Origin: Deltaproteobacteria bacterium
GTDB taxonomy: Bacteria; Myxococcota_A; JAADFL01
Assembly: GCA_013152945.1 (NCBI GenBank)
Contig: JAADFL010000120.1
Location: 4,681-68,680, forward strand
DNA: 64,000 nucleotides
Direction: 5' to 3'
This document shows, one piece after another, positions 1-64,000 of this stretch; the first letter of the stretch is position 1; each line of letters starts with the position of its first letter. Position numbers and translations under genes: made by a program. The notes beneath the pieces are model-generated. The model saw only the letters and a program-made list of their open reading frames with translations. It was not told where the DNA came from and made no database searches.

Positions 1-1
1 G

Positions 2-1333
2 ATAACGATACCATTTACATCGACTGTTGCAGGGCAGGATAAAGGCGGAGAACAGCCTACATTGGCAATTCTCGGAATAAAGGCCCTAGGTGTAGACAAA
101 TCAACCCAACGTATCCTGGTCAGACAACTAAATGCAGAAATAGGAAAGCTGGGAAAATTTCGTGTGGTGCCGTACAGGGAATATCGTTCCAAGCTGGAGA
201 TGACAAACGAGAGGGTCTTGGCTGTTTGCGGCGTCAAAGTCGCCTGTTACGTAAACGCCGGTCGAATGATGGGTGTGAACAAACTGGTAATCGGCATCAT
301 CAGCCGTCTCGGGAAATCGAGGACCATCAACCTCAAGCTTATAGATATAGGGGACGGGGTTCTTGAGAATGATGTTTCCGAGACTGTAATCGGCAAATCC
401 GAAAAGTTGATCACTGCTATTACCCAACTGGCGAGAACTCTGATAGAGTTTGTTGACGAGCTGAAGATCAGCATAGAAAACGTGAATGACGCAGTCGTTA
501 CCATTGATGGCAAGGAAGTCGGCAAAGGCGCCGATGTAATGGTTAAAAATACGCGGGTCGGCAAGCACTCGCTTCAAGTCACAAGGCCAGGGTACAGTGC
601 TCATACCCAATTCTTTTCCATCTCCTTTGGAGACAGGAAAAAAATAACCGTGGCCCTCAAACCCGTGGACGGTTTCTTGTCCATAGTTTCAAATGCACCG
701 GATGCAACGATTTTGGTGGATGGCAACAAAATGGGCACTGCTCCGATGAAGGAGTTGATAGTTTCTCCCGGAAGGCACACAATCAGACTGGAACACAGGT
801 ATTTCACCGCCTCTGAAAAAGTAGTCGATATCAAGGCCGGAACCCATCAAAGACTGACCTTCAATCTCAAGAAATTAAAGGGCAGCCTGGAAGTGACCAG
901 CGTTCCTGACGGCGCATCCGTAACCATTAAAGGTGAAGGACTGGGGGAAACGCCGCTGAACAAAGAGATCGAGGCGGGGCGATATAAGATCGGACTTGCC
1001 AAGGATGGTTTTGAACCACAGGAAAAAGAGATCGAGGTCCTCCCGGAAGGTGTCAACAGGTTTGAATTCAAGCTTACTCCCCTGGGTACCGCAAAACAGG
1101 GGGAAGAAGAAATAAACGCCAGGCCGGAAATACCTGAAAAGGCTATGCCCGAGGCGCCAAAAGAGCCTGGGAAACAGCCTTCCTTGAAAACGGCGTGGTA
1201 CGAGAAATGGTGGGTTTGGACAGCGGCGGCTGCAACAGTAGCCGTCGTTGCGGTGGCGGTGGCAGTACCCCTTTCAATGCAAGAGGGTGGAACCAACCTG
1301 CCGTCGTTCGACACCAAGGTCAAGTTGCCTTGA
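2..1333 (+). CDS. PEGA-repeat membrane protein, 5' end outside the window
   Basis: The reading frame is open from base 2, so the true start and any signal peptide lie left of the window; the TTG at 62 has no reason to be the start. Numbering from that TTG, residues 1-130 form an alpha/beta region of the kind that precedes PEGA repeats in delta-proteobacterial proteins (perhaps FlgO/TolB-like, inferred). Three PEGA-type repeats follow at about 135-200, 204-270 and 273-340, each with a V-x-I-D/K-G core and a G-x-H/Y-x-I/L-x-L strand. A Pro/Glu-rich linker and one hydrophobic segment (about 383-405) end the protein with a short tail. PEGA repeats are beta-sandwich modules of surface proteins. 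The gene lies 35 bases before the Big_5 lipoprotein gene and is probably cotranscribed with it. No enzyme motif is seen. Confidence 0.75.
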   Translation: MTIPFTSTVAGQDKGGEQPTLAILGIKALGVDKSTQRILVRQLNAEIGKLGKFRVVPYREYRSKLEMTNERVLAVCGVKVACYVNAGRMMGVNKLVIGIISRLGKSRTINLKLIDIGDGVLENDVSETVIGKSEKLITAITQLARTLIEFVDELKISIENVNDAVVTIDGKEVGKGADVMVKNTRVGKHSLQVTRPGYSAHTQFFSISFGDRKKITVALKPVDGFLSIVSNAPDATILVDGNKMGTAPMKELIVSPGRHTIRLEHRYFTASEKVVDIKAGTHQRLTFNLKKLKGSLEVTSVPDGASVTIKGEGLGETPLNKEIEAGRYKIGLAKDGFEPQEKEIEVLPEGVNRFEFKLTPLGTAKQGEEEINARPEIPEKAMPEAPKEPGKQPSLKTAWYEKWWVWTAAAATVAVVAVAVAVPLSMQEGGTNLPSFDTKVKLP

Positions 1334-1368
1334 TTTACTTGAAATCAGATAGTTCCAAGAGGTGTGAC

Positions 1369-4300
1369 ATGAAATATCATGCAATACTCGTTGTTACATT
1401 GTCGGCATTCTCTCTCGCAGGTCCCATAACAGGTTGCAGTAGTGAAAAAAAAGAAACCGCGATTATGCTGAACGTCAAGGCCAAGATGGCGGTTCCTTCC
1501 GAACTTGACCTGGTTGAATTGGAAGTCTACGACGGCCGTACAGGAGATTTGCTGGGATCGCAACAAAGGACCCCAAAATCGTCGGAAGCCACCAACGACT
1601 ATAGGCGTATTTGGAGTGTTGCAATAGTGGCCGGTTCGCCTGAAAAGTATCCCGAGGGAGTGGATATCTTTGTAAAAGGAAGCCATGGCGGACAAGAGGT
1701 TTCTTCTGCAGGAGCGAGAAAGACATTCCTAATCGGAGGAATCGTTTACCAAACCATAAACCTTGTTGCAGGCAACTCGGCACCGCATATAGTTTCCACC
1801 ACGCCTAAACCCGGTGAGACAGGAGTAGACCTCATGGTCGTCCCTACCGCTGTTTTCAACGCACCAATGGCCCAGGGGGGCAGCGGCATAGCCGAAGCAT
1901 TCGTCCTGGAGGATGACAAGGGGTCTGTAGTGCAGGGCAAGGTCAGCCTCTCACAAGACGGCCAGGACCTGGCATTCAAACCGGATAAACCGCTTGAACG
2001 AAACACAAAATATCACGCTACGATCAGGGCCGGCAACCTGGACGGCCGGCCGTATTTGGTGCTTGCCAAAGATGGGAAAACCGGCTTGGCTTACTCCTAT
2101 ACATGGAGCTTCGACACCGGGGATACACTGGCGGTCGTCAGCACCACTCCTGCTGACGGTCAACAAGGCGTTCCCACGAACGAGGATGTTACAATTGAAT
2201 TCGATCGGGACTTGGATTCAGGCTCGATTAATCAAGACACGATAAAGGTTGTAGCCGGTCAGACCGGTGTGAGTGGTTCCGTTGCCTTGCAGGGCACACG
2301 AAAGCTTGTGTTTACTCCTGAATCCGGCCTGGTGGAAAATGCCACACATATAGTCACGGTTTCATCATCAATAAAAGCCAAGGACAAAAGCACGTTGAAG
2401 GATGATTACGTGTTTTCATTCACTACCAAGGGAGAGGCTCCGAAGATTGCCGGAACCAACCCAGAGGATGGAGACAAGAATGTATCACCGAGCACAAGCA
2501 TAACAGTCGAATTCACCGAACCCATGGACAAGGTGTCAGTCCAGGATGCCCTGAGCGTAAACGAGGTCGGTGTCGGTGAGGTCCAAGGTGATATTACCTA
2601 CAAGGAAGACCCTTTCACCATGGAGTTCAGGCCCAAACAGCCTTTGAACGAGGGCTCGCTGGTACAGGTTACCATAAGCAAGGCAGCAAAAGACCTCTCC
2701 GGATTGCCCTTGGCAAAAGATTATACCTTCTCGTTCACAGTTGGTACAGGGCCTGCAATCATTTCCACCAAACCCGGACCGGATGAATATGATGTGCCTC
2801 TGGACACTGTTATCAAGGCCGCTTTTGACCGGGATATGAATGGAGATACCATCAAGGATACCAGCTTCCAGGTTACCTGTTCGGATAAGCCGGTAGGCGG
2901 CTTGGTAACATATTTGCCCCAAACCAGGGAAGCTTCTTTCACACCCGGGGAAGACCTGCCGGAAAATATAGAGTGCACGGCTCTCCTGACCACCGCCGTT
3001 CAAGATTCAATGGGAATCCCTTTACTTGCCGACTATTCATGGTCTTTCCACACCAGGATGATTCCTCCCATGGTAATCGAAACCGACCCCCCGAACGGAA
3101 GCATGGATGTTCCTCTGTCCACCAGGTCTATTACAGTCAAGTTCAGCGAGAAGCTGGACAAGAGTTCGGTTACCAAATCGGCGATAAGAGTTACCGATCA
3201 TGGAATGTCCGAATCAGCAACAGCCTCTTTACAGGGCTCGGGTGATGCAGTGACGTTGACTTTCACCAAGGATCTTGCTCCAGGTCGAACATACTTCATT
3301 GAGGTGAGTGATGAAATCAAGGATATGCAAGGGGTTCCCCTGGCCACACCTTATATCGGAATTTTTTCCACTGTTGCCAAGCCGGATATACTCTATTTTT
3401 CACCCACCCCGTTTACCTCGAACGTTCCCTACAATAAATCAATCGAGGTGGGCTTTGCGAGCCGAATGGACAAGAATTCGTTCCAATTGACCAAGTCACC
3501 GGATAGTCCAAAGAGCGTAACAGTTTTGAAAGGTGATGGAACATTGGTGGATGTTTCGATGAACTATTATTCTTCACCGAGAAATTTACACATAGTTATG
3601 CCGGGTTCCGGTACCATGGACCGAAAACAAAGGTATACATTTCTCCTCGACGGCAGGTTGATTAGTGATGAAAACGGGGAAAGATCCGATATAGTCCATT
3701 CGTTCACCTTTCTAGTGGGAGATCAAAAGGATGACAATGCGCCGCGTCTGCTCGGAAGCGAGCCGAAAAACAATGACACGCAGGTCCCGTTGAGTAAAAC
3801 CATGTTCCTGTTGTTTTCAGAACCAATCGAGCCCATAACCGCTACTGCACTGAATATTGCACTGCGAAAGCAGGGAGAAACAAGCCAACTGGCACGTACC
3901 ATCCGATATGTAGGAAACAATGCAGTGATGATTGTACCGAAGTCAACACTGGAACCCGGCACCACCTATCATATCACAGTTGGGAAGGGTGTCCGGGACT
4001 TGAGCGGAAATCAACTTGAAAACGCTGCCGACATAAGCTTCAAGACCATTGAGTCCGATCCGACTCCTCCAAACCTTGCCGGAACCTATCCTCCTCCCGG
4101 AAGCACTGATTTACCTTCCAATTCGAGCGTAGTGCTTTTCTTCGACAAACCAGTGGTAAAAACTTCAGTGCGAATTTCCGCGGAAGCGGGAGAAACCAAA
4201 ATCACGGGCAGTGTCAACACTGCTTACTATAATATGATGGTGGTATTCACTCCAGACAGTGATTGGCCTCCAGGCAAGCAGGTGACGCTGTTCGTCGAAC

Positions 4301-5925
4301 CTGGAATCAGGGATGTGGATGGCAACCAATCGACTGACAGGATTACGGCCACGTTTTTCACTTCAAATGGTACGAAAGACACGGTCGCACCGCTCATTTC
4401 CATGAGCACGCCGAAGAATGATGACAGGGATATCCCTCCAGGCACATCCATTTCCCTTGTATTCAATAAAGTCCTGGATTTCACTACCCTGCATCTCTTC
4501 GACAAGTTCGACATAACTATCAGAAAAGAAAGAACCGGCACGAAAATACCGTGCTATGCCTCTTTTGATTTCGATACGAACAAGTTGGAAATAGTTCCCC
4601 AAATTCTCCTGGAAGGAGGAGAGAAGTATATTGTCGAGTTACCAAGCACGGTCAAAGACTTGGCAGGCAATTTGATTACAGTGGGAGATGGAAAAAACCG
4701 GATTGCTTTCACTGTCGACGACCAAAAACCCCATGTGATTGAAACCGTGCCTGGAGATATGCAGGACATGGGGCCTGCTGACCCAATACAGGCCAGATTC
4801 GATGAAGACATGAAAAGTCATTCCCTGAACCTTTTGAACTTCTTTATTTGGAAAGACGGTGACGACATGTCGAAACTGATTCCGGGTGCTGTAGGTTATT
4901 CGCATGACACCATGTTGGCGGTACTTCAGCCTGCAATTCCTCTCGATCCCGGCAATTACAACATAATCCTCAAGAATTCAGTAACAGACCTGGCAGGGAA
5001 TGCCATAACCGCCAATACAGCTCTGGGTTACGGGTGGAGTGTTACAGTCAAGAGCGGTGGGTTGTGGGTAACCGACATCACTCCGTCCGCAGGATCGGTT
5101 CTGGGACCGGATGACATGGACCAGAGCATAAAGGTACGGTTCAACAAGGACTTGAACACCACAACCATTCAAAACAACTTCAAAGTAATAAACGCCAACT
5201 CAGTCAAGGTTCCAGGTACCACAACTTACAGTGACAGGGATTATTCCATAGTATTCATCCCTGATTCGGGGTGGGAATACGAACAGACATATAGGGTGTC
5301 CATCGGCACCGGCCTAGAGGCTTCAGACGGGGACAAGCTGGATGTTTCCTTTAATTCATCGTTCAAGACAGTAAAGATATTGTTCCAGGATGACATGGAG
5401 GGTGACACGAACGATTGGAGTCAATCCGGCAGGCGTACGGATCTGAATACCTGGAAGATAAAAGAAGATGACCTTGGAGGAGGAAACGGTGATAATAACA
5501 ACGTATGGGCTGTCGAGCCTAATACCCTGGGAGGAAACGATTATATCAGGCCCTGCCTTCCGAGTGGAGCGCCGGACGAGAGCATATCGCTGTACTCTCC
5601 TTCTTTCCAGGTGCCTCTGGAAATCAATACCGTGTTCCTGCGTTTCGATCACAAGTTTGAGATAAACCAAGTCGACTCGGCAGAGGTGCAGGCGATCAAG
5701 AAAGGAGGGACACAGATTCCAATAACATTGGTACAACCTTTCAATGGAAAAAGTAACGGTTATACGAATGTCGAAGTGCAGGTGGACAACGTGGGAGGAG
5801 TTTCCGGCTCTGATTTTGAGCTTTCTTTAAGGTTCAAGTTCAACATAGACGGACAAAGAACGAGTTCATGTGATCCGACAGGATTTGGATGGCGCGTGGA
5901 CAATGTAATGGTGTACGGGTACTAG
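1369..5925 (+). CDS. Large lipoprotein with 11 Big_5 (SbsA Ig-like) repeats
   Basis: The start is ATG 1369 with AGAGGTG just upstream; an in-frame extension exists upstream but lacks a signal sequence. The 1518-residue product starts with a lipoprotein signal ending in the lipobox I-T-G-C, so it should be lipid-anchored. Eleven tandem Ig-like modules follow. Each opens with a pattern such as P-x-V-x-S-T-x-P-x-x-G-x-x-x-V-P, then F-x-x-x-M-D, and closes with D-x-x-G near a Y-x-F-x-F strand. This is the Big_5/SbsA Ig-like family. The last 180 or so residues differ, with a Gly/Asn-rich stretch and jelly-roll-like strands ending G-W-R-V-D-N-V, resembling MAM or immune-inhibitor-A-type C-terminal domains. 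The likely role is a long rod at the cell surface; the ligand is unknown. Confidence 0.85.
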   Translation: MKYHAILVVTLSAFSLAGPITGCSSEKKETAIMLNVKAKMAVPSELDLVELEVYDGRTGDLLGSQQRTPKSSEATNDYRRIWSVAIVAGSPEKYPEGVDIFVKGSHGGQEVSSAGARKTFLIGGIVYQTINLVAGNSAPHIVSTTPKPGETGVDLMVVPTAVFNAPMAQGGSGIAEAFVLEDDKGSVVQGKVSLSQDGQDLAFKPDKPLERNTKYHATIRAGNLDGRPYLVLAKDGKTGLAYSYTWSFDTGDTLAVVSTTPADGQQGVPTNEDVTIEFDRDLDSGSINQDTIKVVAGQTGVSGSVALQGTRKLVFTPESGLVENATHIVTVSSSIKAKDKSTLKDDYVFSFTTKGEAPKIAGTNPEDGDKNVSPSTSITVEFTEPMDKVSVQDALSVNEVGVGEVQGDITYKEDPFTMEFRPKQPLNEGSLVQVTISKAAKDLSGLPLAKDYTFSFTVGTGPAIISTKPGPDEYDVPLDTVIKAAFDRDMNGDTIKDTSFQVTCSDKPVGGLVTYLPQTREASFTPGEDLPENIECTALLTTAVQDSMGIPLLADYSWSFHTRMIPPMVIETDPPNGSMDVPLSTRSITVKFSEKLDKSSVTKSAIRVTDHGMSESATASLQGSGDAVTLTFTKDLAPGRTYFIEVSDEIKDMQGVPLATPYIGIFSTVAKPDILYFSPTPFTSNVPYNKSIEVGFASRMDKNSFQLTKSPDSPKSVTVLKGDGTLVDVSMNYYSSPRNLHIVMPGSGTMDRKQRYTFLLDGRLISDENGERSDIVHSFTFLVGDQKDDNAPRLLGSEPKNNDTQVPLSKTMFLLFSEPIEPITATALNIALRKQGETSQLARTIRYVGNNAVMIVPKSTLEPGTTYHITVGKGVRDLSGNQLENAADISFKTIESDPTPPNLAGTYPPPGSTDLPSNSSVVLFFDKPVVKTSVRISAEAGETKITGSVNTAYYNMMVVFTPDSDWPPGKQVTLFVEPGIRDVDGNQSTDRITATFFTSNGTKDTVAPLISMSTPKNDDRDIPPGTSISLVFNKVLDFTTLHLFDKFDITIRKERTGTKIPCYASFDFDTNKLEIVPQILLEGGEKYIVELPSTVKDLAGNLITVGDGKNRIAFTVDDQKPHVIETVPGDMQDMGPADPIQARFDEDMKSHSLNLLNFFIWKDGDDMSKLIPGAVGYSHDTMLAVLQPAIPLDPGNYNIILKNSVTDLAGNAITANTALGYGWSVTVKSGGLWVTDITPSAGSVLGPDDMDQSIKVRFNKDLNTTTIQNNFKVINANSVKVPGTTTYSDRDYSIVFIPDSGWEYEQTYRVSIGTGLEASDGDKLDVSFNSSFKTVKILFQDDMEGDTNDWSQSGRRTDLNTWKIKEDDLGGGNGDNNNVWAVEPNTLGGNDYIRPCLPSGAPDESISLYSPSFQVPLEINTVFLRFDHKFEINQVDSAEVQAIKKGGTQIPITLVQPFNGKSNGYTNVEVQVDNVGGVSGSDFELSLRFKFNIDGQRTSSCDPTGFGWRVDNVMVYGY

Positions 5926-5981
5926 ACCTGTCTTCACCACTGACGATTTCAAGAGAGCATGACTCGATTCGATTAGGCTGG

Positions 5982-6000
5982 GTTGATTGACCGAATCAAC
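5982..6000. other. Perfect 7-bp inverted repeat between convergent genes
   Basis: GTTGATT, a 5-base spacer, and AATCAAC lie 57 bases after the Big_5 gene stop and before the convergent small secreted gene. There is no T-run on either side, so it is a weak candidate for a termination or pausing hairpin. The rest of 5926-6165 shows no gene. Confidence 0.25.
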
Positions 6001-6165
6001 TGAATTACGAACAAGATTGCAAATTCTGTCAAGTGCTGGCAATAATACATCGTTTCTTGTAATTAAAGCCCTTCCAATTAAACCAAACGATAACAACGTG
6101 TCATTCCCTGGGCGAAATTCAAGGAGTACTTGTAATTTCCTGTGAATTACGAAGCGAACCAGGGG

Positions 6166-6675
6166 TTATTTAAGCAGAAATGTTCCCTGTGCCAGCACGT
6201 CCGCTATCCTGCGTTTCTTGTGTACCCTGACAACCCTCATCAGAATCTTCTGGCCTTGCTCAAAATCATCGGTGTCCAAAACCACCTTATCCACTACCTT
6301 ACGGGTCGAGGGCTTTGCATCTATTTGCAATATGGTCTGTGGCTTCTCATTGCCTGGATCTTTCGTGACATCAATAAAATAGAGCTGTAACGAACGAACC
6401 TTGGCCCTGCCGTTGAGCAATGCATGAAAATAAATCGTCCACTCTTCATCCTTGCTCATCTTGAACTCTGTCTTGTTGTGCTTCTCAAAGTACTTGAACC
6501 GGGCTTTCCGGCTCTTGAAACTCTTGGCAACCGGCTTGTCGGAAAACATGATGGTGCCTGTTTCTCCGAGTCTGGGCCCCTTGTTTTCCTTTTGTGCCTT
6601 TTTTGCCTGGCAAGGGACTGATAAAAGGAGAAATGCTCCCAGAACCAACAGTGGATTTCTAACTACTTGTTTCAT
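6166..6675 (-). CDS. Small secreted protein of unknown function
   Basis: The 169-residue product starts with a clear Sec signal (K-Q-V-V-R-N, hydrophobic core, S-V-P-C-Q-A then K-K). The Cys is before, not after, the probable cleavage site, so lipidation is unlikely. The mature part is very basic, with a K/R-rich stretch around residues 50-75 and several beta-strand-like segments. I do not recognise the family. The start ATG has an excellent Shine-Dalgarno (GGGAGGAC), and this element sits in a duplicated segment (6681-6720). It follows the kinase and GH84 genes on the same strand but has a 111-base gap and a possible promoter of its own. Confidence 0.7.
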   Translation of the reverse strand: MKQVVRNPLLVLGAFLLLSVPCQAKKAQKENKGPRLGETGTIMFSDKPVAKSFKSRKARFKYFEKHNKTEFKMSKDEEWTIYFHALLNGRAKVRSLQLYFIDVTKDPGNEKPQTILQIDAKPSTRKVVDKVVLDTDDFEQGQKILMRVVRVHKKRRIADVLAQGTFLLK

Positions 6676-6680
6676 TTTAT

Positions 6681-6720
6681 GTCCTCCCGGACTCTTTTCT
6701 TTGTCCTCCCGGACTCTTTG
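6681..6720. repeat. 22-bp tandem duplication carrying the Shine-Dalgarno
   Basis: The segment GTCCTCCCGGACTCTTTT (plus strand) occurs at 6681-6698 and again, with one change at its end, at 6703-6720. Read on the minus strand, each copy contains a GGGAGGAC ribosome-binding sequence, so the leader of the small secreted gene has two, 22 bases apart. Only the proximal one is correctly spaced for ATG 6675. Confidence 0.8.
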
Positions 6721-6729
6721 TACTTTAAA

Positions 6730-6759
6730 AACCTAGTCCTGCACTATATTACATGTCAA
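6730..6759 (-). promoter_or_regulatory. Candidate promoter of the small secreted gene
   Basis: On the minus strand TTGACA (6754-6759) is followed after 18 bases by TAGGTT (6730-6735). The -35 box is perfect and the -10 is poor (3 of 6). It would give a leader of roughly 50 bases that includes the duplicated Shine-Dalgarno segment. Confidence 0.35.
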
Positions 6760-6786
6760 GCAGGTGCCGCATTTTTTGTAAATTTG

Positions 6787-9330
6787 TCATTTTTGCCTCC
6801 TTGCCACAATGATCCGGGAAATCAACAATGCTGCCAAAATAAAAGCTCCTGCCAAAAGCACCGGCATTATGAAATCCTTCCTGCCTGATGCCTTGACTTC
6901 ACCGGGTAAAATATCGATGGTTCGGAAAGCGTAATCGACCAGTTGTCCGCACTTGACCACCAACGCCATTCTGAATTCACCGGTACGAACAGGTGTCCAT
7001 CGAACGACCCGATCTCTCCCGGGTTTTGCTTTGGGAGGACCCAAGAAATGCAACTTGCAATCATCCACATTTGAATCTGTTTCCATTCGGATATTCAGTC
7101 GCCGACCTGCAATGGAATATGCAGGTAGTTTCAGTCGGACCCGCAAGTACGGCTCACCACCTTTATCTTTGGGCCTTGGTGAATTCTCCCTGGCGCCTGA
7201 ATCATGCGCCTGCTTGACAAGGCGCAGCAAGAATTCATGACCAACGTGCCAGGAGCTGTTTTCTATAGCTTTCAATTTATTATCGATATTTTTTAATTTC
7301 GCATCTCCATCCGGGTTAAGCAAATAAGCGATAAGCCCGGCTCCCAAACGTGCCACATCTGATACGATAATTGCCGCCGGCTCCAGATCGTCTTCCATAT
7401 CTGTGGAGAGATTCGAATTGTATATGCATGTTCCGGATCTCCAAGCTGTTGCAAACATCTCCATCAGCTTGAATCCTTGTCTGGATGCATCTTGTTGCCT
7501 TTTTTCATCCAATGAACGTAAAAACACGCTCGTCAACCTGGATATTTCAGATGAATCCGGAGAGTTCGTGGTTACCCGTTCGCTTCCTGTAAAAAAGGAT
7601 GCGAGATGAGCCAGGCATTTTCTTTCAGGCCCGCCAAGTTCGAGTTGTACAGCCCGGTTGAAAACTGCCTGTGGCTCATACTCCTCAGGATCGAATAAAT
7701 ATTCCGAGTACGCCCGAAGTGGAATCCTGGATGCAGCCGCCTGGATCATGGGATTTACGAGAAAACCTGAAACAATGTTAAACAGGTTCTTATCCCTGCC
7801 CGTAATAGCCCCCAGATACAAATTCCCTTTTTTGCCGACATCGTTCACCGGGTAGTTGTCCCAAATTATCACTCTCCTGCCGCCGATGAGTTTACGAAGC
7901 CAGGCAATATCATCTACCCGAATCTCCCGTGAAAAAACATTTGGCCCGGTCCAGGCAACCGGCACATCGACAGGAATTTTGGCAAGGGCCCTCAAGTAGT
8001 CTTTTTCTTTCTGTTCAAGGGATGAAGGAGTACCGGAATAGACCGTTGGAACAAAAAAGAACAAAGAACCAGGGCCTGCCCTGTCTGTAATAACGCCTTT
8101 CATGTAACGGACCAGCCTGGCATGTGCGGTTCCAAGAGTTTCATCCGGCTTCTTTGGTATGTCATCCAGCAGCAGGCCGAAATTCTTGTAGCCGATGTCG
8201 GCCATAACATCTATTTTGTACTTCAGCAGTTCGATGTCTCTTTTTGAGTCCGGATCCAGGGTCAACCCTGGAGAAATCGTATAGGCTACCCTGATGCCGA
8301 GTCTGGAACCTGTCGAGAGAATCTCGGCAAAGCGCTCCTTTTCCTTCAAGGAAAGCGTTGCTGTCCAGTCTTGCCTGTGCCGGGGATCGTCTTTCGGAGC
8401 ATATGCATAGAAGTTGAATCCCATCCCCGCCATTGCACTAAGCAAGGCCAGCCGATGTAACCTCGGCCATGGTCTCCCATAGAAGCCTTCTACTACACCT
8501 CTTATGGGAAAAGCCGGGGTCAGACGCGGCAGGGCACGCTGAACCAGCCTTGGACCGCATTCTATCTTTTTCCCGTCAAATCCTACTGCAACAACTGCAA
8601 GTTCATAACCCGTAGGCTTACATGCGATTGGAGGTTTCAAAACTACATGATTGGTTCTGGGAATCAACAAGAGCGATGCCGCTGACGGGGTAAAACCCGA
8701 ATCCCTGGACCTGTGTAATTCCATGTGGTGGACCCTGGAAAAGTCCGGTTTCGGCCAATCCAAGAGTATCGAACCGTCACCCAGATTCTTGCTCGAAATG
8801 TTTATCGGCCTCGGCGGACCGCTTCCGTGCCCGAAAACCTTTGCCTCAAGTAAATGAACATCCTTGCCGGGATTCCTGGTCGCTATCTCTATGTATCCAA
8901 CCCTGGGTCCGGCAAGTTCTATTTGCATTTTATCTTTACCCTTGGCCCTGGCCAGCAAAGCGAGATTCCGTGGATCCATTCCGGCGGAAATACTGCATCC
9001 ATGTGCAGGCGGTTGTTTCCAGACAAGCTCGATACGGTCCGGGAAAAAACCCATCGGCGTAAAATTGGTAAAATCGAATATTATCGCCTGCCTGCCCTTT
9101 TCAGGCACAGCCCACCCAGTGGAAAGATCCTGGTCCCGAACAGCAGGCGGACCATCTTTTTCATACGAGCGCACCAGGCCCAATGTATCCGCGCCCATTA
9201 TCCCCGAGACCTTGATTCTACAGAACAGCGCCAGGTTTAATCCTTCCTGGTGGGCCGAAGAAGAAAAAGGCCAAAGGGCCAATGCTATCCACAAGACATG
9301 TCTGACCCGGAAAATCTTATTGTCTGCCAA
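6787..9330 (-). CDS. Membrane-anchored GH84-family beta-N-acetylglucosaminidase
   Basis: The 847-residue protein has the glycoside hydrolase 84 (NagJ / O-GlcNAcase) signature: R-G-V-V-E-G-F-Y-G-R-P-W at 277-288, N-F-Y-A-Y-A-P-K-D-D-P at about 305-315, and the catalytic Asp pair in G-L-L-L-D-D-I-P (D389, D390). GH84 enzymes remove beta-linked GlcNAc by substrate-assisted catalysis through that pair. An N-terminal signal (residues 8-26) is followed by a beta-rich region (about 30-270) with a discoidin-like and an FN3-like part. The C-terminus has one hydrophobic segment and a basic tail, so the enzyme should face outward, held at the membrane. The start is TTG 9330, two bases after the kinase stop, with GGAG upstream, so translation is probably coupled to the kinase. 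Confidence 0.85.
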   Translation of the reverse strand: MADNKIFRVRHVLWIALALWPFSSSAHQEGLNLALFCRIKVSGIMGADTLGLVRSYEKDGPPAVRDQDLSTGWAVPEKGRQAIIFDFTNFTPMGFFPDRIELVWKQPPAHGCSISAGMDPRNLALLARAKGKDKMQIELAGPRVGYIEIATRNPGKDVHLLEAKVFGHGSGPPRPINISSKNLGDGSILLDWPKPDFSRVHHMELHRSRDSGFTPSAASLLLIPRTNHVVLKPPIACKPTGYELAVVAVGFDGKKIECGPRLVQRALPRLTPAFPIRGVVEGFYGRPWPRLHRLALLSAMAGMGFNFYAYAPKDDPRHRQDWTATLSLKEKERFAEILSTGSRLGIRVAYTISPGLTLDPDSKRDIELLKYKIDVMADIGYKNFGLLLDDIPKKPDETLGTAHARLVRYMKGVITDRAGPGSLFFFVPTVYSGTPSSLEQKEKDYLRALAKIPVDVPVAWTGPNVFSREIRVDDIAWLRKLIGGRRVIIWDNYPVNDVGKKGNLYLGAITGRDKNLFNIVSGFLVNPMIQAAASRIPLRAYSEYLFDPEEYEPQAVFNRAVQLELGGPERKCLAHLASFFTGSERVTTNSPDSSEISRLTSVFLRSLDEKRQQDASRQGFKLMEMFATAWRSGTCIYNSNLSTDMEDDLEPAAIIVSDVARLGAGLIAYLLNPDGDAKLKNIDNKLKAIENSSWHVGHEFLLRLVKQAHDSGARENSPRPKDKGGEPYLRVRLKLPAYSIAGRRLNIRMETDSNVDDCKLHFLGPPKAKPGRDRVVRWTPVRTGEFRMALVVKCGQLVDYAFRTIDILPGEVKASGRKDFIMPVLLAGAFILAALLISRIIVARRQK

Positions 9331-9332
9331 TC

Positions 9333-11546
9333 CTACTCCGGGTTTAAATCCGGCTCGGCACAGTTTTTCAGAAGTTGCCTTACCTCTTTTGCGTCCTTTG
9401 CCTGGGGTTCTATTCGCAGATAGTTACGAAACTCTCTTGCCGCGTTTTCTTTGAGACCCCGCTTCAACAAGGCAATTGCCAGGTCCCGGCGGGCAGGGGC
9501 AAAGTATTTTTCCACCCAAATCACCTTTTTCAGGCCGGAAATAGCCTCATCGTACTTGCCGGAGGATATGTACCTCCTGGCAATCTTGTATAGCCTAATA
9601 GCATTCTTGTCCTCAAGCGGCCGGTTGTAACTTACTTTGCTGGAGTGCTCAACATGTGGCAGTTCTTTCATCAATGCTGCAAGAGGGCCCGCCCCGCCGG
9701 ATTTATTTTTCCCATTATTATTTTCTTTACCTGCTTCTTTTTCATTGAGACCGGCTCTTGCAGCGGCCTGATCCGGCTCTCTCTTATTATCAATGCTCCG
9801 GGTCTTCCCGACTTCGACCAATTGGGCATTTTTTTTATCATTTCCATTGATGCGTGGTACATTATCGCTGTTCATTTGAGCACTGCTCGTCTTCCTTTCC
9901 TTAAGCCGCCTTGTCCCTTCAGCCCTTTTCCCTTGTCCGGATAATGCCGGCAAAGCAGGCTCCATACCGCGCCTGGAATTACCTCGCACTGATTTCCCGG
10001 CATTCAAGCCGATCTTTTCCGCAATACGTGGATAATAGTGGTAACCGCCGACACCAAGTCCGGCAAGCACCAAGACGAACACAATAAAGAAAATCACACC
10101 GCCTTTACCCTTGGCCTGTTTCGGCGCATTGACGTGCCGTTCGACCGAAGCCTGCCTTGCCGGAAGAATCCTGGGCTCGCGGGCAAGACGAAGGGCAGGT
10201 CCCGGTCCGGGCAGAAGCGCCCCCGGCTCATTCTCATTCATGGCTGCAGGGCGTGGTTTTTGAGCATGCGTATCAGGAGGCTTTACCCTGGCTTGGGGAG
10301 AAACAGGCGGCGCAGTTCGTTCGATTTGCAGATCCAGCGGCTCTACTTCAATGCCCAAATCGAGTTCGGCTGCTGCCGGAGGCACGGGCATGGCTGATTC
10401 CATGCCGATCGGGGAAATCGAATCCGCAGTGTTTTCATTGGACGGCATATCGAAAAGCTCTTTCCTAAGTTTAAGCATTTCTCCGCTTACCGCCTCGCCC
10501 TTTCCCATTACAATAGGTGGTACAGACATGCCGGAATTTGAAACTTCCTCCTCGATCTCTTCCATCCTTTTCGCCATTTTCGGAAGTTTCAAACTCGTCG
10601 AGTAATCTTCAAGTTTCTCGAAGAGAGCCTCTGCATTCTGGTACCTGTCTCCCCTCCGCTTTTGTAGACACTTCAAGCATATCCTTTCCATCGTCTTCGG
10701 TATATTGAGATCCGGCCTTAGTCTCCTGGGTGGTGTCGGGCGCTCCTGAAGGTGTCTCGTTACTATATCTATTGGATTCGGAGCCTCGAAGGGCAATTTT
10801 CCCGTCAGCATCTGGTATATAATTACTCCGAGTGAATATATATCCGACCGGGAATCCAGCTTTTCTCCGCGGGCCTGTTCCGGACTCATGTATTCAGGGG
10901 TGCCGCAAATCATTCCCGTGTCCGTCAACCTCTCTTGCTGCCTCGGTGCGCCCGGAGCGGTTATTTGTGCAAGGCCGAAATCAAGGACCTTCACAAAATC
11001 CCTTCCGTCCCTGGTCCTTTCCACCATTATATTTTCCGGTTTCAAGTCTCTGTGAATTACGCCCTGCGTATGAGCTTCGACCAGGGCGCTGGTGACCTGG
11101 CTTGCTATATCCACTGTTCGTTCGATTGGAAAAGGAAAATCCCTTGCCATGAGAACAGCCAGGTCCGTGCCTCTCAGGTATTCCATGACCAGGAACAGTT
11201 CGCCTGACTCGGCCCTGCCGAATTCGATGATCTGAATACTATTCGGATGGTGCAACCTGCTTGCAGCCAGGGCCTCTCTCTCGAACCGCCTGGCATACAC
11301 CTCGCCATGAGCGAATTCTTTTTTCAGGATCTTGATGGCCACCGGTTTCTTCAGAGAAAGCTGTTCAGCAAGATAGACCTTCCCCATACCGCCTTCGCCG
11401 AGGAGTTCCTTGACTGCAAAATTCTTCTGTATAATTGTTCCCACATGCGTGCCGGTCCCCCTGCCGGGGTTAAGCTCGGCTCCGCATCTCGGACAAAAAG
11501 CCAAGTTGTCTTCAACTTGGTTGTTGCACTTCGGGCATTTAAGCAT
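9333..11546 (-). CDS. Zinc-ribbon Ser/Thr protein kinase with TM segment and TPR tail
   Basis: The start ATG 11546 is chosen because GGGGAG lies 7 bases upstream and the protein then begins with its zinc ribbon (C4, C7, C18, C21); an ATG six codons earlier lacks a ribosome site. The kinase domain (about 43-320) has the Gly loop G-E-G-G-M-G-K-V-Y (51-59), K72, H-R-D-L-K-P-E-N (from 165) and D-F-G (from 189), so it should be active. A long Pro/Ala-rich linker leads to a TM helix (about 483-501), a basic low-complexity stretch, and TPR-like helices over the last 90 residues. This Hanks-type architecture is typical of myxobacteria and relatives. The pairing with a GH84 enzyme is unusual. Substrates are unknown. 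Confidence 0.93.
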   Translation of the reverse strand: MLKCPKCNNQVEDNLAFCPRCGAELNPGRGTGTHVGTIIQKNFAVKELLGEGGMGKVYLAEQLSLKKPVAIKILKKEFAHGEVYARRFEREALAASRLHHPNSIQIIEFGRAESGELFLVMEYLRGTDLAVLMARDFPFPIERTVDIASQVTSALVEAHTQGVIHRDLKPENIMVERTRDGRDFVKVLDFGLAQITAPGAPRQQERLTDTGMICGTPEYMSPEQARGEKLDSRSDIYSLGVIIYQMLTGKLPFEAPNPIDIVTRHLQERPTPPRRLRPDLNIPKTMERICLKCLQKRRGDRYQNAEALFEKLEDYSTSLKLPKMAKRMEEIEEEVSNSGMSVPPIVMGKGEAVSGEMLKLRKELFDMPSNENTADSISPIGMESAMPVPPAAAELDLGIEVEPLDLQIERTAPPVSPQARVKPPDTHAQKPRPAAMNENEPGALLPGPGPALRLAREPRILPARQASVERHVNAPKQAKGKGGVIFFIVFVLVLAGLGVGGYHYYPRIAEKIGLNAGKSVRGNSRRGMEPALPALSGQGKRAEGTRRLKERKTSSAQMNSDNVPRINGNDKKNAQLVEVGKTRSIDNKREPDQAAARAGLNEKEAGKENNNGKNKSGGAGPLAALMKELPHVEHSSKVSYNRPLEDKNAIRLYKIARRYISSGKYDEAISGLKKVIWVEKYFAPARRDLAIALLKRGLKENAAREFRNYLRIEPQAKDAKEVRQLLKNCAEPDLNPE

Positions 11547-11579
11547 CCTCTTGCTCCCCGGCATTACTCTGATTTGATA

Positions 11580-11588
11580 TTTATAGCA
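11580..11588 (-). promoter_or_regulatory. Candidate extended -10 promoter of the kinase gene
   Basis: On the minus strand TGC-TATAAA forms an extended -10 element, with TATAAA at 11580-11585 and the TG at 11587-11588. It sits 34 bases before the chosen kinase start. No good -35 box is visible. The rest of 11589-11695 holds no gene. Confidence 0.3.
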
Positions 11589-11695
11589 TAAACCACCTGA
11601 TACGGCGAAATAGATTTTTTCCGGATGTCTTCGTATCGTGATAATTCGAGAAAGTTGGTGGGAATTTCACGAAACAGCATGGTTCGATCGTTTTT

Positions 11696-12625
11696 TTATC
11701 CCAATGCGGACTTGTTAATATGGCGGCTATAAAACCTTTGGGCCAAAACCTTGACCTTTTCTATGTCTATTCCCGTCTCGAACCCATGTTTCTCCGCAAT
11801 CTCGACCAAGTCTTCGGTCGGAAGGTTGCCAGGCGCCCCGGTCACACAACCCCCTGCACCGGCCAGGGAACCGTCCAGGATCCGTATTCCCGCATCAAGT
11901 GCTTCCTCTGCATTTGCCAACCCGGTTTCCGGATCCGCGTGATGTCCATGGTAACCGAGGCGCATGAAAATATGGTTGCCTAGTTCGCGGGCCAGGCCGG
12001 TAAACAAGTCAAAGGTCTTTCCCGGCATGGCAACGCCCTGCAAGTCAGACAGGGTAACGGTTTTTGCCCCCAGCTCCAAAAAATAGGTTATCAATTCCAT
12101 CAGGCTTTCAAACCCGGCCTCAATAATCTTTTGTCCACCGGCCGGTTTGTAACCAAATGCTGCTGAAATATAGGCACAGAACCGAACATCATGTTTTTTC
12201 GCCATATCGGCCGCCTTGATATATTCCTGCTTTGTTTGCTTGATGGTCATTCCCAGGTTTGCAAGATTGTGTTCCTGAACCGCGGAAAGGAAGAACCCTG
12301 CATGGTGCCCGAGTTCGTGCAATTTCAATGACAGGAAAAGCTGCATGCCTCGAGTATTCGGAACCAACGTGACTATCTCCGCACCTGGTTGCCGTCCGAT
12401 CATGTAGGCGACACCCCGCAGCCTGTCTCCATGCATCGAAGGCACGACTTTTGATGACACACAGGAAAGCACTTCCAGCCTCCTGAAGCCGAGGTCAATA
12501 AGATTCCTGGCTGTCTGGGCCCTATAGGCATCCGTGAAAACATTGAGATTTCTTTTCGCCACGTTTTGCCCGTACTCGCGTAGGGTCACGTCTGAAATGG
12601 TAACTTTACGCTTGTCAACTGCCAT
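11696..12625 (-). CDS. HMG-CoA lyase-family (DRE-TIM) enzyme
   Basis: The 309-residue protein has the DRE-TIM metallolyase fold signature D-V-T-L-R-E-Y-G-Q near the N-terminus. Near the C-terminus it has the metal-binding G-Y-H-G-H-H segment and G-A-G-G-C-V-T-G-A-P-G-N. The latter matches the G-G-C-P-(Y/F)-A-P-G-A-x-G-N loop that carries the catalytic Cys of HMG-CoA lyase. It should cleave a 3-hydroxy-3-methylacyl-CoA-like substrate or a related one; the exact substrate is uncertain because the loop is not identical. ATG 12625 has AAAGGGG upstream and starts just before the conserved strand. A GTG at 12697 would extend the protein and overlap the exporter permease gene by 13 bases. It lies last in an exporter operon. 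Confidence 0.75.
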   Translation of the reverse strand: MAVDKRKVTISDVTLREYGQNVAKRNLNVFTDAYRAQTARNLIDLGFRRLEVLSCVSSKVVPSMHGDRLRGVAYMIGRQPGAEIVTLVPNTRGMQLFLSLKLHELGHHAGFFLSAVQEHNLANLGMTIKQTKQEYIKAADMAKKHDVRFCAYISAAFGYKPAGGQKIIEAGFESLMELITYFLELGAKTVTLSDLQGVAMPGKTFDLFTGLARELGNHIFMRLGYHGHHADPETGLANAEEALDAGIRILDGSLAGAGGCVTGAPGNLPTEDLVEIAEKHGFETGIDIEKVKVLAQRFYSRHINKSALG

Positions 12626-12684
12626 CGGCCGCCCCTTTGCCTTTTTAATAACATATCCGTTGTCGAAGAGAAAGGCGCCGAGGC

Positions 12685-13422
12685 TCACATAATCCACTTT
12701 CTCTTGATGTTGTGGAGGCTTCCTGCAAACAGGAGTATACAGAAACCGGCAAGTACGACCAGGTCCAAGTACATGGGCATTATGTTGGTGGATTGAACAG
12801 ATCCATGCAGCACGTCAACGCCGTAGGTCAGCGGGAGGGCATAGGACAAGGGGCGGAGGAAAACGGGCAGCTTTGCTATCGGGAAGAAAAGGCCGCAAAG
12901 AAATACCATGGGAAACCTGAAAAAATTCGAAAATGTCTGGGCTTCGAAAACTTCGCTTACAGCCACCGCGATAAAAAGACCTAGAAAGGCCGAGGCAATC
13001 GCAATCAACAAGACAGCCATAAAAAAGGATCCCCAGGCTATTGATGACAGGTCTGTGAGGAACGACGCCATGATCACCGGTACAAATGCATTGGCCAACC
13101 CGAAGATAATCGCGCCGCCTGTCTTGGCCAGCATGAGCAATTCAAGAGAAATCGGAGACAGCAACAATCTCTCGAAAGACCTGTTCTTCTTTTCAAAGGT
13201 TACTGTCACCGCCAACATCGACGTGGTGCCGAATAAAATCGATAGGGCCACAACCCCGGGAAGTAAGCCCAGGACATCCTCGAGGCCCTGGCCCGACTTG
13301 ATGAAGAACATGCCGGTCCATGCGAGGGGGAATAAGAGTCCCCAACTGATGTTGGGAGGTTTCAAGTAGTAGGCATGCACATCTTTCGCCAGTATATTAA
13401 AAAAGGCGGTCCACTGGCTCAT
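12685..13422 (-). CDS. ABC-2 type exporter, permease subunit
   Basis: The 245-residue product has about six hydrophobic segments and the general pattern of ABC-2 membrane proteins (DrrB/NodJ/LptG-like exporters), including a conserved helix with F-P-M-V-F-L-C-G-L-F-F-P. Its ATG overlaps the stop of the ATP-binding subunit gene (ATGA), so both are made together. It is the membrane pore of the exporter. The cargo cannot be told from sequence; lipids, drugs or glycans are all possible in this family. Confidence 0.85.
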   Translation of the reverse strand: MSQWTAFFNILAKDVHAYYLKPPNISWGLLFPLAWTGMFFIKSGQGLEDVLGLLPGVVALSILFGTTSMLAVTVTFEKKNRSFERLLLSPISLELLMLAKTGGAIIFGLANAFVPVIMASFLTDLSSIAWGSFFMAVLLIAIASAFLGLFIAVAVSEVFEAQTFSNFFRFPMVFLCGLFFPIAKLPVFLRPLSYALPLTYGVDVLHGSVQSTNIMPMYLDLVVLAGFCILLFAGSLHNIKRKWIM

Positions 13423-14456
13423 GTGCCGCCTCCTGCCTTTTTCTTTTTACCATGCCTCTTTGTCTCGGTTACCTTAAGCAATTCCTTGGCCTCGATACCG
13501 GTGATTCGCACGAAAACATCCTCGAGGGAAGAACGTAGCAGCCTGGCCTCGATAACTTGAATGCCGTTTTCTTCGAGAAACCTGACCAAGCGGCCCACCG
13601 GTATTGGCTCCCCGGACTTCACCCTTACATGTTCCTCTCCTGCTTCCTTGTCCCGGGAAAATGACCGGCCGGCATTCCGGCCGGTATTGTTGAAGACAAG
13701 ATCCTTGAACTCTTTGCCCAGCAAATCGACAGCCTGCTTTTCTCCCCTGGTGCATATTATCTCGGCCAGGTGCTCTTCCTGCATCGGCTGTAACAGGTTT
13801 TCCATGGTATCGATCCGCACTATGCGTCCTGACACGATGAACGCGATACGTTCGCACAGTCGCTCTGCTTCCTCGATGTAATGCGTGGTCAGAAACACGG
13901 TCTTGCCGGTCTCGTGCAGTCTGGCGATGAGCATCCTTATCTGCCTTGCACTGGCGACATCTATTCCGGTGGTAGGTTCATCGAGGAACAGGATTTCAGG
14001 GTCGTGTATAATACCTGCCGCAATGGTCAGCTTGCGTTTCATTCCCTTGGAATATGCGCCGAACTTGCGAAAAGCCGCCTCTTTAAGACCGAATTGCTCC
14101 AGCAATTCCCAAGCCTTTGCAGTGCGCTCGGCCTTTTTCATTCCGTACAATGCCGCGCAAAAACAAAGGTTTTCAAGACCGGAAAGCTCGGGATACAAGT
14201 TGCTCTCATCCGGCACCACTCCAATGCTCTGCTTGATCGTTTTCAGATTTTTCAGATAGTCCTTTCCATGTACCCGGATGCTTCCCTGGTCCGGCCTTGC
14301 AAGACCGGTCAACATGTTTATCGTAGTTGTCTTTCCAGCCCCGTTTGGACCTAGGAAACCGAACATCTCCCCTTTTTTGACAACAAATGATATCTTGTCC
14401 ACTGCCTTAACGTCTTCAAAGCTCTTGGACAGGTTCCGGACCTCAACCGCGTTCAT
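13419..14456 (-). CDS. ABC-2 type exporter, ATP-binding subunit
   Basis: The 345-residue protein has Walker A G-P-N-G-A-G-K-T-T (about 36-44), the signature region Y-S-K-G-M-K-R-K-L (Lys where Gly-Gly/Gly-Gln is usual), Walker B I-L-F-L-D-E-P-T-T-G-I-D and the switch His in L-T-T-H-Y. After the ATPase domain a C-terminal region of about 120 residues matches the regulatory tail of DrrA/CcmA-like exporters, ending in a Lys-rich stretch. The stop overlaps the permease start. The gene starts 230 bases from the divergent lipoprotein gene, so its promoter lies in 14457-14600. Confidence 0.9.
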   Translation of the reverse strand: MNAVEVRNLSKSFEDVKAVDKISFVVKKGEMFGFLGPNGAGKTTTINMLTGLARPDQGSIRVHGKDYLKNLKTIKQSIGVVPDESNLYPELSGLENLCFCAALYGMKKAERTAKAWELLEQFGLKEAAFRKFGAYSKGMKRKLTIAAGIIHDPEILFLDEPTTGIDVASARQIRMLIARLHETGKTVFLTTHYIEEAERLCERIAFIVSGRIVRIDTMENLLQPMQEEHLAEIICTRGEKQAVDLLGKEFKDLVFNNTGRNAGRSFSRDKEAGEEHVRVKSGEPIPVGRLVRFLEENGIQVIEARLLRSSLEDVFVRITGIEAKELLKVTETKRHGKKKKAGGGT

Positions 14457-14565
14457 ATATTGTGTCCCGTTTTATGTCTTTTGGCCTACTTCTCATTGCT
14501 GCTCCCTGTAAGTCGCCGGAAAAGTACTTTTTACTCTCAAATTAAGCAATAAAAAAATGGATTTA

Positions 14566-14581
14566 TGGCCAATAGGCCATG
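14566..14581. other. Inverted repeat in a divergent intergenic region
   Basis: ATGGCC, AATA, GGCCAT is a perfect 6-bp inverted repeat in the 230-base spacer between the exporter operon (minus) and the lipoprotein gene (plus). It could be an operator half-site pair or a chance hairpin. No regulator is known for it. Confidence 0.25.
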
Positions 14582-14635
14582 AGCCTTACCCTGTTTCCAT
14601 GATTCCGCTTATTGCCGCCGTCTTTCATGGAGTCC

Positions 14636-14664
14636 TTGACTTGACAATCCCCCCATGGTACCCA
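14636..14664 (+). promoter_or_regulatory. Weak candidate promoter of the propeller-like lipoprotein gene
   Basis: TTGACT (14636-14641), 17 bases, then TACCCA (14659-14664), 22 bases before ATG 14687. The -35 box is good but the -10 is poor. The thiD upstream region has the same spacing and the same TACCCA. Confidence 0.25.
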
Positions 14665-14686
14665 CCGTTTTTAGAGGAGGCTCCCG

Positions 14687-16546
14687 ATGTTCGGCCTGCG
14701 CAATGTTCGAATATACATTATAATGGTTGTGGCAGCCTTTTGCGCATCGTGCTCACAAAATGTTTCCGAACGTTCCATCGGCACCCTCGTAATGCCTTAC
14801 GGCGTGGATGCAGTGAAACTCGATGCCTCGCAAGGCGGTAAAAACTATGCCATAGTTGCCAATACCGGAGACGACTCATTGGCTGTGGCTGACCTGGACC
14901 AGCAGGAATTCCTCGATTTCGTTCCAGGCAACACATTGCGCAGAAACGGACTTCCTTTGGCGGGGATGCCGTTGCTGGTCAAGGTGGCAAAGGATCATGG
15001 CAGGGCATTCGTTGTAACTGAAAAGGGGCCCCAAGTCGTTGCAGTGGATCTGCCGTCATTCAAGGAACTCGACCGGTTTGCACTGGCTCCGGGAGCGTCG
15101 CCCGACAGTTTCGTGTTGCTTAATGACGGTGTAAAGACATACGGCCTTCTATCCAGGCCGGCCGAAGCCATGATCGAGGTGGTGGATCTGGACGCGTACA
15201 AAATCGTGTCGGATTGGTACATTTCCGGCGCAGTGCCGAGGGGCCTGGCTCTTTGTCCTGATTCATCATGCCTGTACATGGCAGACAGCTCCGGCCCGGA
15301 TGTGTATAAACTGTCGATAGAGATGGGCGACAATGGACTTTTGCCGCAATCAGCCTCTTTCGAAGAAAGTTACGATGCGGGAGGTCCCACCAGGAGGGTG
15401 GCAGTCGATCCGACGGGAAGATTCCTGTATTGTATGCGGGCTGACCAAAATTCCATTGCGGTTATCGATCTCGAGACAGGCGACCGTGTGGACGCGAACA
15501 AAGAAAAGAAGGCTCTGGACGAGGCCGAGGGAAAAGAACACGACTTGGATATCAAAACAGGGGCCGTGCCCTTGGAAATGAACATGGTCTCTTACAACTA
15601 TGTCGGGACTGCCCCGGATGCGGAACCGGAGCAGGTTGCCATTGCATTTGTCCTCGACTACGAAGGTACGCTTTGGGGCTTCGACCTTACGAGGGACCTT
15701 CATGAAATTTTCGATACGAGCAGGACGAGTTACGCCACTGTGACAAAGCCTGTCTATCATAATGCGGATGGAACAGAGATTACGTCACCGGGCACAGGCG
15801 AACCTTCTTTCAAACCCATTGACCCCGAGGATCCCGAGGATCCCGGAGTCAAGGTCTTCTATAGAGTTACAAGGAGTGAGACCTGGACGGTTGTATTCGA
15901 TGGGGTCATAACAGGAAGTTACAGGCAAGCGAAGGCAAGCCTGGACCTTGAAGAGCATCGGGTTGTTGCACCGGATGCCAACTTCGTCGAAGCCGGAATC
16001 GAGGCAGGGGATGTTATTACAATCAAGTCGCCGCCGGTGGGAGATGATTGCCCGCTCGTTGGACAGGAAGAACCGGAAACAGTAGAGATGAACATCGTGG
16101 AGGTGCATGATACGTGGCTGAAATACGGGGATACCGATCAGCCGTTGAAGAAATGTTTTGCCGAAAGGGAATTGTCCTTCAGCATTAGGACACAGGGAAG
16201 TTTCAGCGTAAATGGAAGCGTGAGCGGCTTCAAGGGGCGGGCTCTACCAGGGGTTGAGTATGACAATTTACTGATCATGTTCACGATAGAGCCGCCCAAG
16301 GATGCATCTGCAATACTTGAAAAGGGAGCAGGCTGGTCATTTACTACGAGTAGCGGCGTGGATCCCCTAGCGGTAACCATTGGCTCTGTTCCGGGTGGAA
16401 TTGCCTTTTCTTCCGGTGATCCAAATGTGAGCACAGATGACAGGATCCTGGTCACCAACAGAAATTTCGGAGGTTTTGGCGGTTCCAGGGGAGGCCTGCT
16501 TGAAATAGACGCACAAACTTTCGAGTTGTTGGTTCAGTACTACTGA
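14687..16546 (+). CDS. Lipoprotein with beta-propeller-like (YncE-type) region
   Basis: ATG 14687 follows GAGGAGG. The 619-residue product has a short signal ending in the lipobox F-C-A-S-C, so Cys21 should be lipidated. Residues about 40-260 carry repeats of the YncE/Lactonase kind: A-I-V-A-N-T-G-D-D-S-L-A-V-A-D-L-D, then F-V-V-T-E-K-G, L-Y-M-A-D-S-S, F-L-Y-C-M-R-A-D-Q-N-S-I-A-V-I-D-L. Later residues contain D/E-P-rich acidic loops and beta-strands of uncertain fold, and the last 60 residues again look like propeller blades (D-R-I-L-V-T-N-R-N). It is a probable extracellular binding or scaffold protein; no catalytic site is seen. Confidence 0.8.
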   Translation: MFGLRNVRIYIIMVVAAFCASCSQNVSERSIGTLVMPYGVDAVKLDASQGGKNYAIVANTGDDSLAVADLDQQEFLDFVPGNTLRRNGLPLAGMPLLVKVAKDHGRAFVVTEKGPQVVAVDLPSFKELDRFALAPGASPDSFVLLNDGVKTYGLLSRPAEAMIEVVDLDAYKIVSDWYISGAVPRGLALCPDSSCLYMADSSGPDVYKLSIEMGDNGLLPQSASFEESYDAGGPTRRVAVDPTGRFLYCMRADQNSIAVIDLETGDRVDANKEKKALDEAEGKEHDLDIKTGAVPLEMNMVSYNYVGTAPDAEPEQVAIAFVLDYEGTLWGFDLTRDLHEIFDTSRTSYATVTKPVYHNADGTEITSPGTGEPSFKPIDPEDPEDPGVKVFYRVTRSETWTVVFDGVITGSYRQAKASLDLEEHRVVAPDANFVEAGIEAGDVITIKSPPVGDDCPLVGQEEPETVEMNIVEVHDTWLKYGDTDQPLKKCFAERELSFSIRTQGSFSVNGSVSGFKGRALPGVEYDNLLIMFTIEPPKDASAILEKGAGWSFTTSSGVDPLAVTIGSVPGGIAFSSGDPNVSTDDRILVTNRNFGGFGGSRGGLLEIDAQTFELLVQYY

Positions 16547-16601
16547 CATCGACTTTTACCCCCGGATTCAGATGCTTTAGCCCTTGTTCCTGGAGTAATT
16601 C

Positions 16602-17915
16602 ATGGCAGAGCTTATCGTAAGAGGCGGTAATAGGCTTTCGGGCTCCATCACACCCAGCGGCAACAAAAACGAGGCATTGCCGGCCTTGGCGGCATGCTTG
16701 CTGGTTTCAAAGCCGGTTGTGCTCAGGAACATGCCGAGAATAGGAGATGTGCTACGCATGGTGGAAATTGTCCGCGGCATCGGCGTGGAGGTGGAATGGC
16801 TGGACGAGCACACAATGAAAATAGATGCTTCCGGTATATCGGGCAATGAGCCTGATCCAGACTTGTGCTCCAGGATTAGGGCTTCCTTTCTGTTGGCCGG
16901 GCCCTTGCTCGCAAGGAAAGGGGCGGTAGTACTGCCCAGGCCGGGTGGAGATAGGATAGGCAGGCGTAGAATAGACACGCACCTATTGGCCTTGTCAGCC
17001 CTGGGCGCCCGGATAGATGTTTCGAGCAACTACTCGCTGGTTGCTGAAAACGGATTTATGCCGGCCGAAATATTCCTGGACGAGGCCAGTGTCATGGCTA
17101 CGGAGAACACTCTCATGGCTGCGGCTTCAGCCCCGGGAGAGACCGTAATATATAATTCGGCAAGCGAGCCGCATGTACAGGGACTTTGCAGGCTCCTGTC
17201 CGGCATGGGTGCGGCCATAGATGGAATCGGATCCAACGTGCTTAGGGTCCAGGGAGGATCCCTTGATGGAGGTATTGAGCATACAATATCTCCGGACCAC
17301 ATCGAGATAGGTTCTTTCATAGGGCTTGCTGCAGTAACCAGGAGCGAGTTGACCGTAAACGGCGTAAGACCGGAGCACCTGCGTAAGATATTAATGGACT
17401 TTCGCAGGATAGGCGTTCGGACCATTCTGAAGGGAAACGACCTTCTGATTCCAGGCGACCAGACGCCGGAGATACAGGCGGATCTTGGAGGAGCAATACC
17501 CAAGATCGATGATGCACCCTGGCCCGGTTTTCCGGCCGACCTGACATCCATAGCCCTTGTAACCGCGAGCCAGAGCAATGGTACTGTGCTGATTCACGAA
17601 AAGATGTTCGAAAGCAGGCTGTTCTTTGTGGACAGGTTAATCTCCATGGGCGCCAGGATCGTGCTTTGCGACCCACACCGGGCACTGGTGGTTGGGCCGA
17701 CTCCTCTCGTGGGCGCCACGCTGGCCAGCCCGGACATCAGGGCCGGTATGGCTCTGCTTCTTGCAGCACTTGCGGCCAAAGGAGAAAGCAGGATTCAGAA
17801 CGTGGAGCAAATAGACAGGGGATATGAGAAGATAGAGGAAAGGCTTGTAGCCCTGGGCGCGTCAATAGAAAAAGTAAAGGATTGGGATGGAAAGGAACGC
17901 AGGAAGAAATTCTGA
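16602..17915 (+). CDS. murA: UDP-GlcNAc 1-carboxyvinyltransferase (MurA), Asp-type active site
   Basis: MurA transfers enolpyruvate from PEP to UDP-GlcNAc, the first committed step of peptidoglycan synthesis, in the cytoplasm. The 437-residue product covers the whole family length. It keeps S-G-N-K-N with Lys22, the A-T-E-N motif, N-G-V-R-P-E-H-L, and P-G-F-P-A-D-L. The active-site loop reads P-G-G-D-R-I-G-R-R-R-I-D-T-H, with Asp117 where E. coli MurA has Cys115. Cys-to-Asp enzymes are known in other bacteria and stay active but resist fosfomycin, which alkylates that Cys. ATG 16602 has GGAGTAATT upstream. A divergent MurA-like paralogue cannot be excluded from one window. Confidence 0.9.
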   Translation: MAELIVRGGNRLSGSITPSGNKNEALPALAACLLVSKPVVLRNMPRIGDVLRMVEIVRGIGVEVEWLDEHTMKIDASGISGNEPDPDLCSRIRASFLLAGPLLARKGAVVLPRPGGDRIGRRRIDTHLLALSALGARIDVSSNYSLVAENGFMPAEIFLDEASVMATENTLMAAASAPGETVIYNSASEPHVQGLCRLLSGMGAAIDGIGSNVLRVQGGSLDGGIEHTISPDHIEIGSFIGLAAVTRSELTVNGVRPEHLRKILMDFRRIGVRTILKGNDLLIPGDQTPEIQADLGGAIPKIDDAPWPGFPADLTSIALVTASQSNGTVLIHEKMFESRLFFVDRLISMGARIVLCDPHRALVVGPTPLVGATLASPDIRAGMALLLAALAAKGESRIQNVEQIDRGYEKIEERLVALGASIEKVKDWDGKERRKKF

Positions 17916-17983
17916 AGTCTCTGCTCGGCAGTGTTGGACGTCCCATATCCAATTCAATCCGGAGTGATATTTTAAAGCTGTTG

Positions 17984-18003
17984 CCGATAGTTTTCCCTAT
18001 CGG
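17984..18003. other. 7-bp inverted repeat upstream of the Hsp20 gene
   Basis: CCGATAG, 6 bases, CTATCGG: a perfect 7-bp stem about 80 bases after murA and 157 bases before the Hsp20 start. The following bases are not T-rich, so termination is doubtful. It is not a CIRCE element (no TTAGCACTC). Confidence 0.25.
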
Positions 18004-18160
18004 ACAGGTTATGCAATCAGGTGTTGCAATATCGACCGCCTTGTTACCGGCAATAGCTTGAGGCTTAAATTGGATTTGCCAGGTCAAAAGGCATTGGATA
18101 TGATGCGTTTGAATTCAAGTATCCTTGAACCGGGTGGACGACAAGGAGTGGAGCTTCGAA

Positions 18161-18607
18161 ATGAAACCGATGCCGGATGAAATACTCGAGAAACTGTTGT
18201 ACTTCCGACAGGAGATAGACAAGATATTCCAGGAGTTCTTCGACCAGAAGACAGAACCCGGCACTGAAGGTCCCGGTGAACCCGAGGTTCCGGTCGATAT
18301 CTTTGATCTGGGCGATGAGTTTCTCATACTCGCCGAGTTGCCCGGCATCGGAAAGGATGACTTCATTCTTTCTGCTGTAAGAGACACGTTTTTCATCGAG
18401 GGAGAGAAGAAAAGGCGCCATCCCGGGGAAGGCTCCCGTTTCATCTGTGCAGAACGGGATTTCGGTTTTTTCAGAAGGATTATCGAGTTACCGGAGGCGG
18501 GCAACATGACAAAGGTTCAAGCCAGGTACTCGAACGGGATTCTTGCAATACGTCTCCCTAAGATTAAGGAACGTAGGGGCAGGAAAACAAGAATAGAAGT
18601 CGAGTGA
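18161..18607 (+). CDS. Small heat-shock protein, Hsp20/alpha-crystallin family
   Basis: ATG 18161 is chosen because AAGGAG and GGAG lie just upstream; TTG 18125 would add 12 residues without a ribosome site. The 148-residue product has an alpha-crystallin domain from about residue 35 (V-P-V-D-I-F-D, then A-E-L-P-G-I, F-I-E-G-E-K, F-R-R-I-I-E-L-P) ending in the G-I-L-A-I-R-L-P strand. The short extension has R-I-E-V-E at the very end, which may act like the usual I-x-I/V tail motif. These proteins hold unfolding clients as oligomers. It sits 59 bases before lon, so a folding chaperone and a quality-control protease are neighbours. Confidence 0.92.
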   Translation: MKPMPDEILEKLLYFRQEIDKIFQEFFDQKTEPGTEGPGEPEVPVDIFDLGDEFLILAELPGIGKDDFILSAVRDTFFIEGEKKRRHPGEGSRFICAERDFGFFRRIIELPEAGNMTKVQARYSNGILAIRLPKIKERRGRKTRIEVE

Positions 18608-18666
18608 TAGACAAATGTGTGTCGTTTTTTCGCCTTTGATTTTTTCTGGCTGACACGAGGACGGAT

Positions 18667-21018
18667 ATGGATTTCAACGAACAGGAGAGTTTACGCATAC
18701 CTACAAAGTTACCGCTCTTGCCGGTGCGCGATCTTGTTGTTTTTCCCTACATGATAGTGCCCTTGTTCGTAAGCAGGGAGTTGTCAATCGCCGCTGTCGA
18801 GGAAAGCTTGGCAGGAGACAGGCTGGTGTTCCTGGCGGCACAGAGAGAGGCCGGCGAAGATGAACCCGGTCCCAAGGACATCTACCAGTACGGATCCGTA
18901 GGCCTTGTAATGAGGATGAGAAAGCTTGCCGACGGTAGAATCAAGATCCTTGTTCAAGGCTTACTCAAGGCCAGGATACGGGATTTCCTCCAGGAGAGGC
19001 CATATCTGAAGGTTGGCTTCGACAAGGTAATCGAGCCACCCAGCAACGCTCCCTCAGCAGTGATTGAGGCACTTATGAGATCGGTCAAGGAAAACCTGGA
19101 GCAGATCATCTCGGTCGGCAAGGTGCTGTCTCCCGATATATTGCTCATTTTATCCTCCATCAACGATCCTGGAAGGCTGGCCGACCTGGTGGCATCCAAT
19201 CTCGGCCTGAAGGTAAAGGATTCGCAGGAAATATTGGAGACCCTTGAACCAATCGAACGTCTCAAGAAAGTAAATGAACTCGTTTCAAGGGAACTGCAGA
19301 TACTGAAGATGCAGGCAGAGATACAATCTCAGGCAAAAGAGGAGATGAATAAATCTCAACGCGAATATTTTTTAAGAGAGCAGCTTAGAGCCATAAAAAA
19401 CGAGCTGGGCGAATCTGACGGAAAAACAGAGGAAATTGAAGACTATCGCAAGAAACTAAAGGAAGCGGAACTCCCGGAAGACGCTGCCGCCGAGGCAAAA
19501 AAACAGCTTAAGCGCCTTGAACAAATGCACCAGGAATCATCCGAAGCAGCAGTGATCAGGACCTACCTGGATTGGCTCTCTGAACTTCCATGGGCCAAAG
19601 CCACCAAGGACAACCTGGACATCATAGAGGCGAACAGAGTGCTGGACGAGGATCACTATGACCTTGAAAAGGTTAAGGAGAGGATCCTGGAGTACTTGGG
19701 TGTTCGCAAACTCAAGGCCGACAACAAAGGCCCTATTCTTTGTTTCGTAGGACCGCCCGGAGTCGGCAAGACATCTTTGGGAAAGTCAATCGCCCGGGCG
19801 TTGGGCCGCAAGTTCGTGAGGATAAGCCTTGGCGGAGTCAGAGACGAAGCCGAGATACGAGGTCACAGGAGAACATATGTCGGAGCCATGCCGGGAAGGA
19901 TTATTCAAAGTATCAAACAGGCAGGTTCCAACAATCCCGTGTTCATGATGGACGAGATGGATAAGATAGGCGCCGACTTCAGGGGAGATCCTGCCGCAGC
20001 TCTACTGGAAGTCCTTGATCCGGAACAGAATCACAGCTTCAGGGATCACTATTTGAACCTGGATTTCGACTTATCCAACGTAATGTTCATAGGCACGGCA
20101 AACTTACTCGATCCCATCCCGCCAGCCCTCAAGGACAGGATGGAGGTGCTCCATCTCTCTGGTTACACGGAAGAGGAAAAACTGCACATCGCAACACGCT
20201 ACCTTGTTCCGAAACAACTCGAGGAAAATGGTTTAACTTCGAAAATGCTCTCTTTCTCAAACTCGGCGATCATGGCAGCCATACTCGGTTACACCAGGGA
20301 GGCCGGCTTAAGAAACCTGGAGCGGGTGATAGCCAGAATATGCCGCAAGGTCGCACGAAAGATGGCGGAAGGTTGGAAAGATCCGATCAAAGTCACAAGG
20401 AGTAGTCTACACAAGTACATGGGGCCAGTTTCCTTCGAGGACACGCCGGCCCTGGAAAAAAATGAAATCGGAGTTGCAACCGGCTTGGCCTGGACCCAGT
20501 ACGGAGGTGAAATACTTCACGTAGAGGTAACCGCCATGAAGGGGAAGCCGGGGCTCCTGCTGACCGGCCAACTTGGTGATGTAATGAAGGAATCGGCTCA
20601 GGCTGCATTATCATATGCACGCTCCAAGGCAAAAGAATTTCAAATAAACGAAGCATGGTTCAACAACCGCGAGATTCATATTCACGTGCCGGCCGGCGCC
20701 ATTCCAAAGGATGGCCCCAGCGCCGGTATAGCGATAGCAACTGCGCTCATCTCCATCGCCAGCAGGAAGCCAATAAGGAGAGACCTGGCCATGACCGGTG
20801 AAATAACACTGCGGGGCAGGATATTGCCCATAGGCGGAGTGAAGGAAAAACTTCTCGCTGCTGCCCGGGCAAGATGCAATCTGGTGGTGTTGCCGAAACA
20901 AAACGAGAAAGACATGGAAGATATTCCCGTGCACTTAAAACGTAAGCTGCAGTTTCTCTTCGTTGATCAGGCAGAGCAAGCAGTAAGAGCTGCGCTGGTG
21001 GAAACCGCGAAACAATAG
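18667..21018 (+). CDS. lon: ATP-dependent protease Lon
   Basis: The 783-residue product has the full Lon layout. The N-terminal substrate domain starts at P-L-L-P-V-R-D-L-V-V-F-P, then come a coiled-coil linker, the AAA+ module with Walker A G-P-P-G-V-G-K-T-S, and the protease domain with catalytic Ser in P-K-D-G-P-S-A-G and Lys in G-G-V-K-E-K. Length equals E. coli Lon. It degrades misfolded and short-lived regulatory proteins in the cytoplasm. The spacer before it (18608-18666) contains GACA-N6-TGTC followed by GTTTTTT, a very weak terminator-like element after the Hsp20 gene. Confidence 0.97.
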   Translation: MDFNEQESLRIPTKLPLLPVRDLVVFPYMIVPLFVSRELSIAAVEESLAGDRLVFLAAQREAGEDEPGPKDIYQYGSVGLVMRMRKLADGRIKILVQGLLKARIRDFLQERPYLKVGFDKVIEPPSNAPSAVIEALMRSVKENLEQIISVGKVLSPDILLILSSINDPGRLADLVASNLGLKVKDSQEILETLEPIERLKKVNELVSRELQILKMQAEIQSQAKEEMNKSQREYFLREQLRAIKNELGESDGKTEEIEDYRKKLKEAELPEDAAAEAKKQLKRLEQMHQESSEAAVIRTYLDWLSELPWAKATKDNLDIIEANRVLDEDHYDLEKVKERILEYLGVRKLKADNKGPILCFVGPPGVGKTSLGKSIARALGRKFVRISLGGVRDEAEIRGHRRTYVGAMPGRIIQSIKQAGSNNPVFMMDEMDKIGADFRGDPAAALLEVLDPEQNHSFRDHYLNLDFDLSNVMFIGTANLLDPIPPALKDRMEVLHLSGYTEEEKLHIATRYLVPKQLEENGLTSKMLSFSNSAIMAAILGYTREAGLRNLERVIARICRKVARKMAEGWKDPIKVTRSSLHKYMGPVSFEDTPALEKNEIGVATGLAWTQYGGEILHVEVTAMKGKPGLLLTGQLGDVMKESAQAALSYARSKAKEFQINEAWFNNREIHIHVPAGAIPKDGPSAGIAIATALISIASRKPIRRDLAMTGEITLRGRILPIGGVKEKLLAAARARCNLVVLPKQNEKDMEDIPVHLKRKLQFLFVDQAEQAVRAALVETAKQ

Positions 21019-21109
21019 CCATGAGAAAGTGTTTTTTAACCGTAAAACGTAAAACCTAACAGGATCAAAGTAATTATGATTCATGCCTGATATCCATGGG
21101 AGGCAGATA

Positions 21110-21784
21110 GTGCAACTCAACGTTCAGGACAGAGAAATAACGATAAAGATCGTTTACTATGGACCTGCCCTATCTGGAAAGACCACCAACCTGACCGCGA
21201 TCCACTCCCTGGTCGAGGACGAACACAGGGGCAAGCTGATAACCCTGGATACCCAGGATGACAGGACGATTTTCTTCGACCTGTTACCGATTCATTTCAA
21301 GGCAAGTGGTAACCTCTTGATAAAAGTCAAGCTGTTTACCGTGCCGGGACAGGTTGTTCACGATTCCACCAGGAGGGTCGTGTTGGCAGGAGCAGATGGA
21401 GTGGCATTCATAGCAGACGCCCAGCATTCCAAGAAACAAGATAATATCGATTCCTTCAACAACCTGAAAAAAAACTTGAAACTGAACGGCTTTGATCCCG
21501 AGTCAATGCCCATGGTCGTCCAATTCAACAAGCTTGACCTGCCTGATACCCAGACAAAGGAAGAGATTGAAGAGTCACGCAGGAGGAGCAGTCATCCGGT
21601 TTATCCTGCTGTTGCGATTCAGGGCAAAGGGGTAATAAAGACCTTGGCTGGCCTGATCGCATTGACGTGGGAAGAGTTGGAAAAAAAGCACTCGCTGGAG
21701 GACAAGTTCGGCATCACGAGAACAGCTTTCCTTGAAAATGTATTGAGCTGCCTCAAGATGAAGGACATAAAGGCCGGAATTTAA
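21110..21784 (+). CDS. MglA-like small Ras-family GTPase
   Basis: GTG 21110 is preferred to ATG 21083 because GGGAGG lies 6 bases before it. The 224-residue product has the MglA pattern Y-Y-G-P-A-L-S-G-K-T-T-N-L (P-loop), the switch-II motif T-V-P-G-Q, and the guanine-binding N-K-L-D-L-P. MglA proteins switch cell polarity and motility in myxobacteria with the GAP MglB; many relatives of unknown role exist. No MglB/Roadblock gene is nearby. A C-terminal extension of about 30 residues follows the G-domain. The stop is 15 bases before a sensor histidine kinase, so GTPase, kinase and receiver form one probable operon. Confidence 0.9.
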   Translation: MQLNVQDREITIKIVYYGPALSGKTTNLTAIHSLVEDEHRGKLITLDTQDDRTIFFDLLPIHFKASGNLLIKVKLFTVPGQVVHDSTRRVVLAGADGVAFIADAQHSKKQDNIDSFNNLKKNLKLNGFDPESMPMVVQFNKLDLPDTQTKEEIEESRRRSSHPVYPAVAIQGKGVIKTLAGLIALTWEELEKKHSLEDKFGITRTAFLENVLSCLKMKDIKAGI

Positions 21785-21799
21785 GGGGAGGGTTTGGAC

Positions 21800-23191
21800 G
21801 TGTCTGCAGGCGGCATCCTGTCCGGGGCATTCATGCACAGGGAGCCTGGGCTCAAGGACCTCCTGGATCCCATGGAGTTTCGCGAGCTATGTGAGTCTTT
21901 CGCTTCTCATTTCAAGGTCGGATTACGAATTATCGATTCGGATAAAAGTAGCGTGATTCATATCCAGGGGCCGGGAGAACTTTGTCGAAAAATAAAGGAA
22001 GTTTCAGGCGGAATAGAGCGATGTACCAGAATCGTAGAGCTAATCAAACAGGTCGAAATAGAAGATGGCGCACAGGTGGTTGGTTGTTTCACCGGGTGCA
22101 ACTACCAGGTATTTCCCATTAGGTATGACGACAGGGTGCTGGGCAGGCTGGTTTTCGGACCCTATGTCCCTGACGAATCCGCGGAAATTTCCGACCTTCC
22201 TCCCGGAATGCCGGAAACAGAGATACTTGAAAACCGCACGTCCATCACCATGATGAGTGACGATGATGCTTACGAATCAAGCGAAATGATCGCAAAAGTC
22301 GTGGAAGCGGCTGTCTTCGGCGGTTACAAGGTCATGGTCACCTCTTCCATACACGTGGAATCCCTGTCCGAATCCTACAAGAGGCTCCAGGAAAAAAACC
22401 GCGAATTGGAAAAAATGAACCTGAAGCTCAAAGAACTTGATTTACTCAAATCCAACTTTCTCGCAACCATCAGCCATGAGTTGAAGACCCCGCTGACGTC
22501 CATAATCGGGTACAGCGAAATGCTCCTCGAGGGTCTTGCCGGAGGAATTAACGAGGAGCAAGGTACTTACTTATCCACTATCATGACCAAGAGCGAGGAA
22601 CTCTTGAAGTTGATAGGCAACATCTTGGAAATGGCAAAAATTGAATCATCTGCCGTCCAATTGGAATTAACGCCGTCCGATCCGGGTGCCATACTTGAAA
22701 ATGCAGTAGATACACTGAGACCCCAGGCAAGGAAAGCCGGGATACACCTGGTGTCAAAAACGCAGATTGGAATGCCTAAAATCCTGGTGGACTCTGACAA
22801 GTTACGCCAGGCACTGGTGAACATTCTATCGAATGCAGTAAAATTTACAGGCAATGACGGCAGGATTATCGCATTGGCGGATCTGATCGAAGATCATTCG
22901 ATATCCTTGAAAACAGAGGCAGAGCAAATTTTCGGCGCCGAGCCCAGACCCATGATAAGGTATACCGTGCTCGACAGTGGTATTGGAATTTCCCGGGACC
23001 AGCTTGACAGGATTTTTCTTTCCTTTTACCAAGTGGATGGAAGCGCGACCAGGGGATACGGCGGCGTAGGACTGGGCCTTTCTATTGCAAGGGCGCTGGT
23101 GGAGGCTCACGGAGGCAGAATCTTGGTAAAGAGTGCAACAGGCAGGGGTTCCCAGTTCACAGTGCTCGTCCCGGCAAAAGTAGAAGTATAA
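21800..23191 (+). CDS. Sensor histidine kinase with PocR-type ligand domain
   Basis: GTG 21800 has GGGGAGGG 7 bases upstream. Residues about 20-180 look like the PocR sensory domain (PF10114), with L-L-D-P, the Cys in E-L-C, R-C-T, V-G-C and T-G-C-N, and F-G-P-Y-V. PocR domains bind small molecules such as propanediol in some regulators. A short coiled coil (about 190-220) leads to HisKA with F-L-A-T-I-S-H-E-L-K-T-P (phospho-His), then HATPase_c with N-I-L-S-N-A-V-K-F-T (N box), D-S-G-I-G-I (G1) and G-L-G-L-S-I-A (G2). No TM segment is seen, so it is cytoplasmic. The four Cys residues could bind metal or an Fe-S cluster (inference). Confidence 0.88.
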   Translation: MSAGGILSGAFMHREPGLKDLLDPMEFRELCESFASHFKVGLRIIDSDKSSVIHIQGPGELCRKIKEVSGGIERCTRIVELIKQVEIEDGAQVVGCFTGCNYQVFPIRYDDRVLGRLVFGPYVPDESAEISDLPPGMPETEILENRTSITMMSDDDAYESSEMIAKVVEAAVFGGYKVMVTSSIHVESLSESYKRLQEKNRELEKMNLKLKELDLLKSNFLATISHELKTPLTSIIGYSEMLLEGLAGGINEEQGTYLSTIMTKSEELLKLIGNILEMAKIESSAVQLELTPSDPGAILENAVDTLRPQARKAGIHLVSKTQIGMPKILVDSDKLRQALVNILSNAVKFTGNDGRIIALADLIEDHSISLKTEAEQIFGAEPRPMIRYTVLDSGIGISRDQLDRIFLSFYQVDGSATRGYGGVGLGLSIARALVEAHGGRILVKSATGRGSQFTVLVPAKVEV

Positions 23192-23214
23192 TTTTATTAA
23201 AGTAGGAGGGATCG

Positions 23215-23586
23215 GTGCAGACATACAAAGTTTTGCTTGCAGATGACTCGAGCAGGTTCCGCAAGATGCTTAGAACCGCGTTTGAAGAAGAAGGGATCCA
23301 GGTTGCCAAGGAGGCATCCGACGGGATCGAGGCAATACGTATGCTGGAAGAATTGCTGCCCGATGTCATGATACTCGATCTGGTGATGCCCGGTCTTTCA
23401 GGCATGGACGTGCTGGCCAGGGTTCCGGAAATTTCACCTGGAACACGGGTAATCGTGCTGACCGCCCTTGACTCGGAGAAATTTGCCGCAGCGGCCCTGG
23501 AAGCAGGAGCCGCGGATTTTCTGGTCAAGCCGATTGACCCGAGAGAAGTATTGTTGAGTATCAAGAAAGCCCTGGCCGCAGGTTAG
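23215..23586 (+). CDS. Stand-alone response regulator receiver
   Basis: GTG 23215 follows AGGAGGG. The 123-residue protein is a single CheY-like receiver: D10, D11, phospho-acceptor D55 (I-L-D-L-V-M-P), T83 and K105 are all in place. No output domain is attached, so signalling would run by protein contact. It is 23 bases after the PocR-kinase gene and is its likely partner; the MglA-like GTPase upstream may be a target or co-regulator (inference). Confidence 0.93.
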   Translation: MQTYKVLLADDSSRFRKMLRTAFEEEGIQVAKEASDGIEAIRMLEELLPDVMILDLVMPGLSGMDVLARVPEISPGTRVIVLTALDSEKFAAAALEAGAADFLVKPIDPREVLLSIKKALAAG

Positions 23587-23612
23587 GATGCACTTCTTAT
23601 TATTTTCTTCCT

Positions 23613-23631
23613 CCAGGGAGTAATTTCCTGG
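23613..23631. terminator. Possible hairpin between convergent operons
   Basis: CCAGGGA, 5 bases, TTCCTGG forms a 7-bp stem with one G-T pair, between the receiver gene (plus, ends 23586) and fetB (minus, ends 23642). A short T-run follows on the plus strand at 23639-23642. Weak terminator candidate serving either side. Confidence 0.3.
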
Positions 23632-23641
23632 GCATCACGTT

Positions 23642-24418
23642 TTAGACAAGCTTTGCCTGCGAATCCATTACCCTGGTCGAAGCCTTCATTACAGCGATCA
23701 TGGCTCCCACTGCATCAGCCGCAGCAATCATGAACATTACGACTATCTGGTAGGCCACGGCCTGAAGGGGCGGTGAACCAGCCAGAATCTGGCCGGTCAT
23801 CATTCCAGGCAATGAGACGATGCCGGCGGCTGCCATCGAATTCATTATCGGTATCAATCCCGTTCTAACCGCTTCGGCCCTCAAATCGCGCAGGGCCTCG
23901 CTGCGACTCGCCCCGAATACCACCAAGAGCTCTATTTGCTCCCTGTTCGCGTCAAGGGATTGGAGAAACCTGTCAAGGCCGAGCGCCACGCCGGTCAGCG
24001 AATTGCCCAATATCATTCCAAGCAAGGGGATCACGTACCTTGGAGAAAACCAGGGTTGTACACCGACGACTCCCTGGGTAACCACTCCGCCCACGACAAG
24101 GCAAGACAAGGTCATTGCCAGCCATCCGTCCAGGTATATTCCCTTGTACCGCCTCTTGGTCCTGGCCACGGCCTCCCTGGCGGCAAAGATTGTCATGATA
24201 AAGAGCAGGCCTGCAACCGGCAGCGGGTGGGCCATGGCAAACACCTGTTTCAGAATCAAGCCGACCAGCCCCAGTTGAAGAACGGTTCGTATCGAGACCA
24301 ATAAAAGCCTCTTGCCTATCTTCAACCCCAGGAGAATCGAGATAAGGCCTGCAACAATGATCAGACCGGACGAGATTACGAGATCGATGTAATCAAGTTC
24401 GATAAGGTTACCGTTCAA
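23642..24418 (-). CDS. fetB: ABC transporter permease FetB (UPF0014/YbbM family)
   Basis: The 258-residue product has about seven hydrophobic segments and the UPF0014 hallmarks: G-L-K-I-G-K-R near residue 30, R-T-V-L-Q-L, L-L-G-M-I-L-G-N-S, F-G-A-S-R-S-E-A and S-L-P-G-M-M-T-G-Q-I-L-A-G. In E. coli FetAB is linked to iron export and peroxide resistance. Its ATG overlaps the fetA stop by 4 bases, so the two subunits are co-made. Confidence 0.88.
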   Translation of the reverse strand: MNGNLIELDYIDLVISSGLIIVAGLISILLGLKIGKRLLLVSIRTVLQLGLVGLILKQVFAMAHPLPVAGLLFIMTIFAAREAVARTKRRYKGIYLDGWLAMTLSCLVVGGVVTQGVVGVQPWFSPRYVIPLLGMILGNSLTGVALGLDRFLQSLDANREQIELLVVFGASRSEALRDLRAEAVRTGLIPIMNSMAAAGIVSLPGMMTGQILAGSPPLQAVAYQIVVMFMIAAADAVGAMIAVMKASTRVMDSQAKLV

Positions 24419-25068
24419 ACCGCCACCAGCCTGTTTTCCCGAATCATGAGAATCCTGTCGGCCTTTTCCAGCAATTCCCGGTCATGCAAAACCACAAGCA
24501 CGGCCCGGTCCCCCCTTTTCACATGTTCGCGCAAGACATTGAAACACGCCGCCTTGTTTTCAGGATCTGATCCGGAAAAGGGCTCATCAGCCAGAAGCAC
24601 AGGGGGGTCGAACAATATACCCCTAACCAGCGCGGCCCTGTGTCTCTCCCCTCCGGAAAGGGATCCTGCGTCTTGCTGGAGCGAGGCGCTTATTCCCATT
24701 TTCCGCAGCAAGGACTCGGCCTTTTCCTTTTCAAACACCTTTTTCCCGGTATTCTTCAAATGGAAAGGAAAGGACAAGTTGTGCTCAAGCGTGTCCCTGA
24801 GCATGGGCGCATCCTGTGCAAGCAGTACCACCCGGCTTCGCCATACCGGGAGAGAGCCCGAAGACATATCCCGGCCCAGTACGATCCTCTTTTCACACCA
24901 CGCTGAAGAGATAGCTGCAATTGCTTTTAATAGAGAGGTCTTGCCTGAACCAGATTGCCCGGTAAGGACTACCAGTTCGCCGGGACCAAGCGTGACCTCT
25001 GCCTCGAGCACGAGCCTGTCTCCAACAGGGATCCGGGCCGGACCGCAGAAGAAAAACTCTTTGTTCAT
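24415..25068 (-). CDS. fetA: ABC transporter ATP-binding protein FetA (YbbL family)
   Basis: The 217-residue ATPase has Walker A G-Q-S-G-S-G-K-T-S, signature L-S-G-G-E-R-H-R-A-A and Walker B P-V-L-L-A-D-E-P, followed by the switch His in L-H-D-R-E. The shortness and the overlap with a UPF0014 permease identify it as FetA. Start and stop overlap thiD and fetB respectively by 4 bases, so the three genes form one coupled chain. Confidence 0.87.
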   Translation of the reverse strand: MNKEFFFCGPARIPVGDRLVLEAEVTLGPGELVVLTGQSGSGKTSLLKAIAAISSAWCEKRIVLGRDMSSGSLPVWRSRVVLLAQDAPMLRDTLEHNLSFPFHLKNTGKKVFEKEKAESLLRKMGISASLQQDAGSLSGGERHRAALVRGILFDPPVLLADEPFSGSDPENKAACFNVLREHVKRGDRAVLVVLHDRELLEKADRILMIRENRLVAV

Positions 25069-25940
25069 GTCTTTGTGTCCAAATGCTTGTATGTGCTCGT
25101 GTCAACGAGCAACGGCATACCATGTCCCTTGGGTCCCTTTTGCCCGGCAATGATATTCCGCAAGTAGACATGTGCTTCCTCTGCTGCTTGCTCAAGGCCG
25201 TTCCCAAGGGCCAGGCCGGCTGCGATTGCCGATGAATGACGGCAACCGGTTCCCCGTGGACTGGGACCCTCGTGGCGGTCGGAACCCATCCAATAAAGTG
25301 CATCTTTGGACACCAGCAAATCCTTGGCCTCTTTTTCAAGATGTCCGCCCTTGACCACCACGCAACATCCAAATGATGCTATCTTCCTGCCTGCTTCAAC
25401 CATGGTGTATTCATTGTGCACCCTTTCCATCCCGGACAGGGCCGCGGCTTCGTACAGGTTAGGCGTAACCACATCAACCAAAGGTAACAGATGTTCCTTG
25501 ATTGTCCGTTCAACACTTGGACCTGCCAGGGCATGGCCGGACGAAGACAAAAAAACCGGGTCCAGGACCACCTGAACCAATTGATTATGCGAGGCGCATC
25601 GAACCTCTCGAATCAATTCGGCTATTGCCATGGCTGTTTCTCTTGAGGGAATCATGCCTATCTTTATTGCCCTGACATCAAGGTCCTTGAGAACAGCCCC
25701 GGCTTGAGCCGAGACCAGATTGGATTCAAGGGCAAGATAACCGTGCACCTTGACCGTGTCTTGGACGGTTACTGCCGTAACAGCAGCGGCAGGCCAGCAA
25801 CCAAAGGCCCGGAAAGTACCTGCATCTGCGAGAATGCCGGCGCCTCCACTTGGATCGAACCCGGCAATTGCAAGGCATACCGGTGGTGACATCTTGACAT
25901 TACTGGCATTTTCGCCTTTCCCTTGCTGCCGACCGATCAT
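25065..25940 (-). CDS. thiD: Hydroxymethylpyrimidine/phosphomethylpyrimidine kinase ThiD
   Basis: ThiD phosphorylates HMP and HMP-phosphate for thiamine synthesis. The product has A-I-A-G-F-D-P-S-G-G-A-G-I near its start, the V-T-A-V-T-V-Q-D-T segment, D-P-V-F at the middle and the anion-hole motif G-T-G-C-R-H-S-S-A-I-A near the end (ribokinase fold). ATG 25940 has AGAGGA upstream; a shorter start at 25892 is also possible because family homology begins there. The ATGA overlap with fetA makes a three-gene operon whose joint role is not obvious. No TPP riboswitch motif (CTGAGA) was found upstream. Confidence 0.93.
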   Translation of the reverse strand: MIGRQQGKGENASNVKMSPPVCLAIAGFDPSGGAGILADAGTFRAFGCWPAAAVTAVTVQDTVKVHGYLALESNLVSAQAGAVLKDLDVRAIKIGMIPSRETAMAIAELIREVRCASHNQLVQVVLDPVFLSSSGHALAGPSVERTIKEHLLPLVDVVTPNLYEAAALSGMERVHNEYTMVEAGRKIASFGCCVVVKGGHLEKEAKDLLVSKDALYWMGSDRHEGPSPRGTGCRHSSAIAAGLALGNGLEQAAEEAHVYLRNIIAGQKGPKGHGMPLLVDTSTYKHLDTKT

Positions 25941-25969
25941 TCTCTCAAATCCTCTAACATGCCTGAAAC

Positions 25970-25998
25970 TGGGTACCAATCATGTGAATTAATGTCAA
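25970..25998 (-). promoter_or_regulatory. Candidate promoter of thiD-fetA-fetB
   Basis: On the minus strand TTGACA (25993-25998), 17 bases, then TACCCA (25970-25975), about 30 bases before ATG 25940. The -35 box is perfect; the -10 is poor. Confidence 0.3.
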
Positions 25999-26146
25999 TT
26001 GCGGTTTTTTTGAAAAAAGTAGGCAACAAAATTCCAAATCATACGAAGATCTATACGAGCTCGATTCACGAACCGGATTCAATTTTTTAACCGTTAAACA
26101 GCCAGCGGAAAAAATATCGGCAGTCAGTCAAAACAGGAGGTAGAAC

Positions 26147-26578
26147 ATGACGCACTGTAAACCAAAATGGAGCAAGATACTGTGGTCGGTACTCGTTTTA
26201 CCGGCTTTTTTCCAAGGTGGAATCGAAAAAGAGGCAAGAGCGGATGAAAGCCAAGCTTTTCTCCTGGAAGAAGCAGAAAAGGCTGAAATCGAAAACCCGG
26301 AGGATTTCACTGACCTGCAAGATCTGGCAGAGGAACTATGGACCGAAGAACTGGAAGCCAGGGCAAGAACCCGCAGGTTGGCAAGAAAAATAGCAACAAC
26401 CCGTCTTTATCATCTCTTTCCGTCCATTTCGATTGCGATAACCACGGTGTTTTCAGATTCCGGCGATGCTGTTCTTTTGCGTTCCGAATTTCCCCACCGT
26501 GTTCCATGCAAATATACGTACAGGATTTATCCCGGGTTGCGTATCTATGCCTTGTTCAAATTGATTTGGCGTTTTTAA
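26147..26578 (+). CDS. Secreted protein of unknown function
   Basis: ATG 26147 has a strong AGGAGGT upstream. The 143-residue product begins with a short signal-like segment (K-I-L-W-S-V-L-V-L-P-A-F-F), then an acidic, helical stretch, then beta-strands ending in L-R-I-Y-A-L-F-K-L-I-W-R-F. That last segment resembles the W-R-I-R-I-R-A-V-W-E-L-D part of the next protein, so the two may be distant paralogues (inference). It begins a three-gene plus-strand set with 26599 and 27305. Confidence 0.6.
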   Translation: MTHCKPKWSKILWSVLVLPAFFQGGIEKEARADESQAFLLEEAEKAEIENPEDFTDLQDLAEELWTEELEARARTRRLARKIATTRLYHLFPSISIAITTVFSDSGDAVLLRSEFPHRVPCKYTYRIYPGLRIYALFKLIWRF

Positions 26579-26598
26579 CGGTCGTGGCGGAGGAAAGA

Positions 26599-27318
26599 AT
26601 GGGATTAAAGAAAAAAAAGGCCGGGCTAATGCTCGTCTTGGACATTGTGCTTCTTTTTCCGGCACGGGCGTCATGGGCTGGAGAAAAGGCATGTCCCTCG
26701 GTCAAGGACCTGGTCAAAATGGTGACCGATGCAAACGGGATCGAGCCAGCAAGATTCAAGGACTTGGCGACAAGAGCCGGCAATGCCGGATGGTTGCCCT
26801 TGCTCGAAATACGAGTGGACAGGAACCTGGACGGCAATAAGTCCGGGACCCGGAGCCGGTCGGTATCTGTTTCTTCGTCGGGTGTGTACTTGGGGCCGGA
26901 TGACGAAACATTCGTGTTCCAAGAGGGAGACGACTGGAGAATAAGAATCCGGGCCGTGTGGGAATTGGACAGGCTGGTGTATGACAGAGATGAACTCAAG
27001 GCCTTGGATAGGGAATTAAAAACCGTTGAAGCCAGGAACAAGCTCTTGAAACAAGCCCTTGATCTGTACTTCAAATGGAAGAATTTGATTCGAAAACTTG
27101 CACAGGAAGAAGGGGCAGAGAACAGAATCCACATTCATGAGGCCCTGGACAAGGTTACAGCCATGCTGGATGTGCTGACACTTGGGAGGTTTTCAAAAGC
27201 GATTGGGGATAGGCGTAAAGCAAAGCCCGGAAAAACCACAGCCGGAAAGCCCATGGTTGAAAAACAGCTTCAATTGCAACCTGAATACAAGGAGGTGGAT
27301 GAAAATGGATCACATTGA
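26599..27318 (+). CDS. Secreted helical protein of unknown function
   Basis: ATG 26599 is chosen for GGAGGAAAGA just upstream and the signal peptide that follows (L-M-L-V-L-D-I-V-L-L-F-P-A-R-A-S-W-A). The 239-residue product has a strand region with Ser-rich S-V-S-V-S-S-S, the segment W-E-L-D-R-L-V-Y-D-R-D-E-L-K-A, and a coiled coil (about 135-195). I recall similar W-x-L-D-x-L-x-Y/F-x-x-D-E-L proteins in delta-proteobacteria but not a function. Its 3' end overlaps the lamin-tail lipoprotein gene by 14 bases. Confidence 0.7.
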   Translation: MGLKKKKAGLMLVLDIVLLFPARASWAGEKACPSVKDLVKMVTDANGIEPARFKDLATRAGNAGWLPLLEIRVDRNLDGNKSGTRSRSVSVSSSGVYLGPDDETFVFQEGDDWRIRIRAVWELDRLVYDRDELKALDRELKTVEARNKLLKQALDLYFKWKNLIRKLAQEEGAENRIHIHEALDKVTAMLDVLTLGRFSKAIGDRRKAKPGKTTAGKPMVEKQLQLQPEYKEVDENGSH

Positions 27319-29041
27319 CAGGAGAATGGACAGGGGCTTTGTTCCTGCAGCAAAAGCAAAAACCATGAAGTACGGAGGACGGCATGTCTCAATTTCCGCC
27401 TCCATTGCTTTTTTCATAATTGTCTTTCAGTTCCCGCTTGTTACTGCATGCGCCCCGGACCCCCCGGGTTTCCAAAACCCATCCGGCGTGGACAAAAATC
27501 CGCCGTATCTGATCTCGATGGAGCCGTCGGGAACGCATATTAATCCCAACTTGTGTCTGGGCCTGACCTTCAGCGAACCCATACTGGAATCGTCACTCAA
27601 TCCGGAAACGGGCATGCCCGGAATCGTATTATTGGAGGGCGAGGCACCTGCCGATGTAGTTGAAGTCGTGGGAAGAGGGGGCGAGGCGCCGGACGGTTTT
27701 CAAATGGTTGAAGCAAGGCTAAAAACTGCAAAGGCTGGATCAGCGGTCATCTTGTGCCCTTTGAAGACCATGAAGGATGAGACTGAATATTCACTCGTGG
27801 TCACCCATAGAATTACCGACAAGTCGTACAACCCGCTTTGCTCGGGCCCGGACGATCCTTCGACCAGGGATGTAGTCATAGCTTTCAAAACCACGTTTGC
27901 CGGGTTGAGGGTAACAGGCTCCATGCCGCCTCCTGGAGCTGTTGATGTCCCGACCAACCTTCCAAGACTCCGGGTAACATTTGACAGGCCTGTAGATCCC
28001 CGGAGCTTGAAGGAGAGTACAATCAGGGTGACGGCAACTTCAGGGCAAAACGCAGACCTCATGAATGTGGCGCTTGTACAAGACGGAAAAATAATTTCAG
28101 CCGAACTTGCAGGACTTATTGGATCCATGGAATACAAGGTCGAGGTGGATACGGACATAAGGGCAATGGAAGCAGGCCAAAGGTTGCTCGTGCCGTATTC
28201 CTATACCTTTACGACCACCGAAGGTCCTGACCTCGATCCTCCGAAAATCGCGAACGGGCCTGATCTGGATGTCAATGATACCTGGGCCGACTTGAAATTC
28301 GAGACTGATGAACCGGCCCTTTGCAGCATGGACTATGGTTTGTCTAATCTGCATTCCAATGGCCGGAGCGGAGGATACAGGTCTGAATCAATGACACAAG
28401 CCTTTGACGTGCCAATTGACAGTCTGTTGCCGGAAAGTCATTATTTCCTGACCGTGACCTTGGAAGACATTGTCGGCAACCAATCGGATCCGTTCAAAAT
28501 GGAGTTTACCACCCTGCCGCCCCAAGGCAGACCCGTGATCACCGAAGTAATGGCCAATCCGGTCGGCCCGGCATCGAGCGAGGCTCCACTGGAGTATGTC
28601 GAGGTGTACAACGCGGGTTCGGGGCCGCTGGATCTTTCAGGTTGGTTCATCGACGATCGGGGGGACGGTAACGGCGCAGACCTCTTGGTACCGGACCAGG
28701 CAGGAGGTAGCATGGTCATCTTACCGGGCAAGAGAGCGCTTTTGGTCGCATCCTCGTACTACGGCGCATACGATTTGCCTGAAGATGTGCTGTTGATACG
28801 ATGTGACGACGGCAAGATAGGTGCCGACGGGCTTTCCCAATCGGATTCGGTTGAACTCTACGACCAGGATCCAGGTAATGGAGGCGAGTTGATGACGAGT
28901 TACGGCGGATGGATCAATGCCTCCAGGGACGGCGTGTCCGTGGAGAGGAAGTCCGTATCGAAAACCGATATTCCGTCTAGTTGGATTTTTGGTACCTTGG
29001 GAGGAACTCCGGGCAAGGCCTGGCCCGGACAGGACCTTTAA
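27305..29041 (+). CDS. Lipoprotein with Big_5 and lamin-tail domains
   Basis: ATG 27305 lies 9 bases after GGAGG. The 578-residue product has a long basic n-region, a hydrophobic stretch and the lipobox V-T-A-C, so it should be a lipoprotein. Two Big_5-like modules are visible (P-x-L-I-S-M-E-P-S-G-T from about 57; V-T-G-S-M-P-P-P-G-A-V-D-V-P near 200), then an FN3-like segment, then a lamin-tail (LTD) domain from about 410 with I-T-E-V-M-A-N-P and Y-V-E-V-Y-N-A-G. LTD domains in bacteria occur in secreted nucleases and surface proteins. No nuclease motif is seen here. Confidence 0.82.
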   Translation: MDHIDRRMDRGFVPAAKAKTMKYGGRHVSISASIAFFIIVFQFPLVTACAPDPPGFQNPSGVDKNPPYLISMEPSGTHINPNLCLGLTFSEPILESSLNPETGMPGIVLLEGEAPADVVEVVGRGGEAPDGFQMVEARLKTAKAGSAVILCPLKTMKDETEYSLVVTHRITDKSYNPLCSGPDDPSTRDVVIAFKTTFAGLRVTGSMPPPGAVDVPTNLPRLRVTFDRPVDPRSLKESTIRVTATSGQNADLMNVALVQDGKIISAELAGLIGSMEYKVEVDTDIRAMEAGQRLLVPYSYTFTTTEGPDLDPPKIANGPDLDVNDTWADLKFETDEPALCSMDYGLSNLHSNGRSGGYRSESMTQAFDVPIDSLLPESHYFLTVTLEDIVGNQSDPFKMEFTTLPPQGRPVITEVMANPVGPASSEAPLEYVEVYNAGSGPLDLSGWFIDDRGDGNGADLLVPDQAGGSMVILPGKRALLVASSYYGAYDLPEDVLLIRCDDGKIGADGLSQSDSVELYDQDPGNGGELMTSYGGWINASRDGVSVERKSVSKTDIPSSWIFGTLGGTPGKAWPGQDL

Positions 29042-29143
29042 CGGTAAAAAAAAGACTTCGTGTCGAGTGCTTGAATACTATTACCTGCTGTGATAGTTAA
29101 TTGAAGATGTAAGCGACTTGTTTCCGAAAGGCAGGAGGATTAA

Positions 29144-29893
29144 ATGTCCGGCCATAGTAAATGGAGTACTATCAAGCACAAGAAGGGTGCGGCTGATGCG
29201 AAGAGGGGTAAACTCTTCAGCAAGTTGATACGCGAGATAACAATCGCAGCGAGGAACGGATCTGATCCCGGAGGTAATCCCAGGCTTAGAAGCGCCGTGC
29301 TGGCCGCCAGATCTGCAAACATGCCCGGTGACACGATAGACAGAGCAATCAAGAAAGGCTCGGGCGAACTCGGGGGCGCAGACAGCCTCGAGGAAGTCAT
29401 CTACGAGGGGTACGGCCCGGGTGGAGTGGCCATACTTCTTGAAGTAGTCACGGACAACAAAAAGCGAACCGTGGCCGAGATTAGGCACCTGTTCAGCAAG
29501 TACAACGGGAATCTGGGTGAAAACGGTTGTGTGGCCTGGATGTTCACCAAGAAGGGACTGATCGCGGTCGACAAGAACTCGGCCGACGAGGACAAACTCA
29601 TGGAAGTGGCGCTGGATGCCGGGGCCGAGGATATTTCCGATGAAGACGATCACTTTGAGGTGACGTGCGACCCGAGTGTATTTTCAGAGTTACGGGATGC
29701 GATACAAGCAGCCGGAATAGACATGCTTTCTGCAGAGATAACAATGATCCCGAGCACTACCGTGGAACTCGATGGAAAGCCGGCCCAGACCATGCTCAAG
29801 TTGATGGAGAAATTGGACGACCACGATGATGTACAAAACGTGTACGCCAACTTCGACATCGACCCCGCCATCATGGAGGAGGCTGCCGGGTGA
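29144..29893 (+). CDS. yebC: YebC/PmpR-family protein
   Basis: The 249-residue product begins [14 protein letters not shown], the signature start of the YebC/PmpR family, and has the usual three-domain length. Members bind DNA as regulators, and recent work links some of them to ribosome function at difficult sequences. AGGAGG precedes the ATG. As in many proteobacteria, ruvC, ruvA and ruvB follow, here 34 bases downstream. Confidence 0.96.
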
Positions 29894-29927
29894 CCCGTTA
29901 TCTCCAGTCTTGGATGGAACGGATCCC

Positions 29928-30425
29928 TTGATTATACTGGGTGTCGATCCGGGGAGCAGGCTGACCGGTTGGGGAATCTTGGAAGCCCGAGGTCCGGCCT
30001 TTACAAGACACGTTGACAATGGGGTGATTGCCCTTGGTAACGGTGCATTACCCGCAAGGCTGCTGAAGCTCATGAATAGCCTTGAGATGATTGTTTCAAA
30101 ATACGGTCCCAACGTCGTTGCAGTGGAGGGAGTATTCACGGCAAAAAATGCAAGGAGCGCACTGGTGCTTGGACATGCAAGGGGAGTAGCCTTGCTCGTG
30201 GCGGCAAAGAACTCTCTCGATGTATTCGAGTACGCACCGGCTAAGATCAAGAAGGCTATTGCAGGCTCGGGCAGGGCCGAGAAGTTTCAGGTGCAGACCG
30301 CGCTTCAACTCGTCCTGGGACTTCCCGAACCGGCCCAGGCCGATGCAGCGGACGCACTGGCGGTCGCCTTTTGCCATGCCTCTAACATGTGCCGGGAAAA
30401 GATTCTGAAGGGTGTATCGACATGA
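29928..30425 (+). CDS. ruvC: Holliday junction resolvase RuvC
   Basis: RuvC cuts Holliday junctions after RuvAB branch migration. From TTG 29928 the protein is 165 residues and its catalytic acids D7 (I-L-G-V-D-P-G), E67 (V-A-V-E-G-V-F), D139 and D142 (Q-A-D-A-A-D-A-L-A) fall at nearly the E. coli positions, which supports this start. A longer frame from 29826 overlaps yebC and adds a tail with no family match. The stop overlaps ruvA by 4 bases (ATGA). Confidence 0.94.
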   Translation: MIILGVDPGSRLTGWGILEARGPAFTRHVDNGVIALGNGALPARLLKLMNSLEMIVSKYGPNVVAVEGVFTAKNARSALVLGHARGVALLVAAKNSLDVFEYAPAKIKKAIAGSGRAEKFQVQTALQLVLGLPEPAQADAADALAVAFCHASNMCREKILKGVST

Positions 30426-31024
30426 TAGCCATGCTCTTTGGAAAGATAGCGCGAAAGCGCGCAGATGAAATTGTATTGAATGTATCAGGAGTGGGTTACA
30501 GGGTCTCTTGCTCCTTGAGAACCGCTGCAGAACTTCCGGAAGTCGGAAAAGAGACAACGGTTCACATCGTTACCATAGTGCGTGAGGATGCATTCAACCT
30601 GTACGGCTTCAATGAAGAATCTGAAAAGGATGCATTCAAGCTCCTCATCTCGGTATCTGGCGTTGGTCCCAGGGTGGCCCTGGCGGTTCTTTCAAGGCTT
30701 ACCGCATCACAGGTAGGCAGTGCAGTGGTGTCAAGGGATCTGGACCTTCTTTGTTCTGTGCCGGGAGTGGGCAAAAAGACCGCAGAGAGAATAATCGTGG
30801 ATCTCAAGGATAAGATCAAGTTGATTCTGGATCAGGAAACAGGAGGAGCAAGTGATGCGGCACAAAGGCCGCCCGTCCTGAATGACTTGGTGGGAGCACT
30901 GGTAAATCTCGGGTACCAGACCAAGACGGCTCAAAGGGTGGCGACTCAATTAAGGGCAAAGGCCGACCAAGGAATGAGCCTGGAGGGTCTGATAAGGGCT
31001 GCCTTGCAAAAGCTGGCCATGTAG
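30422..31024 (+). CDS. ruvA: Holliday junction branch migration protein RuvA
   Basis: The 200-residue product begins M-I-A-M-L-F-G-K-I and has the OB-fold region with G-V-G-Y, two helix-hairpin-helix motifs (V-S-G-V-G-P-R-V-A-L and V-P-G-V-G-K-K-T-A-E-R) and a C-terminal domain that contacts RuvB. RuvA tetramers hold the four-way junction. ATG 30422 overlaps the ruvC stop. Confidence 0.96.
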   Translation: MIAMLFGKIARKRADEIVLNVSGVGYRVSCSLRTAAELPEVGKETTVHIVTIVREDAFNLYGFNEESEKDAFKLLISVSGVGPRVALAVLSRLTASQVGSAVVSRDLDLLCSVPGVGKKTAERIIVDLKDKIKLILDQETGGASDAAQRPPVLNDLVGALVNLGYQTKTAQRVATQLRAKADQGMSLEGLIRAALQKLAM

Positions 31025-31058
31025 ACCGGCCGTGTAGAAAAGTCCAAAGGTCTGAATA

Positions 31059-32084
31059 ATGGATGGGACACAACTCGGTGATTTGAGGCCTGACGCAACG
31101 GCTGAAGACCAAGTACTGGACAGGGCTCTTCGGCCTTCCAGTTTCGGCGAGTACATCGGTCAACATAGGGTCGTGGACAACCTGAAGGTCTTTGTAGAGG
31201 CTGCACGTCAAAGGGGCGAACCCTTGGATCACGTGCTTTTATTCGGTCCGCCCGGGCTCGGAAAGACAACGCTCGCCTATGTCATATCCAATACCCTGGA
31301 TGTCGGTTTTCACCTGACGTCAGGCCCTGCTCTTGAAAAAAAAGGGGACCTTGCAGGACTGTTGACAAAGCTTTCCTACCGCGATGTCCTTTTCATAGAC
31401 GAAATTCACAGGTTGAATCCAGTGGTGGAGGAATACCTGTACCCGGCGCTCGAGGATTTTTCCATAGATATCATGATGGGAGAAGGCGTGGGTGCAAGGT
31501 CCATCAAGATTGATATCAAGCCTTTCACCTTGATCGGGGCCACTACCAGGACAGGCCTGCTCACATCGCCCTTGAGAGATCGCTTCGGCATTGTCGAACG
31601 CCTGGATTATTACACCCCGGACGAACTCACGAGCATAATAACCAGGTCGGCATCCCTCCTCGATATTTCCCTCGAAGAAAACGGGGCCGGCGAATTGGCG
31701 CGCCGCTCCAGGGGCACCCCCAGGATAGCCAACAGGCTCTTGAGGAGAGTCCGGGATTTTGCCCAGGTGGAAGGCAAAAAACGCATCGACCTGGATGCAG
31801 CCACCAGCGCATTGAGCCGGCTTCATGTAGATGCCTTGGGCCTGGAACCCATGGACAGGAACCTCCTTGTGACAATCATCAGAAAGTTCGGCGGCGGACC
31901 AGTGGGCCTTGACACGCTTTCTGCAGCACTTGGAGAGGAAAAGGATACACTGGAAGAGGTTTACGAGCCTTACCTGATTCAACAGGGACTCATCGAGAGG
32001 ACGCCCAGGGGCAGGAAAGCCACTATAAGGGCATATCAGCATCTTGGACTGACCAAAAACAATGACAAGGGGTTATTCGACTAG
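31059..32084 (+). CDS. ruvB: Holliday junction DNA helicase RuvB
   Basis: The 341-residue AAA+ motor has Walker [10 protein letters not shown], Walker [10 protein letters not shown], the G-A-T-T-R-x-G sensor and the arginine segment L-R-D-R-F-G. A C-terminal winged helix ends with R-G-R-K-A-T. It drives branch migration with RuvA. It lies 34 bases after ruvA, completing yebC-ruvCAB. Confidence 0.97.
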
Positions 32085-32118
32085 AAACAATGACCTGACG
32101 GGCCAATGGTCTTCTGTC

Positions 32119-32436
32119 TCAAGGTGTTGGGAGGGAGTCCAATACTATTTCCGTGCCAGGCTCGTCTTCCCAGGTATCGACGCTGTCGAAGAAAGAACGT
32201 AAGCGCAGGAAAAAATTATCCCGGTACTCAGAATATGCCTTCTTATACTCCCAAAAAGGTGCACCGACCTGGACCCCGTGAGCCCAGGCAATGCGAACCT
32301 GTTCACGTGCAAATACATAGTCTTCAGGCGAGCACTCGCTGCCGCAGTCTTCTCCATTCGAGTTCCACTGGCTGTCATTTTTTCGAAAAGGGAAGGGCTT
32401 TGTCGAAGTTCGCCTGTTGTAACGAGAACACGCCAT
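32119..32436 (-). CDS. Small hypothetical protein
   Basis: A 105-residue protein, Arg/Asn-rich at the N-terminus and then helical and aromatic (E-Y-K-K-A-Y-S-E-Y, W-E-D-E). It has no signal peptide and no known motif. AGGGAAAG lies before the ATG, and it starts 27 bases after the next gene on the same strand, so it may be the last member of the nucleotidyltransferase set. It converges on ruvB. Codon use looks coding but the call is uncertain. Confidence 0.45.
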   Translation of the reverse strand: MACSRYNRRTSTKPFPFRKNDSQWNSNGEDCGSECSPEDYVFAREQVRIAWAHGVQVGAPFWEYKKAYSEYRDNFFLRLRSFFDSVDTWEDEPGTEIVLDSLPTP

Positions 32437-32463
32437 ACGCTGTCTTTCCCTGTCGGTTCGTTC

Positions 32464-32871
32464 CTATTTGTCCGCAGGATCCTTATTTCTCCTTTCCTGC
32501 TTTCTCTTTTCCACGCTATCCAGAAAAGCATCCCAGTCCTGCTTTTGCAGCCTGGCTATCTTTCTGTGAGCCTCATCATGGGTTAGGCCAAAGTGTTCTT
32601 CAACCACCTGCCAACCGATCTCTATGGCATCCTGCCAATTTTCCAGGTCTTTTTTCGGGTTCAGGTTGTTTGGAAACAACGGCTCCCCGTTCCCGGCCTT
32701 CATGAATTCCGGAAGCTCTGAATGCCTTGACAAGGGGAATAGACATGTCATGTGAATGTATTCTTCAAGCTCTTCCAGGTCTTCGTGTTTGACCAGGTAT
32801 CCAATCTTGTCGATAATCTCTTTCCGGCTGTACCATTGGTATAGCGCTGTGGCCTCTTTCTTTGTCAACAT
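32464..32871 (-). CDS. Small cytoplasmic protein of unknown function
   Basis: ATG 32871 is chosen for GGAGG 9 bases upstream; a longer frame reaches 32928. The 135-residue product is charged and mostly helical (A-T-A-L-Y-Q-W-Y-S-R-K-E, L-E-E-L-E-E-Y-I-H, D-A-F-L-D-S-V-E-K-R-K). No signal or TM segment is seen. It starts 38 bases after the nucleotidyltransferase stop and is probably in its operon. Confidence 0.7.
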   Translation of the reverse strand: MLTKKEATALYQWYSRKEIIDKIGYLVKHEDLEELEEYIHMTCLFPLSRHSELPEFMKAGNGEPLFPNNLNPKKDLENWQDAIEIGWQVVEEHFGLTHDEAHRKIARLQKQDWDAFLDSVEKRKQERRNKDPADK

Positions 32872-32909
32872 ATCGGATAGCCTCCTTCTTGGTGCCCGAA
32901 CCGGACTGA

Positions 32910-33650
32910 TTACTTTTTTGAAAAGCACTCGTCTGCAGACTTCAGGGAATCATGGTCGCCAATATCGAACCAATGGCCTTTATCGAATACATGGCCATAA
33001 ACTGCGAGCCTGTGTATTAGCCAGGATACATAATTACCCGGGGCATCGCTGTTTCCTCCAAGGTCCAGGTATTCCCGGACCAACGGCAACGAGGCCCCGG
33101 ACAAGACATACAAGCACAGGGCGAAATCCCTGGATCTCGGCTCGGATGGTTTTTCTTCAAAGCTCGATATTCTCTGATCAGCCTCCAGCTTAACCACGCC
33201 GAATCGCTTTACTTCATCCAATGAAGCGGCTGTCCTTACACCAATGACAGGTGCAGACCTGAGCCTGGAGAGGGTGCAAAGAGGGTTCAAATCGAAGTCG
33301 AACAGGTTATCTCCTGCTGCAATAAGAAGATCTTCCCTTTTTTCCATGAGTTCGATCATCATCCTGATATCACCCACTGCACCCAGCCGGTCCTCTTCAC
33401 AGGTCGAACCGTCATCATGCAGGGAAATAGGTAAATCAAAGGAGCCTGCTTCTTGCCAATCCTTGAATTGGTCTACAAACTTGTGGTTGGTGACAACATG
33501 GACATGCTCGACCCGGGGCACTTGCTTCAACCTGTCGATAAGCCAATCGATTACCGGCCTGCCTCCAACTTTCAACAAGGGTTTGGGCCTGTCCTTGGTG
33601 AGTGGATACAGCCTTGTGGCATAACCTGCAGCCAGTATCAAAGCCTTCAT
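32910..33650 (-). CDS. Sugar-1-phosphate nucleotidyltransferase-like protein
   Basis: The 246-residue product begins with the NTP-transferase signature L-I-L-A-A-G-Y-A-T-R-L-Y-P-L-T and P-K-P-L-L-K-V-G-G-R-P, then A-A-G-D-N-L-F-D, K-R-F-G-V-V-K-L and E-K-P-S-E-P. Such enzymes make NDP-sugars from sugar-1-phosphates; the base and sugar cannot be told. It has no left-handed beta-helix domain, so it is of the RmlA/MurNAc-1-P type rather than GlmU. The ATG lacks a clear ribosome site. It lies about 4.6 kb from the glycan cluster and could feed it (inference). Confidence 0.88.
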   Translation of the reverse strand: MKALILAAGYATRLYPLTKDRPKPLLKVGGRPVIDWLIDRLKQVPRVEHVHVVTNHKFVDQFKDWQEAGSFDLPISLHDDGSTCEEDRLGAVGDIRMMIELMEKREDLLIAAGDNLFDFDLNPLCTLSRLRSAPVIGVRTAASLDEVKRFGVVKLEADQRISSFEEKPSEPRSRDFALCLYVLSGASLPLVREYLDLGGNSDAPGNYVSWLIHRLAVYGHVFDKGHWFDIGDHDSLKSADECFSKK

Positions 33651-33875
33651 GGATCAGGGGGTTTACATGACCGGCCATTTCAAGTCAACCCTTTGTACTT
33701 CGTGGCAATTCCGATTACCGGCAAGGTGATTGCTCAAAAAGTTGAAAAAAGGTGCCTCCCAGAAATTCATTTCATATTTCATATAGCGTATTTTCGGTAG
33801 GACGGCACAAAGCGTATCAGTAATTTTGTAGAATTCACCTGCTCACATGCCAAGCAGCTATTTACAGTAATATTT

Positions 33876-34172
33876 TTAATCTTTTGAAGAATCGCTCTTC
33901 TTGGACTTTGACGATCCGGGCTTTGAATCGGAAACAGGGTTCGACTTGGGCTTGGAATCATGGCTGGAATCAGAACTCGGACTCGAGGCTTTCTTACCGG
34001 CATAGTCGGTCACGTACCAACCTGTTCCCTTAAGCTGAAAGCTGGATTGGGAAATCAGCTTGGTGAGCGGACCGCCGCATTTTTCACACTTACGCAGAGG
34101 TCTTGCATTTATCTTCTGAAAAACCTCGTAGTGAGCATTGCATCTTTGGCATTGATATTCATAAATAGGCAT
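33876..34172 (-). CDS. FmdB-family zinc ribbon protein
   Basis: ATG 34172 has GGAGG 8 bases upstream. The 98-residue protein opens with the FmdB/CxxC_CXXC_SSSS signature M-P-I-Y-E-Y-Q-C, the Cys pairs C-Q-R-C and C-E-K-C, and a C-terminal half of Ser/Lys/Asp repeats. These small zinc ribbons are common regulators or chaperone-like proteins of uncertain role. Confidence 0.9.
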   Translation of the reverse strand: MPIYEYQCQRCNAHYEVFQKINARPLRKCEKCGGPLTKLISQSSFQLKGTGWYVTDYAGKKASSPSSDSSHDSKPKSNPVSDSKPGSSKSKKSDSSKD

Positions 34173-34491
34173 GACCCATACCTCCTTCGAAACAATGTAG
34201 CCATATAGCACTATTGCCGGTCGACATCAAGCCCGCTTTCCTGGACAAATCATCAAAATACGATAACCTCCCGGCCATTACCGGGAATCCACGAAAATAT
34301 CTGCCTGATTCTCTGATTTTTTCACCTGAAACCATTAATTCTCCCTATCACTCACCTTGGACAACCGCCTATATTATTAATTTGTCCACATCTTCCCTGT
34401 TGTCAAGAAGAAGAGTCAGAGCAGAATGAAAATCCGGCAAAGGAACCTGCAGTTACGCAAAGCAGTGTTCCACAGGGATGTTGGATTGCAA
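34173..34491. other. Intergenic region, nothing convincing
   Basis: This 319-base stretch lies between the TPR gene stop and the FmdB gene start, both on the minus strand. A TTGACA occurs on the minus strand near 34400 but without a -10 box at a normal distance. No RNA gene, repeat or ORF with coding signs was found. Confidence 0.6.
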
Positions 34492-35811
34492 TTATTTAAG
34501 TTCTGTTATCTGCTTCTCCACCAGGCTGCGGTATGGAGCTTCTTTGGGAGCATATTTCAGACATTTCTTAAATGCCTCAAGTGCTTCTTTTCTTTTACCT
34601 GTTTTCAAAAGAGCGACACCCAGGTTTCTCCAAGCGTCCGGAAATTCAGGACCAGCCTCGAGGGCCTTCCTGAACGCACTGATTGCCTGATCCATTTCAC
34701 CCAAGGCAGCCCTTGCAAGACCAAGGTAATAGAATATATCCGGATTTGCAGGCGAAAGCCTGGCAGCCTCTTCATACAGCCCGGCCACCTTTGCAAGATT
34801 TCTTCCCTTCCTGTGCAGGAGCAATGCCTTTGAAAAAAGGGCCTTGCTGCATCCGGGATCAAAGGAGATCGCCTTGTCATACAATTCCATTGCATGCCTT
34901 GTCTCTCCTTTTGATGCAGACATCCCTGCAAGAGCTGTAAGGGGCCCGCAGCATCTTGGACAGCTCCTGCGGGCCGTGGAGTATGCCTTGTATGCCTTGT
35001 CGGACAGCCCCCCGCTCTCCATGGCCCTGCCAAACAGCAAGGCCGCGAGATAATTCCTATTCATTGCAGGTTCGATTACTGCGGCAGCCTTGGCAGGTTT
35101 CCTCGAGTGCAAGTACACCTCGGCCAACAAAATCCTAACCGAGACCAGGCCCGGATCAAGGCCTATTGCTGTTTCAAGGAGACGAACGCCTCCTGCCGGA
35201 TCGTTCGGACACCCCTTCAGCCTGCATGACCTTCTAAACAGCATTTCAAGGCCCTTTGCCGCAGACATTACTGCATCAATCGATAAGACCTTGGCTTGCT
35301 TCCCGCCCGTTTTTCCCAAAAGCTTCGATTGGATTTCACCGGACAGCTCATGGCCTACGGAAACCGGGTCTTTTGCAAACAAGGTCTTGCCGAATCTGTA
35401 GTTACAAGCCCTTCTCCCTGTCGGCTCTGCCGTTATTTCCAGCATGAACCCCTTTGGCTCAAGAGTCTTTGAGACCTTGCCTGAAACCACCACGTCTGCC
35501 TCGGCCCTGTCCGCAGGGACCCTTGGATAGCCTACTATCTCTTCAGCTTCGCATTGAAATAGGGCCTGCTCCGTATCGTAAAGAGATATGGGCAACACTC
35601 CCGGAACCATTGACAGCAAATCCTGCCATGTTACAAGAGTCACAGCCCAACCAATCTCTGGTTGATCTTCAACACCTGATATCATGAGGGCCGTGCGGAT
35701 AGGACCCTTGCATGGTCCTGCATCGGCAGGCCGTGGAAAAGCAAGCAGGAAAACAAGCATGATCCACTCAAACTTTTTTAAAGCCTTACTGTTCGAAATC
35801 ACTAAATCCAT
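34492..35811 (-). CDS. Secreted TPR-repeat protein
   Basis: The 439-residue product has a signal peptide (K-A-L-K-K-F-E-W-I, hydrophobic core, P-R-P-A-D-A). Residues about 40-160 form an alpha/beta region, possibly the small FlgO/TolB-like N-domain seen in delta-proteobacterial TPR proteins. From about residue 200 run at least six TPR units, the clearest being L-Y-D-K-A-I-S-F-D-P-G, G-L-Y-E-E-A-A-R-L-S-P-A-N-P and A-F-R-K-A-L-E-A-G-P-E-F-P. Several Cys residues (R-R-S-C-R-L-K-G-C, C-P-R-C-C) suggest disulfides. It is likely a periplasmic scaffold; no partner is evident. It has no good ribosome site. Confidence 0.82.
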   Translation of the reverse strand: MDLVISNSKALKKFEWIMLVFLLAFPRPADAGPCKGPIRTALMISGVEDQPEIGWAVTLVTWQDLLSMVPGVLPISLYDTEQALFQCEAEEIVGYPRVPADRAEADVVVSGKVSKTLEPKGFMLEITAEPTGRRACNYRFGKTLFAKDPVSVGHELSGEIQSKLLGKTGGKQAKVLSIDAVMSAAKGLEMLFRRSCRLKGCPNDPAGGVRLLETAIGLDPGLVSVRILLAEVYLHSRKPAKAAAVIEPAMNRNYLAALLFGRAMESGGLSDKAYKAYSTARRSCPRCCGPLTALAGMSASKGETRHAMELYDKAISFDPGCSKALFSKALLLHRKGRNLAKVAGLYEEAARLSPANPDIFYYLGLARAALGEMDQAISAFRKALEAGPEFPDAWRNLGVALLKTGKRKEALEAFKKCLKYAPKEAPYRSLVEKQITELK

Positions 35812-35924
35812 GGTTCATGCTCCGGCTTCCAACCAAGCCGTCATTCATACCGGCTGTTCCAGCCAATATAGGTTAGACAAGTTTGGCCGGACAGGTCAAC
35901 CCTGAAGCAAGTCAACTATTGTTC

Positions 35925-35951
35925 GTTCGTGGAGAGCCCGGGGTCACGAAC
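35925..35951. other. Inverted repeat GTTCGTG/CACGAAC
   Basis: Perfect 7-bp arms with a 13-base GC-rich loop. It might be the stem of a small structured RNA or part of a dispersed repeat; no second copy was noticed in this window. Confidence 0.35.
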
Positions 35952-36126
35952 AGGGATATGCACTGACGTCAGCGTCCAAAAGGGATTCTTCAACAAGCCC
36001 TTGAAGACCCGGGCTGCGGGCCCGAACAGAGGCGATGCGAGTGCAACCCCAATACCTACACCGGCCCCTGACAAGGAAGGCCGCGAGATAATTGCATTTA
36101 CGAGTTTTCGCCGGGGTCTTGGCGAG

Positions 36127-36165
36127 CCCTTGCCCCACCGCCCTTGCCCCACCGCCCTTGCCCCA
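36127..36165. repeat. 14-bp tandem repeat, about 2.8 copies
   Basis: The unit CCCTTGCCCCACCG is present at 36127-36140 and 36141-36154, with a partial third copy to 36165. Confidence 0.85.
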
Positions 36166-36268
36166 AAATGCCCCCTGACATCAACCTCGGTCGGGTATCA
36201 GAACAGGGGAAGTAACAAGGCATGCATTGCCTGTAACCCTTGGCCGGCCGCCGGTCCTGCACTAATGT

Positions 36269-36297
36269 TTGACAATCCATGATCCTATGGGCATGAT
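36269..36297 (+). promoter_or_regulatory. Candidate promoter of the 5'-nucleotidase gene
   Basis: TTGACA (36269-36274), 17 bases, CATGAT (36292-36297): perfect -35, 4 of 6 in the -10. It lies 56 bases before ATG 36354 and may drive the glycan genes downstream as well. Confidence 0.45.
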
Positions 36298-36353
36298 CCA
36301 CCAGCTTTTCAGGTCATTGAACGAAAGAAGAAAAAAGAAAGGAGTCTAATGAA

Positions 36354-38201
36354 ATGAGTTACATGAAACGAAATATTTCAAAGATGGCATTTGGCCTCTT
36401 GTTCCTGGCCTTCGGCTCCATGTCATGTTCCCCGTCCAATACGAACGAGAGTGGAAGAAAGGTGATATTCATACACATCAATGATATACATTCCCATCTC
36501 CTTGGTTTCGGCCCAAACCTTGATTACACGCCGGACACGACAAACGACGACGATACCCTGGGCGGAATAGCCAGGATAGCCACCAAGATGAAAGAGTTGC
36601 GCCAGGAGGCGGGAGATGTGCCGGTGTTGGCCATGGATTCGGGAGACTTCACCATGGGCACAATGTTCGAATTCCTATGGGGTACTAATACGCCGGAAAT
36701 GCGCTTCCTCAAGGAACTCGGGTTCGACGCCACCACGATTGGCAACCACGAGTTCGACTTCGGTCCCGGAGCCCTTGCCGATTACCTGAACAAGGCCATT
36801 GATCTCGGTTACAAGATCCCGGTAATTTCTTCCAACCTGGTATTTTCCAAAGAATCAAATGCCGACGACGGACTCGAGGCCCTGGTGAAAGACGGAGAAA
36901 TTCAGGACACAAAGATATTCACTTTGTCCAACGGCCTGAAGATTGGCGTGTTCGGCCTCCTTGGAAAGGATGCAATCGCATCGGCCCCGTTTGCAACCCC
37001 TGTGACCATTGCCGACCCAATAGAGACTGCAAAGGCCAAGGTAAAGGCCCTGAAACAAGAGGGAGCAGACATGATCGTATGCCTTTCACATTCCGGGTTA
37101 TGGGACAACCCGGCAAAGAGCGAGGACAGGATTTTAGCGGTACAGGTTCCGGATATCGATGTAATACTTTCGGGCCACTCCCATACATTGACCACCAAAC
37201 CCTTGATAGTGGGAAATACCGTGATTATACAGGAACTCTGTTACGGCCAGTACCTTGGCAGACTCGAGATGCAAGAGAGCAAGGGAAGGTTCAAGTTAGT
37301 CGAGTATGAGCCAATACTCATGGACGATTCCATCAAGGGAGATGAGGTCATTACATCCGAAGTCAACAGCCTGGTCGATGACATCGACAAAACAGTTTGG
37401 AGCAAGATGGGCTTGTCCCATGACACGCCCCTTGCAGAAACGAACTTTGATCTCAAGAGAATCGAGAAAAAAGAGAATAATCTCTATGACCTTGTGGCTG
37501 ACGCATTCCTTGCGAGTGTTTCCGCAGTCCAACAGCAGGATCCGCCGAAAGTGGCGGTCGAGGCTGAAATACGCGCAGATGTACTCAAGGGAAAAACAGG
37601 AAAGATATCTGTCATGGACGCGTTCAGGACCATGCCCCTCGGGTCCGGGCCTGACAAGAATATCGGCTATCCCCTGGTGACATTCTTCATCAATGCCAAG
37701 GAACTCAGGGCAGGCCTGGAAGTAAACGCCAGTGTGGTGGATTCCGGCCTTGCAGGGGGAAATTATTACCTCGCGGTTTCCGGTATGAGATACGAATATG
37801 ATCCCAAGGCCCCCCTTTTCAACAGGGTAAAGGCCATCTATCTCTCCAACGGCCAGGGAGGGTACGAGGACAAGCCTATCGATTTTGAAGATGAAAATAC
37901 TTTGTATAAAATTACGGCAACCTTGTATGTTGCTTCTCTAATCGGTTCGGTCACACAAATGACGGGCGGGGCCCTGGTTATCACACCCAAGGACGAAGAT
38001 GGTAAACCTGTTCAGGATCTTACCAAAAGATTGGTCGACGCAGATCCCTCGACTACCGAGGTGGAAGAATTAAAGGCATACCAGGCCTTGTTCATGTACC
38101 TCCAGTCTCAGGAAGACACGGACAATGACCAGGTGCCGGACATTCCGGATGATTACAAAAAACCTGATGGGCAGAACAGGGCAGCCCCAATCTCTCAATA
38201 A
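36354..38201 (+). CDS. 5'-nucleotidase/UshA-type metallophosphoesterase lipoprotein
   Basis: The 615-residue product has a lipobox F-G-S-M-S-C, so it is lipid-anchored. The metallophosphatase domain shows H-I-N-D-I-H-S-H-L, D-S-G-D-F, I-G-N-H-E-F-D-F-G, C-L-S-H-S-G and I-L-S-G-H-S-H-T, the full set of dinuclear metal ligands. The C-terminal 5'-nucleotidase substrate domain follows (about 350-550), with N-N-L-Y-D-L-V-A-D-A. It should hydrolyse nucleotides or UDP-sugars outside the cytoplasm. The last 80 residues are a D/E/K-rich extension. AAAGGAG precedes the start; an alternative ATG is at 36363. The glycan cluster starts 30 bases downstream. Confidence 0.9.
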   Translation: MSYMKRNISKMAFGLLFLAFGSMSCSPSNTNESGRKVIFIHINDIHSHLLGFGPNLDYTPDTTNDDDTLGGIARIATKMKELRQEAGDVPVLAMDSGDFTMGTMFEFLWGTNTPEMRFLKELGFDATTIGNHEFDFGPGALADYLNKAIDLGYKIPVISSNLVFSKESNADDGLEALVKDGEIQDTKIFTLSNGLKIGVFGLLGKDAIASAPFATPVTIADPIETAKAKVKALKQEGADMIVCLSHSGLWDNPAKSEDRILAVQVPDIDVILSGHSHTLTTKPLIVGNTVIIQELCYGQYLGRLEMQESKGRFKLVEYEPILMDDSIKGDEVITSEVNSLVDDIDKTVWSKMGLSHDTPLAETNFDLKRIEKKENNLYDLVADAFLASVSAVQQQDPPKVAVEAEIRADVLKGKTGKISVMDAFRTMPLGSGPDKNIGYPLVTFFINAKELRAGLEVNASVVDSGLAGGNYYLAVSGMRYEYDPKAPLFNRVKAIYLSNGQGGYEDKPIDFEDENTLYKITATLYVASLIGSVTQMTGGALVITPKDEDGKPVQDLTKRLVDADPSTTEVEELKAYQALFMYLQSQEDTDNDQVPDIPDDYKKPDGQNRAAPISQ

Positions 38202-38231
38202 TCATCCGGATCATCGGGAATAACCATTGTC

Positions 38232-39635
38232 TTGAAAATTTTATATGTCATACATGATTTTCTGCCCCGCCACAGAGCCGGCGTGCAGATTTATGTTTCC
38301 AGGTTGGCCAAGGCAATCCAATCCAGGGGACACCGGGCCTGGATTTTCTACACCAGGGAAGATCCGTTGATGCCGGCGTACAACTTGTCCTGGAGTAAAT
38401 ACCAGGGACTGAACCTTGCCGGGGTCCAGAGGCCCTGGGTATCAAGCTTTGAAAAAACATGGCACGATACAAGAATGAATGAAGTCTTCATCCGGGTTCT
38501 GGACAGGGTAAAACCCGAACTGGTACATATACATCACTTGCAGCATCATTCCATGGGATATGTTAAAATAGCCAGGTCGAGACACGTGCCTGTTGTAATC
38601 ACGCTACACGACTATTACATGCTTTGTCCTTCTCCCACAGGAGGCCAGCTTTTCAATTACACAGGAAAAGCATGTCCGGGCCCGACGCTCGATGCATGTG
38701 CGACCTGTCTTTCAGGCAGCCCGGGTTCGCAGGGCTCTCTCTTTTCCGTTCTTGCCTCCAAGTTCTTCGGCCTGGCTGAAAAAGTGTCTTTCGGAGTATG
38801 GCCTGAAATAATCGAGAGGGGGCCTTTGAAGAAACTCACCTTTACCATGAGAAAACAAGTCATAACATCCCGCCGCTTAGCCGATGTAACCCAAAAACAG
38901 GTATACAGCCGAATGACAGGAGCAAGAGCCGCAGTACGCAATGCGAGCATATTGATAGCCCCGTCCAGGCACATGAAAAGAAAGGCCATAAACATGAAGC
39001 TGGTCAGGGCAAGGCGCATACTACAAATGCCGTACGGTTTTCCCGTGGTTTCGGAAAGGATGTCCAGGCAGGTACAGGCCGGCGGTGAGCTGAAAATTCT
39101 GTTTATAGGCACATATACCAGGTACAAGGCGCCTCACATCCTGGTTGAAGCAGCCAATAGATTGGCCCATCCAAGGCTGAAGATAAGGATGTTCGGCAAT
39201 CAAAGAGTGGATCCCGGGTACGTCATGGAATTGGAAAGCAAGAAAAAAGGAAACCCGGGAATAGAAATCCTTGGTGAGCTGAAATCCGCAAGAGAAGTAT
39301 ACAAGGCAATGGCATGGGCCGACCTGCTCGTGGTTCCGTCGACCTGGGAAGAGAATTGGCCCCTTGTCATAGGCGAGGCCTTTTCATCAGGCTTGCCTGT
39401 TGCTGCTTCCAACATCGGCGGTTTGAGGGAACTCTTGAAAAACGGCAGGTACGGCCCGTTGTTCAGGCCCGGCTCGGCAACACATCTCGCAGCAACCTTG
39501 AAAAGTTTTCTGGATCACCCTGAAAAGATTTCAAGGCTGTCTTCGAATTTACCCATGCCCTTGAGCATTACAAGGGACTGCACCGACCATCTCAACCTGT
39601 ATAGACGCTTGATTTCCCGGCATGCAAATTGCTAA
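38232..39635 (+). CDS. GT4-family glycosyltransferase
   Basis: The 467-residue enzyme starts with a GT-B fold strand I-L-Y-V-I-H-D-F-L-P-R-H-R-A-G-V-Q and has V-H-I-H-H-L-Q in the N-domain. The C-domain carries I-G-T-Y-T-R-Y-K-A and the retaining GT4 acid motif E-N-W-P-L-V-I-G-E-A. An insert with C-P-G-P-T-L-D-A-C-A-T-C may bind metal, as in some GT4 enzymes with a C-x-x-C knuckle. Only a TTG (38232) is available as start. Its stop overlaps the next start (TAATG). Confidence 0.85.
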   Translation: MKILYVIHDFLPRHRAGVQIYVSRLAKAIQSRGHRAWIFYTREDPLMPAYNLSWSKYQGLNLAGVQRPWVSSFEKTWHDTRMNEVFIRVLDRVKPELVHIHHLQHHSMGYVKIARSRHVPVVITLHDYYMLCPSPTGGQLFNYTGKACPGPTLDACATCLSGSPGSQGSLFSVLASKFFGLAEKVSFGVWPEIIERGPLKKLTFTMRKQVITSRRLADVTQKQVYSRMTGARAAVRNASILIAPSRHMKRKAINMKLVRARRILQMPYGFPVVSERMSRQVQAGGELKILFIGTYTRYKAPHILVEAANRLAHPRLKIRMFGNQRVDPGYVMELESKKKGNPGIEILGELKSAREVYKAMAWADLLVVPSTWEENWPLVIGEAFSSGLPVAASNIGGLRELLKNGRYGPLFRPGSATHLAATLKSFLDHPEKISRLSSNLPMPLSITRDCTDHLNLYRRLISRHANC

Positions 39636-40579
39636 TGCAAGAGAAACGACAAGAGGAACAGGAAAACTTGAAGCTTGACAAAAAAATATTAGCCATGGTC
39701 ATAAGCCATGGAAGGCCTGATTCTTTGAAACGCTGTATCCAGGGTTTGCATCTTTCAAATACAAGACCTGATTGGCTCTATATACTTGACAATGGAATTG
39801 GGAGCAGAGAACAGGATCTGTCCGGTCTATATCCAGGCCCCATCAAACCCGTTGAAATCCGGTCGAAAGAAAACCTTGGGTTTGCAGGTGGCGTTAATTA
39901 CCTTCTCGGCCATGTTAAAAAGCTCTCATGGGACTTTCTGTTCCTCTTGAATGATGACGCGGTAGTGCACGAAGGTTGCCTCGGGTCTCTTGTTGAAACA
40001 ACAGTAAACCTTGGCCACGAAGCTATACTCGGTCCCCTGGTCCGTGAACTGGAAAGGCCCTGGAAAATAGAGTCGTCAGGCATTGCAGTAAACAACAAGA
40101 CATTCAGGATCCGCCAGTTACACGAAATGCCGGAAAAGAAAATAGTGTCCAGAGCCGCTGTTTCAGGATGTTCAATGTTTATTCCCAGATCCATCATAGA
40201 AAAGCTGGGCGGCTTTGATTCAAAATATTTCATGTACTTCGAAGACATCGACTTTTGCCTGAAAGCCAGCAGGGCCGGTATTGAAATCCTGGTTTCAAGG
40301 GATGCCCAGGTGTTTCACGAAGGCGGGAGACTGGGTGGGCCGAAAAAAGTATACTATTCGACAAGAAACCAACTGCGCCTGGCCAAAAGGAACATGGATG
40401 GTACCGGGTTCATATTTGCAGCGCCCTTCATACTTGCCTTTAACCTTGCAGCTTCATTGAGGCGTAAACAAAGGCACGCAGGCGGGGCAGGCAATGGGGC
40501 GCTACATTCGAGGCTTACCGCTTTTTTTCATGGAGCGGCCGATGGATTGAAAGGTCTTACGGGCAGGGGGGAATGGTGA
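39635..40579 (+). CDS. GT2-family glycosyltransferase
   Basis: ATG 39635 shares its A with the TAA of the previous gene. The 314-residue protein has the GT-A fold pattern of rhamnosyl/galactofuranosyl-type GT2: Y-I-L-D-N-G-I-G, N-L-G-F-A-G-G-V-N, D-D-A-V as the metal motif, and S-G-C-S-M-F-I-P-R. A short hydrophobic segment (F-I-F-A-A-P-F-I-L-A-F-N-L-A) near the C-terminus may touch the membrane. Its stop overlaps the next ATG (TGATG). Confidence 0.87.
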   Translation: MQEKRQEEQENLKLDKKILAMVISHGRPDSLKRCIQGLHLSNTRPDWLYILDNGIGSREQDLSGLYPGPIKPVEIRSKENLGFAGGVNYLLGHVKKLSWDFLFLLNDDAVVHEGCLGSLVETTVNLGHEAILGPLVRELERPWKIESSGIAVNNKTFRIRQLHEMPEKKIVSRAAVSGCSMFIPRSIIEKLGGFDSKYFMYFEDIDFCLKASRAGIEILVSRDAQVFHEGGRLGGPKKVYYSTRNQLRLAKRNMDGTGFIFAAPFILAFNLAASLRRKQRHAGGAGNGALHSRLTAFFHGAADGLKGLTGRGEW

Positions 40580-41301
40580 TGACCGGGTCAAAACAGGTGC
40601 TTGTTGTCATCCCTGCCCTGAACGAGGCACCAAGGATCGGGAAAGTCATAGAAGCGGTTAAAAAAAACCTGGAACATGCCCGTATCCTCGTGGTCGACGA
40701 TTTTTCCAGGGACAATACCAAGCAAATCGCCGAAGATACAGGTGCAATGGTGCTGCGCCATCCATTTCACCTGGGTTACGGCGCTACCTTGCAAACAGGT
40801 TACAAGTACGCATTACAACAAGGTTATACAGGCCTGGTTCAGCTCGATGCGGATGGTCAGCATGTTGCAGCCTATCTGCCCCGATTGCTTGGCCCGGTCA
40901 AGAGAGGGGAGGCTGACGTGGTCCTGGGCTCCAGGTACGCCGGGGTAGGACATTACGAGGGGCCCTTATTCAAAAAGATCGGCTCTCTTCTATTTGCCCG
41001 GCTTGCGTCCCTGCTGGCAAGACAACGGATAACAGATCCTACGTCAGGTTTCAGGGCACTGTCCAAAAAGGCGATCGCCATATGCTGCGCGGATTCCTTT
41101 CCAACGGATTTTCCCGATGCAGACACCCTGGTACACCTGAAACGTGCGGGCCTGACCATAATGGAGATTGGTGTAGAGATGAGGGCAAGTCCTGACAAGC
41201 CTTCCATGCACCATGGATTGTCACAAGTTTATTATGTTTACAAGATGTTCCTCTCGACCCTGGTCGTCATGACCAGGGGTAGGGCGAAAAAGGAGAATTG
41301 A
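40579..41301 (+). CDS. GT2 glycosyltransferase, DPM1/GtrB-like
   Basis: The 240-residue product has V-V-D-D-F-S-R-D-N-T, H-L-G-Y-G-A-T-L-Q-T-G and L-D-A-D-G-Q-H, the pattern of enzymes that put a sugar on a polyprenyl phosphate. No C-terminal TM pair is present; the following DUF2304 membrane protein may supply the anchor, a pairing seen in other polysaccharide loci. The ATG overlaps the preceding stop. Confidence 0.9.
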   Translation: MTGSKQVLVVIPALNEAPRIGKVIEAVKKNLEHARILVVDDFSRDNTKQIAEDTGAMVLRHPFHLGYGATLQTGYKYALQQGYTGLVQLDADGQHVAAYLPRLLGPVKRGEADVVLGSRYAGVGHYEGPLFKKIGSLLFARLASLLARQRITDPTSGFRALSKKAIAICCADSFPTDFPDADTLVHLKRAGLTIMEIGVEMRASPDKPSMHHGLSQVYYVYKMFLSTLVVMTRGRAKKEN

Positions 41302-41303
41302 AA

Positions 41304-41657
41304 ATGCCTCTTGTCCAGCGTGTGATGGCACTCGCCATCGGGGTCGGACTCATGCTCCTGGTCGTAGATTTGGTAAGGAGAAGGAAGCTCAAGGAGGAAT
41401 ATTCCGTATTGTGGTTGCTCCTGGGGTTTACCGTCCTCATACTTGCAGCATGGTTTCCGCTTGTAAGATTTCTGGGAGGATTTCTGCACGCCTCGACTAC
41501 TGCGACCATACTCTTTTTCGGCATGATTTTTCTTGTGTTTATCGCACTTCATTACTCGGTCAAGATCTCCAAACTGACCCAACAAGTCAAGGAGCTGGCC
41601 CAGGAAGTAACATTGCTCAAGGCTGAAATCAGCAAGCACGGGAGATCAAACGGTTGA
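41304..41657 (+). CDS. DUF2304 membrane protein
   Basis: ATG 41304 has AAGGAG upstream. The 117-residue product has two to three TM helices, the DUF2304 motif V-R-R-R-K-L-K-E-E-Y-S-V-L-W-L between the first two, and a C-terminal coiled coil. It is the usual partner of DPM1-like transferases. Its stop overlaps the next TTG start (TTGA). Confidence 0.88.
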   Translation: MPLVQRVMALAIGVGLMLLVVDLVRRRKLKEEYSVLWLLLGFTVLILAAWFPLVRFLGGFLHASTTATILFFGMIFLVFIALHYSVKISKLTQQVKELAQEVTLLKAEISKHGRSNG

Positions 41658-42667
41658 AAAGGTCCTGCTCCGCAATAGTGGTCAACTGGAATTCCGGGCA
41701 TGACCTTGCAGACTGCCTGGACTCGTTGCTCGCCCAAAACAGACCCTTTGATGAAATAATCGTGGTGGACAACGGATCTACGGACGGATCTGATCGTGCG
41801 GCAATGGAAAAGGGCATCAGCTTTTACAAGTTACAACACAATCAGGGCTTTGCATCCGCGGCAAACCTGGGCGCAACCAAGGCTGAAAGCGCTTTTTTGG
41901 CATTTATCAATCCTGATGTTGTCTTGGATCCATACTGGCTGGAACATATGCTGGATCCATTCGACAAGTTTGGAAAAATCGGCCAGGCAGGTGGAAAGGT
42001 ACTTTTTGAAGATGCTCCTTATAAAGTTGAAAACACCGGTCACCTGATGTTCTTCGACGGCCTAAACAGGGCCAGGAGCAGGGGAAGGAGAGATCTCAAT
42101 GTTATTGACGAGCTTGGGCCGCCGTTCTTCCCGAGCGGGTGTGCCGCTGTTTACTTGAAAAAGGCATTTGATGCTGCAAATGGTTTTTGTGAAGAGATGT
42201 TTGCCTTTGGAGAAGATGCGGATCTTGGGATCAGACTGAGGATGATGGGATATGACTGCGCCTATGTTCCAAAGGCTATTTCCAGGCACAAGCTGTCCAA
42301 TTCAGCCGGCAGATGGTCGGAAAATAAAGCCTACCTGGTGGAAAGAAATAGGATCTGGGTGCTCACAAGGACATTTCCCTTGGCGGCATTTATTTTCAGT
42401 CCAACATTCACCACATTCAGGCATATACTCCAGTTAATCGCAATTTTGAAAGGAAGGGGCGCACCCGCAAGGTTCGTGGATTCAAGTGGAGCCTATGAAC
42501 TGGCCAAAACAGCACTTCGCGCATACAGGGATGCCCTTGCAGGTCTGCCCGGGCAAATAGTCAAAAGAAGGGAATTCCGCAGGTCCCGGCCATGGCCTGA
42601 CCTGGAATTCTATAGGTGGCTGATACAGTACAGAGCCGATCCTGTGGACCTTGCAATGGGAGAATGA
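41654..42667 (+). CDS. GT2-family glycosyltransferase
   Basis: The 337-residue enzyme starts at TTG 41654, overlapping the DUF2304 stop. It shows V-V-N-W-N-S-G, V-V-D-N-G-S-T-D-G-S, N-Q-G-F-A-S-A-A-N and N-P-D-V-V as the metal region, then F-P-S-G-C-A-A-V-Y and F-G-E-D-A-D-L-G-I-R-L, typical of WbbL-like rhamnosyltransferases. A hydrophobic segment (A-A-F-I-F-S-P-T-F) is near residue 245. Confidence 0.88.
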   Translation: MKRSCSAIVVNWNSGHDLADCLDSLLAQNRPFDEIIVVDNGSTDGSDRAAMEKGISFYKLQHNQGFASAANLGATKAESAFLAFINPDVVLDPYWLEHMLDPFDKFGKIGQAGGKVLFEDAPYKVENTGHLMFFDGLNRARSRGRRDLNVIDELGPPFFPSGCAAVYLKKAFDAANGFCEEMFAFGEDADLGIRLRMMGYDCAYVPKAISRHKLSNSAGRWSENKAYLVERNRIWVLTRTFPLAAFIFSPTFTTFRHILQLIAILKGRGAPARFVDSSGAYELAKTALRAYRDALAGLPGQIVKRREFRRSRPWPDLEFYRWLIQYRADPVDLAMGE

Positions 42668-42670
42668 GCG

Positions 42671-44038
42671 TTGAGATTACTCCTTGTCAACCCGCCGCTT
42701 CCTTCGGGGCTTTCCTCGAATTTCTTGCTCCCGCCCTTGGGGCTTGCGTACCTTGCATCTGTTGCATCGAGCAGCGGACATGAGGTATCTATTCTGGATT
42801 GCCCTGCTCTTGGAATCGAAATGGATGATCTTGCCGGCCATGTTCAACCAGGCGGTTTTGACATAATAGGCCTGACCGGAACATTTCAACAGGCAAAGGA
42901 GGTAGCTGATGCTGCGCAAATCCTCGGTGCAAAATCCAAGTTCCTTATTGCAGGCGGGCCGTACGCCACGTCCGCACCGGAAGATTTCTTTTCCAGGGTG
43001 AGCAAGGTCGACCTGTTGGTGCGCGGTGAGGCTGAAGATCTTTTACCTGAACTCATGTCCACATTGGAAAGGGGAGACGATCCATCAAATCTGGACGGTG
43101 TAGCCCTTCCAAACAGGCCGGCCGCCATCAGGCGGCCGGGGCCAAACCCGGACAGGCTGCCCAGGCCTGCAAGGTGGATGTTGCCATGGAAAAATTACAG
43201 GCATCCCCTGGCCGAATCCAAGCCCATTGCGACCATGATTACATCAAGGGGATGCAGCCATGCATGCACGTTCTGCGACAGGTCTGTTACCGGCAACAGG
43301 TGGAGAGCCAGGGAACCCGATGACGTAGTGGACGAGATGCTCGAGCTTGTTGCAGCAGGTTACCGGCAAACAATAATTTATGACGACGATTTCCTGGCCG
43401 ACCCGGAAAGGGCCGCCAAGATCTGTGAAGGCCTGTGCATGGCAGGCTCACCCATATCCTGGTCCTGCGAGGCAAGACCGGAGAAGCGCGATAAGGCTCT
43501 GTACAAATTTTTGAAAAGGGCCGGGTGCAGACAAATAGCTTTTGGCGTCGACGCTGGAACGCAGACCGGGCTCGACGAGCTGAAAAAGGGCCTGGATGTG
43601 AACGAGATAGAGATAGAGTTCAGACATGCAAAAGAGTCGAACCTGGATATCCTCGCGTACTTCATAATAGGCTTGGAGAGCGAACCGCCCTTACGACTCG
43701 ATTGCCTGAAATACGCATTGAAACTCGATCCTGACTTTGCCCAGTTCTCTGTCCTGGAGGCATATCCCGGAAGCTCGCTTTGGAGAAAATGGCGCGGAAT
43801 GGAAAGAGACGTTGAACAAAAAGCCGTGCTTGGGCCGGCTGACCTGGGACCAGGAAGAAAAAACGTTTATTATCCTGCAAACGTACTGAAAAAGGCGCTG
43901 AAAAGGTCGTACATCGGCTTCTATGCAAGACCTGGTTACATGCTCAGGCGGATGGCAGGAGTTTCCAGCCTTGTACAGCTTTCAGGTCTTGTACAAGCCG
44001 CCGAAAGGCTCGCTTCCTGGTCACTTGGACTCAAATGA
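42671..44038 (+). CDS. B12-binding-domain radical SAM protein
   Basis: The 455-residue product has an N-terminal Rossmann-like B12-binding-type domain (L-L-L-V-N-P-P-L-P) that lacks the D-x-H-x-x-G cobalt-ligand motif. The radical SAM core has the 4Fe-4S Cys in R-G-C-S-H-A-C-T-F-C (C-x3-C-x2-C). Relatives modify lipids, hopanoids or sugars. TTG 42671 has GGGAG 8 bases upstream. Lying inside a glycosyltransferase chain, it may modify a sugar or lipid carrier (inference). Its TGA overlaps the next ATG. Confidence 0.88.
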   Translation: MRLLLVNPPLPSGLSSNFLLPPLGLAYLASVASSSGHEVSILDCPALGIEMDDLAGHVQPGGFDIIGLTGTFQQAKEVADAAQILGAKSKFLIAGGPYATSAPEDFFSRVSKVDLLVRGEAEDLLPELMSTLERGDDPSNLDGVALPNRPAAIRRPGPNPDRLPRPARWMLPWKNYRHPLAESKPIATMITSRGCSHACTFCDRSVTGNRWRAREPDDVVDEMLELVAAGYRQTIIYDDDFLADPERAAKICEGLCMAGSPISWSCEARPEKRDKALYKFLKRAGCRQIAFGVDAGTQTGLDELKKGLDVNEIEIEFRHAKESNLDILAYFIIGLESEPPLRLDCLKYALKLDPDFAQFSVLEAYPGSSLWRKWRGMERDVEQKAVLGPADLGPGRKNVYYPANVLKKALKRSYIGFYARPGYMLRRMAGVSSLVQLSGLVQAAERLASWSLGLK

Positions 44039-45234
44039 AAAAGAAAACGCCGGGATTGCTGCACGTGGTGCCGTACTTTGATGGTGCGGATGCATACGGC
44101 GGAATCCCAAGGGTGGCGGCCGGCCAGGTATGGGAACTCTCGAATCGCGGATACGAGGTGACAGTTTGCACAACAGATGCAAGGGACGCCGACAGGAGAC
44201 ACCCTGCCTCTAAAAAGAGCATCATGTACAACAAGAGCAAGGTCCACTATTTCAAAAACATGAGCAACGGACTTGCCTACAGGCAAATCTTTCTGCCTCT
44301 AAAGGGCCTTGCCTGGCTATGGGACAATGTCTGCAATTTTGATGTGGTTCACCTGCACGGCTACAGGAATCTTTTAAACGAGGTGGCTGCGACTGCTGCA
44401 AGGAAACACAGGATTCCTTATGTAATACAGGCCAACGGAACCGTCCCAAGAATCGAGCGAAAAAAAACCGTAAAGTTGCTGTATGACCTGGTGATTGCAA
44501 GAAAAACCATGCAGGGATGCAGTATGGCAATAGCTGTTTCCGAAGCTGAAAGGTCACAATATGTGCAGGCAGGCCTGGACCCTGCCCGTGTTGCGCTGGT
44601 GCCGAACGGTCTTGACCCGGCAGAGTTCAAAGACCTTCCGTCCAGGTCCGAGTCCAGGAGGAAACTCGGCATAGGCCCTGGAGAAAAAATTATTGCATTC
44701 CTTGGCAAGGCAACTCCAAGAAAAGGCATTGATACACTTGTAAAGGCTGTTTCAAGTCTGAAACCGGATTACGGTTTGAGGCTCGTAATCAGTGGAAGCG
44801 ACATGGGAGGCGTAAAACCTGCGCTTCAGTTGGCTGCACGGCTTGGTATCGAAAGCAGGATTGCCATGCTGGGCCCGGTGGAAGGAAAGGAACGCTTGTC
44901 ATTGCTTGTAGCTGCTGATGTCAGCGTGTACGCGGGCCGGGATGAAATTTTCGGCATTTCAGCCTTCGAGTCGATAATGTGCGGCACGCCTGTAATCGTT
45001 GCTTCCGACTCTGGGTGTGGCGAATGGGCCAAAAAGACAGGCTGCCCGTGGCTAATACGGCCAGGGGATGCGGTAGCATTGGCTGAATGGATCGAACGTA
45101 TTCTGGGCGAGCCTTCCAAGGCCGGTTCGACAGTGAGGCTTGCCCGTGAATTCGTCAAGAGGGAACTTTCCTGGGGACAGGTGACGGATTCTCTGGAAAA
45201 GGTGTACATAAAGGCGCTTGAAATCGTTGCCTGA
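44035..45234 (+). CDS. GT4-family glycosyltransferase
   Basis: The 399-residue GT-B enzyme has Y-F-D-G-A-D-A-Y-G-G-I-P-R-V at the acceptor loop, V-V-H-L-H-G-Y, N-G-L-D-P-A-E-F, F-L-G-K-A-T-P-R-K-G-I-D and the acid motif E-I-F-G-I-S-A-F-E-S. It is the last of seven coupled genes; the ATG overlaps the radical SAM stop. No flippase or polymerase gene is in the cluster, so those must lie elsewhere. Confidence 0.9.
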   Translation: MKKKTPGLLHVVPYFDGADAYGGIPRVAAGQVWELSNRGYEVTVCTTDARDADRRHPASKKSIMYNKSKVHYFKNMSNGLAYRQIFLPLKGLAWLWDNVCNFDVVHLHGYRNLLNEVAATAARKHRIPYVIQANGTVPRIERKKTVKLLYDLVIARKTMQGCSMAIAVSEAERSQYVQAGLDPARVALVPNGLDPAEFKDLPSRSESRRKLGIGPGEKIIAFLGKATPRKGIDTLVKAVSSLKPDYGLRLVISGSDMGGVKPALQLAARLGIESRIAMLGPVEGKERLSLLVAADVSVYAGRDEIFGISAFESIMCGTPVIVASDSGCGEWAKKTGCPWLIRPGDAVALAEWIERILGEPSKAGSTVRLAREFVKRELSWGQVTDSLEKVYIKALEIVA

Positions 45235-45363
45235 TAATACCGTCAGTACCAAGTTTTTTAGTGTTCAGCTTTCAAGATTGTTTTGTACGCACGTGTAATT
45301 TCTTGTTCGAGGACAGGATGTTGTTTTTCTTGCAACGAAATAATATCAGGGCAAGTATTCCTC

Positions 45364-48300
45364 CTACAGCAAACCTCCCCAACTCTCGTACCTACACCGG
45401 GGTTTCTTTGGTTGCTTGAGCTTCCTACTTCCCGAAGTGCCGGAAGAGAGCACGCTGTTAAGCCCGATCTCGCCGAAAGACGGCGTGAGAATCTGGTTCG
45501 GAGCTTCTTCCGGAACCACCACTTTTGCCACTCCACCGGTTCCCGGCAGGCCGGTGCTGATGATAGCGGTGTTTCCTCCCACCAGCGTTCCTGCATGCAT
45601 GTTCAGGATATTGACCCCGTAAAGGTAACGCAGCCATTCCATGCATCCAAAACCAGGGGCTCCTCCGACCACCGGCTCATTGGCAGTAAAATATACCTGC
45701 CCGAATACAACCGCCGGAGTACCGGTGACCTTTTTGTTCGGCCCGAGGAGCAACCTCGAGGCACAGCATCCTGTTGTACAGTATTCGTCCGGGTCGCATC
45801 CCGCATCATATGGCGATGCCATCTCACCGGTCATCTTGGATCGCAGGATGGTCTCGTTGGCACTGGACGGGCTGACCGTAGGTGAATAGGTATTCCTCAA
45901 GGCAAAAACCCATTCCTGGCGACCACGCCTGTTTGCCGGCAGGGGCCCTGTGGGCGTGCCCATATCCGATATGTCATCCGGGTTTCCGGTAGTGACCACC
46001 AGGATGACACTTCCATCTATATCGCGGACAAGGGCAGGTGCCACAACTATTGGCTCCCTGGATACCTGCCAGCCTGTGCCCTGGTACTGGTCCCAGAAAT
46101 CATTCTGGCCGTCAGGTATCTGCCAGTACTGCCATGCAGGCTGGGTGTTGGCAGGATCAGCACGTATATACTTCTCCTGGGGACCTGCAGGGTCCCACAG
46201 GCCGTTTCTTGCTACCAGTTTGAAAAGCCTGCCTTCGGAATTGCCGAACCATATCTCCTTAATACTGGAAAAGGTGCCGGACCCGAGAGCCACAGGCTCA
46301 CCTGTCAACGATTCACGGGTAAACGAACACTTGGTTGCCGGGCATCCTACACTGCCGCACCTGCACAGGCCGTCCACCTTGTCGCGCCATATAAGGTCCC
46401 TGGTATTCAAATCCACGATATAGAAGTACTGGCCTATTTCCCCTGGCGTGTCTTCCGGCGCATAGCCGCCTGGAAAAGCCATTATTGGAATCTTGCCATC
46501 CCTTGCGCCGCCGATTGTCAAGAACAGGTGTCCGAGTAAAGGCTTGCTCCAGGTTATCCCGAGATTCTCGAAGCGATCCGTCTTGCCTGTTATTTTTTCA
46601 TCGAAAGGTACATTTGCTGCACCTGAGGCCAACCTGGGAGAGTACTCGCCTATGAAACCGGGCGGCTGGTTGTTCTGTAGCTTTGTAGCATTGGTAATAT
46701 CCAGTGCCCAGTAACTCCTGCCGCCCCTGGTGCCGCCTGCAAGGACCCGGCGATACTCGTCGAGGCCCGGAAAATACAGGTCTTTCACGACCGGCGTGGC
46801 ATCCACGTAAAAATGCTTGCCCTCGAGAAGAGGAACCTTCATCGGTTGCAGAGTCACCGGATTTATTTGTGTGTAGTAATCCTTGCCCTCCAAGGCCTGG
46901 TCTGTCCATATGCCGCTCATTCCCGGCAGGTATCGCAAGTTTTTCAGTACTGAATACGGCACATAGCTCCAGAGTGCTCTCCTTGTCCAGGTGCCTGAAT
47001 GTGCAGTCACTGCATCATCAACCACGAATGCATGGACCTGGCCGTCTCCTGTTGCAACGAATGCCATTGTGGCATCCCTGCCGTCCGGATCGCCCGCATA
47101 GTCCTCAACAAAAGTCTGCCAGGCATCATCTCCTGCTCCCCGCGGCGGTCTGGCAATCACCACCTCTGAGTGCAACACCTCGCCCGGCAAGCAGTCGCCC
47201 CCAGCCGGCATGATACCTATTCCAGCTTCTGACGGCCTGGGGCACTTGAGTCTATTGACAACCTTCTGTACCTCTGCATTTCTGGGCAACTCCATTATTT
47301 CGCGCAGCCTGTTGAAGTTGGCAGGCTGTGTAATATCCACAAGGTTCCAATTCGGGGGAAAAGCAGAATATATCGGCCTTGCCTTGGGAAGGCTGAAGAG
47401 TTCCCATGTACTTACTGTAGGGCCGTCTATGGGAGCGAAATATTCCCTGTTATTAACTGCATCGAATGTCAGCCTGACCCTCCTTCTTTTCATCTCGAGG
47501 CGCCAGGGAGTCTTGGCCTGCACATCCACTCCTGCCCCGGCTGAAGCGGTCTGCCCGATCCTGAACACCGGGTCCACTATGTAGTACAGGGGATCCACGA
47601 GCGGCCCTTCAGGGGCCCTGGCCCTTACCACTGCCGGTGGCTGGTGCCTTGCAAGAACCTGGTGCTCCAGTATGGGACGAAAAACCCTTTCTCTTATGGC
47701 ATCCCTGACTTGCTGCACCATTTGCCTGTCGTTCCATCCTTCTTGGCCTGCAACATCAGTAGTGCCGTGCTCCAAATCGACCCTGATATAGTTGGCGTTG
47801 TACGTTGCCGTGTAGTACTTGGTGACGTCAGTGTTCTCGTGCTCGATGGAACTCGTGTCGCCCGCGGTGTGCATAGCCGTAAGTGTCGCATTCGCCCCTG
47901 CCTGGCCCCTAAGTAATGTATCCAGCCGGTCCTCTGTGTTCAAGGCGACCACGAAAGTCTTGACATGGAGCCCGAAGCCCTGGAGAGGGCCCGTGCCTTC
48001 CGCATTCAGGCCGGCAGCCAACCGGCTGATGACCGTGCTCGAACAGTCATAGTTGCCGCATTCCTCCAAAGATGGTGCGCTGCCGGTAATCAGCAGGATA
48101 TAAGTTTGCCTGCACGTCTTGAACGGATCGTTGACATCGGACAAATCGATCATGATCTGGGCATCTCGGAGCAGGGCCGAGAGCGGTGCCCTGCCTGCCA
48201 GGTTGTTCCTGAAATCCTTCCTCGTTCGCCGTCCGGTGTTGGGAGGAGTTCCCTGTACGTTCTGTCCCGATGCGGTTTCAGCCGCATCCAGTAGGGTAGC

Positions 48301-49293
48301 AATGATCAGGTCGTTTGTTTCTTTTTCCGATCTCTGGCAATTGGCTGTGTCAAAGCTCGCACACGTTCTTGGAACAACGTAGTTTCGTTCTCCATCCTTG
48401 GTGTACAGGCTTGCAAACGGCACGCTCAAGTACGCATCTGCACCATAATCGCCCCTGCCGTCAGTGAATCCCCATGCCCTCAATGGAAAGTCATTCCAGT
48501 CCCCGGGATCGTTGTCGAGCAACATGAGCCCGAACCTAATCTGTGAACCGAAGTTGTTGCCATTCGCAGTCTCTTTCCATCGCAGGAGTCCGTTGTCGTC
48601 GATCCGTACGGCGTCATTATTTTGGTTGTAGTCGTAAAATCCCCTCCTTCCGTTTCCTCCCGAATAGATAGTTGCCCGTCTTATCATTGGCTTATTCAAC
48701 CAGTTGGGTGCGCCTGCACAGGCTCCTGCGACTGCCATTCGGCATATAGGGAAAAAGGCGGTATTCGGACTCACCTCCGGCAGGACAGGCTGGGTAAAGT
48801 TGGCAAGCTGGTCGAAACCATTGAACCTTCCTCCACCCAAAAGAGTGGCCGGATCTCCTATAGCGCTGTCGTCAGGGTACCTCATGCGCCATGGGTCGCC
48901 TGAAGGAGGGTCCTGGTAGTCGCCCAACAGGGCTTGTATTACGATATGGAACAAGGTGGGAACCCTGTCCGGGCCATAACGATTGTTGGGTGGTCCTCCA
49001 CTCACGATTTCCTGTGGAGAATGGAACCAAACATTGTTCCACTGCTGGTGCCAGGGTCTCCTGTTCATGGCAAGGCTGTTGTCAAGCAGAATGAGAACCT
49101 GGGGCTTATGGCCGTACTTGAAGGTCTCGTTTCCCAGGTTGCGCCAGTTGGACTGGTCGCTGAACTCGGGGATACCAAGTTCGGTCCACTGGGCATTTGC
49201 CTTGCCCGGCATTGCCGAGACAAGCATGACCACGGCCGTTGCAAGTAACATCGATCTTGCCCCGGCCAATCTATTTTCCCGCCATCTTAACAT
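45364..49293 (-). CDS. pilY1: PilY1/PilC-type type IV pilus tip protein
   Basis: The 1309-residue product has a Sec signal (M-L-L-A-T-A-V-V-M-L-V-S-A-M-P-G-K-A-N-A). The N-terminal half has a VWA-like strand L-I-L-L-D-N-S-L-A-M (MIDAS incomplete: D-N-S-L-A) and a region rich in Asn/Gly. The C-terminal half is the PilC beta-propeller with M-A-F-V-A-T-G-D-G-Q-V-H-A-F, A-G-G-T-R-G-G-R-S-Y-W-A-L-D-I-T and V-R-D-I-D-G-S-V. PilY1 sits at the pilus tip or initiates assembly and helps adhesion. AAGGAG lies before the ATG. It is the last and largest gene of the minor-pilin operon, as usual. Confidence 0.92.
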   Translation of the reverse strand: MLRWRENRLAGARSMLLATAVVMLVSAMPGKANAQWTELGIPEFSDQSNWRNLGNETFKYGHKPQVLILLDNSLAMNRRPWHQQWNNVWFHSPQEIVSGGPPNNRYGPDRVPTLFHIVIQALLGDYQDPPSGDPWRMRYPDDSAIGDPATLLGGGRFNGFDQLANFTQPVLPEVSPNTAFFPICRMAVAGACAGAPNWLNKPMIRRATIYSGGNGRRGFYDYNQNNDAVRIDDNGLLRWKETANGNNFGSQIRFGLMLLDNDPGDWNDFPLRAWGFTDGRGDYGADAYLSVPFASLYTKDGERNYVVPRTCASFDTANCQRSEKETNDLIIATLLDAAETASGQNVQGTPPNTGRRTRKDFRNNLAGRAPLSALLRDAQIMIDLSDVNDPFKTCRQTYILLITGSAPSLEECGNYDCSSTVISRLAAGLNAEGTGPLQGFGLHVKTFVVALNTEDRLDTLLRGQAGANATLTAMHTAGDTSSIEHENTDVTKYYTATYNANYIRVDLEHGTTDVAGQEGWNDRQMVQQVRDAIRERVFRPILEHQVLARHQPPAVVRARAPEGPLVDPLYYIVDPVFRIGQTASAGAGVDVQAKTPWRLEMKRRRVRLTFDAVNNREYFAPIDGPTVSTWELFSLPKARPIYSAFPPNWNLVDITQPANFNRLREIMELPRNAEVQKVVNRLKCPRPSEAGIGIMPAGGDCLPGEVLHSEVVIARPPRGAGDDAWQTFVEDYAGDPDGRDATMAFVATGDGQVHAFVVDDAVTAHSGTWTRRALWSYVPYSVLKNLRYLPGMSGIWTDQALEGKDYYTQINPVTLQPMKVPLLEGKHFYVDATPVVKDLYFPGLDEYRRVLAGGTRGGRSYWALDITNATKLQNNQPPGFIGEYSPRLASGAANVPFDEKITGKTDRFENLGITWSKPLLGHLFLTIGGARDGKIPIMAFPGGYAPEDTPGEIGQYFYIVDLNTRDLIWRDKVDGLCRCGSVGCPATKCSFTRESLTGEPVALGSGTFSSIKEIWFGNSEGRLFKLVARNGLWDPAGPQEKYIRADPANTQPAWQYWQIPDGQNDFWDQYQGTGWQVSREPIVVAPALVRDIDGSVILVVTTGNPDDISDMGTPTGPLPANRRGRQEWVFALRNTYSPTVSPSSANETILRSKMTGEMASPYDAGCDPDEYCTTGCCASRLLLGPNKKVTGTPAVVFGQVYFTANEPVVGGAPGFGCMEWLRYLYGVNILNMHAGTLVGGNTAIISTGLPGTGGVAKVVVPEEAPNQILTPSFGEIGLNSVLSSGTSGSRKLKQPKKPRCRYESWGGLL

Positions 49294-49512
49294 CTCATGC
49301 TCCTTGCCATGCTCCTTACCTGCCTGGTCCTGTATTCATCACGATGCCCAACCTGTTACACATTATGACAATCGAGACCAACCAAGCCCCAATAACAAAT
49401 TAAGCATACGTCGTTCATTTCACCTCGAATCATCAAAGCCATCTCCTGTCCTTTTTATTAACAAGTCCAAGCAAGCTTCCTAATATGATACCTTTCCCCG
49501 TTCCTCCGGTTC

Positions 49513-50100
49513 CTAGTGCTGGCTCCTGCAAGCCACTGGTTGCGCCGTAATGGTTCCTCTTGAAAACATGAGCGGCTGATCTCCTGTGCCCGGGGCCTTG
49601 CTCTGCACCAGGACATCCAGTTTCTGCATGCAGAATTTTCCATCCAGGGCCATTGGAATCTCAGGCCCGTGGTTGAAAAGAAACACGCTGTAATCATACC
49701 CTCCCCTTCCATGCGGATCGAAGGTGGGTGTGAATGCCCCCACAAAGTCGCGGAACTCTGCTGCAGACGTGAACTTGGGATCCAATGTGCATGTGCCTGC
49801 CGTGGCACTGCAGTTCAGGGCCGCCACCGGCGTACCCAAGGTAAAGGGATTATTGACCTCCCAAGACTTTTCCGCAAACTGGGACGGATTCCTGTCACAC
49901 AATCCAACGAGTTGATTCAAGGCTCCTTCTGTAACCTGCTTTAGGAGTTGGGTCTCCCGCAGGTTGCCGGATGCCTTCAGCTCTGAAGTAGTCAACCTTA
50001 CCGATACAAAGCCGACCCACACCATTGTGGAGATGAGCAGGACCGACACCCAAAGGGCATTGCCGTTCTCCTGTCTTTCGAGTCTTCTCAGAATATTCAT
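49513..50100 (-). CDS. PilX-like minor pilin
   Basis: ATG 50100 has GGAG upstream and lies 4 bases after the PilW-like stop. The 195-residue protein has a short basic leader (N-I-L-R-R-L-E-R-Q-E-N-G) and a hydrophobic helix N-A-L-W-V-S-V-L-L-I-S. The likely cleavage site is Gly13/Asn14, and the usual Glu5 is missing, as in PilX/GspK-type tip pilins. C-terminal Cys residues may form a disulfide. Role inferred mainly from position between PilW-like and PilY1 genes. Confidence 0.75.
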   Translation of the reverse strand: MNILRRLERQENGNALWVSVLLISTMVWVGFVSVRLTTSELKASGNLRETQLLKQVTEGALNQLVGLCDRNPSQFAEKSWEVNNPFTLGTPVAALNCSATAGTCTLDPKFTSAAEFRDFVGAFTPTFDPHGRGGYDYSVFLFNHGPEIPMALDGKFCMQKLDVLVQSKAPGTGDQPLMFSRGTITAQPVACRSQH

Positions 50101-50104
50101 TCGA

Positions 50105-51595
50105 TCAACTCCCACTCCTAGGATCGATATTGGCGATAATATTGTTCAAAAATATCACGGTTCTGATCGACCTTACCCGCGCGAGTCCGTTACGATAAAT
50201 CGGAGGTCCTGTTCCATCCCTTACAAGGTCGTATGCATCTATCGGCAAAACAGCGCCCGGAGGCAGCCTGGTCAGCCCCGGATCTTCATGCAATGTATGC
50301 CCGCGCAAAGATATCATGACCGAACGCAAGCTCCACGGTAACTGGTCCCTGTAACAGGGCTGGTTGGAACTTGGATTCCAAGCGCATCCTGCGGGAAGCT
50401 CGGGGTCTATTCCCTCTGTATCACCAAGAGGGGTTGCAAGTGGTGAATTTATTGCCTGGAGCGGCTGTGTCTGGTTCAAGGGCGGCACGGTGGGCAATGC
50501 CAGGCGAGGATCAGGCAGCCATCCCCGAAGCCCGAGTCTCTGGTTCCTGTCCCTGGTTATCATGATGCTGAACCCGCTCGTGTTGGGATTGGTGGTATAG
50601 GGAAGCACATCCTCCATGATATCCGTACAACATGCGTTTATGGCATTGCCGGCCAAATCTTGTATGGGCGGGTTACAGGGCTGGCAGGTCGGACGCCCTA
50701 CAAGGCAGGCATCCTCTACGATTCTCCGGATACGCCAGACACTGACCTGGGTCCCGTCTACCGGGTTGATGGCATGATCGGACAATGGGTCGTATGGTCC
50801 TGGAACCTGGTACTCCTGGTAGCTTACGAAGTGCACTGGTGAAATCCTCACCATGTCGGTTTCGTATTTTTCTCCTGACAGCGAAATTGGGGGACTCATG
50901 GTAAGGTTTCCACCGGCTGTGGCTGTGGCTGTCAACCTGGAGTAAGCATGTGTCCCACCTGCCATTATATGCACCATCTGGTTGTTGCAGAACAACATTT
51001 GCCAGGGCTGCAACCCGCCTCCACCAGGTGCGCTGTAATACGGATTCACCCTGGGATCATTGGCTTCAGGGGATGCAGGATTGTTTATCATGCATCCAGG
51101 CGTACCAATACGTGCTCCCGTGGCCCCTCCCTGGTACGAAGCCGGGTAGCAGGCTAGTCCCTCGCCTGTCCTTGAACCCTGGGGATAATAGGGATAACTC
51201 GTTCCGCTGGCATAGTTGCCCACAAGGGTGATTATGGGCCCATCCGGATTCGCATCAGGAAACAAGTCGCCGGCAGATACCCTCTGGTTGTACATCACCG
51301 GAAGGGGAACGAAGTTTTCCAAGGTGTTCACGTGTTCCGCAGATACCACGGGACTCAACATGAAACCCGCCCGCTCGAAGTCGGCACGCATGATTTCAGT
51401 TGCGAACCTCAAGTTGGACTGGAGTTCCGCTACCTCCTGTTGCCTGAAAAAAGCCTTGGTGGTAGTGCTGAACAGGCCTACCAATACAGAGACTATAAGG
51501 GCGGATACGACCATGGATACAGCGAGTTCGATCAGGGTGAACCCCTCTTGGCCGGAGCTCCTGAGCCTTGAAAACATATTGGACCATTCAGCCAT
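50105..51595 (-). CDS. PilW-like minor pilin
   Basis: ATG 51595 is chosen for AAGGAG 5 bases upstream, giving an 18-residue leader that ends S-G-Q-E-G before F-T-L-I-E-L, the classic prepilin site with Glu5. An ATG at 51616 overlaps the previous stop and is less well placed. The 496-residue product is long for a pilin and has many Pro/Asn loops and Cys pairs (C-L-V-G-R-P-T-C-Q-P-C, N-A-C-C), so a large folded head is likely. Confidence 0.85.
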   Translation of the reverse strand: MAEWSNMFSRLRSSGQEGFTLIELAVSMVVSALIVSVLVGLFSTTTKAFFRQQEVAELQSNLRFATEIMRADFERAGFMLSPVVSAEHVNTLENFVPLPVMYNQRVSAGDLFPDANPDGPIITLVGNYASGTSYPYYPQGSRTGEGLACYPASYQGGATGARIGTPGCMINNPASPEANDPRVNPYYSAPGGGGLQPWQMLFCNNQMVHIMAGGTHAYSRLTATATAGGNLTMSPPISLSGEKYETDMVRISPVHFVSYQEYQVPGPYDPLSDHAINPVDGTQVSVWRIRRIVEDACLVGRPTCQPCNPPIQDLAGNAINACCTDIMEDVLPYTTNPNTSGFSIMITRDRNQRLGLRGWLPDPRLALPTVPPLNQTQPLQAINSPLATPLGDTEGIDPELPAGCAWNPSSNQPCYRDQLPWSLRSVMISLRGHTLHEDPGLTRLPPGAVLPIDAYDLVRDGTGPPIYRNGLARVRSIRTVIFLNNIIANIDPRSGS

Positions 51596-51612
51596 GTTCG
51601 CTCCTTGTATTT

Positions 51613-52341
51613 TCATGTCCCCTGGAACGTGGTGAGGTATCCCCCTCCACCGGTCACCATGGTATCCAGGAGTACCATTCTCCTGTTCCACTCGTCTGCA
51701 GTTCCGTAATAATCCTTGGAGGCCGTCTCTCCCTGGTCCTTGTTGCTCCAGGATACGCGCAACGTAAGCCTTACAACCTCGTTGCTTGCATTTGGAGATG
51801 TTGTAAGGCCCAAAAGTTGTGCCCTGTACTCAAGTATGAAACGCCTGTTAATATCCTGTGCCACCGGATCTTTTAATCTGCCCTGCTCATCGAGCAACCA
51901 CTGCCCGGTCTTGGTATCCTTCCAACCTGGAAGTGTAGTAAAATCCGGGTTGTCGAGAAATGTTGTGATTGGGCAAAATTGCTTGGTGTTGTCGCACCAA
52001 GGTATCGGAGGGGGAACAGGGTCGTTTTTCAGGGGAAGGTCGGGAAACACGTGCTGCCATAGTGCTCCGGGAGTATTCTGGAACAAGGGCTCCTGGCTTG
52101 CAAGCTTGGGATTCCATGCAGTGGCCCTTCGCCTCACGTCTTCGAGAAAGGCATTGGCCAGGTAGGATGCAGCGCTTATTTCCCTTGCGAACCTGTTGCT
52201 CCTGGCAGAAATGTAAATCGTCTGAAAGACCGCGGCCAGGGAAATACCCAACACTGCCAGGGCCGCGATGCACTCGACCATTGTGAATCCATCAGCCTGC
52301 TTCTTTCTTGAACGAAGACTGAACCCCTTTTTGAAAATCAT
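51613..52341 (-). CDS. PilV-like minor pilin
   Basis: ATG 52341 follows GGGAGGAG and overlaps the stop of the preceding GspH/FimT-like gene (ATGA). The 242-residue product has the basic leader K-K-G-F-S-L-R-S-R-K-K-Q-A-D-G and cleavage before F-T-M-V-E-C, with Glu5 present. The hydrophobic helix and pilin-type head follow. It is one of the minor pilins that prime assembly. Confidence 0.87.
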   Translation of the reverse strand: MIFKKGFSLRSRKKQADGFTMVECIAALAVLGISLAAVFQTIYISARSNRFAREISAASYLANAFLEDVRRRATAWNPKLASQEPLFQNTPGALWQHVFPDLPLKNDPVPPPIPWCDNTKQFCPITTFLDNPDFTTLPGWKDTKTGQWLLDEQGRLKDPVAQDINRRFILEYRAQLLGLTTSPNASNEVVRLTLRVSWSNKDQGETASKDYYGTADEWNRRMVLLDTMVTGGGGYLTTFQGT

Positions 52342-53005
52342 GTGACTCCTCCCTGTCCGGTGAGCTTCATCGACCCCGTGGGTGATACGAACAATTCCCT
52401 GGGGTTGGGCATTAAGCTGCCGTCCGGCGCCAATAACTGGAACCTGAACCATACCTGGCTGGGCTCGAGCCTGCCACCGCCCACATCGAGGTACATCCCC
52501 GTGCCGTCGAACAACAAGTAAAAAGGTTTAGGCAACTGGGGAAGGCCTGGTGTAATCCTTGCGTCAGTCATTTGTACCGCCAGAATATTTCCCTGACTCA
52601 TGGTGCCAAGGGAAAACTCTGTAAGCAACCTTCCCTTGCCTGCCACGCCTGCCCACTGGCTGTACCTCGCGCATTGCCTGTCCCTCAGGGGGACAATTGC
52701 AGGATTCAAATTGGGTGCCCACACTTTAATATAACCGGGATTCGCCGTTGTCGATGTTCCCCTGTTAACCTCCACCGCCAGGCAATATGGAAGCCCACCC
52801 GAGGTGGATCTTGCCCAGATCAGTACGCTCCTGAACTCGGCGACAGCCCTGTGAAGGCGATTTCTTACCAAGTACTCGTTTAAAAAAGGAGTCATTATAG
52901 CCGCCAGAACAGCTATCACTGCAACAACCACCATGAGTTCGATTAATGTAAAGTAAACCCTCTTGCTCTTCGGTGGCCTGAAATGGCTTTCTTGATAAAA
53001 ATCAT
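52338..53005 (-). pseudogene. GspH/FimT-like minor pilin, frameshifted by a 5-bp duplication
   Basis: The only start with a good ribosome site is ATG 53005 (CTGGAGGAG, 5-base spacer). It encodes the leader M-I-F-I-K-K-A-I-S-G-H-R-R-A-R-G, then F-T-L-H and a TAA at 52945-52943 after 20 codons. On the minus strand TTTAC is present twice in tandem at 52957-52948. Removing one copy joins R-G to F-T-L-I-E-L-M-V-V-V-A-V-I-A-V-L, a perfect prepilin site, and the frame then runs open to 52338. The downstream frame on its own has Tyr at -1 of F-T-L-I-E-L and only an unsupported TTG (53036). The gene is broken, phase-off, or misread. Its stop overlaps the PilV-like start, so loss could also lower translation of the next gene. 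Confidence 0.85.
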
Positions 53006-53065
53006 GGATACTCCTCCAGGGGTATATTGTTAGCAATAATCACACCAACATGCACTTGCTTGCAT

Positions 53066-53093
53066 ATTTAACCCATATCCCGGGAAAAGTCAA
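53066..53093 (-). promoter_or_regulatory. Candidate sigma-70-type promoter of the pilin operon
   Basis: On the minus strand TTGACT (53088-53093), 16 bases, TTAAAT (53066-53071), about 60 bases before ATG 53005. A second TTGACT lies 7 bases upstream. No -24/-12 (GG-N10-GC) sigma-54 element was found here although a sigma-54 activator gene is next door. Confidence 0.35.
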
Positions 53094-53223
53094 AAAAGTC
53101 AATATAATAACTATGCCTTACTCTGGCATGAACACCTATGCGAACGCTGGTTGGTAATGCAACTTTTTTCACAAGGTATGAAAACTTTTCATACCTCATG
53201 CCTTGTAATGATTATGATCCCAA

Positions 53224-54606
53224 TTATGTTATTCCATAGTCCTTCATCTTGTAAATCAAAGCCCTGTGGGATATCTCGAGCAACTTTGCAGCAGCAGTCT
53301 TGTTTCCTCCCGTTTTTTCCAGGGCCTTGCGTATCAGATCTTTTTCCACAGCCTTGACGGTTTTCTTTATGGACAACTCTTCGGGAGACAGAGGAAGATC
53401 CAAGGTTACACCAAGGCCTTGACCGGTAATTCTCTCCGGTAACGCCTCCCTGTCTATTTCTTTGCCGTCAGCGAGAACCATGGCGCGCTCAACAGTATTT
53501 TCCAGTTCTCTGACATTGCCTGGCCATGAATAGTTCAGCATGGCCTTCATTGCATCCTGGGTGAATTCCACATCCTTCATATCCAACTTGGTCTTATATT
53601 TGCCCAAAAAGTGCTCGACAAGGGTAGCAATATCTTCTTTTCGTTCTCTAAGCGGAGGCAGCCTAATAGTGAGTACATTCAGCCTGTAAAAAAGATCTTC
53701 TCTGAAACGATGTTCTTTGACCTCCTCGGCAAGATCTCTTGCAGTAGCAGCGATGATGCGGATATCAACTGCTATTTCCTTTGTATCTCCAACCCGCCGA
53801 ATCTCGCCTTCCTGCAGCACTCTCAACAATTTTACCTGCAGAGATACCGGCAACTCACCGATTTCATCGAGAAACAGAGTTCCTTCGTGCGCCTCTTCTA
53901 TCAGGCCTTTCTTGGTTCGTAATGCATCGGTAAAGGCACCTTTCAAGTGACCGAACAACTCACTTTCCAGGAGATTTTCAGGAATGGCACCACAATTTAC
54001 AGCAACAAAGGCCCTTTCTCTCCTGTTGGAGTTGGCGTGAATGGCCCGGGCGAGCAACTCCTTTCCAGTGCCGCTCTCACCTTGCAATAAAACCGTGGTC
54101 TTGTAGTCAGCGACCTTCTCCACTGTTCTGAAAATCGCTTGCATGACGTTTGACCTGCCGACGATGTTGTCAAAGGACAGTTCCCTGATTACCTGGCTCT
54201 TGAGCCTTTCGTTCTCCTGTCTAAGTTGTTCCCTTTCATCCGCCTGTTTGAGCCGGCGCAGAATTTCTTCAGGTTTTACAGGCTTTTGAACATAGTCCTT
54301 GGCTCCAAGCGACAGGCTCTTGAGGGCAATGTTCACATTCCCATAGGCGGTCATTAGTATGAAAATAATGTCTCTGGTCCTGGCGCCGAGGGCCTGGAGC
54401 AGTTCGATACCATCCATTCCCGGCATCATGAGATCGCAAATAACATATCTGAATGACTCGCTGTTCAACATGTCCAGAGCCTTCTTGCCATCTTCGGCCT
54501 GGCTAACTTCGAATCCCTCTTGGGTGAAGAATATGCTGAGCATGTGCCTTGCATTTTCCTGGTCTTCGACTATAAGCATCTTTTTTTGTTGGGGTTTATC
54601 TTCCAT
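53224..54606 (-). CDS. NtrC/PilR-type response regulator with GAFTDA loop
   Basis: ATG 54606 gives a 460-residue protein; a longer frame exists upstream but lacks family match. The receiver has D58 as phospho-acceptor, T86 and K108. The AAA+ domain has Walker A G-E-S-G-T-G-K-E (about 176-183) and Walker B L-F-L-D-E-I-G. The sigma-54 contact loop, usually G-A-F-T-G-A, reads G-A-F-T-D-A (223-228). A Fis-type HTH ends the protein (G-G-N-K-T-A-A-A-K-L-L-E-I). Position just upstream of the pilin operon suggests PilR, but no PilS-like kinase is nearby. Confidence 0.9.
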   Translation of the reverse strand: MEDKPQQKKMLIVEDQENARHMLSIFFTQEGFEVSQAEDGKKALDMLNSESFRYVICDLMMPGMDGIELLQALGARTRDIIFILMTAYGNVNIALKSLSLGAKDYVQKPVKPEEILRRLKQADEREQLRQENERLKSQVIRELSFDNIVGRSNVMQAIFRTVEKVADYKTTVLLQGESGTGKELLARAIHANSNRRERAFVAVNCGAIPENLLESELFGHLKGAFTDALRTKKGLIEEAHEGTLFLDEIGELPVSLQVKLLRVLQEGEIRRVGDTKEIAVDIRIIAATARDLAEEVKEHRFREDLFYRLNVLTIRLPPLRERKEDIATLVEHFLGKYKTKLDMKDVEFTQDAMKAMLNYSWPGNVRELENTVERAMVLADGKEIDREALPERITGQGLGVTLDLPLSPEELSIKKTVKAVEKDLIRKALEKTGGNKTAAAKLLEISHRALIYKMKDYGIT

Positions 54607-54632
54607 TTTTTCTTTTAACCGCCTTTGTGACA

Positions 54633-54660
54633 ATCCTAACCGTGGCTTATCATGTGTCAA
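54633..54660 (-). promoter_or_regulatory. Candidate promoter of the response regulator gene
   Basis: On the minus strand TTGACA (54655-54660), 16 bases, TAGGAT (54633-54638), with a leader of about 20 bases to ATG 54606. It is back-to-back with the methyltransferase promoter on the plus strand. Confidence 0.5.
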
Positions 54661-54664
54661 CCTG

Positions 54665-54693
54665 TTGAACGGTTCCTGTAATACAAATATACT
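54665..54693 (+). promoter_or_regulatory. Strong candidate promoter directly before the methyltransferase ATG
   Basis: TTGAAC (54665-54670), exactly 17 bases, TATACT (54688-54693; 5 of 6). Only 7 bases separate the -10 box from ATG 54701, so transcription should start at or next to the ATG, giving a leaderless message. Confidence 0.6.
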
Positions 54694-54700
54694 CCATCCC

Positions 54701-55567
54701 ATGAGTAATTGGAAAGATGTCAAGATCAATCTCGAAAATCAGTGGAAAGGCAGAGGCGATCTGGCTCTTTTGAACAAAAGACTCCAAGCAAAGGGAGTAA
54801 AACCAGGCAACCCGCGAATTGAAGATCTGGCTTCCATGGACCAACTCCATGCAGGGCAGTTGGAGGCAACTTACAAGTTCGCTTCCTGGGTCGCTCCCTG
54901 CGCCGGCGACAAGGTAATGGATTTCGGTTCAGGCCTTGGTGGTCCTGCAAGAGTTCTTGCCAGGGATTTCGGATGTACGGTCACTGCCTTGGAGCCGATC
55001 GAAGAATTGCATATTGCAGCAGGAAACCTGACCAAGAGATTGAATTTGGATACCAAGGTAGAGCATATTTGCAAGATTGTAAATGATTTGGAAATGTACA
55101 AGACTTATGACATCGTATGGATTCAACATGTCGACGTACACTTGTGGAACCGGGAAGAAATATACAAGATCCTGGTTAACCACCTGTCGGACAGGGGTAG
55201 AATAGTCTGGCATGACTGGCTGGCAACAGGTAAATCAGGGGTGACATACCCCTTGCCATGGTCCAAGTCGGAGAGTGTGTCTTTCCTTGCCGACAGGTCA
55301 GGTTTTAAAAAAGCGTTGTGCGGGGCCGGACTGGATTTGAAGCGTTTCGAGAAAGTAACCGATATTACACGAAAATGGTTTGAAGCCGGCAAGGCAGGCC
55401 TTGAAAAGCTCTTAAAGAAACAATCTGTCGTGGCAAGCAAGAGCTTGGGTAACGTGCTCCTTGAGGTCAACAACATGCTGAACAACCTGGACCGCGGAAG
55501 CTTGGTCCCTTTTTTTGCAGAAGCACGGCCTAAAGTAATTTGGGCCAAGGTCCTGGAAAAAAGCTGA
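54701..55567 (+). CDS. SAM-dependent class I methyltransferase
   Basis: The 288-residue product has motif I V-M-D-F-G-S-G-L-G-G-P-A-R (about 75-87), the acidic strand end A-L-E-P, and I-V-W-I-Q-H-V-D-V-H-L as the motif IV region. It resembles small-molecule N- or C-methyltransferases of the dimethylglycine/sarcosine or tocopherol type; the substrate is unknown. There is no Shine-Dalgarno before the ATG, and a near-consensus promoter ends 7 bases upstream. A frame open further upstream is antisense to the regulator and not used. Confidence 0.88.
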   Translation: MSNWKDVKINLENQWKGRGDLALLNKRLQAKGVKPGNPRIEDLASMDQLHAGQLEATYKFASWVAPCAGDKVMDFGSGLGGPARVLARDFGCTVTALEPIEELHIAAGNLTKRLNLDTKVEHICKIVNDLEMYKTYDIVWIQHVDVHLWNREEIYKILVNHLSDRGRIVWHDWLATGKSGVTYPLPWSKSESVSFLADRSGFKKALCGAGLDLKRFEKVTDITRKWFEAGKAGLEKLLKKQSVVASKSLGNVLLEVNNMLNNLDRGSLVPFFAEARPKVIWAKVLEKS

Positions 55568-55568
55568 C

Positions 55569-55799
55569 ATGGCCTTGGCATCAACAATTCTGGGTGTACT
55601 TGCCCTTTTTTCCTGCTGGATTCCTGTTTTTGGTTGGTTCGGTGTTGCAGCCGGGTTTATCGGCCTTTGTATGGGAATATCGAGCATAATGGACCCTTGG
55701 CACAGGCAAATGGCATTATTCGGCCTGGTTTCCTGCTTGATTGCAATAATAACCGGACTTGTACTACAAATTCCATTATTATTGGCCATGCTGGAATGA
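55569..55799 (+). CDS. Small membrane protein (DUF4190-like)
   Basis: The ATG lies one base after the methyltransferase stop. The 76-residue product has two to three TM helices and the internal G-L-C-M-G-I-S-S-I pattern of DUF4190-type proteins (V-A-A-G-F-I-G-L). Function unknown; probably coexpressed with the methyltransferase. Confidence 0.75.
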   Translation: MALASTILGVLALFSCWIPVFGWFGVAAGFIGLCMGISSIMDPWHRQMALFGLVSCLIAIITGLVLQIPLLLAMLE

Positions 55800-55815
55800 G
55801 CCCCGGCTCTTCTTG

Positions 55816-55845
55816 TTGTTAATACCGGATTGTTTGGTGTAAAAT
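55816..55845 (+). promoter_or_regulatory. Candidate promoter of the EGF/CAP lipoprotein gene
   Basis: TTGTTA (55816-55821), 18 bases, TAAAAT (55840-55845; 5 of 6 in the -10), 65 bases before ATG 55911. Confidence 0.4.
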
Positions 55846-55910
55846 AATGACTCGAGAATAATTTCACAAAGCATGGTGTGGCTTTGGGTCAAGCGCCAGG
55901 GAGAAGCAAG

Positions 55911-57221
55911 ATGAAACATATCAAATTCCAGATCCTTCTTTCGCTCATTGGATTGCCGGCCTTTATCTTTGCAGCATTTCTGTCTTTGCACTGTTCCAAC
56001 AATGGTCAATCAAGGCAAGGTGATACCGACACTGATACTGATACCGATATGGATATTGACATTGATATTGATATCGACACCGATACCGATACGGACACGG
56101 ACATTGATATCGATACTGATACTGACACCGACACGGACACGCAGGAGCCTTCTTGTGCATCCCTTGGAGGGTATTGCGCCTTGCACAAAGGAGAATGCAG
56201 GTCAGGATACATTGTTTCAAAAGATGATTACGATTGTCCAAAGACCTGCTGCTTGCCTGAAGGCGGAGATACAGACATAGATACGGATACCGATATGGAC
56301 ACAGACATGGACATTGATGTCGATACCGACACTGATACTGACACTGATACCGGCACTGACACCGGCACTGATACCGGCTCTGATACCGGCTCTGATACCG
56401 GCACCTCTGCTTCGTGCGACGGTATTACATGTTCAGGCCATGGCAAGTGCACGCTCGATCCTTTTTTACAAACCCCGCGCTGCATCTGCGACGATGGTTA
56501 TCACGCGCAGGGTTTGAACTGTCTTTCGGATGCCGACTCTTGCGCGGGTATAGACTGCTCGGGCCATGGAACATGCAAGGTCAACCAGTCCAATCATTCT
56601 GCATACTGTGATTGTGAACAAGGATACGTTGCAGTAGGTCTCGACTGCATCGAACAGGACAAGGTTTGCCAGGGAGTAGACTGCTCGGGCCATGGAACAT
56701 GCTGGGCCTGGGGAGGCAAACCGGTTTGCGGTTGCGATGAAGGATATACCCCTTCGAGAAAAGACGGGCTCGATTGCGTACCCACGAGCCAGGTCTGCAA
56801 GGGTGGAAAAATCGATTATGATGTCGACGGAGACGGTGTGAACGAGACTTACTTCGAACCCAGTGACGATGAATGCTTCATGTACGAACTCGTCAACTAC
56901 ACCCGGGCAACGAGCGACGACGAGGGTCACCCGGAGTGCCACACGCCTTTGGCATGGGACGTCCTGTGGGCAGCTCACGGCCGGAACCATTCCAAGAAGA
57001 TGTCCGAGGCAGGACATCTTTTTCACGAAGATTTTCCGTACGGCCAAAACTGCGCCCGGGGCTGTGACCCCAAGTGTGAAATGAACCTATACATGTCAGG
57101 ATCGAACGAGCCTCATTGCCCGGAATTGTCACATCACTGTAATATCATGCGTTGTTCATTCAGCCACCTGGGAGTCGGCTATTACAACCCTGGATACTGG
57201 AATACACAGAATTTTTACTGA
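55911..57221 (+). CDS. Lipoprotein with Asp-Thr linkers, EGF-like repeats and CAP domain
   Basis: ATG 55911 follows GGGAG. The 436-residue product has a signal with lipobox S-L-H-C. Residues about 38-77 and 120-164 are Asp-rich dipeptide runs (D-T, D-I, D-M, then D-T-G and G-S-D-T), flanking a Cys-rich knot (C-A-S-L-G-G-Y-C, C-P-K-T-C-C). Three EGF-like units follow, each with C-S-G-H-G-x-C and C-x-C-x-x-G-Y. The C-terminal CAP/SCP domain has A-A-H-G-R-N-H-S-K-K-M, H-L-F-H-E, G-V-G-Y-Y and N-T-Q-N-F-Y. The acidic linkers and EGF units suggest calcium binding outside the cell (inference). Confidence 0.88.
   Translation: MKHIKFQILLSLIGLPAFIFAAFLSLHCSNNGQSRQGDTDTDTDTDMDIDIDIDIDTDTDTDTDIDIDTDTDTDTDTQEPSCASLGGYCALHKGECRSGYIVSKDDYDCPKTCCLPEGGDTDIDTDTDMDTDMDIDVDTDTDTDTDTGTDTGTDTGSDTGSDTGTSASCDGITCSGHGKCTLDPFLQTPRCICDDGYHAQGLNCLSDADSCAGIDCSGHGTCKVNQSNHSAYCDCEQGYVAVGLDCIEQDKVCQGVDCSGHGTCWAWGGKPVCGCDEGYTPSRKDGLDCVPTSQVCKGGKIDYDVDGDGVNETYFEPSDDECFMYELVNYTRATSDDEGHPECHTPLAWDVLWAAHGRNHSKKMSEAGHLFHEDFPYGQNCARGCDPKCEMNLYMSGSNEPHCPELSHHCNIMRCSFSHLGVGYYNPGYWNTQNFY
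56022..56141 (+). repeat. Hexanucleotide-type repeat encoding Asp-Thr/Ile run 1
   Basis: About 20 imperfect 6-base units of the form GAY-AYN, encoding D-T, D-I and D-M pairs. Synonymous third positions vary, so the protein pattern is better kept than the DNA, which argues for selection on the peptide. Confidence 0.85.
56268..56403 (+). repeat. Hexanucleotide-type repeat encoding Asp-Thr/Gly run 2
   Basis: A second run of GAY-AYN units changes downstream to 9- and 12-base units (GAT-ACC-GGC, GAT-ACC-GGC-TCT). Near-identical DNA copies at the 3' end suggest recent slippage. Confidence 0.85.
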
Positions 57222-57330
57222 TCCCGGTTAATCCTGGATCAAGGCCACATTGCCAACGGTTCTTTCCCGGTTCAGGTGAAATCATTGATATTATACCAAA
57301 ATAATTCGGCCAAAGGCCAAACCGCTTGTA

Positions 57331-59433
57331 CTAGGTTTTCCCGCTCTTTCCTCTCCACAGGGTATTGACCTTGTCCTGAACCAAAGTCGAAAGCGTATTG
57401 TACATATCCTTGTCTTTGACCTCCTCGATCCTGGAATCAGACCATTCGGATGCAATGGATTTGCAGTCCACGCTTTCAACCAGGAATTCTTCCACCCACG
57501 AGCCAGGAACGAGGTTGACAAAAGGCCCCGTGGACAACATCTTTTTCAGAGAACCCGCTTTTTTCACCAGGACATCTTCGAGGAGTTGATATGTTACGAG
57601 AAAAGGTCTTCGGGATTCAATCTCATCTTCTATTGCAATGAAGTACGCATCGGCCAGTGTAATGGTCCAACCTGCATGGGCCTTTAGATATCCGGCCAGG
57701 GCTTTGCCGCCAAGGCTTCCCTGGAAATGAAACAACACCGCACCCTTTTCAGGGAGCCTAATCATAGGGATACTGCCTTCTTCGACACCGAGCCACTTCC
57801 CAAAAGACCTGGCCCCGGGCCTTGAAACGAGTGGGCTCGAGCGGGGAGAAAAGCGTGGAGGTTCCGCCAAGTCCCTTGTTTGCTGCACCACGACCACCTT
57901 GTCATCGACAGACAAGACATGTCTTGCCTTGCCTCCAATGGAAATTTCAGCTTCCGGTCCACCGGCTATCCTACCCAGCTTCTGGCCGGTACTCTCTTCC
58001 ACAACTTCAAGCAATCCCGTGTTTTCCGAGTCAATATTCGAATGTATGCTCCCCTTTTCCATAGCCCTTATCAAGTTGTCCCCCGGCATGTACTTTTCGC
58101 GCCCACCTCTTTTGAGCCAGCCTTTTTCAGCCATTATTTCGAACATCCGATCTATTCGTCCGGCCGGGTACATGGCCGCAATATCAGCCGGCAATCTTGA
58201 CACGAACACCTTTGAGTCTATCCAACCGGACCTTGATTGCATGAGCATGGACCCTGCTTGCTGTGCAAGCACCGAAGGGGTGAAGGCATAATGACTTGCA
58301 TACAATTTTCCCTGCCTTGCCATGGCCACCTGGTGCCTTAATTGCAATTCTTCGCTCTTGGTCCTGGCACATGCCAGCAACCGGCATTCACCTCTCCTGC
58401 GGTTACCTCTTCCAATCCGTTGAATAAGCGACGATACCGAGCCTGCAGGTCCGACAAGGGCGACCAGGTCGACATCACCTATATCTATGCCCAACTCCAA
58501 GGTGGTGGTTGCAAAACACACGGCCGAAGGATCTTTTAAAAACCGCCCTTCCACCCGCTCCCTCTCTGCTTTCGCCAGGCTACCGTGATGGCTGTACACC
58601 CTTGAGCCAAGCAAGCCTGAAGACGTTGCAAGGCCGGCAATGAACTCGACTTCGTCGCGCCTCTGTAAAAAGACCAATATCTTCCTTGCATACCCGCCCA
58701 ACCGGGAAGAAAGGACTTTCAGCAAATGGAACGGTGTGGGAGTTTGGCAGAATTCCGCATCGATCTCTCTCTGATCGTTCACGATTATGCACTCCGGATC
58801 CTGCAAATACCGCAATGCAAGGGCCCTTGTATCCTCCAGCGTAGCAGATGACACTATGGTCTGAAGCCGGGTCCCCCGCTTTTGCAACATCACTCGAATT
58901 CTTTCGACCAGGATCCTGAGCTGGTCGCCCCGTGTGGTCTTGTCCAGTACATGTATCTCGTCCAGCACCAATGCCCCAAGGCCCTTCAACATCGACGGTT
59001 GCCTGACCAGCATGGAATCCAATGACTCGGGTGTGGTCACGAGCACCTGGAATCGACGCTTCGAAGAAGTGTCCTTGTGATCTCCCGTCCGCCTGCCGAG
59101 GTGCAAACCCATTCGGGAAAGAGGGCTTGTTATTCTTCTGGCCAAGTCATTGACAAGAGCCCTTGTCGGACTCACGATAACCACTGTTACTACCGGCGCC
59201 GGATCTTGCCTTACATGCCTCTCCACCAGGGGTGCCAAAAAGGCTTCTGTCTTTCCGGATGCGGAAGGTGAACAAAGGAGAACATCACGCCCGGCCAGAA
59301 TAGGTCCGGAGGCCAAGGCCTGCACCTTTGTCGGCCTCCCGAACCTGGCATAAAAGGGATACCACGTCCTTTGAAGGGATTCCTTCAATCTGGAAGCCGA
59401 CTCGGTATCTGCCATGGATACCTGGACAGACAA
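57331..59433 (-). CDS. Lhr-like superfamily 2 helicase (BrxHI-like)
   Basis: TTG 59433 has GGAGG 5 bases upstream and is preferred to ATG 59415. The 700-residue protein has Q-A-L-A, motif I S-P-S-A-S-G-K-T-E (55-63), S-P-T-R-A-L, T-T-P-E-S-L, DEIH (158-161), S-A-T-L, T-T-L-E-L-G-I-D-I-G and motif VI Q-R-I-G-R-G-N-R-R. That is the Lhr branch of DEAD/DEAH helicases; the region after the RecA pair is shorter than in long Lhr. BREX type 2 loci carry an Lhr-like helicase, BrxHI. The gene lies 23 bases after a DUF2791 ATPase gene. It should unwind DNA or RNA-DNA with 3'-5' polarity, by analogy with Lhr. Confidence 0.88.
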   Translation of the reverse strand: MSVQVSMADTESASRLKESLQRTWYPFYARFGRPTKVQALASGPILAGRDVLLCSPSASGKTEAFLAPLVERHVRQDPAPVVTVVIVSPTRALVNDLARRITSPLSRMGLHLGRRTGDHKDTSSKRRFQVLVTTPESLDSMLVRQPSMLKGLGALVLDEIHVLDKTTRGDQLRILVERIRVMLQKRGTRLQTIVSSATLEDTRALALRYLQDPECIIVNDQREIDAEFCQTPTPFHLLKVLSSRLGGYARKILVFLQRRDEVEFIAGLATSSGLLGSRVYSHHGSLAKAERERVEGRFLKDPSAVCFATTTLELGIDIGDVDLVALVGPAGSVSSLIQRIGRGNRRRGECRLLACARTKSEELQLRHQVAMARQGKLYASHYAFTPSVLAQQAGSMLMQSRSGWIDSKVFVSRLPADIAAMYPAGRIDRMFEIMAEKGWLKRGGREKYMPGDNLIRAMEKGSIHSNIDSENTGLLEVVEESTGQKLGRIAGGPEAEISIGGKARHVLSVDDKVVVVQQTRDLAEPPRFSPRSSPLVSRPGARSFGKWLGVEEGSIPMIRLPEKGAVLFHFQGSLGGKALAGYLKAHAGWTITLADAYFIAIEDEIESRRPFLVTYQLLEDVLVKKAGSLKKMLSTGPFVNLVPGSWVEEFLVESVDCKSIASEWSDSRIEEVKDKDMYNTLSTLVQDKVNTLWRGKSGKT

Positions 59434-59456
59434 GAAATCCTCCGGAAGCTTTCGAG

Positions 59457-60965
59457 CTATGACATGGCTTCATCCAGGTCTTTGAAGAAATCCGCGAGCA
59501 AGGCCGGAGACAATCGCATCATATCGAGGAACTCTACGCTCAATTTTGCCGCATCCCTGGGACTGGATATACTTCCCGTCTTAATCAGGGACCACATCAC
59601 CTCTCCCAGGGGCTTCTTCAGCTTTGCAGGCAAATTCATGGCCGGGTAGGCCCTCTCGAAAAGCCCTGAAATACGTTCACTCAGCTTTCTATAGTCTTTC
59701 AGGGTCAAGGGGGTCAGCTCGGTGATCCTTTCATCTCCCACGAGATCCCTCAACAACCTCTCTCCATGCGTGCTTGGTGTCATTGCACACACGAGATAGA
59801 TCCCATGCGGCCAATTGAAAAGGAAAGGCAACTTCTTCTGTGGCGGAAATCCTCCTTTTGGAATGGATTCCGCGTCAAACGACACCCCTTTCTCCCCAAG
59901 GGCAGCAAGAGACATGCACTTGAAAGTGGTATCTGCAAAGGCCTTTGCAGCCGAGCCCAACAAGTCGTAGTTCTCGGCTTCGTCCAGCAGCAGGACAAGG
60001 CCCTTGTAACCAAGGCTCCTGGCCAAAATCGAAATTCCCGAGACCAGGTAGGAGTACACGTGGGCCCACGGCTGAAAATCCTTTAGAGAGTATACCCTTG
60101 GGCCGCTCCCGCCGAGGCCCTTCAAATAGGTGTCCAGGTCCTGGTTACCCCTCTCCCTGTGGCCGGAGATCCAGTCCAACAGCAGGTCCATTGCAAACCG
60201 GTCATCCTTGCTTGCCAAAATGTGGTAATATTGAACAGCCGATCTCAAGTACAGGTGCCGGGCTATCACGTTCCTGTTGTTCTTGAAGTCATCCATGAAG
60301 TTATCATCTGTTGTCGCCGCCACGAGTAAAGGTTCAAGGCCCTGCTCGTCCCCTGCCAGCCTGTCCGGATATTTCAATCTCGATACCAGTTGCCTGTAGA
60401 TCCTCATGGGTTGATTCGGCCTGGCGTACAAGGGATCCATGGTGGCCTTGCCGACGAGAAATCCTTTCTGTAATGCCTCTTGCTCGACGAGTTCGAGCAT
60501 GTGAGTCTTGCCTGCGCCATAATCACCGAGAAAAACCCTGGCAGATCCCCGATCTTCCGCCTCGTCCAGGTCCAAGGTCACCAACTCCAGCTCCTTGTCT
60601 CTACCTACGCTGGATTGCCTGGTTTCCATGGAAGGGACCACGCCTGTTCTTAGTGCTTCCAGCACCATTGCCGCAGTTCGATCTTTTTTTGTGTCCGCCT
60701 TTTCTGTTTTCAAGGGTAATTTTTTTCCCTGGGAATGCTTTATACTTCCGATCGCCGGCTTTTTGGTTCCGGTCATTGGGTCAAGAGAGCGAGCATCCAG
60801 CAATTCCAATTCCTGGAGACGAACCTCCAGCAAGAGCCGCGGATTGGAGTCGAAACGCACCTGGAGAGATCTACCCCCCCGCCTGGAACGGGCTACCTCA
60901 CCAAGTCCAAGTTCAGGGTGCCTTACCCTGGCTCCCGGTTTTATCGTCCCGACCTGTCTCTCCAT
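59457..60965 (-). CDS. DUF2791 (BrxD-like) ATPase with N-terminal SH3/Tudor-like domain
   Basis: The stop of the upstream gene overlaps ATG 60965 (TGATG). The 502-residue product starts with a small beta domain (about 1-55): G-A-R-V-R-H-P-E-L-G-L-G-E-V, like the CarD or UvrD/PcrA C-terminal Tudor fold. A basic linker follows to about 95. The P-loop ATPase has Walker A G-D-Y-G-A-G-K-T-H (147-155) and Walker B L-V-L-L-L-D-E-A-E (near 320), with A-M-T-P-S as sensor region. It matches the DUF2791/BREX ATP-binding family. The N-terminal fold could bind RNA polymerase or the partner helicase (inference). Confidence 0.82.
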   Translation of the reverse strand: MERQVGTIKPGARVRHPELGLGEVARSRRGGRSLQVRFDSNPRLLLEVRLQELELLDARSLDPMTGTKKPAIGSIKHSQGKKLPLKTEKADTKKDRTAAMVLEALRTGVVPSMETRQSSVGRDKELELVTLDLDEAEDRGSARVFLGDYGAGKTHMLELVEQEALQKGFLVGKATMDPLYARPNQPMRIYRQLVSRLKYPDRLAGDEQGLEPLLVAATTDDNFMDDFKNNRNVIARHLYLRSAVQYYHILASKDDRFAMDLLLDWISGHRERGNQDLDTYLKGLGGSGPRVYSLKDFQPWAHVYSYLVSGISILARSLGYKGLVLLLDEAENYDLLGSAAKAFADTTFKCMSLAALGEKGVSFDAESIPKGGFPPQKKLPFLFNWPHGIYLVCAMTPSTHGERLLRDLVGDERITELTPLTLKDYRKLSERISGLFERAYPAMNLPAKLKKPLGEVMWSLIKTGSISSPRDAAKLSVEFLDMMRLSPALLADFFKDLDEAMS

Positions 60966-62335
60966 CAATGGATACTCCTTGGTCCACCCTTTCGGGATGC
61001 TCTCCCGCTGTTTTCATCCATTTTTTCTAATTCATCTCCTTCCAACTCGTCCTCGTCATCCATGTCTTCCCAGACTTCACCTTTTGAAACCAATTCTTCC
61101 ATGGCCCCTACGATTTCATCTTCGTGGCTGAGCTTTGAAATATCCTCTTGCCCGTCCTCGATCTGTCTGAACAACGCATCGGTCCAGACCTTCACGAAGA
61201 GCCTCCTGTGGTTCAACTCGAACTCCCTGTCAACGCATTCCCTTGCAAGAGATGCTATGTTACGGTTTTGAAGTTCCTGGTCGAATTCCACCCCCCTTGC
61301 CTTTTCAAAAACGTACAATATCTTCCTGCCCAGTATATTGAGAAGGTCAACCGGAGCCATGTCAAGGCTCTGCAGATCTATTATCGGAGCCTGGGGAGAA
61401 CGTTTCGAGAACGGCAAGGGACTCTTGAGCCGCTGGTACAAGGCCGGATACTCGGGCACAACATTTCTCATGAACTCCGGGGGAACAGCGTAAAGGAAAA
61501 GTGTATTGGGAAGATGAGCCCTACCGCATAGATCTATAACCTGCCTCAGGTTGTCTCCAATAGCCCTGGTTCGACGCATTCCCACGCTCATGTTGCGGTC
61601 AACTTCATCGAACAACAGAACAAGGCCCGGAATGCCCAAACCGGCCAGCACCTGGCTCAAACTTCTCAACATTGCAAAGGCATTCGCCTTGCTCATGGTT
61701 TCGAATACACCCAGGTCTTTCACCATGGCGGCCGAGACCGGCTCTCCTTGAAGCCAGGCCCCTATCCTTGCTGCGATTTCTTCGTCCCCGGCCAGCTCGG
61801 CTTTCATGTATGAATAAATCGCCTGCCTGAAAGAATGGCTTTCGCAGGGTACTCTTTTGGCAGTTTTTCTCACAAACAACTCTGCAGCTTTTCTTCCCTG
61901 AATTTGTACAATGTCTTCAAGGAAATCATCCAACAAGTCGGTCAATCCGCCTGGTGAAGGGAATTCCCCGGCCCCGGGAGGTGGGCAGAGATTCTTCGCT
62001 ACTGCTTTATAGACTTTCAACGGATCATCATAAGGACATTCGGCAGGTGACAACTCTACGAAGGAGGCCACGAATTCGTGTTTCCATGCCAGCTCCCTGA
62101 CGCAAAAGAGGAAATGTGTCTTGCCGCCGCCAAAGTAACCTTCAACCAGCTTGAAGCTGGACCCGCCTTTCAATATGCCCTGAAAATACTCGCTTTCCAG
62201 AACTTGCAGGTAATTATCGGTCCCCACATTAATATGCCCCACCCCGATTTCCGGAGGCTGGCCCCCTTCGGAAAGCCGTTGCAGAATGTGTTCGGCCACT
62301 TTTTGCGAAAGCTTTTCTTCTCCGGTCGTTTCCAT
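60965..62335 (-). CDS. DUF2791 (BREX-type) ATPase, second paralogue
   Basis: ATG 62335 follows TGGGGGTG. The 456-residue protein has Walker A G-Y-F-G-G-G-K-T-H-F (66-74), a helical insert with Cys residues, Walker B L-V-L-L-F-D-E-V-D-R-N (near 240) and an arginine-rich R-R-T-R-A-I-G-D-N-L-R-Q-V. The pattern I-N-V-G-T-D-N-Y-L-Q-V-L-E before the P-loop matches BREX DUF2791 ATPases. The last 50 residues are very acidic (D-M-D-D-E-D-E-L-E-G-D-E-L-E). It is the first gene of the three-gene operon. Confidence 0.83.
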   Translation of the reverse strand: METTGEEKLSQKVAEHILQRLSEGGQPPEIGVGHINVGTDNYLQVLESEYFQGILKGGSSFKLVEGYFGGGKTHFLFCVRELAWKHEFVASFVELSPAECPYDDPLKVYKAVAKNLCPPPGAGEFPSPGGLTDLLDDFLEDIVQIQGRKAAELFVRKTAKRVPCESHSFRQAIYSYMKAELAGDEEIAARIGAWLQGEPVSAAMVKDLGVFETMSKANAFAMLRSLSQVLAGLGIPGLVLLFDEVDRNMSVGMRRTRAIGDNLRQVIDLCGRAHLPNTLFLYAVPPEFMRNVVPEYPALYQRLKSPLPFSKRSPQAPIIDLQSLDMAPVDLLNILGRKILYVFEKARGVEFDQELQNRNIASLARECVDREFELNHRRLFVKVWTDALFRQIEDGQEDISKLSHEDEIVGAMEELVSKGEVWEDMDDEDELEGDELEKMDENSGRASRKGGPRSIH

Positions 62336-62390
62336 GCGACACCCCCAGAGTTGGCGCCAATGCTTTCATATATTGTGCACCCGGGTCAAT

Positions 62391-62420
62391 CATCCTTTTG
62401 TCCGACATCCTTTTGTCCGA
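62391..62420. repeat. Perfect 15-bp tandem repeat in a divergent promoter region
   Basis: CATCCTTTTGTCCGA occurs twice without a gap, at 62391-62405 and 62406-62420, between the ATPase/helicase operon (minus) and the PRPP-synthetase-like gene (plus). It could be a pair of regulator sites or a recent duplication. Confidence 0.9.
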
Positions 62421-62456
62421 TGTGTACGAGGCTGCGAAAATGTCTCCACTTCCCGC

Positions 62457-62485
62457 TTGACCGATCCTCGATATTGCTGTACTAG
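62457..62485 (+). promoter_or_regulatory. Candidate promoter of the PRPP-synthetase-like gene
   Basis: TTGACC (62457-62462), 17 bases, TACTAG (62480-62485), 41 bases before ATG 62527. The -35 is good, the -10 moderate. Confidence 0.4.
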
Positions 62486-62526
62486 CGCTTCAAGGCTCAT
62501 GTTTATTGATTATCACGGAGGCCCCA

Positions 62527-63672
62527 ATGGAAGACAGAGACGTTGTTCTCATGCCTGGAAAACAAAACGATCCCTTTGCAAGAGACCTTTCCAACTACCT
62601 GGGCATTAACCTCTGTCCTGTGCAGTTCACTGAATTCAGGACAGACGCAGGGCCCATGGCCGGTGAAACAAAGGTCGAGGTCAAGGAGAACATCCGCGGA
62701 AGGACCGTGTACATCCTGTGGAGCATCGAATATACGAACTACGAGCTCATGAACGTGCTCCAACTCATAGATGCAGCGATTCTATCATCCGGAGCCAAGC
62801 GGATTTCCCTTGTCTGCCCTGAATTTCCATGTGCACGGCAGGACAAGTCCCATGAGCGTCGTGAATCCCTGACTTCCAGGCTTGTTGCCAGGCTGCTCGA
62901 ATCGGTCGGACTGGACGAGATGCTTACGGCCGACCTGCATTCCGACCAAATTGAAGGTCATTTTCGAATCTCCCTCGATCACTTGAGGACACGGCCCATC
63001 TGGGGACATTACATTGCCAGGAGATACAAACGCTGGGAAAAAGAACTCGGCCTTGCTCCACTGGGCCAGGACTTGGTGCTCGGTGTTCCTGATGCAGGCA
63101 GGGCCAGGGCTGTAAGGGAACTCTCGGATGAAGTCGGAAAACAGCTCCGCCAGTCAGAAGAAAAAGTCAAGATACAGCTTGCACACCATGACAAGCACAG
63201 GAGCTGGGAAAAGGCGGGCCAGGTGGAAAGTCACGGCCTGCTTGGAGATGTGGAAAACAAGGTGGTTTGGTTTACAGATGACTTGCTGGCCTCGGGTAGC
63301 ACCCTGTTCGAAGCAGCCAAGGGAGCCAAGCTCGCAGGTGCCCGCCACGTGGTTTGCAGCGTAACCCATGCTCATGGTTTCGATCGCATAAACCCGGACG
63401 GTTCTGCAGGAAAAACCTTTGCAGAATTGCTCGAAGACTCGGATATTGACGAACTTGTCGTTACCGACACGCACCCCCGTTTCATTGAAAGAGTCAGAAC
63501 CGATTCCAGGCTGGCTTCAAAAACAACTGTCCTGTCCCTGACCCCTCTTTTCGGAGAAGCGATTCAGAGAATCAGACGCGGCCAAACCTTGAAGGAAATG
63601 ATGACCCGAATAAAAGATCATGCGGTGCTGTACTGGGTGGTTCAGGAGGCAGGCGACAAGCCAATGCCTTGA
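62527..63672 (+). CDS. Divergent ribose-phosphate pyrophosphokinase (PRPP synthetase) homologue
   Basis: ATG 62527 has GGAGG just upstream. The 381-residue product keeps the PRPP-synthetase framework: K-E-N-I-R-G-R-T-V-Y-I, C-A-R-Q-D-K-S-H-E-R-R-E-S-L-T-S-R-L with T-A-D-L-H-S-D-Q-I-E-G-H-F, and the PRPP loop D-D-L-L-A-S-G-S-T (usually D-D-M-I-D-T-G-G-T). Length exceeds the usual 310-320 residues by about 65. The metal-binding His in D-L-H is present. It probably makes PRPP from ribose-5-phosphate and ATP, but the changed PRPP loop means a related transferase or regulatory paralogue is possible. Confidence 0.8.
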   Translation: MEDRDVVLMPGKQNDPFARDLSNYLGINLCPVQFTEFRTDAGPMAGETKVEVKENIRGRTVYILWSIEYTNYELMNVLQLIDAAILSSGAKRISLVCPEFPCARQDKSHERRESLTSRLVARLLESVGLDEMLTADLHSDQIEGHFRISLDHLRTRPIWGHYIARRYKRWEKELGLAPLGQDLVLGVPDAGRARAVRELSDEVGKQLRQSEEKVKIQLAHHDKHRSWEKAGQVESHGLLGDVENKVVWFTDDLLASGSTLFEAAKGAKLAGARHVVCSVTHAHGFDRINPDGSAGKTFAELLEDSDIDELVVTDTHPRFIERVRTDSRLASKTTVLSLTPLFGEAIQRIRRGQTLKEMMTRIKDHAVLYWVVQEAGDKPMP

Positions 63673-63736
63673 CATGGAGCGGTTGGTGTAAAGATTTTAG
63701 TAACAAACAGGCTCTTTTGTTAAAATTCCCGTATCT

Positions 63737-63895
63737 CTATTTTTTCCCTGCTCTGTAAACAGCAACGGCCAGGAATAACAGTAAGAAGGACAAGCCGCTT
63801 TCACCTCCTCCCGCATACCCGCAGCCACAACCTTGACCACTGGCCGGCTTGCCCGAAGCCTGCACCTGCACCGAGACAAAAAATAAAAATATCAA
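63737..63895 (-). CDS. Possible tiny protein with MYXO-CTERM-like tail
   Basis: A 52-codon frame begins at TTG 63895 with a hydrophobic segment (I-F-L-F-F-V-S-V-Q-V-Q-A), then a short linker, G-C-G-C-G-Y-A-G-G-G, a second hydrophobic helix (L-S-F-L-L-L-F-L-A-V-A-V-Y) and the basic end R-A-G-K-K. Cys, then TM, then basic residues is the layout of MYXO-CTERM and similar sorting signals. The frame is open for about 30 more codons upstream but has no ATG or GTG, and there is no good ribosome site, so the start is unresolved and a gene remnant is possible. Confidence 0.35.
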   Translation of the reverse strand: MIFLFFVSVQVQASGKPASGQGCGCGYAGGGESGLSFLLLFLAVAVYRAGKK

Positions 63896-63919
63896 AAAAG
63901 TAATGGTTCCAAACAGCTC

Positions 63920-63949
63920 TTGAACAAAAGGCGATATTGGTCCTATATA
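63920..63949 (+). promoter_or_regulatory. Candidate promoter for the gene entering the right edge
   Basis: TTGAAC (63920-63925), 18 bases, TATATA (63944-63949), 39 bases before ATG 63989. Confidence 0.4.
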
Positions 63950-63988
63950 TACAAAAATTGCAGCCGTGACACACTAGGAGGAAGTTCC

Positions 63989-64000
63989 ATGTTTCTGCGG
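63989..64000 (+). CDS. Start of a gene cut by the right edge
   Basis: ATG 63989 follows a strong AGGAGG at 63976-63981 with 7-base spacing, and a promoter-like pair lies upstream. Only M-F-L-R is visible, so nothing can be said of the product. The call rests on the ribosome site alone. Confidence 0.55.

What the first reader, a model, noticed from the sequence alone, without database searches (positions are those of the whole stretch)
57331..62335. Stand-alone BREX-like module: two DUF2791 ATPases plus an Lhr-like helicase
Three minus-strand genes are coupled (TGATG overlap, then a 23-base gap with a strong ribosome site). Two encode DUF2791 P-loop ATPases and one an Lhr-like helicase, families tied to BrxD and BrxHI of type 2 BREX phage defence. 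No PglX methylase, PglZ phosphatase, PglW kinase or large BrxC/PglY is next to them: the flanks are a CAP lipoprotein and a PRPP-synthetase homologue. So this may be a BREX-derived minimal defence system, or an ancestral genome-maintenance unit from which BREX drew parts.
Basis: partly seen in the sequence, partly recalled or inferred. Interest (0 to 1): 0.82.

Follow-up and report, generated by a model that had tools for sequence, protein, structure and literature searches.

The report
Conserved ATPase–helicase cassette related to BREX
The three genes are most of an apparently undescribed four-gene DNA-handling machine, found in many bacterial phyla, that is a cousin rather than a leftover of known anti-phage systems; its fourth part lies on another contig in this genome, so the set may be an ordinary chromosome-care complex whose relatives were recruited for defence.

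Summary
In detail: two PF10923 (formerly DUF2791) ATPases, D1 and D2, and an Lhr-core-like helicase, H, are coupled on the minus strand with no BREX gene beside them. The genome also has no PglZ and no other PF10923 protein. In relatives the unit is four genes, X–D1–D2–H. X is an unannotated protein of about 290 aa, predicted as a coiled coil plus a winged-helix-like domain. X and D1 co-occur in 62 of 377 genomes of the phylum and are adjacent in 61. The exception is this genome, where X sits on another contig behind a fifth gene, Y; Y–X–D1–D2–H is intact in the two nearest relatives. The cassette occurs in Bradymonadales/Myxococcota, Planctomycetota, Eremiobacterota, WOR-3 and a Methanoperedens archaeon. 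It was not found in phages or viral contigs, and plasmid hits are only BREX- or Shango-like. Trees put D1, D2, BrxD and SngB in four separate clades, and H as sister to BrxHI plus SngC. So this is a third branch, neither decayed BREX nor Shango. Most likely D1/D2 with X load or drive H on chromosomal DNA (maintenance about 0.5, defence about 0.3); no function was tested.

The parts
60965..62335 (-). D1: BrxD-like AAA+ ATPase (456 aa), Walker A GYFGGGKTHF, Walker B LLFDEVD
   Evidence: PF10923 153.6 bits; PADLOC BrxD 117, SngB 83; NCBIfam BrxD 118 against cut-off 350
59457..60968 (-). D2: second, diverged BrxD-like AAA+ ATPase (502-503 aa), Walker A GDYGAGKTH, Walker B LLDEAE; probably starts at the ATG at 60965, overlapping the D1 stop
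   Evidence: (PF10923 91.3 bits)
60792..60944 (-). N-terminal part of D2 (about residues 9-59): UvrD/PcrA-type Tudor-like domain, GARVRHPELGLGEV
   Evidence: profile of D2 hits UvrD/PcrA Tudor entries 7egt, 9dqs, 7egs, 6yi2, 5dma, E 0.003-0.41; found in 68 of 90 D2 proteins, 0 of 95 D1
57331..59433 (-). H: Ski2-like SF2 helicase with Lhr-core architecture (700 aa)
   Evidence: AF2 model pLDDT 90.8; M. smegmatis Lhr 5v9x Z 30.2, rmsd 3.2 over 597 residues, model 12-688; tree
59434..59456 (-). 23-base D2-H gap with GGAGG ribosome site
62336..62505 (.). Divergent intergenic region where X stands in 61 of 62 relatives with both genes; here X is missing and a PRPP-synthetase homologue diverges. X is at G000:C46:4271-5146 (L040), preceded by Y at 1908-4274, outside the window

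Best explanation
The genes are D1, D2 and H of a chromosomal four-subunit DNA-processing machine, X-D1-D2-H. Shown by comparison: the four genes form one conserved, co-inherited set; D1, D2 and H keep intact nucleotide-binding motifs; H has a full Lhr-core fold; most D2 carry a UvrD/PcrA-like Tudor domain; X carries a long helical hairpin and a C-terminal winged-helix-like domain. In this genome the set is split into Y-X on one contig and D1-D2-H on another. Inferred mechanism: D1 and D2, which lack a winged helix of their own, assemble as an ORC/Cdc6-type mixed AAA+ oligomer. X supplies the DNA-binding winged helix and a scaffold. The D2 Tudor tethers the complex to RNA polymerase or to DNA. 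ATP hydrolysis then loads or activates the 3'-5' Lhr-type helicase H on forks, R-loops or damaged DNA. I judge the biological role more likely chromosome maintenance (repair, or replication-transcription conflict) than anti-phage defence.
For: X and D1: both in 62 of 377 phylum genomes, X only 3, D1 only 2, adjacent in 61 of 62. Of 80 loci from many phyla, 76 have X, 76 have D2 and 51 have H in fixed order; all 4 missing D2 and at least 10 of the 29 missing H sit at or close to a contig or locus end. Where H is not adjacent, 14 of 15 genomes tested hold a match elsewhere, 13 of them at 600 bits or more. D1, D2, H and X diverge together: Spearman 0.71-0.91. Single copy, in 8/8 good genomes and 7/7 genera of one family, and 9/12 good genomes of another. 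Flanks are clade-specific chromosomal genes; PADLOC hits among 120 flanking ORFs are few and mostly generic domains such as a kinase and a reverse transcriptase. No relative in viral contigs or phages; plasmid hits are distant, listed rows at most about 28% identity and BREX- or Shango-type where annotated in detail. H = Lhr fold. D2 Tudor. X model pLDDT 96, C-terminal part like the winged helices of ORC1/Cdc6/Cdt1/TubR, Z 5-6.7. Lhr-core helicases act at forks in DNA repair (PMC7437997). The PcrA/UvrD Tudor domain binds RNA polymerase (PMC5397179). BrxD is an ORC-Cdc6 AAA+ proposed to load BrxHI (PMC12839542).
Against: Every characterised neighbour of the D-H dyad (BREX-2, Shango) is defence. 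The cassette is patchy at phylum level (65 of 377 genomes), so it is dispensable. Low dN/dS does not discriminate: D1 0.012-0.018, but BrxD of a true BREX also 0.030. The winged-helix match of X is below Z 8 and may be only a common arrangement. The Tudor was not detected in 22 of 90 D2. No complex was modelled and no function was tested. X of G000 rests on binning of a 218-contig assembly.
Confidence: 0.5

Rival explanations
1. X-D1-D2-H is an unrecognised anti-phage or anti-plasmid system that works like Shango or the BrxD-BrxHI arm of BREX-2: an adaptor (X in place of TerB) and ATPases direct an Lhr-like helicase to foreign DNA.
For: H is sister to SngC+BrxHI. The D-then-H order and an upstream adaptor are shared with Shango (TerB-ATPase-helicase), which restricts phages (PMC10250203). 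Patchy across the phylum.
Against: No defence-island setting or BREX partner in flanks. No phage or viral-contig hits, and plasmid hits are distant and BREX- or Shango-type where annotated. Persistent single copy in families. Parts retained even when dispersed. No nuclease or methylase partner.
Confidence: 0.3
2. A BREX-derived remnant: D1-D2-H were left behind, or moved out, after a type 2 BREX system decayed.
For: Same protein families as BrxD and BrxHI.
Against: D1, D2 and H form their own clades outside BrxD and BrxHI. Genuine BREX-2 loci exist in the same phylum with very different scores. The two-ATPase plus X arrangement is found in many phyla. Strong purifying selection, not decay.
Confidence: 0.07
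3. In this genome the D1-D2-H operon is a non-functional fragment because X is lost from the locus.
For: X is not adjacent here, unlike in 61 of 62 genomes that have both.
Against: X is present elsewhere in the same assembly with an intact frame, and its closest X relatives are from the same two genomes that give the closest D1, D2 and H. D1, D2 and H frames and motifs are intact. Unlinking of parts occurs in other genomes too.
Confidence: 0.08

Closest known systems
Type 2 BREX: BrxD ATPase + BrxHI helicase dyad
   Same: PF10923 AAA+ ATPase directly upstream of an Lhr-like Ski2 helicase; BrxD proposed to load BrxHI (PMC12839542)
   Different: Here two ATPases and X; no PglX, PglZ, PglW or BrxC adjacent, and no PglZ anywhere in the genome; separate clades; scores far below BrxD/BrxHI orthologues
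Shango (SngA TerB protein, SngB ATPase, SngC helicase)
   Same: Three-part logic of adaptor, BrxD-like ATPase, Lhr/DEAD helicase in the same order; H scores SngC 200 bits
   Different: X has no TerB match; a second ATPase is present; D1/D2 and H branch outside SngB/SngC; not in defence islands
Lhr-core helicases (Mycobacterium smegmatis Lhr, archaeal Lhr)
   Same: Full-length fold match to the Lhr core, Z 30.2, 597 residues; DNA-repair family
   Different: Coupled to two AAA+ ATPases and X rather than to an MPE or RNase T partner; distant in sequence from the NCBIfam large-helicase equivalogs (82.9-147.3 bits against cut-offs 849-1496)
PcrA/UvrD C-terminal Tudor domain
   Same: N-terminus of D2 carries a recognisable relative
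   Different: Sits at the N-terminus of an AAA+ ATPase, not at the C-terminus of an SF1 helicase; RNA polymerase binding not tested

Membership tests
Type 2 BREX | BrxD orthologue above curated cut-off | tested here: not met
   D1 118.3 and D2 56.7 bits against cut-off 350; clades separate from BrxD
Type 2 BREX | BrxHI orthologue | tested here: not met
   PADLOC BrxHI 208 bits against 932 for the helicase in L031; tree places H outside BrxHI+SngC, support 0.98
Type 2 BREX | PglZ present | tested here: not met
   0 hits to PF08665 in G000, 94% complete
Type 2 BREX | BrxC/PglY large ATPase present | tested here: not met
   Only two PF10923 places in the genome, D1 and D2; a BrxC too diverged for this profile is not excluded
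Type 2 BREX | PglX methyltransferase and PglW kinase present in the genome | not tested
   Only adjacency was examined: none in the window flanks nor among flanking ORFs of 39 relatives
Shango | TerB-domain protein SngA next to ATPase and helicase | tested here: not met
   No TerB Pfam/PADLOC match in X; TerB hits of G000 lie on other contigs C95, C6, C113
Shango | SngB and SngC clades | tested here: not met
   D1 and D2 outside SngB, H outside SngC; only three Shango references used
Lhr-core helicase family | RecA1-RecA2-winged helix-beta barrel-C-terminal domain architecture | tested here: met
   AF2 model aligned end to end (12-688) to 5v9x, Z 30.2, rmsd 3.2, next hit Z 25.1
AAA+ ATPase (ORC/Cdc6-type, PF10923) | PF10923 profile with intact Walker A and B | tested here: met
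   PF10923 above cut-off for D1 and D2; Walker A in all 94 D1 and 90 D2 relatives
AAA+ ATPase (ORC/Cdc6-type, PF10923) | Arginine finger, oligomer formation, ATPase activity | not testable with these tools
   No complex modelled; needs biochemistry
Winged-helix DNA-binding proteins (X) | C-terminal winged-helix fold | tested here: inconclusive
   Residues 168-290 align with ORC1/Cdt1/Cdc6/TubR winged helices at Z 5.0-6.7; no Foldseek hit below E 0.1

The most novel reading that the evidence does not exclude
X-D1-D2-H is a previously unrecognised core chromosome-maintenance complex, a bacterial helicase loader with a split ORC/Cdc6 logic (AAA+ in D1/D2, winged helix in X) tethered to RNA polymerase, and BREX type 2 and Shango each recruited an ATPase-helicase pair from its kin.
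Probability: 0.22. Interest if true: 0.85.

Novelty: new variant of a known kind. Interest (0 to 1): 0.63.

Why it matters
If the reading holds, a widely distributed four-gene cassette has gone unnamed, and the phage-defence pair BrxD-BrxHI and Shango have a sister group that lives outside defence islands. That would give a concrete comparison for asking what the ATPase-helicase dyad does in itself, and whether defence or chromosome care came first. It also turns X, an unannotated but confidently folded family, into a testable subunit. Labelling these ATPases 'BREX system ATP-binding protein', as the Pfam name invites, would be misleading here.

Tried and rejected
BREX remnant: rejected by trees, scores and genome-wide absence of PglZ and of a third PF10923 protein. 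Shango: rejected for lack of TerB and by the trees. Three-gene autonomous module: corrected to four genes. Y as a general fifth subunit: only found with the window genome and L044/L045, not in 57 relatives by single-sequence search, so at most clade-specific or very fast evolving. A housekeeping-versus-defence test by dN/dS failed to discriminate because BrxD of true BREX is also strongly constrained; the L022 pairs for the FAD oxidoreductase had wrong coordinates and are ignored. Structure search of X gave no significant whole-chain match; alpha-glucosidase and ribosomal S20 rows were taken as common-arrangement noise. PDB sequence hits of the X profile are coiled-coil artefacts. The open-access library holds no paper with the term DUF2791; the BREX survey of 2026 gave no X-D1-D2-H type set in the outline and passages read, but subscription papers and supplements were not searched.
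Full report
Observation. The three minus-strand genes are real. H (57331-59433) is an SF2 helicase. The D1 stop and D2 ATG overlap as TGATG. H starts 23 bases after D2, with GGAGG before its TTG. PADLOC gives BrxD 117 and SngB 83 bits for D1, and BrxHI 208 and SngC 200 bits for H. NCBIfam puts D1 at 118 bits, against a cut-off of 350 for a true BrxD. The whole genome (4.84 Mb, 94% complete) has only these two PF10923 proteins, no PglZ, and one copy of H.

The missing gene. In relatives from the same phylum, D1, D2 and H are preceded by a gene of about 290 codons, X, with no match above cut-off in Pfam and no meaningful one in PADLOC. A profile of X finds it in the window's own genome on another contig, C46:4271-5146. 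There it overlaps by four bases (ATGA) an upstream 788-codon gene, Y, which has a weak Helicase_C_3 match. In the two nearest relatives found (L044, L045; D1 65% and 64% identical) the order is Y-X-D1-D2-H. X of the window genome is closest to X of those same two, so it is very likely the displaced partner. Over 377 genomes of the phylum, X is in 65 and D1 in 64. Both are in 62, and they are adjacent in 61 of those; the only exception is the window genome.

Breadth. A scan of one genome per species gave 80 loci. Their titles name Bradymonadales, Myxococcales/Myxococcota and other Deltaproteobacteria, Acidobacteria, Armatimonadetes, Eremiobacterota, Planctomycetota, WOR-3/Stahlbacteria, Aminicenantes, Latescibacterota and a Methanoperedens archaeon. 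Most of these are metagenome bins and some may be mislabelled. X lies upstream of D1 in 76, D2 downstream in 76, and H after D2 in 51. All four loci without D2 end at a contig or locus edge, as do at least ten of the 29 without H; of the four without X, one starts at a contig edge and three WOR-3 loci simply lack it nearby. Of 15 genomes whose locus lacks H, 14 have a match to the H profile elsewhere, 13 of them at 600 bits or more. The parts therefore stay together in the genome even when not together in the operon. Pairwise distances of X, D1, D2 and H correlate (Spearman 0.71-0.91), though shared descent contributes.

Relation to BREX and Shango. Trees with BrxD and BrxHI from genuine BREX-2 loci (PADLOC 604-647 bits for three BrxD, 932 bits for the BrxHI of L031) and SngB/SngC from TerB-ATPase-helicase loci (the first gene of L125 is annotated only as hypothetical) show D1 (support 1.00), D2 (0.96), BrxD (0.99) and SngB (1.00) as separate clades. 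D1 and D2 have similar internal branching, so their split precedes the spread of the cassette. With E. coli Lhr as outgroup, the module helicases form one clade (0.98), sister to SngC+BrxHI (0.97). The ATPase tree was midpoint-rooted, so which ATPase is closest to BrxD is not settled. The 2026 survey of BREX (PMC12839542) describes BrxD as an ORC-Cdc6 AAA+ in a tight dyad with BrxHI. The outline and passages read there do not describe an X-D1-D2-H set.

Anatomy. The H model (pLDDT 90.8) aligns with the M. smegmatis Lhr core over residues 12-688 (Z 30.2, 597 residues, rmsd 3.2), clearly above the next fold (Z 25.1). D2 has an N-terminal domain that a D2 profile matches to five UvrD/PcrA Tudor structures (E 0.003-0.41, weak singly but concordant). 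A profile made from it finds it in 68 of 90 D2 and in no D1. The PcrA Tudor binds RNA polymerase (PMC5397179). X is predicted at pLDDT 96: a helical hairpin, a small beta domain, and a C-terminal domain (168-290) resembling the winged helices of ORC1, Cdt1, Cdc6 and TubR at Z 5.0-6.7. That is below the level where it proves more than a common arrangement. Walker A motifs are intact in all 94 D1 and 90 D2, and helicase motifs in nearly all of 62 H.

Setting. Genes around the module are clade-specific chromosomal genes. Among 120 flanking ORFs of 39 loci, PADLOC hits were few and mostly generic (a kinase, reverse transcriptases), with no strong PglX, PglZ or BrxC. D1 has no relative in viral contigs or phages. 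Its plasmid hits are all below 60% identity, about 28% or less in the rows read, and belong to BREX or TerB-type loci where annotated. X is single copy in 8 of 8 good genomes (7 of 7 genera) of one family and 9 of 12 of another. D1 is under very strong purifying selection (dN/dS 0.012-0.018), with dS like its flanks, but BrxD of a true BREX also has 0.030, so this does not decide between roles.

Mechanism, with status. Shown: conserved set, intact motifs, Lhr-core fold, Tudor relative, winged-helix-like X. Inferred: D1/D2 form a mixed AAA+ oligomer, X gives the DNA-binding winged helix, the Tudor tethers to RNA polymerase or DNA, and ATP use loads or drives H. Judgement without direct test: the role is chromosome maintenance (about 0.5) rather than defence (about 0.3). 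Lhr-core helicases act at compromised forks in repair (PMC7437997), while the nearest characterised dyads are defence (PMC10250203).

Verdict. A real, widespread and apparently undescribed relative of the BrxD-BrxHI and Shango pairs. It is neither decayed BREX nor a three-gene system, and its function is untested.

Noticed in passing
G000:C46:1908-4274 (L040): Y, 788 aa with a weak Helicase_C_3 match (PF13625, E 1e-5), is translationally coupled to X and sits upstream of X also in L044 (5752-7911) and L045 (6394-8952); a possible clade-specific fifth subunit.
   Followed up: partly
L037 (G017:C19, contig end), 9291-10460: A second D2-type ATPase (41% identical to the window D2), cut off at the contig end, in a genome that already has a full X-D1-D2-H cassette.
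   Followed up: no
L027, L028, L030 downstream of H: In one family the cassette is followed by a LonB/Lon-type protease gene and an NAD-kinase-like gene, a conserved neighbourhood.
   Followed up: partly
window 55878-57221 (+): Lipoprotein-like ORF with long Asp-Thr/Asp-Ile repeats and EGF-like domains; the CAP domain is below cut-off (E 0.032).
   Followed up: partly
window 1195-5925 (+): 1576-aa protein with about ten Big_5 Ig-like domains (PF13205).
   Followed up: no
window 45364-49293 (-) and 50105-51691 (-): Large ORFs (1309 and 528 aa) with no Pfam match at 1e-6.
   Followed up: no
L033 2005-3519 and L036 6506-8107: A 504-533 aa protein of no PADLOC family lies beside genuine BrxD-BrxHI genes in two genomes; perhaps an unlisted BREX-2 accessory.
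   Followed up: no
control genomes: PF10923 also rings in Methanocaldococcus jannaschii and Deinobacterium chartae; their neighbourhoods were not examined.
   Followed up: no
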